Source of the DNA: a virus
IMG/VR virus record: IMGVR_UViG_3300032118_001817
Location: 1 to 39,323 of that record
Strand: one strand, 5' to 3'
DNA: 39,323 nt
In this document: positions 1 to 39,323 of the stretch, in pieces
Position numbering within the stretch: position 1 is the stretch's first letter
Layout of the letters: each line of letters begins with the position of its first letter
Program-made: the position numbers and the translations under genes
Notes under the pieces: generated by a model
What the model saw: only the letters and a program-made list of their open reading frames with translations
What the model was told of the DNA's origin: nothing
The model's database searches: none

Positions 1-818
1 ATTCTTTTTAATAAATATTTTTCCCAAATTTCTAATACTTCTTTTCCATACTTTGAATATAAAAGTTTTGCAATTCCAAATAAAGGAGAATATCTACTAA
101 AAACTTTGTCTAAAGTGAATTCATCCCACTTTTTTTCGTTTGATCTTTTTAAGTTTTTTATAGCATGTATTTGAGCGTTTATTTCAAAATAAGTAGTATT
201 GACATTCTTTTGCTTTAATAATAAAATTTCATCATTCTTTAACCAATCTTTTAAATCTAATAAAGATGTTAAAAATCCTTTATGCAAAGAGTCGTCTATC
301 CAATGACTTAGTTCATGAGCTATAAATGATTTAATTTTTTGTGGAGTAAATTCACTTTTAAATACTTGTAAATCACTTTTTTTAATTAAAAGTTTGTCAA
401 AAAATAAATTTAATGCTCTTGTATTTATAGAAATAAAAATACAAGGATTATTATTTGTTGAAACTTTACCTTTATAAAAACTACCTTCTTTAAATACCCC
501 ACAATAGATAATTAAAGGATTTACTCTATTTGCTTCTTTACTATCTTGCTCTACTAATTTATTTGTAGAAATTTGACCAAATAAAACATCATCTCTTGAT
601 GCACTCCCTGTATCCCAAAAGTTTGATCTATAATTATCTTTATAAAAGTGCTGTACATCATACTCTCTAAATTCACTGGCTTTTAAATTACTTAAAAACT
701 TCTTAAAAAATAAATTATAAATTATATCAACATCTTTATTAATATCAAATGTTTTTTCTAACAACTCTGAATAGTAATCATATTGAAATTCATTAACTAT
801 TGATTTATATCTTTCCAT
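1..818 (-). CDS. HExxH putative zinc metallopeptidase, 3' end outside the window
   Basis: My translation from the ATG at 816-818 gives at least 272 residues, open to the left edge, so the C-terminus is missing. An upstream TAGGTAGTGA supports the start. Near residue 170 it has HELSHWIDD, an HExxH zinc-binding motif, and some 40 residues later FEINAQI, whose Glu could be the third zinc ligand of a gluzincin-type peptidase. The N-terminus starts MERY like the gene at 2944-3735, and a third HExxH gene lies at 5631-6320, so this is probably one of three distant paralogues in the virion-associated block. Substrate unknown; a role in capsid or tail maturation or in host entry is only a guess. Confidence 0.7.
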   Translation of the reverse strand, partial: MERYKSIVNEFQYDYYSELLEKTFDINKDVDIIYNLFFKKFLSNLKASEFREYDVQHFYKDNYRSNFWDTGSASRDDVLFGQISTNKLVEQDSKEANRVNPLIIYCGVFKEGSFYKGKVSTNNNPCIFISINTRALNLFFDKLLIKKSDLQVFKSEFTPQKIKSFIAHELSHWIDDSLHKGFLTSLLDLKDWLKNDEILLLKQKNVNTTYFEINAQIHAIKNLKRSNEKKWDEFTLDKVFSRYSPLFGIAKLLYSKYGKEVLEIWEKYLLKR

Positions 819-924
819 TTATTCACTACCTATTTTTAAACACATTAACCATAATAGCCCATATAAATTATTTATTTCATTATATTCTATTTTATCCCAA
901 CTATCTGCTCATTATTCAAAATCA

Positions 925-2157
925 TTAAGCCCTCAATGTAATTTCTGAATTTACAAACCCATCTTCAACAATTAACATGAGCTGTTCAGGGGTTGATGTA
1001 ACTTTCATTTTAAACAAAGCGAATTCGTTCACTCCTATAATCGACCCATTGATGTACAAATTCCCAAATGGAGTTTTAACTTTTGATAAGCAATGCAAGT
1101 GTCCTATTAAAATATCTGAAAAATTTAAACTTTCAAATTGTTTAAAAGCTCCTTCAATCTTCGAGGCTGACATTGCCAGACCATAGTATGGAATCCCGGC
1201 GAAACTGTTTGACCCATTTGAAAGGATATGTCCATGAGTGATTAAAAATTTTCTATCTGCTATATCTATAACTTTAAACAAACTTTCATTAACATTTATC
1301 TTTATCTTTTTTTCTTTATTGTCTTTTTGAATTAAATCAAAAAATATTTTTAATTGTTTAGCTAAAATATATTCATAGTTAACTATAGCAGCCTTTTTAT
1401 ATTCAGGCTTTCCTTCGGGTATTCTACTATGATTTCCTGCTAAAATTTCTACTTTAATTTCTGAAAAATTATCTTGTATTTCAACAAGTTTATTACAAAA
1501 ATATTCTTGTAATATAAATAAAGCTTCAACATCAGAAAATTCATTGTATTTCATCAACTCAGGAACGTGCCCACCAGAAAGTAAATCACCCAGCAATAAT
1601 ATATTAACTGTTTTAATCTCATATTTTTTACAATAATAAATAAAATAGTAAAATATTCTATCGAGTCTTTCTTTCATTATATCACTGTTATATTCATTTA
1701 TTCCATTTATTTCTATTGCATTTATAAGTTCACCTAAGTGAATATCAGATATTGTGAGTATTGCTTCTTTTTTCTTAACTTCTTTTTTACCCTTTGGGAT
1801 CTTTATTTCTTTTATATTTTCAATAAGTATCCCTGAACTTAGTCTTTTTTGAAATTCTTGAATGAGAGTATCCTCTACAACTTCACTTTTAATTAATTTC
1901 TGATTTTCTTTCTCATATGCTTTATTCTGTTCTTCAAGAACATGAATACGTTTTTTATAAGAAATTGAATCTAGTTTTTCTTTATTAAATATTTCTTTAA
2001 GTGCATTTTTAAATGAGCCGAAATATTTGTTAATTTGAGTATCTTTATACTTTCCATTCGACCTATAATAGTCTCTTGTAATTATATTCAAATCTGGAAA
2101 TTCTTTTAAAAATCTTTCATTACAAAGAATAACATCTTTAGTAATTTTTTCTTTCAT
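925..2157 (-). CDS. Calcineurin-like metallophosphoesterase with N-terminal DNA-binding repeat
   Basis: 410 residues. The C-terminal two thirds carries the full metallophosphoesterase motif set: DIH at 138-140, GD at 190-191, GNH at 241-243, THGH at 307-310 and GHLH at 352-355, so a two-metal phosphatase or nuclease is expected. Residues about 5-57 (ending YFGSFKNALKEI) look like the repeat found next to HNH homing endonucleases (HNH_repeat), a small helix-turn-helix-like DNA-binding unit. Residues 65-105 are Glu/Lys-rich and probably coiled coil. AAAGGGAG precedes the ATG. The combination suggests DNA-targeted nuclease or phosphatase activity. It is distinct from the SbcD-like protein at 37015-37914. 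Confidence 0.85.
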   Translation of the reverse strand: MKEKITKDVILCNERFLKEFPDLNIITRDYYRSNGKYKDTQINKYFGSFKNALKEIFNKEKLDSISYKKRIHVLEEQNKAYEKENQKLIKSEVVEDTLIQEFQKRLSSGILIENIKEIKIPKGKKEVKKKEAILTISDIHLGELINAIEINGINEYNSDIMKERLDRIFYYFIYYCKKYEIKTVNILLLGDLLSGGHVPELMKYNEFSDVEALFILQEYFCNKLVEIQDNFSEIKVEILAGNHSRIPEGKPEYKKAAIVNYEYILAKQLKIFFDLIQKDNKEKKIKINVNESLFKVIDIADRKFLITHGHILSNGSNSFAGIPYYGLAMSASKIEGAFKQFESLNFSDILIGHLHCLSKVKTPFGNLYINGSIIGVNEFALFKMKVTSTPEQLMLIVEDGFVNSEITLRA

Positions 2158-2159
2158 TC

Positions 2160-2849
2160 TTAAGACTCCCTTTCTCTATTTTTGAAAAGCTTTTGTTCTA
2201 TTATATTTTTCTTCGTTTGTAATATTGGTAATAACAACCAAGTAATAATCCAATACTCATGTTTTGAAAAATAAGGATACAACATTGGATTAGTTTCTTT
2301 AGGTGGTCTATTTAAACAAGTCATAGGACCAAATAGCAATCCATACTGCTTCCATACCCACATACATCTAAAAATAAAATCAGCTTGTAGTCCATTTCTA
2401 ATATTCTGATCAAGTATTCTTTGATTTATTTTTCTCACTCTTTCTTTTTCTGCTGGAGTTTTATAATCACTTACTTTTAATTTAGGTGACTTCCATCTTT
2501 TTAATCCTCCTACTCTTGATTTAAATGAAGAATGTATTCCTGCATCAAAGTCTCTTATGAGAAAAATTACTGGATATTTGTGAACTTCTACGTTGTCTTT
2601 TTTAACATAAGAAGTTGGATCAGTTGAAATAAGAAAAGTGAATTTCACTTCACGAGCGTTTGGAGATTGTTCCCAACTATGGGTTGATGCATTGTAAGAA
2701 AGATTTTTTCTTGCCGTAATCTTTGCCGCAAGCACATCAAGCATACTACGTTTCATTTTGTTATCAACACGTTTATAGAAATCTAAGCTTATGGTGTAAG
2801 CCTCCAATAAGCTTATATCGGTTTTCTTTAATCGAACACGAGCAGTCAT
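2160..2849 (-). CDS. Unknown protein, possibly virion-associated
   Basis: 229 residues, basic, with an AGAAGGAG ribosome site ahead of the ATG. No family recognised. The middle (PVIFLIRDFDAG, about 93-104) looks like a globular core and the C-terminal third is rich in Trp and Tyr. No signal peptide is evident; a hydrophobic run near IITWLLLPIL (about 203-212) is too short for a confident membrane segment. It lies between the HExxH/Ig-like block and the phosphoesterase, two bases from the next gene, so it is probably co-expressed with virion genes. Confidence 0.6.
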   Translation of the reverse strand: MTARVRLKKTDISLLEAYTISLDFYKRVDNKMKRSMLDVLAAKITARKNLSYNASTHSWEQSPNAREVKFTFLISTDPTSYVKKDNVEVHKYPVIFLIRDFDAGIHSSFKSRVGGLKRWKSPKLKVSDYKTPAEKERVRKINQRILDQNIRNGLQADFIFRCMWVWKQYGLLFGPMTCLNRPPKETNPMLYPYFSKHEYWIITWLLLPILQTKKNIIEQKLFKNRERES

Positions 2850-2851
2850 CT

Positions 2852-2947
2852 TTACTCCTTCTCAAATTTTCTTAATTTTTCAATTAACCAAATAAATGTT
2901 GAATAGAAAATAAAAGTACCTGTACAAAATAATATTAATTTTATCAT
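2852..2947 (-). CDS. 31-residue single-pass membrane peptide
   Basis: Short ORF starting ATG at 2945-2947, overlapping the TGA stop of the upstream HExxH gene as ATGA, a typical translational coupling signal; it ends TAA seven bases before the next gene's ribosome site is used. Residues about 3-22 (ILFCTGTFIFYSTFIWL region) form one hydrophobic membrane segment followed by a basic tail KLRKFEKE. The coupling and the clean hydrophobic/basic layout support a real gene. Function unknown; many phages have such small membrane peptides. Confidence 0.6.
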   Translation of the reverse strand: MIKLILFCTGTFIFYSTFIWLIEKLRKFEKE

Positions 2948-3735
2948 ATATTCAAATACTCAAACATGTTTTTGCAAAGTCTTTTTAATGGCTCCTCTTC
3001 AATAGTAAATACTTTATGATACCATAACAATATAGGACTAAAAGCAAATTTCTTTTGTGAACTATCCTGCAATATACTTTGTATTTCTTTATCTGTAATA
3101 CTAGTCATTCTAAATGTTTCTATAATTTGCCAAGCATATGACATAATTTCATACTTTCTTGATAAATATTTTCTTGCTGTATTTAAATCTTTTACAAGAA
3201 TTAAATTGTAAATGTATTCTCTTAATTTTACATCATTAATATGTATCATCTGTTCTCGATGTATTAACTCATGACCAATAACTATAATTACTTCATTTAA
3301 AAAAGAGTCATACTTTTTAGAGTCTGTAACAATATCTATAATATTAGAATTACAATTAATATGTATTATTAAAGTTTTTCGATTTATTGCACCATTTCTT
3401 ACATATAAACTCCCTGATGATCCTGAAGACTTAAACTCTATTTTATTATTTTTAAGAACTTCATTAAAAAACCAGTACAATTCATCTAATGTTTTATTTT
3501 TAAATTTATTAAGAACTTCTCCTTTTATTTCTTTAAAAAGTTTCTTAACATTATTAGCATACCCTTCAATGTTTATTACTGCTTCATGAATTACCCACAT
3601 ATACTTTTCATCTTTAAAATTATGCGGTTGTACTGATATTAAACAATCCTTTAATTCATACTTTACTTTATATAAATTAATAAATTCTTTAATATCTGAT
3701 TCTGATAATAAAGTCAAAGGAATATATCTTTCCAT
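2944..3735 (-). CDS. HExxH putative zinc metallopeptidase
   Basis: 263 residues. VIGHELIHREQM, around residue 155, contains the HExxH zinc-binding motif with the catalytic Glu. About 45 residues later YEIMSYAWQIIE supplies a Glu in the same context (E-x-M-x-x-A) as DELMAFANMIIEE in the 5631-6320 protein, which suggests a gluzincin-like third ligand. Together with the partial protein at 1-818 this makes three related putative peptidases within 6.3 kb, interleaved with Ig-like virion proteins. It follows the Ig-like gene without a gap. Substrate unknown. Confidence 0.75.
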   Translation of the reverse strand: MERYIPLTLLSESDIKEFINLYKVKYELKDCLISVQPHNFKDEKYMWVIHEAVINIEGYANNVKKLFKEIKGEVLNKFKNKTLDELYWFFNEVLKNNKIEFKSSGSSGSLYVRNGAINRKTLIIHINCNSNIIDIVTDSKKYDSFLNEVIIVIGHELIHREQMIHINDVKLREYIYNLILVKDLNTARKYLSRKYEIMSYAWQIIETFRMTSITDKEIQSILQDSSQKKFAFSPILLWYHKVFTIEEEPLKRLCKNMFEYLNI

Positions 3736-4596
3736 TTATACTAATCCCGACCGAGTTGTAAAATAAAAACTTTGTACATCTTCTGCTTCTAAATAAAGTT
3801 TACTTTGTATAGACGCTGATGTTGTTACTGTATATAAAGTAAGTCCTGACATATTATTTGTAGGATTTATTGTCAACACAATTCCAGATACATCATAACT
3901 TTTTGTATGAGGTAATGAAGGGCTTATAGAAAGATAATTTTCAACACTTCCCGAATTCATTGGGACTGTAAATTGTATAACAATATTTGAATCTCGTGCA
4001 ACCCCAGATGCTTCATCTGCTGGAATAGTAGTTAAGAACGATGGTATTCCTAAATAAGTAATATAATTGTCTACAATATTTTGTATTGGTGTTTCGAGAT
4101 TACCTCGGAAAAGATTTGCAAAATAACATTTTTGAGCAAGTTGTTTCCCCATGAAAGTTCCACGAGTTACTGGTGATTGTAAATAAATTGGAATTTTATT
4201 TCCTGCTGAATCATAAAGTATATCCAAAAGTAAATCATTTTCGTCAAGATTACTTGCTTCAGTTTGATATGTAGACTCAGAATGGGGAATGTATATTTTA
4301 ATCGGGAGCATATCCCATATAGATAAAGCTTCTACTTTTGAAGTAGATTGTTGATCTTTTTGAGTAAAAATTTCTATATCAGAAAATGGATACTCAATTA
4401 TTGTATTAGCGATTAAATATGAGTTTAATGAGTATGTTTCATCACCTAGTAAATCTTGTCCAGAAGATGTTATTCTTAAAAGTGACGTTTTTGACCCTGT
4501 AATTTTATTTACATATAGATCATGTAAATTACGAAGTACAGGTGCAACTTTTGCTGATATAGAGTCAAACGGGGTTTTTTTAAATTTCGTTGTCAT
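3736..4596 (-). CDS. Virion-type protein with C-terminal bacterial Ig-like domain
   Basis: 286 residues. Residues about 190-280 have the layout of an SbsA-type Ig-like domain (Big_5): IPADEASGVARDSNIVIQF, the PMNSGSV turn, an ITINPTN-like strand, LYTVTTSASI and a final YFTT strand. The N-terminal 185 residues are not recognised and probably form the part that binds the particle. A paralogous layout occurs in the gene at 4605-5612. Such Ig-like tails are common on phage capsid, neck or tail proteins and usually mediate weak surface binding. Virion role inferred from domain and neighbours. Confidence 0.7.
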   Translation of the reverse strand: MTTKFKKTPFDSISAKVAPVLRNLHDLYVNKITGSKTSLLRITSSGQDLLGDETYSLNSYLIANTIIEYPFSDIEIFTQKDQQSTSKVEALSIWDMLPIKIYIPHSESTYQTEASNLDENDLLLDILYDSAGNKIPIYLQSPVTRGTFMGKQLAQKCYFANLFRGNLETPIQNIVDNYITYLGIPSFLTTIPADEASGVARDSNIVIQFTVPMNSGSVENYLSISPSLPHTKSYDVSGIVLTINPTNNMSGLTLYTVTTSASIQSKLYLEAEDVQSFYFTTRSGLV

Positions 4597-4604
4597 AATT
4601 CTTA

Positions 4605-5612
4605 TTATATTGTTGTGAAACTTATTGTATGATCTGCTTCCATTTCTATTCCATCACCTGAAGTAGCTTCTTCATATACCGTTACAGTATATACAGTTCC
4701 TGAAGTCAAATTTTCATTCGGAGTAATCGTCACTGTTTTCGACGTTGAGTTCCAAACAACTTCATACCAAGTATAAGGATCAATGTATAAATTATCATTA
4801 GTCATGTCCTCGTTCATAGCAATATTAAATGCAATTACTATTCCAGATTGTACAGGATAACTTATAGCATCATCTACTGGAATAGTGTAACTTACAGAAG
4901 GTGTTGTTGCAACTAATCCACTTCCACCATCTTTACAATCTCTATAGTCAGTATTTGCATATGAAAATAAAGCTACCTGCATATCATCAACAGGATGTAT
5001 TCCATCTCCATCAAGAACAAGATTATGAAAATAAATTTTAAGATCATGCTGAATACAATTAATTCTACCTACTCCAAGTTGTTGTTCAAGTTCAAATGCA
5101 TACATTCCTTTAACTGGCTGTGGATCAAAGTCTACTAAGATTGGAAAAGTAGTAGTAACTCCATTCAATACAATTGGAACTTCAAGTAATGTCTTCTTTA
5201 AATCTCCAATTTGAAACTTTGTCCATGCTTCCATATAATCGTGTCCTGTATTAAAGATAGACATCATAGGAATTGTGAATACAGAAGGCATTGAGTTTAT
5301 TACAGCATTATAAGTATCATCATAAGTTATTTTTAAAAAAGCATTTGGAGCAAGTTTACTCATGTCAGTTTCTAATTCACCAATAGAATAAACAGTAATA
5401 GGAAGACTAAAATTTGTTGCTTTTGTTATCTTTGAAGCTACACGAAAAGCATTATTAGAAATATCTGCAAAGATAAATCTACTTGTCTTTGATGTAGCGT
5501 ATGCTTCAGTAGTATATAAAACTTCTGTACATATGTAAAGCCTAATTCTTTCGAGTATAGGCTCAATTAAAGCTGGATATGATGTTGATGTTGGAAAATA
5601 ATTTGTAGGCAA
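4605..5612 (-). CDS. Virion-type protein with C-terminal bacterial Ig-like domain
   Basis: 335 residues from a TTG start at 5610-5612, preceded by AAAGGGG at somewhat long spacing; no better ATG is available. Residues about 235-335 form an Ig-like Big_5 domain: VPVDDAISYPVQSG, AFNIAMNEDMT, VTITPNENLTSGTVYTVTV and ISFTT. The N-terminal 230 residues are beta-rich and unrecognised (for example IYFHNLVLDGDGIHPVDDM). It shares domain order with the next gene at 3736-4596, so the pair probably arose by duplication. Likely a structural or decoration protein of the particle. Confidence 0.7.
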   Translation of the reverse strand: MPTNYFPTSTSYPALIEPILERIRLYICTEVLYTTEAYATSKTSRFIFADISNNAFRVASKITKATNFSLPITVYSIGELETDMSKLAPNAFLKITYDDTYNAVINSMPSVFTIPMMSIFNTGHDYMEAWTKFQIGDLKKTLLEVPIVLNGVTTTFPILVDFDPQPVKGMYAFELEQQLGVGRINCIQHDLKIYFHNLVLDGDGIHPVDDMQVALFSYANTDYRDCKDGGSGLVATTPSVSYTIPVDDAISYPVQSGIVIAFNIAMNEDMTNDNLYIDPYTWYEVVWNSTSKTVTITPNENLTSGTVYTVTVYEEATSGDGIEMEADHTISFTTI

Positions 5613-5630
5613 TCTTTTATATTAACCCCT

Positions 5631-6320
5631 TTATTTTAAAACTATTTTAACTTCTCCTTTAAGATACTCATACATATATTTGTACAATTGATTTAATATT
5701 TGTCTTTCATTAAAAAAATTTACTTTATAAAAATTTAAAAATTCAGAATCTTCACTTTCAAAAATATCATATTTAATTCCTTGTATAATATCTTCATCAT
5801 TATACTCATTAAATCTTAATTCTTCAATAATCATATTAGCAAATGCCATTAGTTCATCTTTTCGTCTATAATATTTTAAATCATTTTTATCGTTTATTTT
5901 AATTTCATTTCCAATATGAGCATGTTTTTTAACTTGCAAATATTGACCACGATGAACTAATTCATGAGATAATGCTAAAAGAGCTGTTTCCTTAAAAAGA
6001 TTATAAGCATCAATAGATTTAAAATAATCTATTACATTGTTAGTACAAAAAATAATTATGTTTAAATTATATAATGTTCTTCCTCTTATAATTCCATATT
6101 TTGAAGTTTTATTTTCATCTACCACAGTAAAAATAATATTATAAGGAGATAAATAATTTGTTAAATATTTACAAACTTCTTTAGATGTTTTTAATTTAAA
6201 TACTTCTTTATTTACTTTCGATAATTTAGAATCTAATTGAGACAAATATTTTTCTGTATGAATTACTGTTTCATTCATAAAATAATGCATATTTTCAAAT
6301 ATTCTTTTATATACTTTCAT
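5631..6320 (-). CDS. HExxH putative zinc metallopeptidase
   Basis: 229 residues. ALSHELVHRGQY (about residue 120) is an HExxH zinc motif; about 35 residues on, KDELMAFANMIIEEL matches the pattern around the presumed third ligand in the 2944-3735 protein. Residues 1-70 are Lys-rich and alpha-helical. The gene starts directly after the TAG of the 52-residue gene (TAGATG) and precedes the Ig-like gene by 18 bases. Third member of the local HExxH set. No signal peptide, so it would act in the cytoplasm or inside the particle. Confidence 0.75.
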   Translation of the reverse strand: MKVYKRIFENMHYFMNETVIHTEKYLSQLDSKLSKVNKEVFKLKTSKEVCKYLTNYLSPYNIIFTVVDENKTSKYGIIRGRTLYNLNIIIFCTNNVIDYFKSIDAYNLFKETALLALSHELVHRGQYLQVKKHAHIGNEIKINDKNDLKYYRRKDELMAFANMIIEELRFNEYNDEDIIQGIKYDIFESEDSEFLNFYKVNFFNERQILNQLYKYMYEYLKGEVKIVLK

Positions 6321-6479
6321 CTATTTATATGGAGTCTTCACAACTATCTTTTTCAGTCCACCACTAATTCTTTTTGACTCATCTCCATGTCGTATCTTAA
6401 AACTACCTGTAGGTGGGTTTTCTGGAGTTACTCCTATATTAGAACTTGTTGTTATTTCTTCTTTTTTAAGTTTTTTCAT
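6321..6479 (-). CDS. Small basic protein (52 residues)
   Basis: ATG at 6477-6479 with AGAGGT eight bases upstream; ends TAG immediately before the next ATG. Sequence is Lys-rich at both ends with a Pro/Gly-rich middle (VTPENPPTGSFKIRHGDES), probably extended or disordered. It is the first gene after the TTTACTAATAAA element at 6503-6514 and so would lead the transcript that runs through the Ig-like and HExxH genes. Function unknown. Confidence 0.6.
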   Translation of the reverse strand: MKKLKKEEITTSSNIGVTPENPPTGSFKIRHGDESKRISGGLKKIVVKTPYK

Positions 6480-6502
6480 TATATACCTCTAAATATCATA
6501 TA

Positions 6503-6514
6503 TTTATTAGTAAA
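6503..6514 (-). promoter_or_regulatory. TTTACTAATAAA element (putative phage promoter)
   Basis: Minus-strand TTTACTAATAAATATA, 24 bases ahead of the 52-residue gene that leads the Ig-like/HExxH block. One of five identical 12-mers. TTTTTT lies just upstream. Confidence 0.5.
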
Positions 6515-6517
6515 AAA

Positions 6518-7909
6518 TTAAACATTATTATCACTTTCCTTTAATAAAGGTCTTATAGTAAAATAATCATCAAATACAAATTGAGTAAAAAATAGCTTTC
6601 CATCATTCTGCTTAATACAATTACAATTAATAATATCTTGCTCTAAAGACCACTCTTCATTCCTTTCCGGAAAAAACATCATTCTCAAATGCTTAGGTCT
6701 TTGTAAACTAAACATTACTCTTGCTCTTCCTGCATATCCATCTCCGCCATACACATCCTCAAGACCTACTTTATAAAAATCAAGATCTTCAGGCTTTCTA
6801 AACTTTGTACTTCTTATCTTATTTTCATTTGCTTGTAATACATAAAAAATATGACATCCATGTTTTTTTGTTATTTGATGAAGCTTATTGATAGATCGTT
6901 TAACTCCATAAGCACTCTCAAGATTTGAAAACTCTTCAACCATCTCCAACAAATCTATAGTAACAAATATATACTCATCTTTATCTTTAAAAATTCCTTT
7001 CTCTCTAAACTTTGATCTTGCTTTATAGATCAACGAGTCAATGTCATCAAGAGTTAAAAAAGACTCATCTGAAAATTCATAATAAGGGTTTGCTGACAAT
7101 CTTGCTATTGTTATACCTAATTGTTCTTCAAGTTCTTTATCTTTTTCCTGTCTTAGTAAATCTCCTAATGTAAATCTTCCTCTCATTGCTATAAGTCTAT
7201 CTGTTGAAGACAACTGGCTCATTTCTGGATTTAAAGATAATACTGGTATTCTTCTATTTATAAGATGATTCTCAATAGACTTTGTAAATATACTTTTAAC
7301 CATACCCTTCAATGCAACAAGTCCAGTCATTTCTCCATCTTGTCCTGGTCTTGTAATATTTTCATCTAATGGTTTAAATCCAAGACTTCTTTTTCTCTGT
7401 CCTAACTTTCTTTTTTCAAGTTCTTTTTTATAATCCTCTCCTAACTCTTTTGCTGACTTTAATTTTATCTTATCGTCAATCTCTGATAAATTATAAAGTA
7501 AATCATTTCCTAATTGCTTCAACTTATCATACTCTAATTCTCCTGCTGAAGATACATTTACAAGAATATCTTCAAGAATACTTTTGTTAATATTATGCTT
7601 TAAGTGTGTTTCTTTTATCTCTCTCTTTAAAAACTCAATGTTACTAAAGTCATCATAACCATTAAATATATCTAACAATTGTTGCTTATCAATTAAAGAA
7701 TCAAAAACAGAAGTAAATAATAAAAGCTCATCAATAGTACACTTAATATTTTTCTCATGTAGTTTCTGAATTGCTTTTATTATATTCCTTGGTTTCTCAT
7801 TAAGAAAAAACTTAATTGGAATATCATTACAATACTCTGAATTTCTCAATAAGAAAGAAACATATTTTAATTCTTTGACCAAATTAACTTCGGCAAAAGT
7901 AGTTTTCAT
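6518..7909 (-). CDS. DnaB-like replicative helicase with aberrant P-loop
   Basis: 463 residues with the DnaB order: N-terminal helical domain (1-150), linker, RecA-like domain from about 175 (LGFKPLDENITRPGQ). The Walker A position reads KGMVKS (201-206): Lys and Ser are kept but the usual GxxxxG spacing is altered. NPEMSQ (227-232) equals the DnaB LEMS motif, YIFVTIDLLE (313-322) is Walker B and FYVLQANENK (355-364) fits the sensor motif. The C-terminal DVYGGDGYAGRARVMF (about 388-403) resembles the DnaB arginine-finger loop region. It would unwind the fork together with the primase (34334-35482) and DnaC-like loader (29602-30321). A promoter-like element and a leader hairpin precede it. Confidence 0.85.
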   Translation of the reverse strand: MKTTFAEVNLVKELKYVSFLLRNSEYCNDIPIKFFLNEKPRNIIKAIQKLHEKNIKCTIDELLLFTSVFDSLIDKQQLLDIFNGYDDFSNIEFLKREIKETHLKHNINKSILEDILVNVSSAGELEYDKLKQLGNDLLYNLSEIDDKIKLKSAKELGEDYKKELEKRKLGQRKRSLGFKPLDENITRPGQDGEMTGLVALKGMVKSIFTKSIENHLINRRIPVLSLNPEMSQLSSTDRLIAMRGRFTLGDLLRQEKDKELEEQLGITIARLSANPYYEFSDESFLTLDDIDSLIYKARSKFREKGIFKDKDEYIFVTIDLLEMVEEFSNLESAYGVKRSINKLHQITKKHGCHIFYVLQANENKIRSTKFRKPEDLDFYKVGLEDVYGGDGYAGRARVMFSLQRPKHLRMMFFPERNEEWSLEQDIINCNCIKQNDGKLFFTQFVFDDYFTIRPLLKESDNNV

Positions 7910-7923
7910 TTATATACCCGCCG

Positions 7924-7959
7924 TAAAAATACACCCTCTTCAGAGGTGTGTTACTTGAC
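7924..7959 (-). repeat. Repeated leader hairpin, copy 1
   Basis: Minus-strand GTCAAGTAACACA, then CCTC-TGAA-GAGG within a longer imperfect stem ACAC/GTGT, then ATTTTTA. A near-identical element is at 33073-33107. In both places it lies just behind a gene end and ahead of the next gene: a terminator, attenuator or processing site. Confidence 0.6.
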
Positions 7960-7991
7960 TATAATATATACAAAAAGTCTAAAAAATTAAA
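7959..7991 (-). promoter_or_regulatory. TGTATATATTATAGT promoter-like element before the helicase gene
   Basis: Minus-strand TTTAATTTTTTA, then seven bases on TGTATATATTATAG. One of five related elements; the hairpin leader at 7924-7959 starts right after it. Confidence 0.55.
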
Positions 7992-9332
7992 CTACACATT
8001 TTCTTCTGTTTGATTCTCCTCTATGTCTTCAACCTGTTCATCTAATAATTTAGTCTCTCTTAAATAAAAAGCGTTACATTTTAGCTTCCAACTTTCAATA
8101 CCTAAAGACTCCTTCCTTATTACTATTCCCTCGGTTGGAACAATATTCTTATTATAAACACAATTTTCTTCCATGTGAAAATTTTTATCATTTGCTAATT
8201 TTTCTAAAAATTGTTCTCTCCATAAAGTCAAATCTTCTGTATTTATCTCCTTATATAAATCTTTAGCAAGTCCATAATACAATTCAATAACTGGTTTTAA
8301 TCCTTTTTGTTTACACCACTGCTGAACTTGTCTTGCAGAAAATTCATGAACTATTCCTACTGCTGAAATTGTAGTAATTCTATAAATGTAAATATCAAAT
8401 TTTCCTTGTTCACATCCATAATCATAATCTTTTTGTATCATCTTACCATCAGATAAATATCCCACAATTTCATAATATAAAGACATGCCTGCATCTATGT
8501 ATTCTGATAAAACATTATTAGCTCTACCCCAGATGTCCTCCGAATAGTAATGTTGTTTATTATTTATATCTTCATTTTTTATGACTTTACGGGAACTATA
8601 TATCATATCATACTCTGTAGTTTGTATCTTAACTTTTAAAAGCAACAATAACTTTTCAAAAATAGATAACTTACGTTTACATAATATCTTAGAAGAAATC
8701 CCTGAACAGCCATGAAACTTTGCAGTGATCTGGAGTAAGTCATCTAGAAATATTCTATCTATATTTCTCTTTATCATCTCAGTATCTTTATGAAAAACAA
8801 ATTGCCCGGGAATTATTTTAGATATTTTTGCTTTTCTTCCTTTTTTACTTCCACTCATTCCTGGTTGTTTATTTCTTATAATATACTTTTCACATATTTT
8901 AGTATCATCTATATGGTCAAATTGTTTTCCTATTTCAAGTTCTAATTTTTTTATATTTGTACTATAGGGCATAAATTCATTAATCATAAAATAAATGCTA
9001 TCAATTGGAATAAAAAACCCTTCTGATTTATTACCTCTGAACTTCACACATCTTACTCTACCATTCAGTTCAAAAAATCCTTTCTTAGTCGTATCAGCAT
9101 TTAGAGTAGTGTCTCTATATAAATTATTTACTTTTAAAAAGTCTTTACTTATAGAGCATTCAACCGGGAAATAAATGCCGATATCTCCTATCTTACAATC
9201 TTTAGAAACAATAACACTGTTTCCAAGTATGAGTGCATGCTGAATATTATCACAGTTCTCTAATGGAACTAATTTTTCTATTTTAACAATTACAGCAGAA
9301 TAATTTATATTTCCCTTAAGATTGAACTTCAT
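7992..9332 (-). CDS. RNA ligase, DRB0094/Rnl5 family
   Basis: 446 residues. The N-terminal half (1-130) matches the OB-like domain of this family (ENCDNIQHALILGNSVIV; GDIGIYFPVECSIS; KGFFELNGRVRCVKFRG). The nucleotidyltransferase domain has motif I KFHG with the AMP-accepting Lys205, motif III-like SLYYEIVGY (284-292), motif IV EGIVIRKE (401-408) and motif V WKLKCNAF (415-422). It would seal RNA breaks through ligase-AMP and RNA-AMP intermediates; in phages such enzymes can repair RNAs cut by host defence nucleases. That defence role is an inference. AAAGGAG ribosome site and a TATAAT-containing promoter element lie just upstream. Confidence 0.9.
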   Translation of the reverse strand: MKFNLKGNINYSAVIVKIEKLVPLENCDNIQHALILGNSVIVSKDCKIGDIGIYFPVECSISKDFLKVNNLYRDTTLNADTTKKGFFELNGRVRCVKFRGNKSEGFFIPIDSIYFMINEFMPYSTNIKKLELEIGKQFDHIDDTKICEKYIIRNKQPGMSGSKKGRKAKISKIIPGQFVFHKDTEMIKRNIDRIFLDDLLQITAKFHGCSGISSKILCKRKLSIFEKLLLLLKVKIQTTEYDMIYSSRKVIKNEDINNKQHYYSEDIWGRANNVLSEYIDAGMSLYYEIVGYLSDGKMIQKDYDYGCEQGKFDIYIYRITTISAVGIVHEFSARQVQQWCKQKGLKPVIELYYGLAKDLYKEINTEDLTLWREQFLEKLANDKNFHMEENCVYNKNIVPTEGIVIRKESLGIESWKLKCNAFYLRETKLLDEQVEDIEENQTEENV

Positions 9333-9350
9333 ATTTTTCTCCTTTATTAA

Positions 9351-9383
9351 TTATAATATAAACAAAAACTACAAAAAATTAAA
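9351..9383 (-). promoter_or_regulatory. TATAAT promoter-like element before the RNA ligase gene
   Basis: Minus-strand TTTAATTTTTTG and then TGTTTATATTATAATTA, followed by AAAGGAG and the ATG. Same family as 7959-7991. Confidence 0.55.
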
Positions 9384-10317
9384 TCCTTTTATACTTAATT
9401 TTCTGAAATAACACATTTTTTTCTTTCTTCATAAATGGTTCATAATCTAAATCTAAAGCATCATAAAAAAATTTCAAAGCACTTGAGTTCTGCTTACAGT
9501 CAAATATATTATCTTTAATATCAAAATCAAGAGGAGCAAAGTCTACAAGTTGTAAGTTCTTTCTCACATCTCTTTCATTTTCTTTTAACTTAATTTTCCA
9601 TTGCTGAGGATAATCTGTTTTCCATAAACCTTTGTATAAATCTTCTACACTATTAAACTCATTCACAATTCTTATCAATAACTCAGAAGGTAAATATGGA
9701 ACTGCATTTTCTATATTATCGCTTGCATCTCCATGTATTGCTTTATATAATTGTATCTTTTCACATATTGCAGGATACTTATACTCTTCTTTAAAATCTT
9801 CTTGATTATATAGCTTATGATAATTCCACCAGTACACATGTTCTGATAATGATAAATTTCTAGCCCAATCAAGATCATTTGAAATGCAAAGACACTTACT
9901 CTTTTTATCTAAATTCAAAGAAGAGATAATAGGCAAAGTAAGATCATCAGCTTCAAGTGATTCACATTGTACAATCTTAAAATTGTTAGAATAGTTCTTT
10001 AACACTTCTATAAAAATATTTAGAGTCTGATAAAGGCCCTTTGGTGCGTTGCGTTTAAATCTATGTGACTTATAATTACAATCTATAAAACGTCGTATAT
10101 CTAATACAGAATTGGGATTATCAAGAACAAGGTATAGAATAGAACTGTCATATGCAAATATATTTTTTATATGTTCTATTCGTGTCAAACTTTCACGAAT
10201 GGCTCCGGGAAAAATGTCATAATCTTTTCTAACAAAAAACTTCTTAAGTGAAACCGAGAAGCTCCGCCAAAAATTGTTATTTAAATCGATTATTATATAT
10301 TGAAATTTATTATTCAT
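9379..10317 (-). CDS. 5'-3' exonuclease / flap endonuclease-like
   Basis: 312 residues with PIN-like 5'-3' exonuclease motifs: IIIDLNNNFWR with Asp11, EADD (122-125), ISNDLDW (145-151) and HGDASDN (195-201), the last being the GDxSDN helix-hairpin-helix motif. These acidic residues bind two metal ions. It probably removes RNA primers and processes flaps during replication, like T4 RNase H or T5 D15. It overlaps the end of the GIY-YIG gene by eight bases and starts after AAGGAT. The C-terminal 80 residues are Lys-rich and match nothing I know. Confidence 0.85.
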   Translation of the reverse strand: MNNKFQYIIIDLNNNFWRSFSVSLKKFFVRKDYDIFPGAIRESLTRIEHIKNIFAYDSSILYLVLDNPNSVLDIRRFIDCNYKSHRFKRNAPKGLYQTLNIFIEVLKNYSNNFKIVQCESLEADDLTLPIISSLNLDKKSKCLCISNDLDWARNLSLSEHVYWWNYHKLYNQEDFKEEYKYPAICEKIQLYKAIHGDASDNIENAVPYLPSELLIRIVNEFNSVEDLYKGLWKTDYPQQWKIKLKENERDVRKNLQLVDFAPLDFDIKDNIFDCKQNSSALKFFYDALDLDYEPFMKKEKNVLFQKIKYKRI

Positions 10318-11080
10318 TTATATTATCCTTATTTAAAAATCTTTTTTCATAAGCTTTTCTTCTATTTTTTGTCCATTCCCCACCCTTTTTTAAAGTACTT
10401 AATTTCTCTGCTCCCAATTTAACACTTTCATTTGTTTCTTTAGTTAATCCTTTATTCCATGCAATTTGATTAAAATGATAACATTCTTGTGAACAATAAA
10501 TATTACCATAAGTCATAAAATTATTTCCACAGGTGGGACAAACTTTTTCAACTTTTTTACTTTTCTTAATTTTTGTTTTATTAAGTAATGCTATTTTTTC
10601 TCCTGCTTGTTTAAGACGAATGTCTGTATTTTTTGTTAATCCCTTATTCCAGGGTATATTTCCAATCTTTCCTTTACTTATATTTTTCTTTGCTTCTTCT
10701 GTTTTTGGCCCGCAAGTACCTTCTCCACCTTTAGTTCTATTATATCCATAAATATTGTCTTCATGTTCTCCATCAGCACCAAAGCTTCTATAAAAATAAA
10801 TTGCTTCTTTTTCTGATTCACATAATTCTTCAAAAGAATAACAATATCCTAAAATTCTCCATATAAAATTATGGACACCATATTTCCTAATAGCATTATA
10901 AAAATATTTTCCATTTTTATTATTTTCTGAAATATCATTTAAACTTAATGCCTTTTTAAAATGATTTTGAATATACTCTTTATGTTCATAAGTAGTATAC
11001 CCTATATACTTTTTATGATTTTGTATATTCTCAATTAAATATATACAACCATAACAAACATTACTTTTTTCATCTAACAT
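10310..11080 (-). CDS. GIY-YIG homing endonuclease with WNKGLTK repeats
   Basis: 256 residues when started at ATG 11078-11080, which has GAGG eight bases upstream. A longer reading from a TTG at 11278 is open but its extra 66 codons run through the structured RNA at 11184-11267 and are unlikely to be protein. The GIY-YIG core begins CIYLIENIQNHKKYIGYTT. Later come two WNKGLTK repeats (IPWNKGLTKNTD, IAWNKGLTKETN) with a CPTCG...CSQEC zinc motif between them: NUMOD3-like DNA-binding modules. A similar repeat set occurs in the gene at 23906-24682. It is a free-standing selfish gene next to the exonuclease. Confidence 0.85.
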   Translation of the reverse strand: MLDEKSNVCYGCIYLIENIQNHKKYIGYTTYEHKEYIQNHFKKALSLNDISENNKNGKYFYNAIRKYGVHNFIWRILGYCYSFEELCESEKEAIYFYRSFGADGEHEDNIYGYNRTKGGEGTCGPKTEEAKKNISKGKIGNIPWNKGLTKNTDIRLKQAGEKIALLNKTKIKKSKKVEKVCPTCGNNFMTYGNIYCSQECYHFNQIAWNKGLTKETNESVKLGAEKLSTLKKGGEWTKNRRKAYEKRFLNKDNINE

Positions 11081-11135
11081 GTTGATTACCTCGTCATTTT
11101 TAATAAATTCAGAAAAGTTGATGCTTTTCTGTATA

Positions 11136-11147
11136 TTTATTAGTAAA
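11136..11147 (-). promoter_or_regulatory. TTTACTAATAAA element (putative phage promoter)
   Basis: Minus-strand TTTACTAATAAATATA, 56 bases ahead of the GIY-YIG start at 11080 and 36 bases after the structured RNA. Its place supports starting that gene at 11080. Confidence 0.45.
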
Positions 11148-11183
11148 TCTGGTTGAGGTAATCTTACATTATTTTTATATAAA

Positions 11184-11267
11184 TGAGCAGAAACAGGAGT
11201 AACGACGAGGTTCTTAGGTAGGTTATTTTCTACACCCCTGCTTTCGGCCATCAAACCTATCTGCTCA
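11184..11267 (-). ncRNA. Candidate structured RNA, copy 1
   Basis: 84 nt that can fold as: P1 of 8 bp (11184-11191 with 11260-11267), P2 of 6 bp (AGGTTT with GAACCT), a 7-bp helix P4 (CAGGGGT with ACTCCTG) that crosses P2 and so makes a pseudoknot, and a 4-bp hairpin P5 (GTAG/CTAC) between them. CGAAAG is conserved with copy 2. It lies between genes 11284-11742 and the GIY-YIG gene, 103 bases before that gene's start. Strand is inferred from transcription of the region. I cannot place it in a known riboswitch or ribozyme class. Confidence 0.7.
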
Positions 11268-11283
11268 CTTATAATCAAATTTA

Positions 11284-11742
11284 TTATTCCCCTTCTGATT
11301 TTGTAACTGTTTCTAAATAGCCAATAGCGCGAGATAATTTTTTTACGAGTTCGATATCCTCTTTTGAGAAATTAACTCCCTCATTATTTTTATTCTTCTG
11401 CAAAGCTTGTAAGAAAGCATGATCTTTACTTGCTGAAATAATACTTATCATCAGATCGTTGTCGCCTTTGTCTAAAATTTCGAGTAAATGAATAAGAGCA
11501 TTTGTTGATATTTCATTCCCTTCAGTATCATCATCAATTCTCAATTTTATCTTATCTATAACAGAATCTTTTAAAGTATATTTTGATGAAGCTCTTTCTA
11601 TCTGATTATTTAAAAGCTTAACGAGATTTAAATCTCTTGTATTATCAATCTCTTCAGCATCTCTACTTTTTTGTGACTCTGATGTTGCTAAAACTTTATC
11701 AATCAAAGTCATGTCTATATTATTTTCTTCGTTTTCTGCCAT
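11284..11742 (-). CDS. Unknown acidic helical protein
   Basis: 152 residues, mostly charged and helical, with an acidic N-terminus (MAENEENNIDM). No family recognised. It overlaps the upstream gene by 23 bases, so the two are probably translated together, and it is the last gene before the structured RNA at 11184-11267. A role as terminase small subunit or scaffold-like protein could fit size and charge but nothing in the sequence proves it. Confidence 0.55.
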   Translation of the reverse strand: MAENEENNIDMTLIDKVLATSESQKSRDAEEIDNTRDLNLVKLLNNQIERASSKYTLKDSVIDKIKLRIDDDTEGNEISTNALIHLLEILDKGDNDLMISIISASKDHAFLQALQKNKNNEGVNFSKEDIELVKKLSRAIGYLETVTKSEGE

Positions 11743-12229
11743 CTTTAATTACCTCTTTCTTTTCTTTTTTAACTTTATTTATATAATCCTTTAGAATAAA
11801 ATAATCATCTTTTCTTTCACATTTAGTCAGTGCTTTCTTTATATCATCTACTAAATATTCTTTTATATGATTTATTCTATGTCCTAATGATAATGAATTA
11901 AATACTTTATCATTTTCAGGAATTGATAAAAATGTTCTAATCTTATCCCAAGTCCATCCTTGAATTTCTTTTAGAAAGAAGCAAATTGAAACTAATCTTA
12001 AATCTACATACTGATCTTTTGTTGGAAACTTAATAATATCACCTGAAAAGTAACTAACAAGTTTTGTAATATATGACTCTGGCAATATCTTTGCAAGTAA
12101 CCATAAATCATGTTGTCTATTTTCTTCAAGTTGATATATAAACCACGTTATTATTTCAAGTGACTCTTTTGATACTTTCTTATCTGCTTCAAAATATCTA
12201 TCTATTTTATCTTTTAAACTATCTGGCAT
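11720..12229 (-). CDS. Unknown DNA-binding-like helical protein
   Basis: 169 residues from ATG 12227-12229 (MPDSLKDK), preceded by GGGGGA; a reading from TTG 12298 would run through a promoter-like element at 12260-12271 and is rejected. The centre, LRLVSICFFLKEIQGWTWDKIRTFLSIP, looks like a helix-turn-helix unit and the C-terminus is strongly basic (VKKEKKEVIKDGRKRRK). This would fit a small DNA-binding protein such as a regulator or terminase small subunit. The family is not recognised. Confidence 0.55.
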   Translation of the reverse strand: MPDSLKDKIDRYFEADKKVSKESLEIITWFIYQLEENRQHDLWLLAKILPESYITKLVSYFSGDIIKFPTKDQYVDLRLVSICFFLKEIQGWTWDKIRTFLSIPENDKVFNSLSLGHRINHIKEYLVDDIKKALTKCERKDDYFILKDYINKVKKEKKEVIKDGRKRRK

Positions 12230-12259
12230 AAATAAAAAATCCCCCAACTCTATTTTATT

Positions 12260-12271
12260 TTTATTAGTAAA
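12260..12271 (-). promoter_or_regulatory. TTTACTAATAAA element (putative phage promoter)
   Basis: Minus-strand TTTACTAATAAAAATA, 31 bases ahead of the ATG at 12229, in a 73-base gap. The element decides the choice of this start over the TTG at 12298. Confidence 0.5.
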
Positions 12272-12302
12272 CTTTATAGAATTGAAGGATTTTTGCAATT
12301 TT

Positions 12303-13094
12303 TTAGAATCTTCTTGTTGTCCTGAATGCCTCCATTAAAAACCAAAGATTTGAATTTATCTTATAATCTGCCATGATTCCCTTTACTTTCTTTGTATGTC
12401 TTATCTTATCTTTTCCTGTCTGATATATCATACCGCCTTTTGTAACATTCTCCTGTAACGTATTAAATACCGTCCAAAGATCATCAGCTTTATCTTCATC
12501 TCTTTTTGGATTAAGCAACTGAGCTATTTCAAGTTTCTGATTATTGCCCCATACTATCTGCATTACCTTCATTGCAAAATCATTCTTATTCTGAGTTGTA
12601 AGGTTTATGTTCTTATAATCATCGATTTTACTTGCAACTGTCTTAAACTTTTCTACTGCATCAAATACTAAGGACTGTATTTCTTCAAAAGTATGTCCTT
12701 TATGTCTTATTGATAATTCTCCCATATCTGAATCACATGTTACAAGTCCATTCTTACAAATTACTCTAAACAATCCCAGCTTTATTTTAAGAGGAAATGA
12801 ACGATTATGAGAATTAAAAAGCAAAAGATTAGGTGTTATTCCTTGACCTACAATATCCATTTGTGAAGTTGGTGCTAATACAACCTTATGCATTGAAAAC
12901 TTATTTTCTCCTTCTCTACGTTTCCAAGCTTTTCTTTGCTGTACTGCTACTGGACTCCATCCCGTCTTTTCAAAGTCAGATACTAAAGTATGTGTTGGAA
13001 TATACACATACTTACTTGATACTTCTGATGACGCTGTTTGTGAAAAAATTGCTGGTGCTTTTGCTAATAAATCTTGTGATGTTAATGTTTGCAT
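12303..13094 (-). CDS. DUF932 family phage protein
   Basis: 263 residues that resemble the phage/plasmid-like DUF932 family (TIGR03299): VSDFEKTGWSPVAVQQRKAWKR, HKVVLAP, LLLFNSHNRSFPLKIKLGLFRVICKNGLV and a C-terminal ATP-free helical part ending WFLMEAFRTTRRF. The family is frequent in phages and conjugative elements; its biochemical role is unsettled. AAAGAG precedes the ATG. It lies between unknown small genes and the HTH-like gene. Confidence 0.75.
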   Translation of the reverse strand: MQTLTSQDLLAKAPAIFSQTASSEVSSKYVYIPTHTLVSDFEKTGWSPVAVQQRKAWKRREGENKFSMHKVVLAPTSQMDIVGQGITPNLLLFNSHNRSFPLKIKLGLFRVICKNGLVTCDSDMGELSIRHKGHTFEEIQSLVFDAVEKFKTVASKIDDYKNINLTTQNKNDFAMKVMQIVWGNNQKLEIAQLLNPKRDEDKADDLWTVFNTLQENVTKGGMIYQTGKDKIRHTKKVKGIMADYKINSNLWFLMEAFRTTRRF

Positions 13095-13118
13095 AATGTT
13101 TCTCTTTATTTAATTTTT

Positions 13119-13409
13119 TTAATTAAAATCTGTTTCAAGAATTCTTGTTGAACCATCTGGAAGAGTCTCTTTTTTAACTGAATGTTTAACCTCTGACTCA
13201 TACTTTGTTTCTTCAGAATCTGTTTTATGTAAATCCTGAATAGCTTCATTTCTATCTTTTCTTTTTTTAGAAATAAGATCCATTATAATCTTATTTTGTT
13301 GACTTCTTGGTAGTTTCTTTTGTTCAGGAGTTAACATACATTCAAACTCCTTCATTGCATTTTTTGCTTTTTCTTTTTTCTTTAATTTTTCTTCTTTTGT
13401 TGCTTTCAT
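13119..13409 (-). CDS. Small Lys/Glu-rich helical protein
   Basis: 96 residues from ATG 13407-13409 (MKATKEEKL), which has AAAGGAG at good spacing; the ATG ten codons upstream (13439) has none and lies in the previous gene. Highly charged and helical, with CMLTPEQKKLPRSQQNKIIMDLISKKR in the middle. No known family. Downstream of two other small genes transcribed from the promoter at 13998-14026. Confidence 0.55.
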   Translation of the reverse strand: MKATKEEKLKKKEKAKNAMKEFECMLTPEQKKLPRSQQNKIIMDLISKKRKDRNEAIQDLHKTDSEETKYESEVKHSVKKETLPDGSTRILETDFN

Positions 13410-13422
13410 GTTATTTTCTCCT

Positions 13423-13713
13423 TTATTTCCATTCTCCAATAAACTTAAGAGTGTCTCTATCTCCGGGTGTTGATATTTGCATTATAGATAAAAAATCAGA
13501 GGGTAAAGACTCGTATGCTACTTGCATTTGATACTGAATTACAAAGTCTGAAAACTGATGATTTTCTTTTAAATGTTTTGTAAAAGCCCTTAAAGACTCT
13601 GTACTTTCTTTTTCACTTTTATGAAGAAACGTTGCTTTAATTCCAAGCATCATATAAAACTTATATGTATTTACTACATCTGGATAAATTTTTGGTTTTG
13701 TTGGTATGTTCAT
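13423..13713 (-). CDS. Unknown small protein
   Basis: 96 residues from ATG 13711-13713 (MNIPTKPKIY), which follows an AAGGAG ribosome site. A longer frame from 13800 lacks a site and overlaps the preceding gene heavily, so the short start is preferred. Mixed composition, with YKFYMMLGIKATFLHKSEKES and a C-terminal ISTPGDRDTLKF. No family recognised. Confidence 0.5.
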   Translation of the reverse strand: MNIPTKPKIYPDVVNTYKFYMMLGIKATFLHKSEKESTESLRAFTKHLKENHQFSDFVIQYQMQVAYESLPSDFLSIMQISTPGDRDTLKFIGEWK

Positions 13714-13714
13714 A

Positions 13715-13957
13715 TTATTTCTCCTTATTTTTATTATAGTTGATTTTTTTAAATTCTTTAAAAGCTTGTTCGTAGTTACCACTTCCAAAATATTTTTCAT
13801 TATTGTCTACCCAGTTAAGAAAATTATAAATTTCTTCTACATCTTTTACATATAAATCTTCTTCAAACATTACTAATATTTCATTAGGATTATATGTACC
13901 TAAATGAGACACTCTTTGTTTAATACGTTGGTAGTTTCTTACTCCCAGTTTTTTCAT
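13715..13957 (-). CDS. Unknown small protein, first gene after a sigmaA-type promoter
   Basis: 80 residues, ATG at 13955-13957 with AAGGAG upstream. Helical, acidic in the middle (FEEDLYVKDVEEIYNFLNWVDNNEK) and basic at both ends. It is the first gene downstream of the TGTACA-N17-TACTAT promoter at 13998-14026 and its 3' end is one base from the next gene start. Function unknown. Confidence 0.55.
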   Translation of the reverse strand: MKKLGVRNYQRIKQRVSHLGTYNPNEILVMFEEDLYVKDVEEIYNFLNWVDNNEKYFGSGNYEQAFKEFKKINYNKNKEK

Positions 13958-13997
13958 ATATTTTCTCCTTGTTTAAATTTTGTTTCCTTATAGCTAT

Positions 13998-14026
13998 ATA
14001 GTACAACAAATATAGAAACTTGTACA
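13998..14026 (-). promoter_or_regulatory. SigmaA-type promoter
   Basis: TGTACA at 14021-14026, 17-base spacer, TACTAT at 13998-14003 on the minus strand, ahead of the gene at 13957. Confidence 0.65.
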
Positions 14027-14089
14027 CTCTTTTTCTTGAGAAATGCACTTTTTTTTGGTATACAAAACTTTAAAAATGTACATATATTA

Positions 14090-14530
14090 TTAAATAGGCC
14101 AAATATAGTCTAATCCTTCTTTAGTATTAGGAAACTTTGATTTATAATAATCTTTATTTTTTCTAATAAGATTTGATCTATGAGCTTCTATAAAATCCTT
14201 TGTTAGCCAAGAAGGAATTTGCCAATACGCATACTTATGAATTCGTAGTTGTTGTACCGCCTTATGTAATCTGTCATAATGATTCCAACACTTTTCTCCT
14301 TTAAACCCCCGTATTTCCCATTCTATTAAAATAGCTTTTAAATACGTTTCTATTAAAAATGGTTCATATCCTTTCCACATTTTAACTGCAGGATGATTTT
14401 TCCATTTTGACTCTTTTTCTAATAAACACATTGCTATCTGACAACATTCTACATGTTGTTTTCCCAAACGTTTGTTGTCTAAATTTTTAGCATTTTGTTC
14501 CATATCAAAATCTGTAATAAATGTTTGCAT
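14090..14530 (-). CDS. Pyrimidine-dimer DNA glycosylase-like protein (MSMEG_6728 type)
   Basis: 146 residues. The opening MQTFITDFDMEQNAKNLDNK, then LGKQHVECCQIA, KNHPAVKMWKGYEPFLIETY and IEWEIRGFKGEK, is the signature of a conserved family often annotated as pyrimidine-dimer glycosylase-related (MSMEG_6728 family). Thr2 would correspond to the N-terminal nucleophile of T4 endonuclease V only if the initiator Met were removed and the folds are truly homologous, which I cannot confirm. The gene has its own promoter (14559-14587) and an AAGGAG site. Likely DNA repair or processing. Confidence 0.6.
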   Translation of the reverse strand: MQTFITDFDMEQNAKNLDNKRLGKQHVECCQIAMCLLEKESKWKNHPAVKMWKGYEPFLIETYLKAILIEWEIRGFKGEKCWNHYDRLHKAVQQLRIHKYAYWQIPSWLTKDFIEAHRSNLIRKNKDYYKSKFPNTKEGLDYIWPI

Positions 14531-14558
14531 AATTTTCTCCTTATTTAAATTTTACGTC

Positions 14559-14587
14559 ATTATAGTTGACTATAGTACTTTTGTACA
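14559..14587 (-). promoter_or_regulatory. SigmaA-type promoter
   Basis: TGTACA at 14582-14587, 17-base spacer, TATAAT at 14559-14564 on the minus strand, ahead of the glycosylase-like gene. The same TGTACA box as the preceding promoter. Confidence 0.7.
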
Positions 14588-14594
14588 TCACTTT

Positions 14595-15392
14595 TCACGT
14601 TATTTTCATTAACTCCTTTCTAATTATGTCTAAAGTCTTCAAATACTTATACTTTCCAATACGCCCATAAGTTTTATGAATTATAACTTCATTGTTTTTA
14701 TTTTTAAACTCTTCTTGAAATAATCTATCTGTTTTACTTTCTCCTGAAATAAAATAATGCCTTATAGCCAATATCCTCATATAGTCTTCTACGGGGGAAC
14801 ATTGACTTTTAACTTCATTTATAATATTAAAGACATAAGTACATAATTCTTTTTTAGTTTGTTTGTCTTCTATATTATCTATAATTGAATTTTTAGTATC
14901 TGCAAGATATTCTTCAGCTTCCTTACCATCTGCAAATTCTTTATTTATAGACTCATGACCACAATCTATAACATCTTTATTGAAAAGACTCTGACGAATT
15001 TTTCCGATCAAAGCTCCTGCAAAAGATCCCCAAACTTTATACTTTGGCTTTTTTAAATATTCTTCAACTAAAAAAGCTACAGAGTTATGGGCGCAATGTC
15101 TTAATTCATCATCATTATGTACATAACTATTATATGATTTTAGTATTAAACTCTCACTATATTTTAAAAGTATAGATATAAGTTCTTTAAATACCTTTTC
15201 ACTTCTTAAATCTATATATTTTTTCTGAAGATTAAACAACTCTCTTTCTGTCTTTGGTTTATTACAATAATATTCCTTACACAAACCACATCTATATTCC
15301 GAAGTTATCCAGAGTTCCCTTTCTTTTTCAGAAGATAATTGAAATTTAAAACCACAACATTGACAAGTTATTGGTTTACCTTGAAATATCAT
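14595..15392 (-). CDS. Zinc-ribbon protein with sigma-factor-like region
   Basis: 265 residues. C10-x2-C13 and C35-x2-C38 form an N-terminal zinc ribbon. Residues about 70-150 (ILLKYSESLILKSYNSYV, a run of helices, then SFAGALIGKIRQSLF and SINKEF) recall region 2 of RNA polymerase sigma factors, and the C-terminus (GRIGKYKYLKTLDIIRKEL) could be a region-4-like helix-turn-helix. It may therefore be a phage sigma factor for the non-sigmaA promoters found here. The similarity is weak and by eye; an unrelated DNA-binding protein is possible. Its ATG overlaps the stop of the upstream 57-residue gene. Confidence 0.4.
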   Translation of the reverse strand: MIFQGKPITCQCCGFKFQLSSEKERELWITSEYRCGLCKEYYCNKPKTERELFNLQKKYIDLRSEKVFKELISILLKYSESLILKSYNSYVHNDDELRHCAHNSVAFLVEEYLKKPKYKVWGSFAGALIGKIRQSLFNKDVIDCGHESINKEFADGKEAEEYLADTKNSIIDNIEDKQTKKELCTYVFNIINEVKSQCSPVEDYMRILAIRHYFISGESKTDRLFQEEFKNKNNEVIIHKTYGRIGKYKYLKTLDIIRKELMKIT

Positions 15393-15562
15393 TCTATAGC
15401 CTCTTGTACTTCTTTTACTTCTTTAACAAACTGTGGACATTTTACTAAAGTTGCTATATGAGATTGCTTACATTTATTTATACAAGTTAAACATATTTTA
15501 TTATAATCTTTCCAATACCATTTCTCATATTGTTTTGGGGTTAGCTCTGAAATATTTTCCAT
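15389..15562 (-). CDS. Small Cys-rich protein, coupled to the sigma-like gene
   Basis: 57 residues, ATG at 15560-15562. Its TGA overlaps the ATG of the next gene (ATGA), a coupling signal. Four cysteines (CLTCINKC and a later KC) may bind zinc. It lies between the DUF4942 methyltransferase and the sigma-like gene; perhaps an accessory of the latter. No family recognised. Confidence 0.6.
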   Translation of the reverse strand: MENISELTPKQYEKWYWKDYNKICLTCINKCKQSHIATLVKCPQFVKEVKEVQEAIE

Positions 15563-15583
15563 TTAATTTACCTTTATAAAAAA

Positions 15584-17209
15584 TTATGCAATCAACTTGA
15601 TATTTCTTTCTAATATTTGCAAATTGGTTTTATAATAAGTATTAACTTCTTGAATAGGTATGCCCATTTCATCAGAAGCTTCTTTCTGTGATTTTATCCA
15701 GCCATTAAGTCTTCCTGCTTCTATATTTAATTTTTTCATAAACTCTTGATTTATTTTACAATGAATATTACCGTTTTTATAAGCTCTGATATTCATAAAC
15801 AGCCCTTGAGGGCAAGTGAAGTCTACAGATATCCCTGAAGACCATTGAAAAGAATAACTATCTTCATAAACATTAAACCCTAAATTTTTAGCTATTGTTA
15901 TAATATCATTTATCTTTTCGTGTGTTGTATTTTTCAAACCAGTAGTATAATCATAACTGCCATAACTACTTGGGTTAAAATTTCCATAACATTTAAAAAC
16001 TAATCTATAATCTAAAGTATAATGACTTTGTTCTGATTTATTAAACCTCCAACCATCTTCTATAAATTTTGTATTTGATTTATAATTCCTGACATTTTCT
16101 TTATCCGACATCCAAAGATAAACAGATTTAAGCTGTTCATCTATATATAAGTTTGAATTTTTAATAGCCCATATAACTATAGCATAAGCATTTTGCGCTG
16201 TATAGTCAACAGATGTTTGTGACATTAATTTATCTAAAAGTTTTTTCCTGCTATCTTTAGTCAACCTTGATGTTATACTTTCAAGATTATCAAATAACTC
16301 TTTCCAATATAAATTTTTAAGTCCTTCTATTTTTAATTTTAATCCTTTTTTTAATCCTTGAATATCAACCCCTAATTCTCTAAATATTTCAAAATCAAGT
16401 TTTTCAATAGCTCTATAATTATTTAATAAATTTTCAAAATCTTTTTGATAAAGCTCTTCTAACCTTTCTATAAGATTCTGCCCTTTAATAAGATTATCTT
16501 TTAAACTTTTTTTACACTCTTGATCTTTTTCAAAACTGGATTTTTCACTTTCTTCAGCTTTAATTTTAAAAAAATTATCAAACCAAATATCAAAAGGATC
16601 TGATAATATATCATTATTGTTATAAGATATAGTTTTAAATTTAATCTTAACAATATCAACTTTAGCTCTGGCAGTCCTATCAGCATCTAAAAAGTCAAAA
16701 GACCCTAATACTTTATAATTTATATCTCTTTTCTTTATAATACTTAATAAAGATTTTTGCTTTTTCCATCTTTCTGGTATAACTAAATAAACATACTGAC
16801 AATTTACTTCTGATATTATTTTCTCTGCCCAATTTAAATATTCAGAATATGGGGGATTACAAAATATAATATTTACTTTTTTATCAATTAAAGTTTGTTG
16901 ATGAAAATCAGTCCCTACAACAAAAATATCCGCAGACATATTATTTATCAATATGCTTGATTTTTCAATAGCATATTTTGTAAAAGATACTTTATCCCAC
17001 TCATTTTTTGGTATAGGTTGTAAAGATTCTAATATTTGGAAAAAATTACCATTACCTGCTCCTATATCTAATATTGAAATACTTTTATTTTGTGAAAACT
17101 CAAAGTTTATATCCTTACTAATAACTCTTATAATCTCTTCAGTAGTTGGATAGAATTCAAAATCTTCATCCTTACTTTTTACTTCTTTAATAAGTTCTTT
17201 AGTATTCAT
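15584..17209 (-). CDS. SAM-dependent methyltransferase with DUF4942 domain
   Basis: 541 residues. The N-terminus begins with the DNA methyltransferase-type FYPTTEEI; SAM-binding motif I is ILDIGAGNGNF (about 46-56) and the catalytic motif IV is NPPY (about 118-121), as in adenine-N6 or cytosine-N4 methylases. From about residue 290 onward the pattern (KELFDNLESITSRLTKDSRK, DYTAQNAYAIVIWAIKNSN, WRFNKS, LDYRLVFK) is that of DUF4942, a domain common in phage and plasmid methylases. It probably modifies phage DNA against host restriction. A textbook sigmaA promoter lies at 17251-17279. Confidence 0.85.
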   Translation of the reverse strand: MNTKELIKEVKSKDEDFEFYPTTEEIIRVISKDINFEFSQNKSISILDIGAGNGNFFQILESLQPIPKNEWDKVSFTKYAIEKSSILINNMSADIFVVGTDFHQQTLIDKKVNIIFCNPPYSEYLNWAEKIISEVNCQYVYLVIPERWKKQKSLLSIIKKRDINYKVLGSFDFLDADRTARAKVDIVKIKFKTISYNNNDILSDPFDIWFDNFFKIKAEESEKSSFEKDQECKKSLKDNLIKGQNLIERLEELYQKDFENLLNNYRAIEKLDFEIFRELGVDIQGLKKGLKLKIEGLKNLYWKELFDNLESITSRLTKDSRKKLLDKLMSQTSVDYTAQNAYAIVIWAIKNSNLYIDEQLKSVYLWMSDKENVRNYKSNTKFIEDGWRFNKSEQSHYTLDYRLVFKCYGNFNPSSYGSYDYTTGLKNTTHEKINDIITIAKNLGFNVYEDSYSFQWSSGISVDFTCPQGLFMNIRAYKNGNIHCKINQEFMKKLNIEAGRLNGWIKSQKEASDEMGIPIQEVNTYYKTNLQILERNIKLIA

Positions 17210-17250
17210 TTTTTATTAGCTTTTTTCTCCTTATTTAATTTAATAAGGAA

Positions 17251-17279
17251 AGTATATAGAATATGTGAATTTTTGTCAA
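17251..17279 (-). promoter_or_regulatory. Consensus sigmaA promoter
   Basis: TTGACA at 17274-17279, 17-base spacer, TATACT at 17251-17256 on the minus strand. Drives the DUF4942 methyltransferase gene and probably the two downstream genes. Confidence 0.8.
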
Positions 17280-17286
17280 CAATTAT

Positions 17287-18738
17287 TTAAAAGAATTTTT
17301 TAAGTTTACCCGCTCTATATTCATAGATTCTTTCTTCAGCTATTTTTATATATTCTGGATTTAATTCTATTCCTACATAATTGCAATCTTCTTTAAGAGA
17401 TACTAACCCTGTAGTTCCTGCACCCATAAAGGGATCAATCACAATGCCAGATTCCCACCCTGCATTACACCCACAATCTGATAATTCATAAATTACTGGA
17501 TTATTTTTTCTCCATTCTTCATATTTAGAATTAGTTACCCACCCTATTAAACTGCCACATTGCTTTTTATCATTCTTTTCCCCATCTAAATATGTTTTAC
17601 AGAATTCTGGTATCTTTTCTGCTACTCTAATAGGCTCTCTTGCTTTACCACATTTCTTACATATAAACTTAGGGCAACCTGCTTTAATGCAGGGAATTAT
17701 AAGCTCTTCCGGAAACGTGGCAAAGTGGGCTTCGGAATATGAATGAGTGTTTACTGTCCAGACGGAGCGTTTATTTCTTTTACCGTCAGGCAAGGGTATA
17801 TCGCTTTCTTTTTTAAACCCCTCTATTTTTTCTTTTGGTCTAAAAAAGTTTTCTTTAGAATTATAATTTAATAATCTATTTCTTGTTACTCCATTAGGTC
17901 GGCAGGCTTTCATATTGCCATTTGTTTTCCCTGGCACACGGTCACTTCCTTTTTGATTCTCAATATCTTGCATAAGCCTTGCAATAGATGAATTTGAAAT
18001 TGGTTCTTTTATCGCCTCGTTATCATAATAATATTTCTGAGACTTGCTCATTAAAAAAATATACTCATGGCTTTTTGTGCATCTGTCAGTCACTCTTTCC
18101 GGCATCGGATTCGGCTTGTGCCAGATTATATCTTGCCGGAGATACCAGCCATCAGTACGAAGGGTAAAAGCGACCATCCACGGGATGCCAATTAAATCTT
18201 TATTTTTCAATCCAATGCTTTTAAGCATTTTACTATTTCTGGAATTGCTTTTGCCTTTTTCAATAATATTTGCAGTCTCACTTTTCCCGCCAACCCTTAA
18301 ACTATCGGATACTGATTTGCAATCTTTGTGAGCTGAATAAGTGTCCCCTAAATTAAGCCATAAAATCCCATCATCCTTCAGAACTCTTTTAACTTCTCTG
18401 AATATCTCAACCATTTTTAAGACGTATTCTTCTGGTGTTTCTTCTAATCCTATTTGATAATCTACTCTAATAGCCCCACACATATTACAAATTGTTTTAT
18501 ACCCTATTTGATTTGTACCTTTATTTGAAACTTGTTTAACATTTTCTCCTATATCATTAACTTGTAAATGATTACAATTTTCGTCCCCTCCTTCCCATTT
18601 TGCAGTTCCATAATCTCTTAAACCATAATAAGGTGGAGAAGTTACACAACAATCAATACTATTATCAGGAATTTGTTTTAATACTTCTAAACTATTTCCT
18701 TGTAAAATTTTATTTTTTATATCTTTTATTTCAAACAT
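17287..18738 (-). CDS. DNA methyltransferase (N6-adenine or N4-cytosine), SPPY type
   Basis: 483 residues. ILQGNSLEVLKQIPDNSID leads to the catalytic TSPPYYGLRDYG (about 32-43) and the SAM-binding DPFMGAGTTGLV lies near the C-terminus with IELNPEYIKIAEERI, so motif IV comes before motif I: the beta-type order. The SPPY form is common in N4-cytosine enzymes. Between them two cysteine pairs (CNMCG; CKKCG) and another at the C-side suggest zinc sites in the target-recognition part. It overlaps the end of the DNA polymerase gene by 13 bases with GGAG ahead of the ATG. Its G+C-rich patches (17700-18350) differ from neighbours and suggest acquisition from another source. Confidence 0.9.
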   Translation of the reverse strand: MFEIKDIKNKILQGNSLEVLKQIPDNSIDCCVTSPPYYGLRDYGTAKWEGGDENCNHLQVNDIGENVKQVSNKGTNQIGYKTICNMCGAIRVDYQIGLEETPEEYVLKMVEIFREVKRVLKDDGILWLNLGDTYSAHKDCKSVSDSLRVGGKSETANIIEKGKSNSRNSKMLKSIGLKNKDLIGIPWMVAFTLRTDGWYLRQDIIWHKPNPMPERVTDRCTKSHEYIFLMSKSQKYYYDNEAIKEPISNSSIARLMQDIENQKGSDRVPGKTNGNMKACRPNGVTRNRLLNYNSKENFFRPKEKIEGFKKESDIPLPDGKRNKRSVWTVNTHSYSEAHFATFPEELIIPCIKAGCPKFICKKCGKAREPIRVAEKIPEFCKTYLDGEKNDKKQCGSLIGWVTNSKYEEWRKNNPVIYELSDCGCNAGWESGIVIDPFMGAGTTGLVSLKEDCNYVGIELNPEYIKIAEERIYEYRAGKLKKFF

Positions 18739-20714
18739 ATCTCATCTCCAAACCCCCAAATATCACCAACCTGACCCTCTGCTTCTATTTTAATATCATC
18801 TAAAACAAACTCTTGTAAATGTTTCATACAAATATCTCTTACAGTTTCTGTCTCTGGCTTATATGTCTTTACAGCTACAGAATCATGTACCATCAATACT
18901 AACTTTGATTTTAAATTACGTTCTTTAAATTCATTATAAATTTTCAACATTGCAATGTCCATAATTAAAGCTTCTGTTGATAAAATTTCTGTATTAGAAC
19001 AAATGCTATATAAGTGTTCAAACTCTCTTTTTTGATAATTATCTACATCAGTATATGTAAAAAATAATTCTGGTAAATGTCTTCTACATCCAAATAAATC
19101 AGAATCTAAATAACCTAACTTTCTAGCTTTTGAAATTTGCTCTTGAACATATACAGAAATACCAGGAAATAAATTCATAAATTTATTGTAAATATCTTTA
19201 GCTACTGTATAAGATTTATCTTCAATACCATTAAACTCTAAAATTTTACACTTATTCTCATCTATATATTTATTGACATCTTCAAGCGCCCACTCTACAT
19301 CTATAGTCTTTTTAAGTGAATAAGGTTTACCTAAATATAACAACAAGAAATTTATACCTTTAGCTTTAAATCTATAAGTCTTATAAGGCTCTTCATTTTT
19401 AACTTTTAAAAATTCTTGTAGAGTTAAATTCCTTGCAAATATATTTCTGGCGGTATAACTATGTAAATCTTTATTTCCATTTATAAATACTTCTCTCATA
19501 TTTTTATCTTTACTAAAATATGCCATAAGACGTAAATGAAATCCCGAAATATCAAATTCTGTAAAAGTATAGTCATCTGAGCATTTAAATACTTTCCTCA
19601 ATTCTTTATCTTTTGGAAATTGCTGTATATTTATATCAGAACAACTCTGTCTTAAAGGTGCTGTTATTGCAATACCATAATTTGAATATACTTTATTATT
19701 TATTATAGACTTAATTAACCCTTTTTCTTTTTTAACTTCTTGAGATTTTGCAAATAGGGAAGATTCTTTACTATTACTTTTTTCTTTTTTCTTTTCTATA
19801 CCACGCAAAAAGCCACTCATAATTTTTGTTATTTTTCTATGCTGTAATATTAAATCTGCAATTTCAAATCCTTGAGATTTCCAAATTTGTAAAAACTCAT
19901 CTCCTGTTTGATATACTCCTTTCTTTGTTACTTTATTATTTGCATTTGGTAATCCTAATCTTTCTAACTCAATAGCAACTTGCTCATTTGAACTTACATC
20001 AATATCTCTACCTATAATTTTTTTAATCTGATTTTCTAACTCTTCTTTTTTAACTTTAAAGTCAGTATCTAATTTATTTAAATAATCAATATCAACATCA
20101 AGTCCCTCTAACTCCATTTCTGAATACAAAGGTATTAAAGGAATTATAATATCTTTATAAGCTTTATAAATCTCTTTCTGTTTTGGTATTAAATTTTCTT
20201 TTGCATCTTCCCATAATTTAAAAGTCACAATTGCATCTAATACTGAATAATTAACAATTAGACTTTCTGGTATTTCTGAATAATTTTTTACTTTATATTT
20301 AGTTTTATAATCTTCTAATGCTTGATCATACCCACCAAAACCAATTAACCAAGCAAGACTTTTTAAACTATTATGCTGTCTGCAAGTATTCAACATATGA
20401 TATAAAATAATAATATCTTCAGATACTTTAAAAGTTGAAATTCCAGATACTAAAAATCCTTTAACATCAAATTTTCCACCTGCTGTTATTGTGTATTTAT
20501 TTTTAAAAAACCTATTTAGTAATCTTTTATTTATATTTTCAAAAGGCAGATAATATCCATCAACACCATTAAAAGACATAGTTATACAAAATATTTTAAA
20601 CTCATCTTTTTTATGATATAAGGATGTAGTTTCAGTATCTACAGCTACAAATTCTTGAGACATATTATCTTCAAGAAATTGAGTTGTATTTTCAACTTTA
20701 TTTATTTTATACAA
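18726..20714 (-). CDS. Family A DNA polymerase with 3'-5' exonuclease
   Basis: 662 residues. Exonuclease motifs: VDTET (D26, E28), KFD with D83, and YSVLD (Y156, D160), all present, so proofreading is expected. Polymerase motif A is EFDISGFHLRL (D388), motif B is the YRFKAKGINFLLLYLG region (447-462) and motif C is LMVHDSVAV (D611). Motif C has HDS where PolI has HDE. Start is TTG at 20712-20714 with AAAGGA at long spacing; the frame overlaps the upstream gene by 13 bases. This is the replicative polymerase, working with the helicase, primase and 5'-3' exonuclease in this window. Confidence 0.95.
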   Translation of the reverse strand: MYKINKVENTTQFLEDNMSQEFVAVDTETTSLYHKKDEFKIFCITMSFNGVDGYYLPFENINKRLLNRFFKNKYTITAGGKFDVKGFLVSGISTFKVSEDIIILYHMLNTCRQHNSLKSLAWLIGFGGYDQALEDYKTKYKVKNYSEIPESLIVNYSVLDAIVTFKLWEDAKENLIPKQKEIYKAYKDIIIPLIPLYSEMELEGLDVDIDYLNKLDTDFKVKKEELENQIKKIIGRDIDVSSNEQVAIELERLGLPNANNKVTKKGVYQTGDEFLQIWKSQGFEIADLILQHRKITKIMSGFLRGIEKKKEKSNSKESSLFAKSQEVKKEKGLIKSIINNKVYSNYGIAITAPLRQSCSDINIQQFPKDKELRKVFKCSDDYTFTEFDISGFHLRLMAYFSKDKNMREVFINGNKDLHSYTARNIFARNLTLQEFLKVKNEEPYKTYRFKAKGINFLLLYLGKPYSLKKTIDVEWALEDVNKYIDENKCKILEFNGIEDKSYTVAKDIYNKFMNLFPGISVYVQEQISKARKLGYLDSDLFGCRRHLPELFFTYTDVDNYQKREFEHLYSICSNTEILSTEALIMDIAMLKIYNEFKERNLKSKLVLMVHDSVAVKTYKPETETVRDICMKHLQEFVLDDIKIEAEGQVGDIWGFGDEICLK

Positions 20715-21274
20715 GTTGTCAAATGTCCTTTCACAAATTCTAATTGCTTTTCTGTAAAATTTCTTTCAAAACTATTAAACTTTAAAATCTCATCCAAATA
20801 AGGTAATGCATATACCCTTAAATTTCTATCACTATCAAACCCTGTATAAAAATAAGTCTGATTGAAAATAAATTCTTTAAACTCTGCCCAATGTGTTAAA
20901 TCTGAACTTTTTGTAATTGCAAATAACCCTGAGCCTATAGTTAGTATACATTTTAAATTTGGAAACCTGTTCAAGTCTACAGCATTACAGTATTTATAAA
21001 TCTCATGCTGTGTATAGTCTTTAATACTGCTTATACTACAATCTAAACCCCCTATAATTACATAACTATCTATCTTATACTTTTTCAAATACAACTCAAA
21101 TTTATCTATATATTTATCTGTTTCATATCGAGACAATACTATAAGAACTTCATTTTCAATCTTACCTCTTCTTATACAACCTATATTCTTATCTAATAAT
21201 TTAACATCTCCTTTAAGTTCTTTCTTACCTATAGAACAATTATTACATTTTGTATTTATTATTTTTTTGAACAA
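20702..21274 (-). CDS. Possible uracil-DNA glycosylase-fold protein next to the polymerase
   Basis: 190 residues from a TTG start with AAAGGA upstream. The N-terminal KCNNCSIGK resembles the cysteine cluster that opens iron-sulfur UDG family proteins, and LKCILTIGSGLFAITKS plus YALPYLDEIL have the layout of the UDG core, though I see no clear catalytic motif. SPO1-like phages fuse a UDG-like domain to their family A polymerase; here a separate gene overlaps the polymerase start, which fits a stand-alone version. Similarity is weak. Confidence 0.4.
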   Translation of the reverse strand: MFKKIINTKCNNCSIGKKELKGDVKLLDKNIGCIRRGKIENEVLIVLSRYETDKYIDKFELYLKKYKIDSYVIIGGLDCSISSIKDYTQHEIYKYCNAVDLNRFPNLKCILTIGSGLFAITKSSDLTHWAEFKEFIFNQTYFYTGFDSDRNLRVYALPYLDEILKFNSFERNFTEKQLEFVKGHLTTCIK

Positions 21275-21286
21275 ACAAATTATCCT

Positions 21287-21955
21287 TTATAAGAATTTTT
21301 TAGTATTAGATATTTCTACTTTTTTCTTTTCAAAAAATGGTTTAGTCTGACATTTCTTCCAAGCATCAATTCTGTCATTAATTATCTTTACATATTCAGG
21401 CTCTTTCTCTACCAGAATATAGTTGCGTCCTGTTTCAAGGCAGGCGATTGCAGTTGTGCCACTTCCGGCGAACGGGTCAAATATTGTCATGCCGGGCTGT
21501 GAATAATTTTGCAATATCCACTGAAACAAGGCAACTGGCTTTTGTGTTGGGTGTTCTTTTTTTTGGTTTTTTAATTTAATAATTTTTGCATTTTTATCAA
21601 AACTGCACCATGCTTGTTCACACATGGCAAGAGAAAAATCTTCCGGTATTTTTTTATCCCATACTAAAAAACATCTTGAGGGCGGCAACTCAAAATAATT
21701 ACCGCCCCATATAATTTGATTTTTACTTATTCTAAATATTTCATCAAAATATATTTTATCCGGTTTTACATCCCATCCAATATTTACTATTTCTTTAAAA
21801 TTCATTTTGGAATTTAGACCACTTTTGAATTTATCTCCTATCCCATACGGCGGATCGGTTAAAACTAAATCAATGCACTTGTCCGGCATGGACTTCATAA
21901 AATCTAAACAGTCCATACAATGGACAGTATTTAATATTTCATTTATTTGATACAA
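21287..21955 (-). CDS. DNA methyltransferase, DPPY type
   Basis: 222 residues from a TTG at 21953-21955 preceded by GGAAGG; a longer frame to 22000 overlaps the HNH gene without need. Catalytic motif IV is [11 protein letters not shown] and motif I is [19 protein letters not shown] followed by [15 protein letters not shown], again in beta order. [14 protein letters not shown] is typical of adenine-N6 methylases of this type. It may protect phage DNA from host restriction or from the adjacent HNH enzyme. It overlaps that HNH gene by 13 bases, so the two could form an HNH nuclease/methylase pair. Confidence 0.88.
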
Positions 21956-22272
21956 TATATTTCCTTCCCTTTTGGTTTTTTTGCGTGACACTTTTTGCAA
22001 AGAGTAATACCATTATCAATATTGAATCTAAATTCTGGAAATAAAGCAAAGGGCTTAATATGGTGAGCTTCTATCCTACCTCTAAAGAGGGTGTATCTTT
22101 CTGGCAATTTATGGTAAAATAATTCTTTTTTAATATATACAACGCAAACATCATCACTTTCATACCCATAAGAATCTAAATAACATTTTAAAACAACTTC
22201 ATCTTTAAGATTCATTGATAAGATATGAAGGTCATCAAAATTAAAAGTAATAAATGTTTCTTCTTTTTTCAT
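21943..22272 (-). CDS. HNH endonuclease
   Basis: 109 residues. The C-terminal part has the HNH core: [30 protein letters not shown] and KK, with the His pair, the Asn and the CxxCH zinc part expected of a beta-beta-alpha-metal nuclease. The N-terminal 55 residues are unrecognised and could recognise DNA. AAGGAGTAGG precedes the ATG. It may be a free homing nuclease or the nuclease half of a small restriction-modification-like pair with the overlapping methylase. Confidence 0.8.
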
Positions 22273-22282
22273 ACCCTACTCC

Positions 22283-22681
22283 TTAAAATGTATAACATAA
22301 AAGTTTTCCAGTTAATGCTCCTAAAATAGAGATACTAAAATCTTTCCAAGCATCATCTGGAAACCTATCCCCATTTGCTTTATAATCTCTTAACTCTTTA
22401 AGTCCTGCAAAAATACAAGGAATTCCAATACTATATAAGCCATAATCTTCTTTAATTTTAAATACAAAGTCATTCCATTTAGTTATAGTTATTCCCATTA
22501 TCATTCCAGTTTCATAATGAAGTAAATAATCATATCTTAGACCATATATGTTTTCTCTTTCAATTGCATACGCCTCTGTAGTAAATGACGAGTCACATAT
22601 CATTCCAAGTAATAATAAAAATAAAATCATTACAAATATAAAATTAAATGTTTTTTCTGATACTACATTATTTTTTTTCAT
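22283..22681 (-). CDS. Membrane or exported protein of unknown role
   Basis: 132 residues. Residues about 13-32 (FIFVMILFLLLLGMI) form a membrane segment or signal peptide, with a possible cleavage after TEAYA. A second hydrophobic stretch ends the protein (FSISILGALTGKLL). The part around KANGDRFPDDAWKDFSISILGALTG resembles small phage or bacterial membrane proteins of unknown role. AAGGAG ribosome site. Nothing points to a lysis function. Confidence 0.6.
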   Translation of the reverse strand: MKKNNVVSEKTFNFIFVMILFLLLLGMICDSSFTTEAYAIERENIYGLRYDYLLHYETGMIMGITITKWNDFVFKIKEDYGLYSIGIPCIFAGLKELRDYKANGDRFPDDAWKDFSISILGALTGKLLCYTF

Positions 22682-22685
22682 ACAC

Positions 22686-23156
22686 CTACTCCTTATTTTC
22701 TGTACTTCCTATTCCGCCGTCTCTTTCTTGATGAGGATAATCATTGTCATCATCTGTCTTTAAATACTTAACAAAAATTCCTTGACCAATTCTATCATAC
22801 ATTTTTAACTCAACAATACTTTGAGAGTCATTAGTTACACAAAAACAAATGTTTCCATCATTTTCATTATTAGAATAATAGTCTGCATCAATTATTCCTA
22901 CAGGATTGACAAGTCTTAATCTTTTTTTTAATGCTAATGAGCTTCTTATAAAAATCATCAAAACTTCATCATCTTCCATCTGAGCTTTGACATCAGTCCA
23001 AATATTTATAGTAGCTCCTGGAAATATTGTAACTCCACTATTATTTATAAAAAAATCATAACCAGCAGAATTCTTTGTCATTCTCTGTGGTAATAGATGT
23101 TCTGAAAAATTATTCTTAATATATTGTTTTGATACAACTTCAAATTTTCTACTCAT
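22686..23156 (-). CDS. dut: dUTPase (trimeric dUTP pyrophosphatase)
   Basis: 156 residues with the conserved motifs in order: SAGYDFF (30-36), RSSLALK (71-77), GIIDADYY (87-94, the catalytic Asp region), DRIGQGIF (121-128) and the C-terminal ERDGGIGST (144-152) that closes over the nucleotide. It hydrolyses dUTP to dUMP, keeping uracil out of phage DNA and supplying the dTMP precursor. It sits with nrdD/nrdG and the polymerase, a nucleotide supply group. Confidence 0.95.
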   Translation of the reverse strand: MSRKFEVVSKQYIKNNFSEHLLPQRMTKNSAGYDFFINNSGVTIFPGATINIWTDVKAQMEDDEVLMIFIRSSLALKKRLRLVNPVGIIDADYYSNNENDGNICFCVTNDSQSIVELKMYDRIGQGIFVKYLKTDDDNDYPHQERDGGIGSTENKE

Positions 23157-23337
23157 TAATTATTTCCTTATCTAAGAATATACATCGTTCACATGTGTCA
23201 ACAATTTTATAAACTGGATTTGTTCTAAATTCACTTTGTATAGTTTCTAATTCTATTTTCTTTTTGCATCTAGTACATAGTTGAATCATTTTATATGAGT
23301 TATTTTGTTGAACTCTTTTAGCATCTGTTACATACAT
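23149..23337 (-). CDS. Small zinc-finger-like protein
   Basis: 62 residues with CTRCKKK (CxxC) and, about 28 residues later, CERCIF (CxxC), the layout of a treble-clef or zinc ribbon. It overlaps the dUTPase gene by eight bases. Function unknown; possibly nucleic-acid or protein binding. Confidence 0.6.
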   Translation of the reverse strand: MYVTDAKRVQQNNSYKMIQLCTRCKKKIELETIQSEFRTNPVYKIVDTCERCIFLDKEIINE

Positions 23338-23346
23338 TAGTTTATA

Positions 23347-23598
23347 CTACTCCAATTTACTATTTATATAATCAAAAATATCATTTCCATATAAGGCTAT
23401 TACTGCTTCTTCAAAAATATAATGTTCAAGTTCATCAACCCATGAGTTTCCTACTTCATCTAAATAATTTTCACAACAATTTTCTAATTTAGAATAATCT
23501 CTTTTTTCATTAGGAATTAATTTTGGACTTTTTTCTGCTGTTTTTCTTTTTTTAACTTCATTCAATAATTCTTGTAAAGTGTACTTTTTTAAATTCAT
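23347..23598 (-). CDS. Unknown small protein, first gene after a promoter-like element
   Basis: 83 residues, acidic in its second half (ELEHYIFEEAVIALYGNDIFDYINSKLE). Starts after GGAAGGAG and lies directly downstream of the TGTATATATTATAAT element at 23618-23653. No family recognised. Confidence 0.55.
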   Translation of the reverse strand: MNLKKYTLQELLNEVKKRKTAEKSPKLIPNEKRDYSKLENCCENYLDEVGNSWVDELEHYIFEEAVIALYGNDIFDYINSKLE

Positions 23599-23617
23599 AC
23601 TAATTTTCTCCTTCCAT

Positions 23618-23653
23618 AATTATAATATATACATAAATACTAAAAAGTTAAAC
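23618..23653 (-). promoter_or_regulatory. TGTATATATTATAAT promoter-like element
   Basis: Minus-strand TTTAACTTTTTA and TGTATATATTATAATTATG, with GGAAGGAG after it; precedes the 83-residue gene at 23598. Confidence 0.55.
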
Positions 23654-23834
23654 TACTTTTCTTATAATTTATTTTATTTCCACAATGAGGACATTTATCA
23701 TCTTTTGCTTGGTACAAAAAATCACATGCACCACAATAGATACAATAAGATGATTTTACTCTTTTTCTCCAATTTAAAATTAAATTTAAAATAGTAGGAA
23801 ATTTTATATATGCTTTTATTCCCATACAAGACAT
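23640..23834 (-). CDS. Small zinc-ribbon protein
   Basis: 64 residues. YCIYCGACDFLYQAKDDKCPHCGNK gives CxxCG and CPHCG pairs of a zinc ribbon; the N-terminal half is basic (ILNWRKRVKSS). The weak ribosome site leaves the exact start uncertain: Met4 is possible. It follows the 35-residue membrane ORF by two bases. Function unknown. Confidence 0.6.
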   Translation of the reverse strand: MSCMGIKAYIKFPTILNLILNWRKRVKSSYCIYCGACDFLYQAKDDKCPHCGNKINYKKSSLTF

Positions 23835-23835
23835 A

Positions 23836-23943
23836 TTAACTTATACACCAAAGAATACCACAAACTATAAATATAACAATAATTACAACTATATTTGTAA
23901 GTGTTTCATTTATTTTTTCTTGTTGTTCTAGTGTAATTCTCAT
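23836..23943 (-). CDS. 35-residue single-pass membrane peptide
   Basis: ATG at 23941-23943, preceded by AAAGAGAAT; ends TAA two bases before the next gene. The first 17 residues are polar (LEQQEKINETLTN), then IVVIIVIFIVCGILWCI forms one clear membrane segment. It overlaps the last 38 bases of the GIY-YIG gene in another frame. Probably a real small membrane peptide of unknown role. Confidence 0.5.
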   Translation of the reverse strand: MRITLEQQEKINETLTNIVVIIVIFIVCGILWCIS

Positions 23944-24682
23944 AATTATTCTCTTTTTTACTTTTTACTTTTCTCATTTTATCTTTAGACTCTTCTGACA
24001 CAATATGCCCTACTAATGCAATAGATATATTTTCTGCATTTTTCTTTACTCGTTCATCTGTTTCTTTTGTTAATCCTTTATTCCATGGTGGTTTTCTCTC
24101 TCTTGATTTTGAAATATTTTTACCTATATTTTTTAATCTTTCATCTGTTTCTTTTGTTAAACCCTCATTCCAGGCTTTTTTTCCTTTATTTTTTTTAGAA
24201 ATATTTTTACCAGCTTTTGCCACCCTTTCATCTGTTTCTTTTGTTAACCCAGTATTCCAAGATTTTCTATTACAATTAATTATTTTTCCATGCCTTTTTG
24301 TTTTATTTGTTAATATGCCTGTACCATCATATATAGTACCAAAATGTAAAATTAATTTATGTTCAAGATCATACGCTTCCTTTTGTGTCATATGGTCTTT
24401 TAATCTATAAAAATGAAATAAACTATCATCATTACTTAAATCATTAAAATAATTAAGTTTATAAATATTTTTTTCTTTATTTAAATTTTTAATATGAGAT
24501 TCAATTCTTTTTCCACTTCCTTTACCTATATAAAAAGGTTTACCAAAAATAAGAATAGGATAATTATCTATAAAAAAACTATAATAAGTCTCATAAGGAA
24601 GTTCTTTTAATAAAATCTCTAAAGATAAGTCTACATACACATAAACATAAAATCGTCTGTCTTCTAATAAAGTATTATTCAT
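23906..24682 (-). CDS. GIY-YIG homing endonuclease with three WNxGLTKETDER repeats
   Basis: 258 residues. FYVYVYVDL and, after an insert, KPFYIGKGSGKRIESH form a GIY-YIG core of the COG3680-like type. EAYDLEHKLILHFG supplies the catalytic Glu region. Residues about 135-230 hold three tandem modules: WNTGLTKETDERV, WNEGLTKETDERL and PWNKGLTKETDERV, NUMOD3-like DNA-contact repeats. The same module is in the GIY-YIG gene at 10310-11080. The gene is inserted between nrdD and a run of small genes, and its position next to nrdD is typical for phage homing genes, which favour conserved nucleotide-metabolism genes. Confidence 0.85.
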   Translation of the reverse strand: MNNTLLEDRRFYVYVYVDLSLEILLKELPYETYYSFFIDNYPILIFGKPFYIGKGSGKRIESHIKNLNKEKNIYKLNYFNDLSNDDSLFHFYRLKDHMTQKEAYDLEHKLILHFGTIYDGTGILTNKTKRHGKIINCNRKSWNTGLTKETDERVAKAGKNISKKNKGKKAWNEGLTKETDERLKNIGKNISKSRERKPPWNKGLTKETDERVKKNAENISIALVGHIVSEESKDKMRKVKSKKENNYENYTRTTRKNK

Positions 24683-26623
24683 CTATTCAATTTTTAATTC
24701 ACTTATATTTTCATATCTTTTTCTTTCAATATATTCTTTACGCCTAACTTCGCTCCATGCAGATACAGGAACTAAAAATCCTACTATTCTTGTATATTTT
24801 TCTACCACATCTTTTCCACAAATGCTACATTTTTTTCCAGTGTCTAAAGTAATATGAGCATCAATACATTTTGAAAAGAAATAGTTAATAGCAAAATATT
24901 GAACTCCTTGTTTAACTACATATTTAATAGCTTTTTTCATCATTGACACTGTTGGAATTTTTTCTCCCAAATTAATATGAAGAATAGTTCCACCACTGAA
25001 ATAATCTTCAAATAAAGACTGAATTCGTATTCTTTCCATAGCATCAATGTCATATACTAATGGAATAAATTGATTTCCATATAAATTAAATTTTTCTTGT
25101 TTATAAAGTAATTTATCGACCTCTGCTAATTTACTTGCTGTTTGTTCTGCTGGAATTTGCTCAAGATTACATTTATATCCATATACTTTAATTTTTTCTT
25201 CAGCTATAGAAGATAATTCTTTTAATACTTTAATAATAAAGTCTTCTGACTCTTTTTGTTTTTTTGTTAAATCATACCCCATAAAATATGCTGCTTCATA
25301 TAAACCACATATTCCTAAAGTTGAATATTGATTGTCTAACTTCATAAAATTATGAGTATATAGTGGCATTTGTTCTTGTATAATTTTATCTTGTATTAAC
25401 AGTCTTCTACAATGATTTATTTTAAAAGCATCTTTTGCTTGATCTCGTAGAAAGTTAAAAAACTTTTCTTCATCTTTATCTGCTAAAAGTCCAATTCGTG
25501 CAAGATTTATAGTAGTAACCCCAAATGAACCTACTTTAATACTTGAACCGCCTATTAAATTTGTATTTTCTTCTTGTGACGCTTTTATAAGATCTTCAAC
25601 ATTACTCAATAACCTACAACAAGAACTTAATGCTGTTAAATTTTCAGCACTAAAAATATTAATATTACCAAAATCTAAATTCATCTTTGAAATAAATTCT
25701 AAAAATTCATTATCTTCAATCTCTTGTTCTTTATTCTTTTTAAACTGAGCTGTTATTATTGGAAATGTAAATATGTCTCTTTTATTAAGCTCACTAAGAC
25801 ATTCCATAAATTTCTTTTGTATTTGCATTGCAAAATCAGAATCAATTTTTTTTCCATTAATTAAATATTGACTACAAAGTTCTTTAAGAAAAAAAGAATC
25901 AAATATAGTTATATTTGTAAATGGTGATTGTATATCTCTTATAGGTTGATTTATAGTATAAATAAATTTTTTAAATTCTTGTCTTATATACTGATCAAGA
26001 AACTTAGGATTATCTTTATACATAGAAATATAATATTTAGAATCATCTAAATCACATTTTAATAAAGCACTATAAATAACTATTACATTTGGTATTGCAG
26101 TTGCTCCCATCATATGTCTTGAAGCAAACATTATAAGTTGCTCCACATGTCTTAAAAAAGCATCTGCATGTTTAGCTGGCAAAGAGGGTTTATTTGTAAT
26201 AAAAGGAAGCCCTTGATACACCAAATCAACAGTGTCAAACGCCCAGCAGTATGGAAGAAAAAAATTAGAAAAATCCTGAATATTAAGATCTTTATTTAAT
26301 TCCTTTTCACATAGTTTATTTGCTTCTTTTATTCCCCACTGTTTTTTTGCTGTTTTCCAAAGTAAATATAATGAATTTAATTTATCAAGTCCTTTATGTA
26401 CTTCGGTCTTAAAGGTTGCTACATTTTTTATTTGCACATTAGCGTTTGAATCTATAGATATATCTGCTACATTTTTTTTAAGAAAATAGTTCTTTGCAAA
26501 AGTCGTCATATCTAAAGATTCACTATTTATTCCCTCTAATTCAAATAGTTGTTTAGGATACTTATCCTTCATATCAAGCATGAAATGCTCAAAACTATCG
26601 TCATACGCCTGTTTAATCCACAA
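24683..26623 (-). CDS. nrdD: Anaerobic (class III) ribonucleotide reductase, large subunit
   Basis: 646 residues from a TTG at 26621-26623 with AAAGG upstream. The core matches class III enzymes: LTALSSCCRLLSNVEDL with active-site cysteine, GGSSIKVGSFGVTTINLARIG, and a C-terminal RIVGFL whose Gly615 is the site of the glycyl radical. It reduces ribonucleoside triphosphates to dNTPs without oxygen, activated by NrdG (26850-27371). Near the radical the zinc site shows C599-x2-C602 but only Cys586 in the first pair: position 589 is Ala where related enzymes have Cys. The presence of this enzyme implies an anaerobic phase for the host. Confidence 0.95.
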   Translation of the reverse strand: MWIKQAYDDSFEHFMLDMKDKYPKQLFELEGINSESLDMTTFAKNYFLKKNVADISIDSNANVQIKNVATFKTEVHKGLDKLNSLYLLWKTAKKQWGIKEANKLCEKELNKDLNIQDFSNFFLPYCWAFDTVDLVYQGLPFITNKPSLPAKHADAFLRHVEQLIMFASRHMMGATAIPNVIVIYSALLKCDLDDSKYYISMYKDNPKFLDQYIRQEFKKFIYTINQPIRDIQSPFTNITIFDSFFLKELCSQYLINGKKIDSDFAMQIQKKFMECLSELNKRDIFTFPIITAQFKKNKEQEIEDNEFLEFISKMNLDFGNINIFSAENLTALSSCCRLLSNVEDLIKASQEENTNLIGGSSIKVGSFGVTTINLARIGLLADKDEEKFFNFLRDQAKDAFKINHCRRLLIQDKIIQEQMPLYTHNFMKLDNQYSTLGICGLYEAAYFMGYDLTKKQKESEDFIIKVLKELSSIAEEKIKVYGYKCNLEQIPAEQTASKLAEVDKLLYKQEKFNLYGNQFIPLVYDIDAMERIRIQSLFEDYFSGGTILHINLGEKIPTVSMMKKAIKYVVKQGVQYFAINYFFSKCIDAHITLDTGKKCSICGKDVVEKYTRIVGFLVPVSAWSEVRRKEYIERKRYENISELKIE

Positions 26624-26643
26624 AATAGTATACCTTTATATAA

Positions 26644-26853
26644 TTATTTCATTCCAAACATGTTTTTTAAAAATTCTAAACTTTCATTTGCATCAATATC
26701 TTTTACATCTGACTCTTCATTCCCTTCAATTAATCTCACTTCATGAATATCAATTAGTTCTCTTAATTGTTCTTCAGCATCAAATTGAGAAAATCCTGTA
26801 AAATCTTTTTGATATTTTTTTCCAAAGAACTCAAAAAATATTCTATATTTCAA
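26644..26853 (-). CDS. Small acidic protein between nrdG and nrdD
   Basis: 69 residues from a TTG at 26851-26853 that overlaps the nrdG stop by four bases; GGAG lies upstream. RIFFEFFGKKYQKDFTGFSQFDAEEQL suggests a small alpha/beta fold, then an acidic tail. Its tight place between nrdG and nrdD suggests an accessory role in the same pathway, but I recognise no family. Confidence 0.55.
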   Translation of the reverse strand: MKYRIFFEFFGKKYQKDFTGFSQFDAEEQLRELIDIHEVRLIEGNEESDVKDIDANESLEFLKNMFGMK

Positions 26854-27371
26854 AACTTATATACTCCATCTTTTGATAATAATTGATAATTACTATTATA
26901 TAATTTCTGATTTTTTGAAGCCAATATAAATTCTGTATCTGTTTTTGATGATATTTGTTTTTGCACTATATTATACTTTCCACATTTAATATATTTAAAC
27001 CCTTCTATTTTATTTTGTATAACATAGTCAATTTCATATCCTGTATACAAACATATATTATATTTTTTACTATTCCTTTTTAAAAATAATTTAGTAAACT
27101 CAATATTTTTTTCATAGAGACAGTCTCCTCCGAGTAGAACAATAGAATTTGCCTTGTTCCTTTTACAAAAATCTTTTAGTTCTTTTTCAAATAAAGAATA
27201 GTCTATAACTTCTCCTTCTTTATCATCTTTCTGTAACTGAGGATTACAACAATCAGCACAATAATGATTACAACCAACTGTATAAATAGAAACACAATGT
27301 TTTTCTGGATCTGGATAATCTAAAAAAGATACTTTTGGTGGAAATTTTAATCTAATTTTTTTATCTTTCAT
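26850..27371 (-). CDS. nrdG: Anaerobic ribonucleotide reductase activating enzyme (radical SAM)
   Basis: 173 residues. C34-x3-C38-x2-C41 (CNHYCADC) binds the 4Fe-4S cluster of radical SAM enzymes; SIVLLGGDCLYE matches the GGE-like SAM-binding part, with Asp instead of Glu. It makes the 5'-deoxyadenosyl radical that activates Gly615 of NrdD. The ATG lies six bases from the IscB transposon end, so its natural upstream region has been replaced: before insertion it would have followed the 31-codon ORF at 28987. Confidence 0.92.
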   Translation of the reverse strand: MKDKKIRLKFPPKVSFLDYPDPEKHCVSIYTVGCNHYCADCCNPQLQKDDKEGEVIDYSLFEKELKDFCKRNKANSIVLLGGDCLYEKNIEFTKLFLKRNSKKYNICLYTGYEIDYVIQNKIEGFKYIKCGKYNIVQKQISSKTDTEFILASKNQKLYNSNYQLLSKDGVYKF

Positions 27372-27373
27372 TT

Positions 27374-28660
27374 TTAACCTATCTCTGGCAAGAAATCCCC
27401 TTCCTTCAGGTGGGGGATGAATTGCCAGTTATTATTATAACTTACTTTCTTTATATTTGAAAAGGATACTTGCTTATATGATTTTTCTGGCAATGTTATA
27501 TACTTTCCAAAAATATCTTTTATATAGCAAGCATTGGTTGTGAATCCAGAAATGAATCCTATTTTTTTATAAACGTTTACTTGATCATTTAGGGTAAATC
27601 CATTCAATGATTTAGTATTCTTTGAATTTCTTACCGATAATGTATTACCTTTTTTTCTTTTTCTGGCTGTTGCTTCATGCAAACTTCTTTTTTTCTTCCT
27701 AAACTGATTTATAAAAAAAATAGAATCAGGATTTTCTTTTATTTGTTTAATACCTGTTATAGCTATTGCATCATTTACATGAGACTTATCTAAATTTAAG
27801 TCACATCGATTTTGAAAAGTTATATTTCCATAAGTAAAGTCAGCATTAGGAAAGATAGTTAATAATCGTCTTCTTATTATATTCATAAAAGTTGAATCTT
27901 TATATGATTTTGATTTCTGTTTTCTTAAAATGTCTTCTTCATGTTTTACATGAATTTCATCATGACATTTTTCATGAAGTAGTGCCCAATCAGATGGTCT
28001 ATCTTTTTCTTTACCGAAAATATGATGGAGTCTCCAGCCATTATTTTTTTGGTATTCTTTATCACAGTATTGACATTTTCCTTTTTCTCTTGCTATCAAG
28101 TAAGCTATTCTATTTCTGTATTCATACATTGTACCTTGCTGATAATCTTTTCCTTCTATTGAGGGGTTCTCAATTTTTTGAATATCAAATTTAGCTGCTT
28201 CAATACTTAATTTACACTTAGGTAATAAGTTATAAAATTTATTTATCCACATCACTGTATTATCTATTCTACTTTGAATTGACGGTGGTAACCATCCTTC
28301 TTTTTTAGAAGCAGTCCTATTAAGAAACCTTGCTTGCCTATAACGAGTAGTTCTATTTCTTCTCGATCTTCTCAATATTTTTCTTGTTTCCAATAATTTT
28401 GAAATATCTTGTCTAAGATCAATCTGACCTTTTGCTAACACATTATTTCCAGAAGTTATAGCAACTCCTACGTGTTTAGAACCAACATCTATACCTAATC
28501 TAGTTTCTTGCTTATAACCAGAAGAACCATAAAGTAATTGAATTGTAAATGGTTTATAATCTACAATTTTTGCTTTTTCTTCTTTAAGAAGCAATCTTGC
28601 TTTTCTTGTGCTGCAAGGCATCAATGCCTCCCCATGCTTGTTAATTACGAAAACTACCAT
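27374..28660 (-). CDS. iscB: IscB RNA-guided endonuclease
   Basis: 428 residues with the full IscB order: PLMP domain (VFVINKHGEALMPC), RuvC-I LGIDVGSKHVGVAI (Asp58), Arg-rich bridge helix (about 94-114, RRSRRNRTTRYRQA), RuvC-II LSIEAAKFD (Glu154), HNH (C196-x2-C199, LHHIFG with H212-H213, then LLHEKCHDEIH), RuvC-III SHVNDAIAI (about 297-305) and a C-terminal TAM-interacting part ending IPHLKEGDFLPEIG. In HNH the usual CxxC second pair reads HxxC. Guided by the omega RNA at 28661-28896 it would cut the empty target site. AAAGGAGG precedes the ATG. The last residues are encoded by the transposon left end and the TAA stop lies in the target sequence. Confidence 0.95.
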   Translation of the reverse strand: MVVFVINKHGEALMPCSTRKARLLLKEEKAKIVDYKPFTIQLLYGSSGYKQETRLGIDVGSKHVGVAITSGNNVLAKGQIDLRQDISKLLETRKILRRSRRNRTTRYRQARFLNRTASKKEGWLPPSIQSRIDNTVMWINKFYNLLPKCKLSIEAAKFDIQKIENPSIEGKDYQQGTMYEYRNRIAYLIAREKGKCQYCDKEYQKNNGWRLHHIFGKEKDRPSDWALLHEKCHDEIHVKHEEDILRKQKSKSYKDSTFMNIIRRRLLTIFPNADFTYGNITFQNRCDLNLDKSHVNDAIAITGIKQIKENPDSIFFINQFRKKKRSLHEATARKRKKGNTLSVRNSKNTKSLNGFTLNDQVNVYKKIGFISGFTTNACYIKDIFGKYITLPEKSYKQVSFSNIKKVSYNNNWQFIPHLKEGDFLPEIG

Positions 28661-28896
28661 TAAGTTTTCCTCCTTTCGGATTTGTTACCCATCCACAAAG
28701 TTATAAAGACTTTACTAAATGAGGTTGACTAAGAGTTTCCTCTTTGTTTACAGCGCCTCGATAGAGCCACAGACTTGGGTACCATCTGTAGGTATCATCA
28801 TCTAAATAACGTAGGTCTCAAAGACCTTGGTGTAGTCAACTAATTACTCTCAAACGTTGCCGTTCAAGCCCCTTCCTTTAGGGAGGAGTAATTGAC
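27378..28896. mobile_element. IscB-carrying IS200/IS605-type element (1519 bp)
   Basis: The left end (plus-strand 27378 onward) begins CCTATC and has the subterminal hairpin AAATCCCCTTCCTTCAGG...GATGAATT, nearly identical to the left end of the TnpB element. The right end on the plus strand reads CCCCTTCCTTTAGGGAGGAG and ends TTGAC at 28896. The element sits directly after TTTAA (27373-27377). No tnpA. The nuclease gene runs right-to-left relative to left/right ends, opposite to TnpB, as expected if IscB guides come from the right-end flank at the RNA 5' side. Boundaries were inferred from comparison of three elements and from reading-frame restoration, so they could be off by a base or two. 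Confidence 0.85.
28661..28896 (-). ncRNA. IscB omega RNA (HEARO-type)
   Basis: This 236-nt non-coding stretch upstream of iscB is more G+C-rich than its surroundings and full of inverted repeats, for example GGTCTTTGAGACC at 28814-28826 and AATTACTC near the start pairing with GAGTAATT some 45 bases later. It occupies the place of the omega RNA in known IscB loci. The guide should be the flanking 16 or so bases at its 5' side, 28897-28912, reading ATAAATAGACCTTATT on the minus strand. The 5' boundary equals the inferred transposon right end; the 3' end may overlap the iscB ribosome site. Confidence 0.8.
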
Positions 28897-28987
28897 AATA
28901 AGGTCTATTTATTGTAATTCCTACAGAATCAGCGTCTACTTCAAATATAGGCCAAAAAACAATTTGATAATTTTTAAGTATACTCAT
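28850..28987 (-). CDS. Small phage ORF, its 3' end altered by the IscB element
   Basis: ATG at 28985-28987 overlaps the end of the ClpP-like gene and has a strong AAGGAGG site ten bases upstream. Residues 1-30 (KNYQIVFWPIFEVDADSVG is its core) are phage-encoded; residues 31-45 (CQLLLPKGRGLNGNV) are read from the transposon right end. Joining the flanks at the inferred TTTAA site gives a codon for Phe and then TAA, so the original product would be 31 residues and lost only that Phe. Function unknown; being the second gene in the clp-nrdG string it may be part of a conserved cluster. Confidence 0.6.
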   Translation of the reverse strand: MSILKNYQIVFWPIFEVDADSVGITINRPYCQLLLPKGRGLNGNV

Positions 28988-29621
28988 CTTCATCTTCCTC
29001 CTTTCTTACTCTTAATTTTGATACAACCTTATTTTTCAATCTATCCTCTATTTCTTTAGCCCCAAAATAAAAAGTCTTTCCATTCATTATCATGTCAATT
29101 TCTTCTTTACTTAAAAATCCTGTGCATAACTCATCTAATATAATTCTAAATCTTTTTAACTCATTTTCATTATTTGTTTTAACTTCGTCTATATTTCCAT
29201 TTGCACAAGCAGAACATGCATGTAACATCATACTTGAAAAAGGATTAATAATTACTTTATCACAAGCAAGAGCAATTAAAGCAGCAGATGAATACGCTGT
29301 ATGAATTTCTGCGATAGTTTCTGCTTCTGTATTAAGAAGATAATAACAAATTTCAATAAAGGTTTCTAAAAATCCTCCACCATTATTTATTCGTAATATT
29401 ACTTCATCCCACTCATTTGCATCTTGTAGTAACTGATATAATCGTCTATAAAAATATGAGTCTGTAATATCAAAATCTAAATTAACTCTACTAATATCTT
29501 TCGAAATTGTAGTTCTTTGAATAAAAGAACTTAAACATTGATCAAATACATCTACAATTTCGTCATCATCATCTTCTTGAATTATTTTTATTAATTTATT
29601 TTTAATCTTTCCAAAGTTCAT
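28974..29621 (-). CDS. ClpP-like serine protease
   Basis: 215 residues. The Clp/S14 fold is indicated by VILRINNGGGFLETFIEICYYL (oxyanion-hole strand), TAYSSAALIALACDKVI with the nucleophile Ser112, and PFSSMMLHACS with His134; the third acid cannot be assigned by eye. Clp-like proteases in phages can process the capsid, but this one stands among replication genes and could instead degrade host proteins. The C-terminal tail KEEDEDEYT is acidic. It overlaps the DnaC-like gene by 20 bases. Confidence 0.75.
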   Translation of the reverse strand: MNFGKIKNKLIKIIQEDDDDEIVDVFDQCLSSFIQRTTISKDISRVNLDFDITDSYFYRRLYQLLQDANEWDEVILRINNGGGFLETFIEICYYLLNTEAETIAEIHTAYSSAALIALACDKVIINPFSSMMLHACSACANGNIDEVKTNNENELKRFRIILDELCTGFLSKEEIDMIMNGKTFYFGAKEIEDRLKNKVVSKLRVRKEEDEDEYT

Positions 29622-30321
29622 CTGATAACCTTTCTTTTCTAATATTTTTTATAGAGTCCAAAAAGTGTAGTTGTAAAAAATTACGATCTAATAAATCAAA
29701 TAAAAAACTACCATAGTTTTGTTTAATCATGTCTAAAGATAAATTTGAAGTAATTACAAAACGTTTATGTGCATAAATTAATTCTCTAAAAAATGTGTCT
29801 AATTCAGACACTATTAATTCCCTACTTGACTCTTTTTTCCATAACAAAGATTTATTTGGATCAAAACAATCATCAAGTATAATTATATCTGCTGATTTTA
29901 ATTCATTTATTCTACTATCAGCTTCTTCATCTCTATGAAATCCTTGAAGCTTCATAATGAAATTAACAAAAGAACCGAACAACATAAACTTAACAGATAA
30001 ACCCTTCTTAATACATCCCTTTCCAAAATTACAAGCACAAGCAGTCTTTTGTGTACCTGTTTCTGATCCCCATAAATAAAGATTTATATCTCTAAATTTT
30101 TCTTCTTGAATTCTATCTACCATTACTTGAAGCTTATGGACATTTTCTCTTGAAAGATCTCCTATATAATCTATAAATTCTACATTATGATAAAATTCAG
30201 GAATATTACTTTTATTAAGAAATAGTTGAAATTTCTTTTTATCCATAGCATTCCAATATTCTTTATTTGGAGCTGCATACTCTTCATCATTTATCTTTAC
30301 TATGTTATATTGTTTTGTCAT
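29602..30321 (-). CDS. DnaC-like AAA+ helicase loader
   Basis: 239 residues. LYLWGSETGTQKTACA (82-97) is the Walker A loop, GTQKT rather than GxGKT; DIIILDDCFD (145-154) is Walker B, followed by LIVSELDTFFRELI, and FVITSNLSLD is the sensor-1 strand. The order and size fit helicase loaders of the DnaC/IstB type that deliver the DnaB-like helicase (6518-7909). The ATG at 30319-30321 has no ribosome site and its promoter-like element ends two bases before it, so the true start may be Met26 (GGA precedes it). Confidence 0.8.
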   Translation of the reverse strand: MTKQYNIVKINDEEYAAPNKEYWNAMDKKKFQLFLNKSNIPEFYHNVEFIDYIGDLSRENVHKLQVMVDRIQEEKFRDINLYLWGSETGTQKTACACNFGKGCIKKGLSVKFMLFGSFVNFIMKLQGFHRDEEADSRINELKSADIIILDDCFDPNKSLLWKKESSRELIVSELDTFFRELIYAHKRFVITSNLSLDMIKQNYGSFLFDLLDRNFLQLHFLDSIKNIRKERLSDELWKD

Positions 30322-30322
30322 G

Positions 30323-30358
30323 ATTATAATATATACAAAATTTATAAAATATTAAATA
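30323..30358 (-). promoter_or_regulatory. TGTATATATTATAAT promoter-like element touching a start codon
   Basis: Minus-strand TTTAATATTTTA and TGTATATATTATAATC, with the TATAAT hexamer ending two bases before the annotated ATG of the DnaC-like gene. A start point about seven bases downstream of TATAAT would lie inside that gene. Confidence 0.5.
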
Positions 30359-31332
30359 AGATTAATTTTTCCACTTATCAAATCTTTATACTGTTCTTCA
30401 TTAGTCATGCTGAGCCCTGAAGCAGCTGAGTGACCTCCCCCTCCCCACTTTTCTGCAATGTCTTTAACAGAAAATCCTTCTCTTGATCTCAACGATATTG
30501 ATCTATTTTCTATAGCTATCTTAAAAGTACTTCTACAAACCGCATATTGAACATCAGGAGACTCCTTCAAGATACGATTCGATATCACACTGAGTCCACT
30601 TGGTGCTTCTAAATATAAATATTTATTTCCTTGTCCATCAACTCTTATCTTCATATTATCTTTTGCTTTCTTATAGTTTTTATCTTCTTTTTGCTTTTCA
30701 GTAGAAATTATTCTATTCTCTCTAAAATTAAACATAAATCGTTTTGATGATCTAAATTTTTCAAGAATTAAATTTATAAAATCAGAATTTTTTTCATAAT
30801 CAGGAGAATCAAAATATCTTGCCCAATTTATAACTCCCTTCTTAAGATAATTAAGATAATTAGCTTCTTCCCAATCTTCTGTATTATCTAACCAAAAGTC
30901 ATATGTATTTACAAGAGTTGCAAATCTCTGAACCACCCTATCTTTTCTTTTAATTCCTTCAGTAAACAAATTATATAACAACAAAGTCGCACAACTTTTA
31001 TCTGTGTAAAAGTAATTACTAAGTTCTCCTAATATACTCTTTCCAGTTTCATGATGATCAAAAATATAAACATCAATATTTAAGTCCTTTTTTAATTTAT
31101 TATACATTTCTAAAGAATTAGGGGTAATGTCCGTAAAAATAACTATATCTATTTTTTCTTTATCTAATAAATCCCAATTAAAATCTGACATACTCCTTTG
31201 ACCAGTATTTAAAAATATTATTTTATTACATATAGGTTCAATATAATATTTTGCAATAATAGTTGCAGATATACCATCAAGATCACTATCACTCACAAAA
31301 TAGATATTTTTATTTTTAAAATTATTTATCAT
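30352..31332 (-). CDS. DHH-family phosphoesterase (RecJ/NrnA-like)
   Basis: 326 residues with motif I DSDLDG (15-20), motif II Asp68 (FTDITPN), motif III DHH (92-94) and the C-terminal DHHA1 signature GGGGHSAASG. These bind two metals and hydrolyse phosphodiester bonds. RecJ-like exonucleases act on single-stranded DNA and NrnA-like ones on short oligonucleotides; with 326 residues it is nearer to NrnA in size. It has no ribosome site and begins 50 bases after the structured RNA at 31384-31468, which might control its translation. Confidence 0.85.
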   Translation of the reverse strand: MINNFKNKNIYFVSDSDLDGISATIIAKYYIEPICNKIIFLNTGQRSMSDFNWDLLDKEKIDIVIFTDITPNSLEMYNKLKKDLNIDVYIFDHHETGKSILGELSNYFYTDKSCATLLLYNLFTEGIKRKDRVVQRFATLVNTYDFWLDNTEDWEEANYLNYLKKGVINWARYFDSPDYEKNSDFINLILEKFRSSKRFMFNFRENRIISTEKQKEDKNYKKAKDNMKIRVDGQGNKYLYLEAPSGLSVISNRILKESPDVQYAVCRSTFKIAIENRSISLRSREGFSVKDIAEKWGGGGHSAASGLSMTNEEQYKDLISGKINLI

Positions 31333-31383
31333 TATATTTTTTTAAAGAATCTTTTATTTTCTTATTTGATAATCTATTAAAAA

Positions 31384-31468
31384 AATAGACAGAAATAGGG
31401 ATAACTGGAGAGTTCAAGGTAGGATTAACTACACCCCCACTTTCGAGCGATAACTCTATCTGTCTATT
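31384..31468 (-). ncRNA. Candidate structured RNA, copy 2
   Basis: 85 nt with the same layout as 11184-11267: P1 of 10 bp (31384-31393 with 31459-31468), P2 AGAGTT/AACTCT, crossing helix P4 TGGGGGT/ATCCCTA and hairpin P5 GTAG/CTAC. Relative to copy 1, P1, P2 and P4 contain double substitutions that keep pairing, while single-stranded CGAAAG, GGGGTGTAG and CCTACCT are unchanged. It sits in the leader of the DHH gene, whose ATG lies 51 bases on without a ribosome site, so translational control is possible. Confidence 0.7.
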
Positions 31469-31576
31469 ATTAAAAAGCAAAATTAGTTATTTCTCCTTAT
31501 AAATCTATCAATAAACAAAAAATTCTCCTTAAACAAATATATTTTTTGCTATTTACAAAAACTAATCCTTTCTTAA

Positions 31577-31588
31577 TTTATTAGTAAA
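31577..31588 (-). promoter_or_regulatory. TTTACTAATAAA element (putative phage promoter)
   Basis: Minus-strand TTTACTAATAAATTAA, immediately after the T-tract of the terminator of gene 31648-31947. It would drive the structured RNA at 31384-31468 and the DHH gene. Confidence 0.5.
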
Positions 31589-31636
31589 AAGAAAATATTG
31601 CCCTTAATTAATCTCATTTTAACTAAGGGCAATATT
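31586..31636 (-). terminator. Rho-independent terminator after the 99-residue gene
   Basis: Perfect 13-bp inverted repeat AATATTGCCCTTA (31624-31636 with 31594-31606) with a 17-base loop, followed by TTCTTTTT on the minus strand. Confidence 0.85.
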
Positions 31637-31647
31637 CTTAAAAACTA

Positions 31648-31947
31648 TTACACGTAAAAAGACCCGCATACAGTCACTTGATCTCCAGATTCTAACACGT
31701 CTGCAATACCAGAAATAAACCTTGTTGAACCATTCTGTACATATACTATACCAGAAACTGACTCATAGAAAGTTTTAAAATTGGCTTTAATCTTGTTTGA
31801 TGAATTAATAACCTTAAGCGTATAAGCTAATTCGTCAGTGTTATTTTTATCAATGAATGTTACTCTTGCAACTCCTGATGTTACTTCACTTGTTATAACA
31901 TCATGAGTAACCGTCTTGGGCCTATGATAAGTAGTATAATTTGCCAT
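31648..31947 (-). CDS. Small beta-rich protein, monocistronic between terminators
   Basis: 99 residues, beta-rich (VARVTFIDKNNTDELAYTL; SGIVYVQNGSTRFISGIADV; GDQVTVCGSFYV), no signal peptide. It has a long structured leader with a TTTACTAATAAA element (32084-32095), an AGAGAGGTGAG ribosome site and a strong terminator after it (31586-31636), so it is a stand-alone unit. Such small strongly terminated units are often abundant virion decoration proteins; this role is inferred only from context. Confidence 0.6.
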   Translation of the reverse strand: MANYTTYHRPKTVTHDVITSEVTSGVARVTFIDKNNTDELAYTLKVINSSNKIKANFKTFYESVSGIVYVQNGSTRFISGIADVLESGDQVTVCGSFYV

Positions 31948-32083
31948 TTTCTATCTCACCTCTCTTTGTACTAAAATTTTAAAAGGGAGTTGATTTTCTC
32001 TATTGGTAAATGACAGTTTTAGCAACTATCAAAGATTCTTGAGAAGAATCAAATACCTCTGTATAATTGATATTTCAATTATA

Positions 32084-32095
32084 TTTATTAGTAAA
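32084..32095 (-). promoter_or_regulatory. TTTACTAATAAA element (putative phage promoter) with palindrome
   Basis: Minus-strand TTTACTAATAAATATA right after a terminator T-tract. Directly downstream, 32063-32082, is the palindrome ATAATTGA-4-TCAATTAT, a possible operator. Drives the 99-residue gene. Confidence 0.5.
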
Positions 32096-32128
32096 AAGAA
32101 AAGTGATAATCTTACATTATTTTTCACT
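32093..32128 (-). terminator. Probable rho-independent terminator
   Basis: AGTGA, a 3-base bulge, ATAAT, loop, ATTAT and TCACT make a bulged 10-bp stem, followed on the minus strand by TTTCTTTTT. It ends the transcript of the gene at 32180-32560. Confidence 0.6.
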
Positions 32129-32169
32129 ACTTATCATAGTTGTTGCTATTTTTATCTCCTATACTTTAA

Positions 32170-32212
32170 ACGTTACCGTTCAAGCCCCTCCCTTTAGGAA
32201 GAGGTAATTGAC
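32170..32212 (+). mobile_element. Solo right-end remnant of an IscB-type element
   Basis: 43 bp nearly identical to the right end of the IscB element: ACGTTACCGTTCAAGCCCC, the CCCTTTAGG hairpin and the terminal TAATTGAC, preceded by TTTAA at 32165-32169. No left end, gene or remaining omega RNA is present; the partner strand of the omega RNA basal stem (GAGTAATT) is lost. It lies in the last codons of the gene at 32180-32560. Probably the scar of a deleted element, or a minimal mobile derivative. Confidence 0.75.
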
Positions 32213-32560
32213 ATAATGATACCAACATAATGTCTTCAACCACCCATAATCTCTTAACTTCCCTTTTCTCCCACATATCTCACAAATAAAAGCAGAGCGT
32301 TCTTCTGCATCAATTATAAGATGAGGACATACATCATCTCCTCCATTAATATAAAAACGTAAAGTACCAAACTTTTCTTTAACTTGAAGTGCTTGTACAT
32401 CTGTTTGAGTTTTTTCTAAACTTTCACTTAATTTCCATAATAAATTAAACCAACCATCATCACATTCAATACCAAAAAATAAATAATCTATTGGTAATTC
32501 TCCTACTTTATAAATATTAGGGAATCTATTAAATAACTTTTGCTGTAATTTCTGTTCCAT
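32180..32560 (-). CDS. Conserved phage Cys-rich protein, 3' end altered by an IS remnant
   Basis: 126 residues. The pattern FFGIECDDGWFNLLW, QVKEKFGTLRFYI, AFICEICGRKGKL and W-x-KTLC-x-x-H is a common phage protein of unknown role with a zinc-binding ICEICG...C..H set. The last 11 residues (VNYLFLKGGA region) are read from the transposon right-end remnant at 32170-32212. Removing it and joining at TTTAA gives YHY followed by LKYRR and TAA, a natural ending. Function unknown. Confidence 0.7.
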   Translation of the reverse strand: MEQKLQQKLFNRFPNIYKVGELPIDYLFFGIECDDGWFNLLWKLSESLEKTQTDVQALQVKEKFGTLRFYINGGDDVCPHLIIDAEERSAFICEICGRKGKLRDYGWLKTLCWYHYVNYLFLKGGA

Positions 32561-32572
32561 ATTTTTGTTTGA

Positions 32573-33037
32573 TTACTCTTTAATAATAATTTTTTGATCT
32601 TTTTTTACGCCAAACTTCAATGTATCTTTATGAGTATCAAGCAATATATCAATCTTATTTCCTTTTATTAATCCACCAACATCTTTTGCTTCATATTCAA
32701 CTCCATCGTAAATTATCTTTGAATCAAGTGGAATAACTATAGGATCTACTGCACAAATTTTAATACCTTGTTCTTTAAATTTATACATCCATCCATTTCT
32801 GATAGTCCTTCCTTTCCATTTTTTTGAATTACACTTTGAACAGGGGCAATATGCTGTAACATCTACTATCAATTCATTTGTATTTTGCACTTGTACATCT
32901 TGTAGAGTTGGAACAACATTTTCTATATTACTTTCTTTAAATTTAAGAAAAGCATACCAACCTATTACTAAAATATAAATAGATGCCACTGCACTAGCCA
33001 GTATCCACAACCTTGTTTCTCTTCTTACTACTTTCAT
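32573..33037 (-). CDS. Membrane-anchored 3D-domain protein (putative wall hydrolase)
   Basis: 154 residues. An N-terminal membrane anchor spans about 11-30 (ILASAVASIYILVIGWY), then a linker, then VDVTAYCPCSKCN and the 3D domain with its three Asp: AVDP (D98), AKDVGG (D119) and IDILLD (D130 or D134). The fold is the double-psi beta-barrel found in MltA and Rpf-like wall hydrolases of Firmicutes; catalytic Asp and a Gram-positive host agree. It could locally open the host wall. AAAGGAG precedes the ATG; a repeated hairpin leader lies at 33073-33107. Confidence 0.75.
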   Translation of the reverse strand: MKVVRRETRLWILASAVASIYILVIGWYAFLKFKESNIENVVPTLQDVQVQNTNELIVDVTAYCPCSKCNSKKWKGRTIRNGWMYKFKEQGIKICAVDPIVIPLDSKIIYDGVEYEAKDVGGLIKGNKIDILLDTHKDTLKFGVKKDQKIIIKE

Positions 33038-33072
33038 ACTTTTTAAACTCCTTTTATTTTATTTAACGTCCA

Positions 33073-33107
33073 TAAAAATACAACTCTTTAGAGATGTGTT
33101 ACTTGAC
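33073..33107 (-). repeat. Repeated leader hairpin, copy 2
   Basis: Minus-strand GTCAAGTAACACA, CTC-TAAA-GAG in an ACA/TGT stem, then ATTTTTA. It starts directly after the TAG that would end the uninterrupted primase gene. The stem is weaker than copy 1 (one T-T mismatch). Confidence 0.6.
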
Positions 33108-33133
33108 CTACTTAAAAATCTCGTACTTATCAC

Positions 33134-33260
33134 GTGAACTACCCTCCCCTAAAGGGAAGGGTTTCTCAGTCGATGCAACTTATGCTTGCAAGCAGTCCTG
33201 AGCTAACCCGGTAGTTCCTACCGTTTTTATTCCTACATTACGAATGTTGATAGCAGCATT
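33134..33260 (-). ncRNA. TnpB right-end guide RNA (reRNA)
   Basis: In known TnpB systems the RNA covers the end of the gene and the right end and continues into the flank, which serves as guide. Here the 3' part holds the hairpin CCCTTCCC-TTTA-GGGGAGGG at about 33142-33163. The guide would be 33118-33133, read GTGATAAGTACGAGAT on the minus strand, the native sequence of the primase 3' end. The upstream boundary is estimated. Confidence 0.65.
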
Positions 33261-34319
33261 GACATCTCTATCGTGACGCTCTCCACATTCACAAATCCAT
33301 TCTCGATCTGATAGTGTCAGGTTGGAGTTGATACAACCACAAACATTGCACATTTTAGAGCTTGGAAACCACTTATCAATCTTATACAATTGTTTTCCTT
33401 GATCTTCTAATTTGTAACTCAAAAATGTTGTAAACATTCCCCAACCATTATCTGAAACGGATTTTCCAAAATTAAGACATTGACTCATTGCTTTCATGTT
33501 CAAATCTTCAATACAGACCAAATCATAATTATCTGCTAATTTCTTACTTTCTTTATGCAGAAAATCTTTTCTTTGATTAGCAATATGCTCATGAACTTTC
33601 GCAACTTTTAATCTTTGTTTCTCATACCGTTTACTATCTGGTTTTCGATGAGAGAAGATTCTTTGTTCTTTTGCTAATTTTTCTTGAGCCAATCTGAAAA
33701 ATCTTGGAAATTTAGCAGAATTTCCTTCTGAGTCAATGTACAGTTCTGGCATGGAAAAATCTAATCCTATTACCTTTTCAATATCTTTTTTGACTACTTG
33801 TGTTTCGTATTCTACAAGTATTGAAATGTAATATTTATTTGTTCTCGTTTTTGATACAGTACATGATTTTATAATACAATTTTCCGGTATAATCCGGTGT
33901 TGTACAAGTTTCACAAACCCCGTTTTAGGTAGTTTAATTTTATTTTCTTCAATTCGGATAGAATCTTTTTGATTATTTGTTGTGTAATTCCAACTACATT
34001 TTTTCTTAGATTTGAATTTTGGAAAACCGAGTTCTTTTTTTCCTTGTTTCACTCGTCTAAAAAAATTATTATATGCAGTTTCCAAATTCATTTGAGAATT
34101 AGCTAAAGCCAAAGAGTCTACTTCTTTTAGAAACTCAAACTCATTTTTATACTGAGCAGGAGTGTTTTTCAAAGATAATTTTGTATCTTTGTAATGTTTA
34201 ATTTTATCAGAAAGCATTTGATTGTAGACAAAACGAGCACAACCTATTGTTCTATCAATAAGATTAGATTGTGCTTTGTTTGGTAACAGTCTAAATTTGT
34301 ATGCTTTATTTCTTTTCAT
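33180..34319 (-). CDS. tnpB: TnpB RNA-guided nuclease of an IS200/IS605-type element
   Basis: 379 residues. Complete TnpB: N-terminal helical/OrfB part (KAYKFRLLPNKAQ; FARF-like GCARFVYNQML), RuvC-I IGLDFSM (Asp187), RuvC-II CIEDLNM (Glu271), a zinc finger CNVCG...CECG (C324, C327, C343, C345) and RuvC-III RDVNAAINI (Asp352). The length and all three acids suggest an active enzyme. It would use the right-end RNA at 33134-33260 to cut the empty insertion site next to a TTTAA motif, restoring the element after loss. No tnpA lies in the element, so mobilisation would need a transposase in trans. Confidence 0.95.
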   Translation of the reverse strand: MKRNKAYKFRLLPNKAQSNLIDRTIGCARFVYNQMLSDKIKHYKDTKLSLKNTPAQYKNEFEFLKEVDSLALANSQMNLETAYNNFFRRVKQGKKELGFPKFKSKKKCSWNYTTNNQKDSIRIEENKIKLPKTGFVKLVQHRIIPENCIIKSCTVSKTRTNKYYISILVEYETQVVKKDIEKVIGLDFSMPELYIDSEGNSAKFPRFFRLAQEKLAKEQRIFSHRKPDSKRYEKQRLKVAKVHEHIANQRKDFLHKESKKLADNYDLVCIEDLNMKAMSQCLNFGKSVSDNGWGMFTTFLSYKLEDQGKQLYKIDKWFPSSKMCNVCGCINSNLTLSDREWICECGERHDRDVNAAINIRNVGIKTVGTTGLAQDCLQA

Positions 34320-34333
34320 ATGTATTCTAATAA

Positions 34334-35482
34334 TCAGGACGAAAATTCATCCCTCACCTGAAGGAAGGGGATTTCTTTTCGAGGACAGGTTAAATACTTT
34401 GAAGCCTTTTTAATTTCTGCATTATTTATATCTGCAATAAAATTTCTACTTGTATCTTCACTTCTTATATCTATTACATATAAATTTTTAATCTGAACAT
34501 TTAAAGACTCTATCATTATCAATGAAGCTTGATCATTATCTGGAATAATAATTTTTCTATTTTTAAATCTGTTCAACAACTCAATTTGTTTTTCAGTTAT
34601 TTCAGAACCAAAAGTACAAGTTACATTTGTAGTAATATTATTGAATATCTTTGGAATACTTCCTATACCTTCACTTATATAAAGATCTTCATTATAATTT
34701 AAATTATCTATATTAAATAATGTTTCATGAATCATAGAATTTGAAGGGTATAATACTTTCTTTTTAAGAAAAAATAGAAATTCATCTCCATACTCTACAA
34801 AATTATTATCTGTTTTTGAAAATACTTTTCCATCTTTTATTTTTAACATATTTGTGTCTATAACTTCTTTTAACACAAAATCATTTATACCTGCTGCTTT
34901 CATTAACTCTCTTTGAGATAATTTCCTTGCTTCAAATGTATATATCTTCTGCTCTGAATCTATTATAGGAACTATAAAATAATCCTTATAATATCCTTCA
35001 ATACATTTCTTAATATTAAATTGATTACAAAAGTCTTTTGTAAACTCTCTTACTCTTGTATAATAGTAGTCTTTTGGATTAAAAGACTCTAATTGTTTTC
35101 CATCTATATAATTAAAATTTGTTTTATTACTTTTTGGTTTACATATTTCTTCTAATTTATTCTTACTTAAAAATGATAAATCATTCACTTGCTTTACACT
35201 ATTAACTATATTATTGGTAACTTTCTCAAACGCTTCTTTATAAGAAATATTTAATTGCTCTTGAACAAGTTTTAAAACATGTTTCTTTTTCTTACAATTA
35301 AAACAATGAATTACCCCAGAATACAAATTAATACTGGAGTTGCCTGTAGATGAATCTTTATGGAAGGGGCAAATTATATTAACCCACCCCTGTGAATTTC
35401 CGAAATTTTCATGATAGATATGTAAAATATCTAAAGCATAAATAATTTCATTAGCTACTAATTCTCTATATTTATTTTGCAT
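34334..35482 (-). CDS. DnaG-type primase, C-terminus altered by the TnpB element
   Basis: 382 residues from ATG 35480-35482; a TTG at 35500 is less likely. The zinc-binding N-terminus has CPFH and CFNC (about 38-41 and 60-63). The TOPRIM part shows YISEGIGSIP (about 268-277) and the acidic PDND (314-317), where primases coordinate metal. After KKASKYL the reading enters the IS left end and adds 18 foreign residues up to VRDEFSS. Joining the flanks at TTTAA continues the frame as SDKYEIFK and TAG, a native protein of about 372 residues. It makes RNA primers for the DnaB-like helicase fork. Confidence 0.88.
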   Translation of the reverse strand: MQNKYRELVANEIIYALDILHIYHENFGNSQGWVNIICPFHKDSSTGNSSINLYSGVIHCFNCKKKKHVLKLVQEQLNISYKEAFEKVTNNIVNSVKQVNDLSFLSKNKLEEICKPKSNKTNFNYIDGKQLESFNPKDYYYTRVREFTKDFCNQFNIKKCIEGYYKDYFIVPIIDSEQKIYTFEARKLSQRELMKAAGINDFVLKEVIDTNMLKIKDGKVFSKTDNNFVEYGDEFLFFLKKKVLYPSNSMIHETLFNIDNLNYNEDLYISEGIGSIPKIFNNITTNVTCTFGSEITEKQIELLNRFKNRKIIIPDNDQASLIMIESLNVQIKNLYVIDIRSEDTSRNFIADINNAEIKKASKYLTCPRKEIPFLQVRDEFSS

Positions 35483-35744
35483 TATTTTTCTGTTCTTCAA
35501 TTTCTCTTATTTTTTCTAATACAATCTTTTCACGATCTATGATTGCCTTGAACACAATCTGATCAAACACATTATAGTCATAATAGTACTTCAAAGACCA
35601 TTGAAGAGTTATAATACCTAAAGCACCCCCGAAAGTTAATGCTACTAAAATATCAAAAATAGTAACATTTCTATAAAACCTTTTAAAATAAATAAAACTA
35701 CTTACTCCTATTAAATACCAAATTATCAATCCAAATATAATCAT
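35472..35744 (-). CDS. Two-pass membrane protein with charged tail
   Basis: 90 residues from ATG 35742-35744, which overlaps the previous stop as ATGA and has GGAGG seven bases upstream; the ATG five codons earlier is less well placed. Two membrane segments (IIFGLIIWYLIGVSSFIYF; ILVALTFGGALGIITLQW) are followed by a charged helical tail (DREKIVLEKIREIEEQKNNAK). It overlaps the primase start. Holin-like in layout but unproven. Confidence 0.6.
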   Translation of the reverse strand: MIIFGLIIWYLIGVSSFIYFKRFYRNVTIFDILVALTFGGALGIITLQWSLKYYYDYNVFDQIVFKAIIDREKIVLEKIREIEEQKNNAK

Positions 35745-35923
35745 TCTTTTTTCCTCCATTTATTGCAAGTAATTACACTATTTGCTTCTTCTGCAAATGC
35801 ATCTATTACTGCTTTTCCAGTTAATACACAAAGTCTAGTTGTATAACAAGTCCACTTCTGAACTATATAATTGTTACAACTTTCACAAAGTATTTCTTCA
35901 TCTTTAACATCATCTAGTTTCAT
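35741..35923 (-). CDS. Small Cys-rich protein
   Basis: 60 residues with CESC, then C, C and a final C (residues 13, 16, 26, 32 and 53), suggesting a metal-binding treble-clef or similar. Ends four bases inside the next gene (ATGA). No family recognised. Confidence 0.55.
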   Translation of the reverse strand: MKLDDVKDEEILCESCNNYIVQKWTCYTTRLCVLTGKAVIDAFAEEANSVITCNKWRKKE

Positions 35924-35926
35924 AAT

Positions 35927-36142
35927 TTATTTCCCTTCACATGTTTGTGGTTTTCCATACCTATCTAACATTTGAACAACTGAAGAGCCATATTCTCTAA
36001 GATTAGAGTAAAAAAACATATATTTATATCCATCTATACATTTTGTTCTTACAATAAAATTGTCAAAAGATATTATTTTATCAGAAGATGCTAAAGTTAT
36101 TCCTACAAAAATCATTATCAAAGCTATCACTATTTTCCACAT
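35927..36142 (-). CDS. Small secreted or membrane-anchored protein
   Basis: 71 residues. MWKIVIALIMIFVGITLASS is a signal peptide or anchor; the rest has two Cys (KCIDGYKYMFFYSNL, QTCEG) that could form a disulfide. AAGGAG precedes the ATG and the gene is first after the TGTATATATTATAAT element at 36161-36195. Function unknown. Confidence 0.55.
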   Translation of the reverse strand: MWKIVIALIMIFVGITLASSDKIISFDNFIVRTKCIDGYKYMFFYSNLREYGSSVVQMLDRYGKPQTCEGK

Positions 36143-36160
36143 ATTATTTTCTCCTTACAT

Positions 36161-36195
36161 AATTATAATATATACACAAATATTTAAAAATTAAA
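36161..36195 (-). promoter_or_regulatory. TGTATATATTATAAT promoter-like element
   Basis: Minus-strand TTTAATTTTTAAA and TGTATATATTATAATTATG with AAGGAG next; precedes the gene at 36142. Confidence 0.55.
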
Positions 36196-36196
36196 C

Positions 36197-36571
36197 TTAA
36201 TTATCTTTCAACCCTTCTAAAATATCATTATTCCACTCTTTGTTTATAATCAACAACACTAAATACCCCATAAGATCGATAATAGTGTCTCTCATGCCAA
36301 TATCTATATCTTTCATATTTCTTATTCGATTTAATTTATCATCAATTCGTGTAAGTATTTGTTCATCTGTACTTGTCTTGCTAAATATTCTTAGAGGTTC
36401 CAAAGCACTATTACCATACCGGATATTTTTTTCAATAAGAAATTTCTTAAGATTGTCACAAACTTCTGCTATTTCAACTTGAGAAGATGAAATTTTAATA
36501 TTACAATCATCTACAATTCCACTAATTCTTTTATTCATAAGAACTATACCTTCTTTAATCGATTTTGTCAT
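36197..36571 (-). CDS. DUF1599-like protein (possible nucleotide-metabolism)
   Basis: 124 residues. IEKNIRYGNSALEPLRIFSKTSTDEQILTRIDDKLNRIRN followed by DTIIDLMGYLVLLI is the pattern of DUF1599 / nucleotide-modification-associated phage proteins, which are distant relatives of MazG-type all-alpha NTP pyrophosphatases. It may act on a nucleotide; the substrate is unknown. TAGGAG precedes the ATG; it overlaps the upstream gene by 17 bases. Confidence 0.6.
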   Translation of the reverse strand: MTKSIKEGIVLMNKRISGIVDDCNIKISSSQVEIAEVCDNLKKFLIEKNIRYGNSALEPLRIFSKTSTDEQILTRIDDKLNRIRNMKDIDIGMRDTIIDLMGYLVLLIINKEWNNDILEGLKDN

Positions 36572-37013
36572 TTAATTTTCTCCTATAATTTTTGCAAATA
36601 TCATAATGAACTAATTTAGTCCCTAAACATTTTCCTTCATACTTACCAAAAAATCTACAATTATAACATTCTCTCTCATTTCTCTTTTGTCTTACTCTCC
36701 ACCTTTTCTGCCTTTTTATAACTATACTCTTAAATTCTTCATCATGAGATTGAAGCCAATTAAAAATATCTTCTCCTAATTGTCTTCTGAATAAAATGGG
36801 GGTTACATAAGTATCTATACATTTATGATCATTTAAATGAACCATTTCAATATCATTATAAACTCTTCTTAATAGTTCATTTGTCTTTTTAAGTTGCTTT
36901 TCCAAATTTTGTATTTTATAATCACTAACTACAATGTTTTCACATATTCTATCAATACATTCTTTTAAAGTTAGCCTTTCTGTTAACTTTGTAAACTTAT
37001 CAATTAAACTCAT
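36555..37013 (-). CDS. Coiled-coil protein with C-terminal Cys motif
   Basis: 152 residues: N-terminal coiled coil (about 30-55, YKIQNLEKQLKKTNELLRRV), a basic middle (IKRQKRWRVRQKRNEREC) and a zinc-like CYNCRFFGKYEGKC...C cluster near the end. AAGGAG ribosome site, adjacent to the phosphoesterase gene. Function unknown. Confidence 0.55.
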   Translation of the reverse strand: MSLIDKFTKLTERLTLKECIDRICENIVVSDYKIQNLEKQLKKTNELLRRVYNDIEMVHLNDHKCIDTYVTPILFRRQLGEDIFNWLQSHDEEFKSIVIKRQKRWRVRQKRNERECYNCRFFGKYEGKCLGTKLVHYDICKNYRRKLNDKID

Positions 37014-37014
37014 T

Positions 37015-37914
37015 CTACACTCCTTCTAAATATGTTAAACAACAATCTTGCACTTCTTTATCAAATCCTTTATCTTGACTATAGACCATAAACTCTTCTG
37101 ATAAAGATTTATTTTCACTTTTTAAATCCTCTAACTCTGCAAACTCAAGTTTATCTCTCTTAATAGTTATTCCTTCTTCTCGTATATAATAATCTGGATA
37201 TCTTGCATAAACACTTTGAATAGAGGGAGCATTTTTAATATTGTAAAGATATTCTTTATTTGGTATTTCCTCTCCATATTCTATATCAAGAATCTTAAAA
37301 GTTTCTGGAGGCATTATTTCTTCAATCAAAAAATTATTCTTTATATTTAGTACTGGATTATTCTCTTCCCCATTTCTTGTTATCACAGGACATCCTGGTA
37401 GTATAATATTTCCATACTTTCTTTTAAGATGAATATGCCCATCTATAAAATACTTATACTTTACATTTTCAATCTTTGTATATTCTCCTCCAAAAGCTTC
37501 TTGCTGAATCATTAAATGTCCAAACACAAAATCACCATCAAACTTAATTTCATTATAATGATCCATATTGTATTGATAAGGTAATGCAAGACACTTATAC
37601 CCTTCAAGTTCAAACTCTTCTTCTTTAAAAAATATCTTAACATTTGGAAGATGCTGAATTCCTTCTAACAATTTTCCTTTTAATTTAGAACAAGTATGGT
37701 TTCCATTAAGGATATATGTCTTTCCTTTTCTCTTATTAAGAAAGTCAAGAAATACAGAAAACACTTCCCATCTTGGAGTTGAACTATCAAACTCATCTCC
37801 AAGCATAATTATATTTTCATCTATATAATTATCATTAAGCCAGTTAAGAAAATTAACTTGAGCTTTAAAAAAATATTCTTTTTCCTTAAGATGTAAATCA
37901 CCCACTACAATCAT
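37015..37914 (-). CDS. SbcD-like metallophosphoesterase / nuclease
   Basis: 299 residues. GDLHLKE (D6, H8), MLGDEFD (G39-D40), NGNHT (71-74), VFGHLMI and DGHIHLK make up the metal-binding set of Mre11/SbcD-type phosphoesterases; the catalytic domain fills about 1-200. The C-terminal 90 residues are helical and acidic. T4-like phages have a gp46/gp47 nuclease pair; the partner ATPase (SbcC/gp46) is not in the window but could lie just beyond. Likely recombination or DNA-end processing. Confidence 0.85.
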   Translation of the reverse strand: MIVVGDLHLKEKEYFFKAQVNFLNWLNDNYIDENIIMLGDEFDSSTPRWEVFSVFLDFLNKRKGKTYILNGNHTCSKLKGKLLEGIQHLPNVKIFFKEEEFELEGYKCLALPYQYNMDHYNEIKFDGDFVFGHLMIQQEAFGGEYTKIENVKYKYFIDGHIHLKRKYGNIILPGCPVITRNGEENNPVLNIKNNFLIEEIMPPETFKILDIEYGEEIPNKEYLYNIKNAPSIQSVYARYPDYYIREEGITIKRDKLEFAELEDLKSENKSLSEEFMVYSQDKGFDKEVQDCCLTYLEGV

Positions 37915-37925
37915 TTAATTTCTTC

Positions 37926-38258
37926 TTATTGCTGTACCCAATTCTTTATTAGAAAACTTCCTATATTTCCTGACAACCAATCGTTAGCGTCTCTTTCAGA
38001 ACTAAACACTTCATTAACTACATAATAATCTAACATATGATCATAATTTCGTAAATCAATTTTTTTCTTTTCTTCTGTTTCTACTGTTTCAAGATATTGT
38101 AAAGACAACTTAAGATTTGACATAAGAAATACAACGCACCACCCCTGAGTTATCTCTTTTCCATCATCCATTACTAGATTAAATTGTTCTGTATCATAAA
38201 TATTTATTCTACTTATTTGATAAAGATTTAAATATACATTATCTACTTTTAAAAACAT
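37926..38258 (-). CDS. Unknown protein
   Basis: 110 residues. The first half has beta strands (LKVDNVYLNLYQISRINIY), then VVFLMSNLKLSLQYLETV and a helical C-terminus. AAAGGAAG ribosome site; the gene abuts its upstream neighbour. No family recognised. Confidence 0.5.
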   Translation of the reverse strand: MFLKVDNVYLNLYQISRINIYDTEQFNLVMDDGKEITQGWCVVFLMSNLKLSLQYLETVETEEKKKIDLRNYDHMLDYYVVNEVFSSERDANDWLSGNIGSFLIKNWVQQ

Positions 38259-38528
38259 TTATTTAACTTCCTTTGATAAATTTTTAATAACAAAAAGACT
38301 GCATCCTACTAATTCATTTTTTAATCTTGTAATATTAATCTTATTAATATCAACATGATTTTGTTTGTATATTCCTAAAGCAATTTTTATAACTGACTCA
38401 TCAAATCTACTTAATAATTCTTCTAATATGCTTATTTTTTTTGAATAAGACACTTCTAATATTTCTCCTAGAACATTAGGAAGACTTTTTTCTTTTATCA
38501 AACTATAATATTTTTCTTTTATGTCCAT
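38259..38528 (-). CDS. Unknown small helical protein
   Basis: 89 residues, helical (KISILEELLSRFDESVIKIALG). Begins after AGGAG and overlaps the upstream gene by ten bases. No family recognised. Confidence 0.5.
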   Translation of the reverse strand: MDIKEKYYSLIKEKSLPNVLGEILEVSYSKKISILEELLSRFDESVIKIALGIYKQNHVDINKINITRLKNELVGCSLFVIKNLSKEVK

Positions 38529-39031
38529 AATCTACTCCTAAGTTTTATAAGTTTAACTAAATTTTCTTCTTTCTCTTGTTCAAACTTTTGCTCTTCTCTA
38601 TTTAGCATATCAAATAGATAGTTTCCATACTTAGAACAATTATGATGATACTCATAATATTCATTATTATAATTCCCCCACCAACAAACTTGATGTAGTG
38701 CCCACTCAGTTAGTAAAGTTTCCAATTCATCTTCTCTTTGTTTAAATGTCTGAGTCCACCAAATATACAAAGCATCCATTTTATCATGCTCTGCATTTTG
38801 ATAAATTGCAAAAGATCTTTGCCCATGCTCTTCTGGTTCATCTTCGATATTAATTCTGCCAATATTTTTTATCTCATTCTGTTCATAAAATTCACAAAAC
38901 ATTTCAAAGGGAATCTCAAGCATTGGTTCAACTATTTCCCAAGCGCCCCAATATGGATACTTTAAAAATCTTTTAAAAAGTCTTAAACGATAATACGGTT
39001 TTCTTATAAAATAAGGAAGTCTTAATCTCAT
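38519..39031 (-). CDS. Unknown Tyr/Trp-rich protein
   Basis: 170 residues. Basic N-terminus (MRLRLPYFIRKPYYRLRLFKRFLK), then an aromatic acidic region with HQVCWWGNYNNEYYEYHH and a helical acidic end. AAGGAG precedes the ATG, which overlaps the upstream stop as ATGA. It looks like phage proteins in cytoplasmic modules, but I recognise no family. Confidence 0.5.
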   Translation of the reverse strand: MRLRLPYFIRKPYYRLRLFKRFLKYPYWGAWEIVEPMLEIPFEMFCEFYEQNEIKNIGRINIEDEPEEHGQRSFAIYQNAEHDKMDALYIWWTQTFKQREDELETLLTEWALHQVCWWGNYNNEYYEYHHNCSKYGNYLFDMLNREEQKFEQEKEENLVKLIKLRSRLWT

Positions 39032-39323
39032 TGCCTACTCCTTCTTACCATTCGTTCACCATCTTTTACCATAGTTCTTGATATTACTATTTCTTCCTTA
39101 TCTAAATCTTCAATCTCTTTCTTATTCTTATTTTTAATATATAGTATTTTAAATTCAATTAAAAAATTACTTACATAATTGTATTTTAATAGCTCATATA
39201 ACTCAAGAAGAATTTGCTCTACAAATACTTTATTGTTTTCTTTCCCTTTAACAGGTAAATCAATTCCAGATATTAATGATTTTTGATATCCATTAAGATT
39301 GTTTAACGTCAATGCCTTATACA
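39028..39323 (-). CDS. Unknown protein, 5' end probably outside the window
   Basis: At least 94 residues. A TTG at 39310-39312 could start it, but the frame stays open to the right edge and the ribosome site there is poorly spaced, so the true start may lie beyond. Residues are mixed, with a helical, Lys-rich second half (ILYIKNKNKKEIEDLDKEEIVI). Ends by ATGA overlap with the next gene. No family recognised. Confidence 0.45.
   Translation of the reverse strand, partial: YKALTLNNLNGYQKSLISGIDLPVKGKENNKVFVEQILLELYELLKYNYVSNFLIEFKILYIKNKNKKEIEDLDKEEIVISRTMVKDGERMVRRSRQ

Follow-up and report, generated by a model that had tools for sequence, protein, structure and literature searches.

In phage T4, gp32 binds a pseudoknot in the leader of its own mRNA and thereby represses it; this pseudoknot lies 67 nt before the start, and an A+U-rich stretch comes after it (PMC3014915). 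In addition, hairpins that sequester the ribosome site are known for homing endonucleases of T4-type phages, including I-TevI, mobE, and segB (PMC2988022). Here we describe a predicted structured RNA that occurs twice in a single virus contig of 39,323 bases, the whole of which was analysed and is referred to below as the window. Like the gene 32 operators of T4, T2, and RB69, this putative element is a phage leader pseudoknot, and some tens of nucleotides separate it from a gene of DNA metabolism downstream. Unlike those operators, it has a 10 bp outer stem and an embedded hairpin, is larger (85-88 nt), and stands before two different genes; moreover, no gene 32 homologue was seen in the window.

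The window contains 27% G+C, and all of its large genes run in one direction. Phage replication genes are present, including those for DNA polymerase, a DnaB-like helicase, a DnaC-like loader, primase, NrdD/NrdG, RNA ligase, and methyltransferases. Two of the DNA methyltransferase genes are related (17287-18738 and 21287-22000), and the conserved motifs of the first are split by a long internal segment, where several families match only the ends of its 483 residues. Copy 1 of the RNA (11269-11182) and copy 2 (31468-31384) are separated by ≈20 kb, and their stems covary. Both sequences of the preliminary description were found again, and both lie on the minus strand, which also encodes every large gene of the window. 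When read on this strand, stems P1, P2, and P4 contain G-U pairs, which fits an RNA of the transcribed strand.

The predicted fold consists of four helices, all given here on the minus strand. P1 (10 bp) pairs AGTGAGCAGA (11260-11269) with TCTGCTCATT (11182-11191) in copy 1 and AATAGACAGA (31459-31468) with TCTGTCTATT (31384-31393) in copy 2, with three double changes between the copies. P2 (6 bp) pairs AGGTTT (11253-11258) with GAACCT (11208-11213) in copy 1 and AGAGTT (31452-31457) with AACTCT (31409-31414) in copy 2, with two double changes. P4 crosses P2 and pairs AAGCAGGGGT (11234-11243) with ACTCCTGTTT (11191-11200) in copy 1 and AAGTGGGGGT (31433-31442) with ATCCCTATTT (31393-31402) in copy 2; in its length of up to 10 bp, it has one double change and three one-sided changes that keep pairing. 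These are the same six double changes that had been counted at the outset. Hairpin P5, GTAG-loop-CTAC (11217-11233 in copy 1; 31418-31432 in copy 2), is invariant between the copies and is therefore uninformative on covariation. In both copies, P1 and P4 each reach 10 bp when extended, and the 3' arm of P4 adjoins that of P1, with one base claimed by both helices in their longest versions. P1 and P4 could therefore stack, and P2 would join the bulge that follows P1 to the strand that follows P5. Of the sequence blocks that the preliminary description listed as shared and unpaired, CGAAAG and GGGGTGTAG contain paired bases: GGGGT and the last three letters (AAG) of CGAAAG fall within P4, and GTAG and CTAC fall within P5.

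Pairing of P2 requires a one-base gap shift compared to the sequence-only alignment. Because P2 depends on the position of this gap, gap placement was re-optimised in each of 400 shuffles of the variable letters, none of which reached the four-helix score of 34.5 (null mean, 17.0; maximum, 28.0). In a fixed alignment, the best three-helix set scored 26.5, and this value was reached in 0 of 3000 shuffles under either of two nulls. Tested alone, the helices were reached in 183 of 20000 (P1), 179 of 20000 (P2), and 1199 of 20000 (P4) shuffles, and the count for P2 rose to 1173 of 20000 under a looser null in which all arm letters were shuffled. By this comparison of the two sequences, the structure taken whole is well supported, whereas support for P2 alone, the helix that makes the pseudoknot, is only moderate (p between about 0.009 and 0.06). 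Two double changes underlie P2, and one underlies P4. The initial reading of the compensatory changes as a sign of selected structure holds, in that the score lies above all shuffles.

When pseudoknots were disallowed, each copy folded into a nested structure of lower energy (z -3.4 and -2.5), and these were more stable in the energy model than partial pseudoknot folds of either copy. However, the nested rod fold of copy 1 is absent from copy 2, so that support for the pseudoknot is carried by covariation and not by the energy model. The pseudoknot itself is a prediction, and the crossing of P2 and P4 inside P1 that was originally proposed stands as such, with P2 as its weaker leg.

Searches with Rfam 15 gave no gathering-score match in the window except HEARO elsewhere, and with E relaxed to 10 neither RNA was matched, in agreement with the first impression that the element does not match hammerhead, HDV, pistol, twister, preQ1, or other familiar small classes. 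HEARO (IscB omega RNA, RF02033) is likewise a structured RNA with a nuclease ORF downstream of it in the same orientation, but it is a separate element at 28896-28680, and neither RNA copy matches it in Rfam. The IscB gene with the HEARO RNA directly upstream (27374-28896) adjoins nrdG, and a phrog_506 transposase gene (TnpB-like by relatives) is located at 33180-34319. The surroundings of the transposase and of IscB are linked by an inverted repeat of 51 nt (27373-27423 and 34344-34394; 86%) and a direct repeat of 46 nt (28852-28897 and 32168-32213; 89%), as if the two elements used related ends.

Scans with exact patterns from independent blocks, which covered 2.9 million viral contigs and 84,980 genomes, returned chance matches only and no third copy, and none of the matches that were inspected or scored had the stems. 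A covariance model built from the two copies recovered only these copies in the window and no third copy in fetched loci, phages, or sampled genomes, among them 398 of one phylum (positive control included). When both RNAs were compared with phages by BLASTN, and copy 1 also with plasmids, only chance matches appeared, and related-locus searches with the DHH protein described below and with the DNA polymerase found no kin contigs. Candidates that were rejected comprise an Aeromonas phage match near an endonuclease, which lies outside the RNA core and is not significant; one record among 40, phage MT835477.1, with a weak model match (21 bits, E 0.014) in which several pairs are broken and GGGG is missing; and an unrelated locus (L031, near 5104-5200) that resembled the element at first sight, containing GATAG..CGAAAG..GGGGGTGTG and then a long perfect hairpin, without partners for P2 or P4. 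Other classes considered and dropped were type III toxin-antitoxin RNA (no tandem repeats and no toxin), the group I intron core (the element is too short), an anti-CRISPR repeat mimic, and omega RNA. Because the searches for relatives depended on exact blocks or on a two-sequence model, in collections that may leave out close kin of the window, their negative outcome limits the claim of a family without refuting it. Further homologues with covariation, on which the preliminary description had made its proposal depend, were found in none of the collections searched, while its proposal of a conserved structured RNA outside Rfam stood. We conclude from the sequence comparison that this is a real, conserved, structured RNA that fits no known family. 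As a family resting on two copies in one phage contig, it is a well-supported candidate and probably a regulatory element of leaders.

Copy 2 precedes a DHH/DHHA1 phosphoesterase gene (30352-31332, minus strand), whose ATG lies 51 nt after the RNA and lacks a Shine-Dalgarno sequence. The stretch between the RNA and this ATG (31383-31333) is A+U-rich, and no other gene was recognised in the copy 2 leader. The DHH ATG is overlapped by a 52-codon frame (31322-31480, minus strand; Shine-Dalgarno AAGGAG, TTG start at 31480) that contains copy 2, which is a layout of translational coupling. A second Shine-Dalgarno sequence and an 11-codon TTG frame (31486-31533) lie directly upstream of the copy 2 frame, and this short frame ends at the beginning of the next ribosome site.

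The start of copy 1 lies 14 bases past the stop of a 152-codon gene. Downstream on the minus strand are genes for a GIY-YIG (SegE-like) homing endonuclease (10310-11080), whose ATG at 11080 lies 101 nt after the end of copy 1, and next for a FEN-like 5'-3' exonuclease (9379-10317). Like I-TevI, mobE, and segB, this endonuclease has a hairpin, GATTACCTC...GAGGTAATC (11163-11084, minus strand), that is predicted to sequester its Shine-Dalgarno sequence. Here, by contrast, the hairpin is separate from, and 3' of, the pseudoknot RNA, and copy 2 has no endonuclease behind it. The 3' arm of P2 in copy 1 and the loop that follows (ACCTCGTCGTT) are complementary over 11 bp to the Shine-Dalgarno region of the endonuclease (AATGACGAGGT), and this alternative pairing might possibly form a switch. 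The same complementarity was reached in 27 of 2000 shuffled leaders and was not seen between the P2 arm and loop of copy 2 and a Shine-Dalgarno sequence. A second GIY-YIG homing endonuclease gene (23906-24682), directly behind nrdD, has an 87-nt coding repeat in common with the one at 10310-11080.

The gene contexts of the two copies, originally called unrelated, are not plainly so, and both RNAs lie just upstream of nuclease-type genes. Homing endonucleases of this class are usually later insertions. If the one behind copy 1 inserted later, both RNAs would originally have preceded exonuclease- or phosphoesterase-type genes. We infer the link of copy 1 to the exonuclease in this way, as the next gene is the endonuclease with its own sequestering hairpin.

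Our preferred reading, held tentatively and with somewhat less than even confidence, is that the RNA is a cis-acting, P1-closed, three-stem H-type pseudoknot in two phage mRNA leaders that controls downstream translation through a bound regulator. A translational leader or operator is the first choice because of the leader positions, the DHH gene without a Shine-Dalgarno sequence, and the phage precedent. The pseudoknot would be the putative binding site of the regulator, which may be a phage or host nucleic-acid-binding protein or, less likely, a small ligand. Once bound, the regulator would keep ribosomes from entering, or from moving along the coupled upstream frame, and both the DHH phosphoesterase and the exonuclease would be made only when it is scarce; control of the exonuclease would be the ancestral state, before the homing endonuclease inserted behind copy 1. 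The change in expression, down or up, would come about by altered access of ribosomes or by coupling to the upstream frame.

Compared to gene 32, both copies have a leader pseudoknot as the predicted fold, 101 nt (copy 1) and 51 nt (copy 2) upstream of the ATGs. An A+U-rich stretch before the ribosome site is present after copy 2 and in part after copy 1, where the hairpin follows. The gene behind is not that of the binding single-strand-binding protein, as it is for gene 32; a DHH phosphoesterase and a homing endonuclease with an exonuclease are found instead. By analogy, the element most likely works like the gene 32 operator, and we do not file it as one because the gene behind differs and the binding is putative. 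Covariation far above shuffles, G-U pairs that fit only the transcribed strand, the leader positions, the absence of codon-position bias, and the complementarity of copy 1 to the endonuclease Shine-Dalgarno region count for the leader role, whereas the occurrence of only two copies in one contig and the absence of a recognised regulator gene, including any single-strand-binding or RegA-like gene, among the ORFs scanned count against it. Also against it are the endonuclease that separates copy 1 from the exonuclease, the restriction of that complementarity to copy 1, and the greater stability of nested folds in the energy model. Among the roles suggested at first (riboswitch, ribozyme, processing element, or regulatory RNA), a regulatory leader is favoured, and nothing specific was found for a ribozyme or a small-molecule riboswitch. 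The broader proposal is possible, though doubtful, that these RNAs represent a new phage regulatory class, in which a shared operator before different nuclease genes is read during translation of a short upstream frame, with one regulator tuning several genes.

The one-way arrangement of large genes over 39 kb, with the two copies both transcribed and 20 kb from each other, would also suit an element of transcription, in which the nascent RNA acts on RNA polymerase in long one-directional operons by processive antitermination, as do HK022 put RNA and the EAR of Bacilli. HK022 put RNA is described in PMC9378689 as a phage cis-element that alone suppresses pausing and termination. In the window, a strong intrinsic terminator-like hairpin (31592-31638, minus strand) is present upstream of copy 2. 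Antitermination would agree with a location of copy 2 downstream of a strong terminator, but copy 2 comes after, not before, the one strong terminator seen. Moreover, a promoter-like repeat (TTTAA ... TGTATATATTATAATTATG) occurs in five copies just upstream of minus-strand genes (7951-7995, 9343-9387, 23612-23656, 30316-30360, and 36155-36199, minus strand; shuffles averaged 0.26), and it lies directly behind both the DHH and the exonuclease genes, so that transcription past each RNA may cover only a short unit. HK022 reportedly has two put sites, and the present element is likewise a short structured phage RNA that occurs twice on the transcribed strand; however, its fold differs from that of put, and no terminator arrangement that calls for antitermination was seen. 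We consider this explanation unlikely.

A single reading frame, the same for the two copies, stays open through each RNA and its flanks, starting from a Shine-Dalgarno sequence and TTG. In copy 1, AGAAGGGG and the TTG at 11278 (11273-11296, minus strand) open a frame that runs through the RNA and continues in frame into the endonuclease, and in copy 2 the frame overlaps the DHH start. This joint openness has a chance on the order of 1e-3 to 1e-4 by a rough hand estimate, and it may reflect passage of ribosomes through the RNA. The RNA could then be a recoding or in-frame element that acts during translation by frameshift, bypass, or pausing, or a mobile RNA that is tolerated as the frame stays open. 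Against this explanation, which we likewise hold to be improbable, by-eye inspection of the 40 nt upstream of both copies found, in the open frame, no slippery heptamer at the distance of 5-9 nt that is typical of a -1 frameshift pseudoknot, the spacing from Shine-Dalgarno to TTG is long (10 and 12 nt), and the frame of copy 1 past the RNA coincides with the regulatory hairpin of the endonuclease. The peptide is not conserved, and no family match or relatives were found for it. The 27 differences between the copies are distributed over codon positions 1/2/3 as 8/10/9, which is no bias, and the coding score within the RNA is near zero, compared to ≈9 for real genes of that length. A protein-coding explanation was dropped on the absence of codon-position bias. 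Together with the shared block CCTACCT, which is out of frame between the copies, these properties imply selection on the RNA and not on the peptide.

A compact stem-closed pseudoknot with conserved joining residues could instead be a small self-cleaving or RNase-processed element that cuts polycistronic mRNA ahead of nuclease genes, and phages do carry small ribozymes, such as the HDV-like theta ribozymes (PMC10879173). This is quite unlikely, since neither RNA matches an Rfam ribozyme even at E up to 10, the helix order is unlike that of HDV in that the crossing helices lie inside an outer stem, P1, no hammerhead core (CUGAUGA) is present in copy 2, and no tRNA was found near the RNA copies; by core and helix order, the element is neither HDV-like nor a hammerhead.

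The H-type pseudoknot with an embedded hairpin is also the architecture of preQ1-II type folds. This resemblance, the leader position, and the alternative pairing of P2 and its loop with the downstream Shine-Dalgarno sequence in copy 1 would be expected of a new class of small-molecule riboswitch. Such an identity is quite doubtful, in that a DHH phosphoesterase and a homing endonuclease with an exonuclease have no obvious metabolite in common, and the wide distribution that is normal for riboswitches and an Rfam match are both lacking. Chance or protein-level paralogy, in which related coding stretches would contain accidental stems, could draw on the common open frame and on 12 identical residues in about 28 between the peptides (hand count), but it is very improbable given a structure score above all shuffles, no third-position bias, the out-of-frame CCTACCT, and the near-zero coding score.

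The two copies provide a natural pair of variants that already contains compensatory changes. If the element proves instead to be a ribozyme or an antitermination RNA, it would represent a new fold for that purpose. If our preferred reading of a translational leader operator is true, it would be a second, architecturally different leader pseudoknot, present twice in one phage, and leader operators would be a broader strategy.
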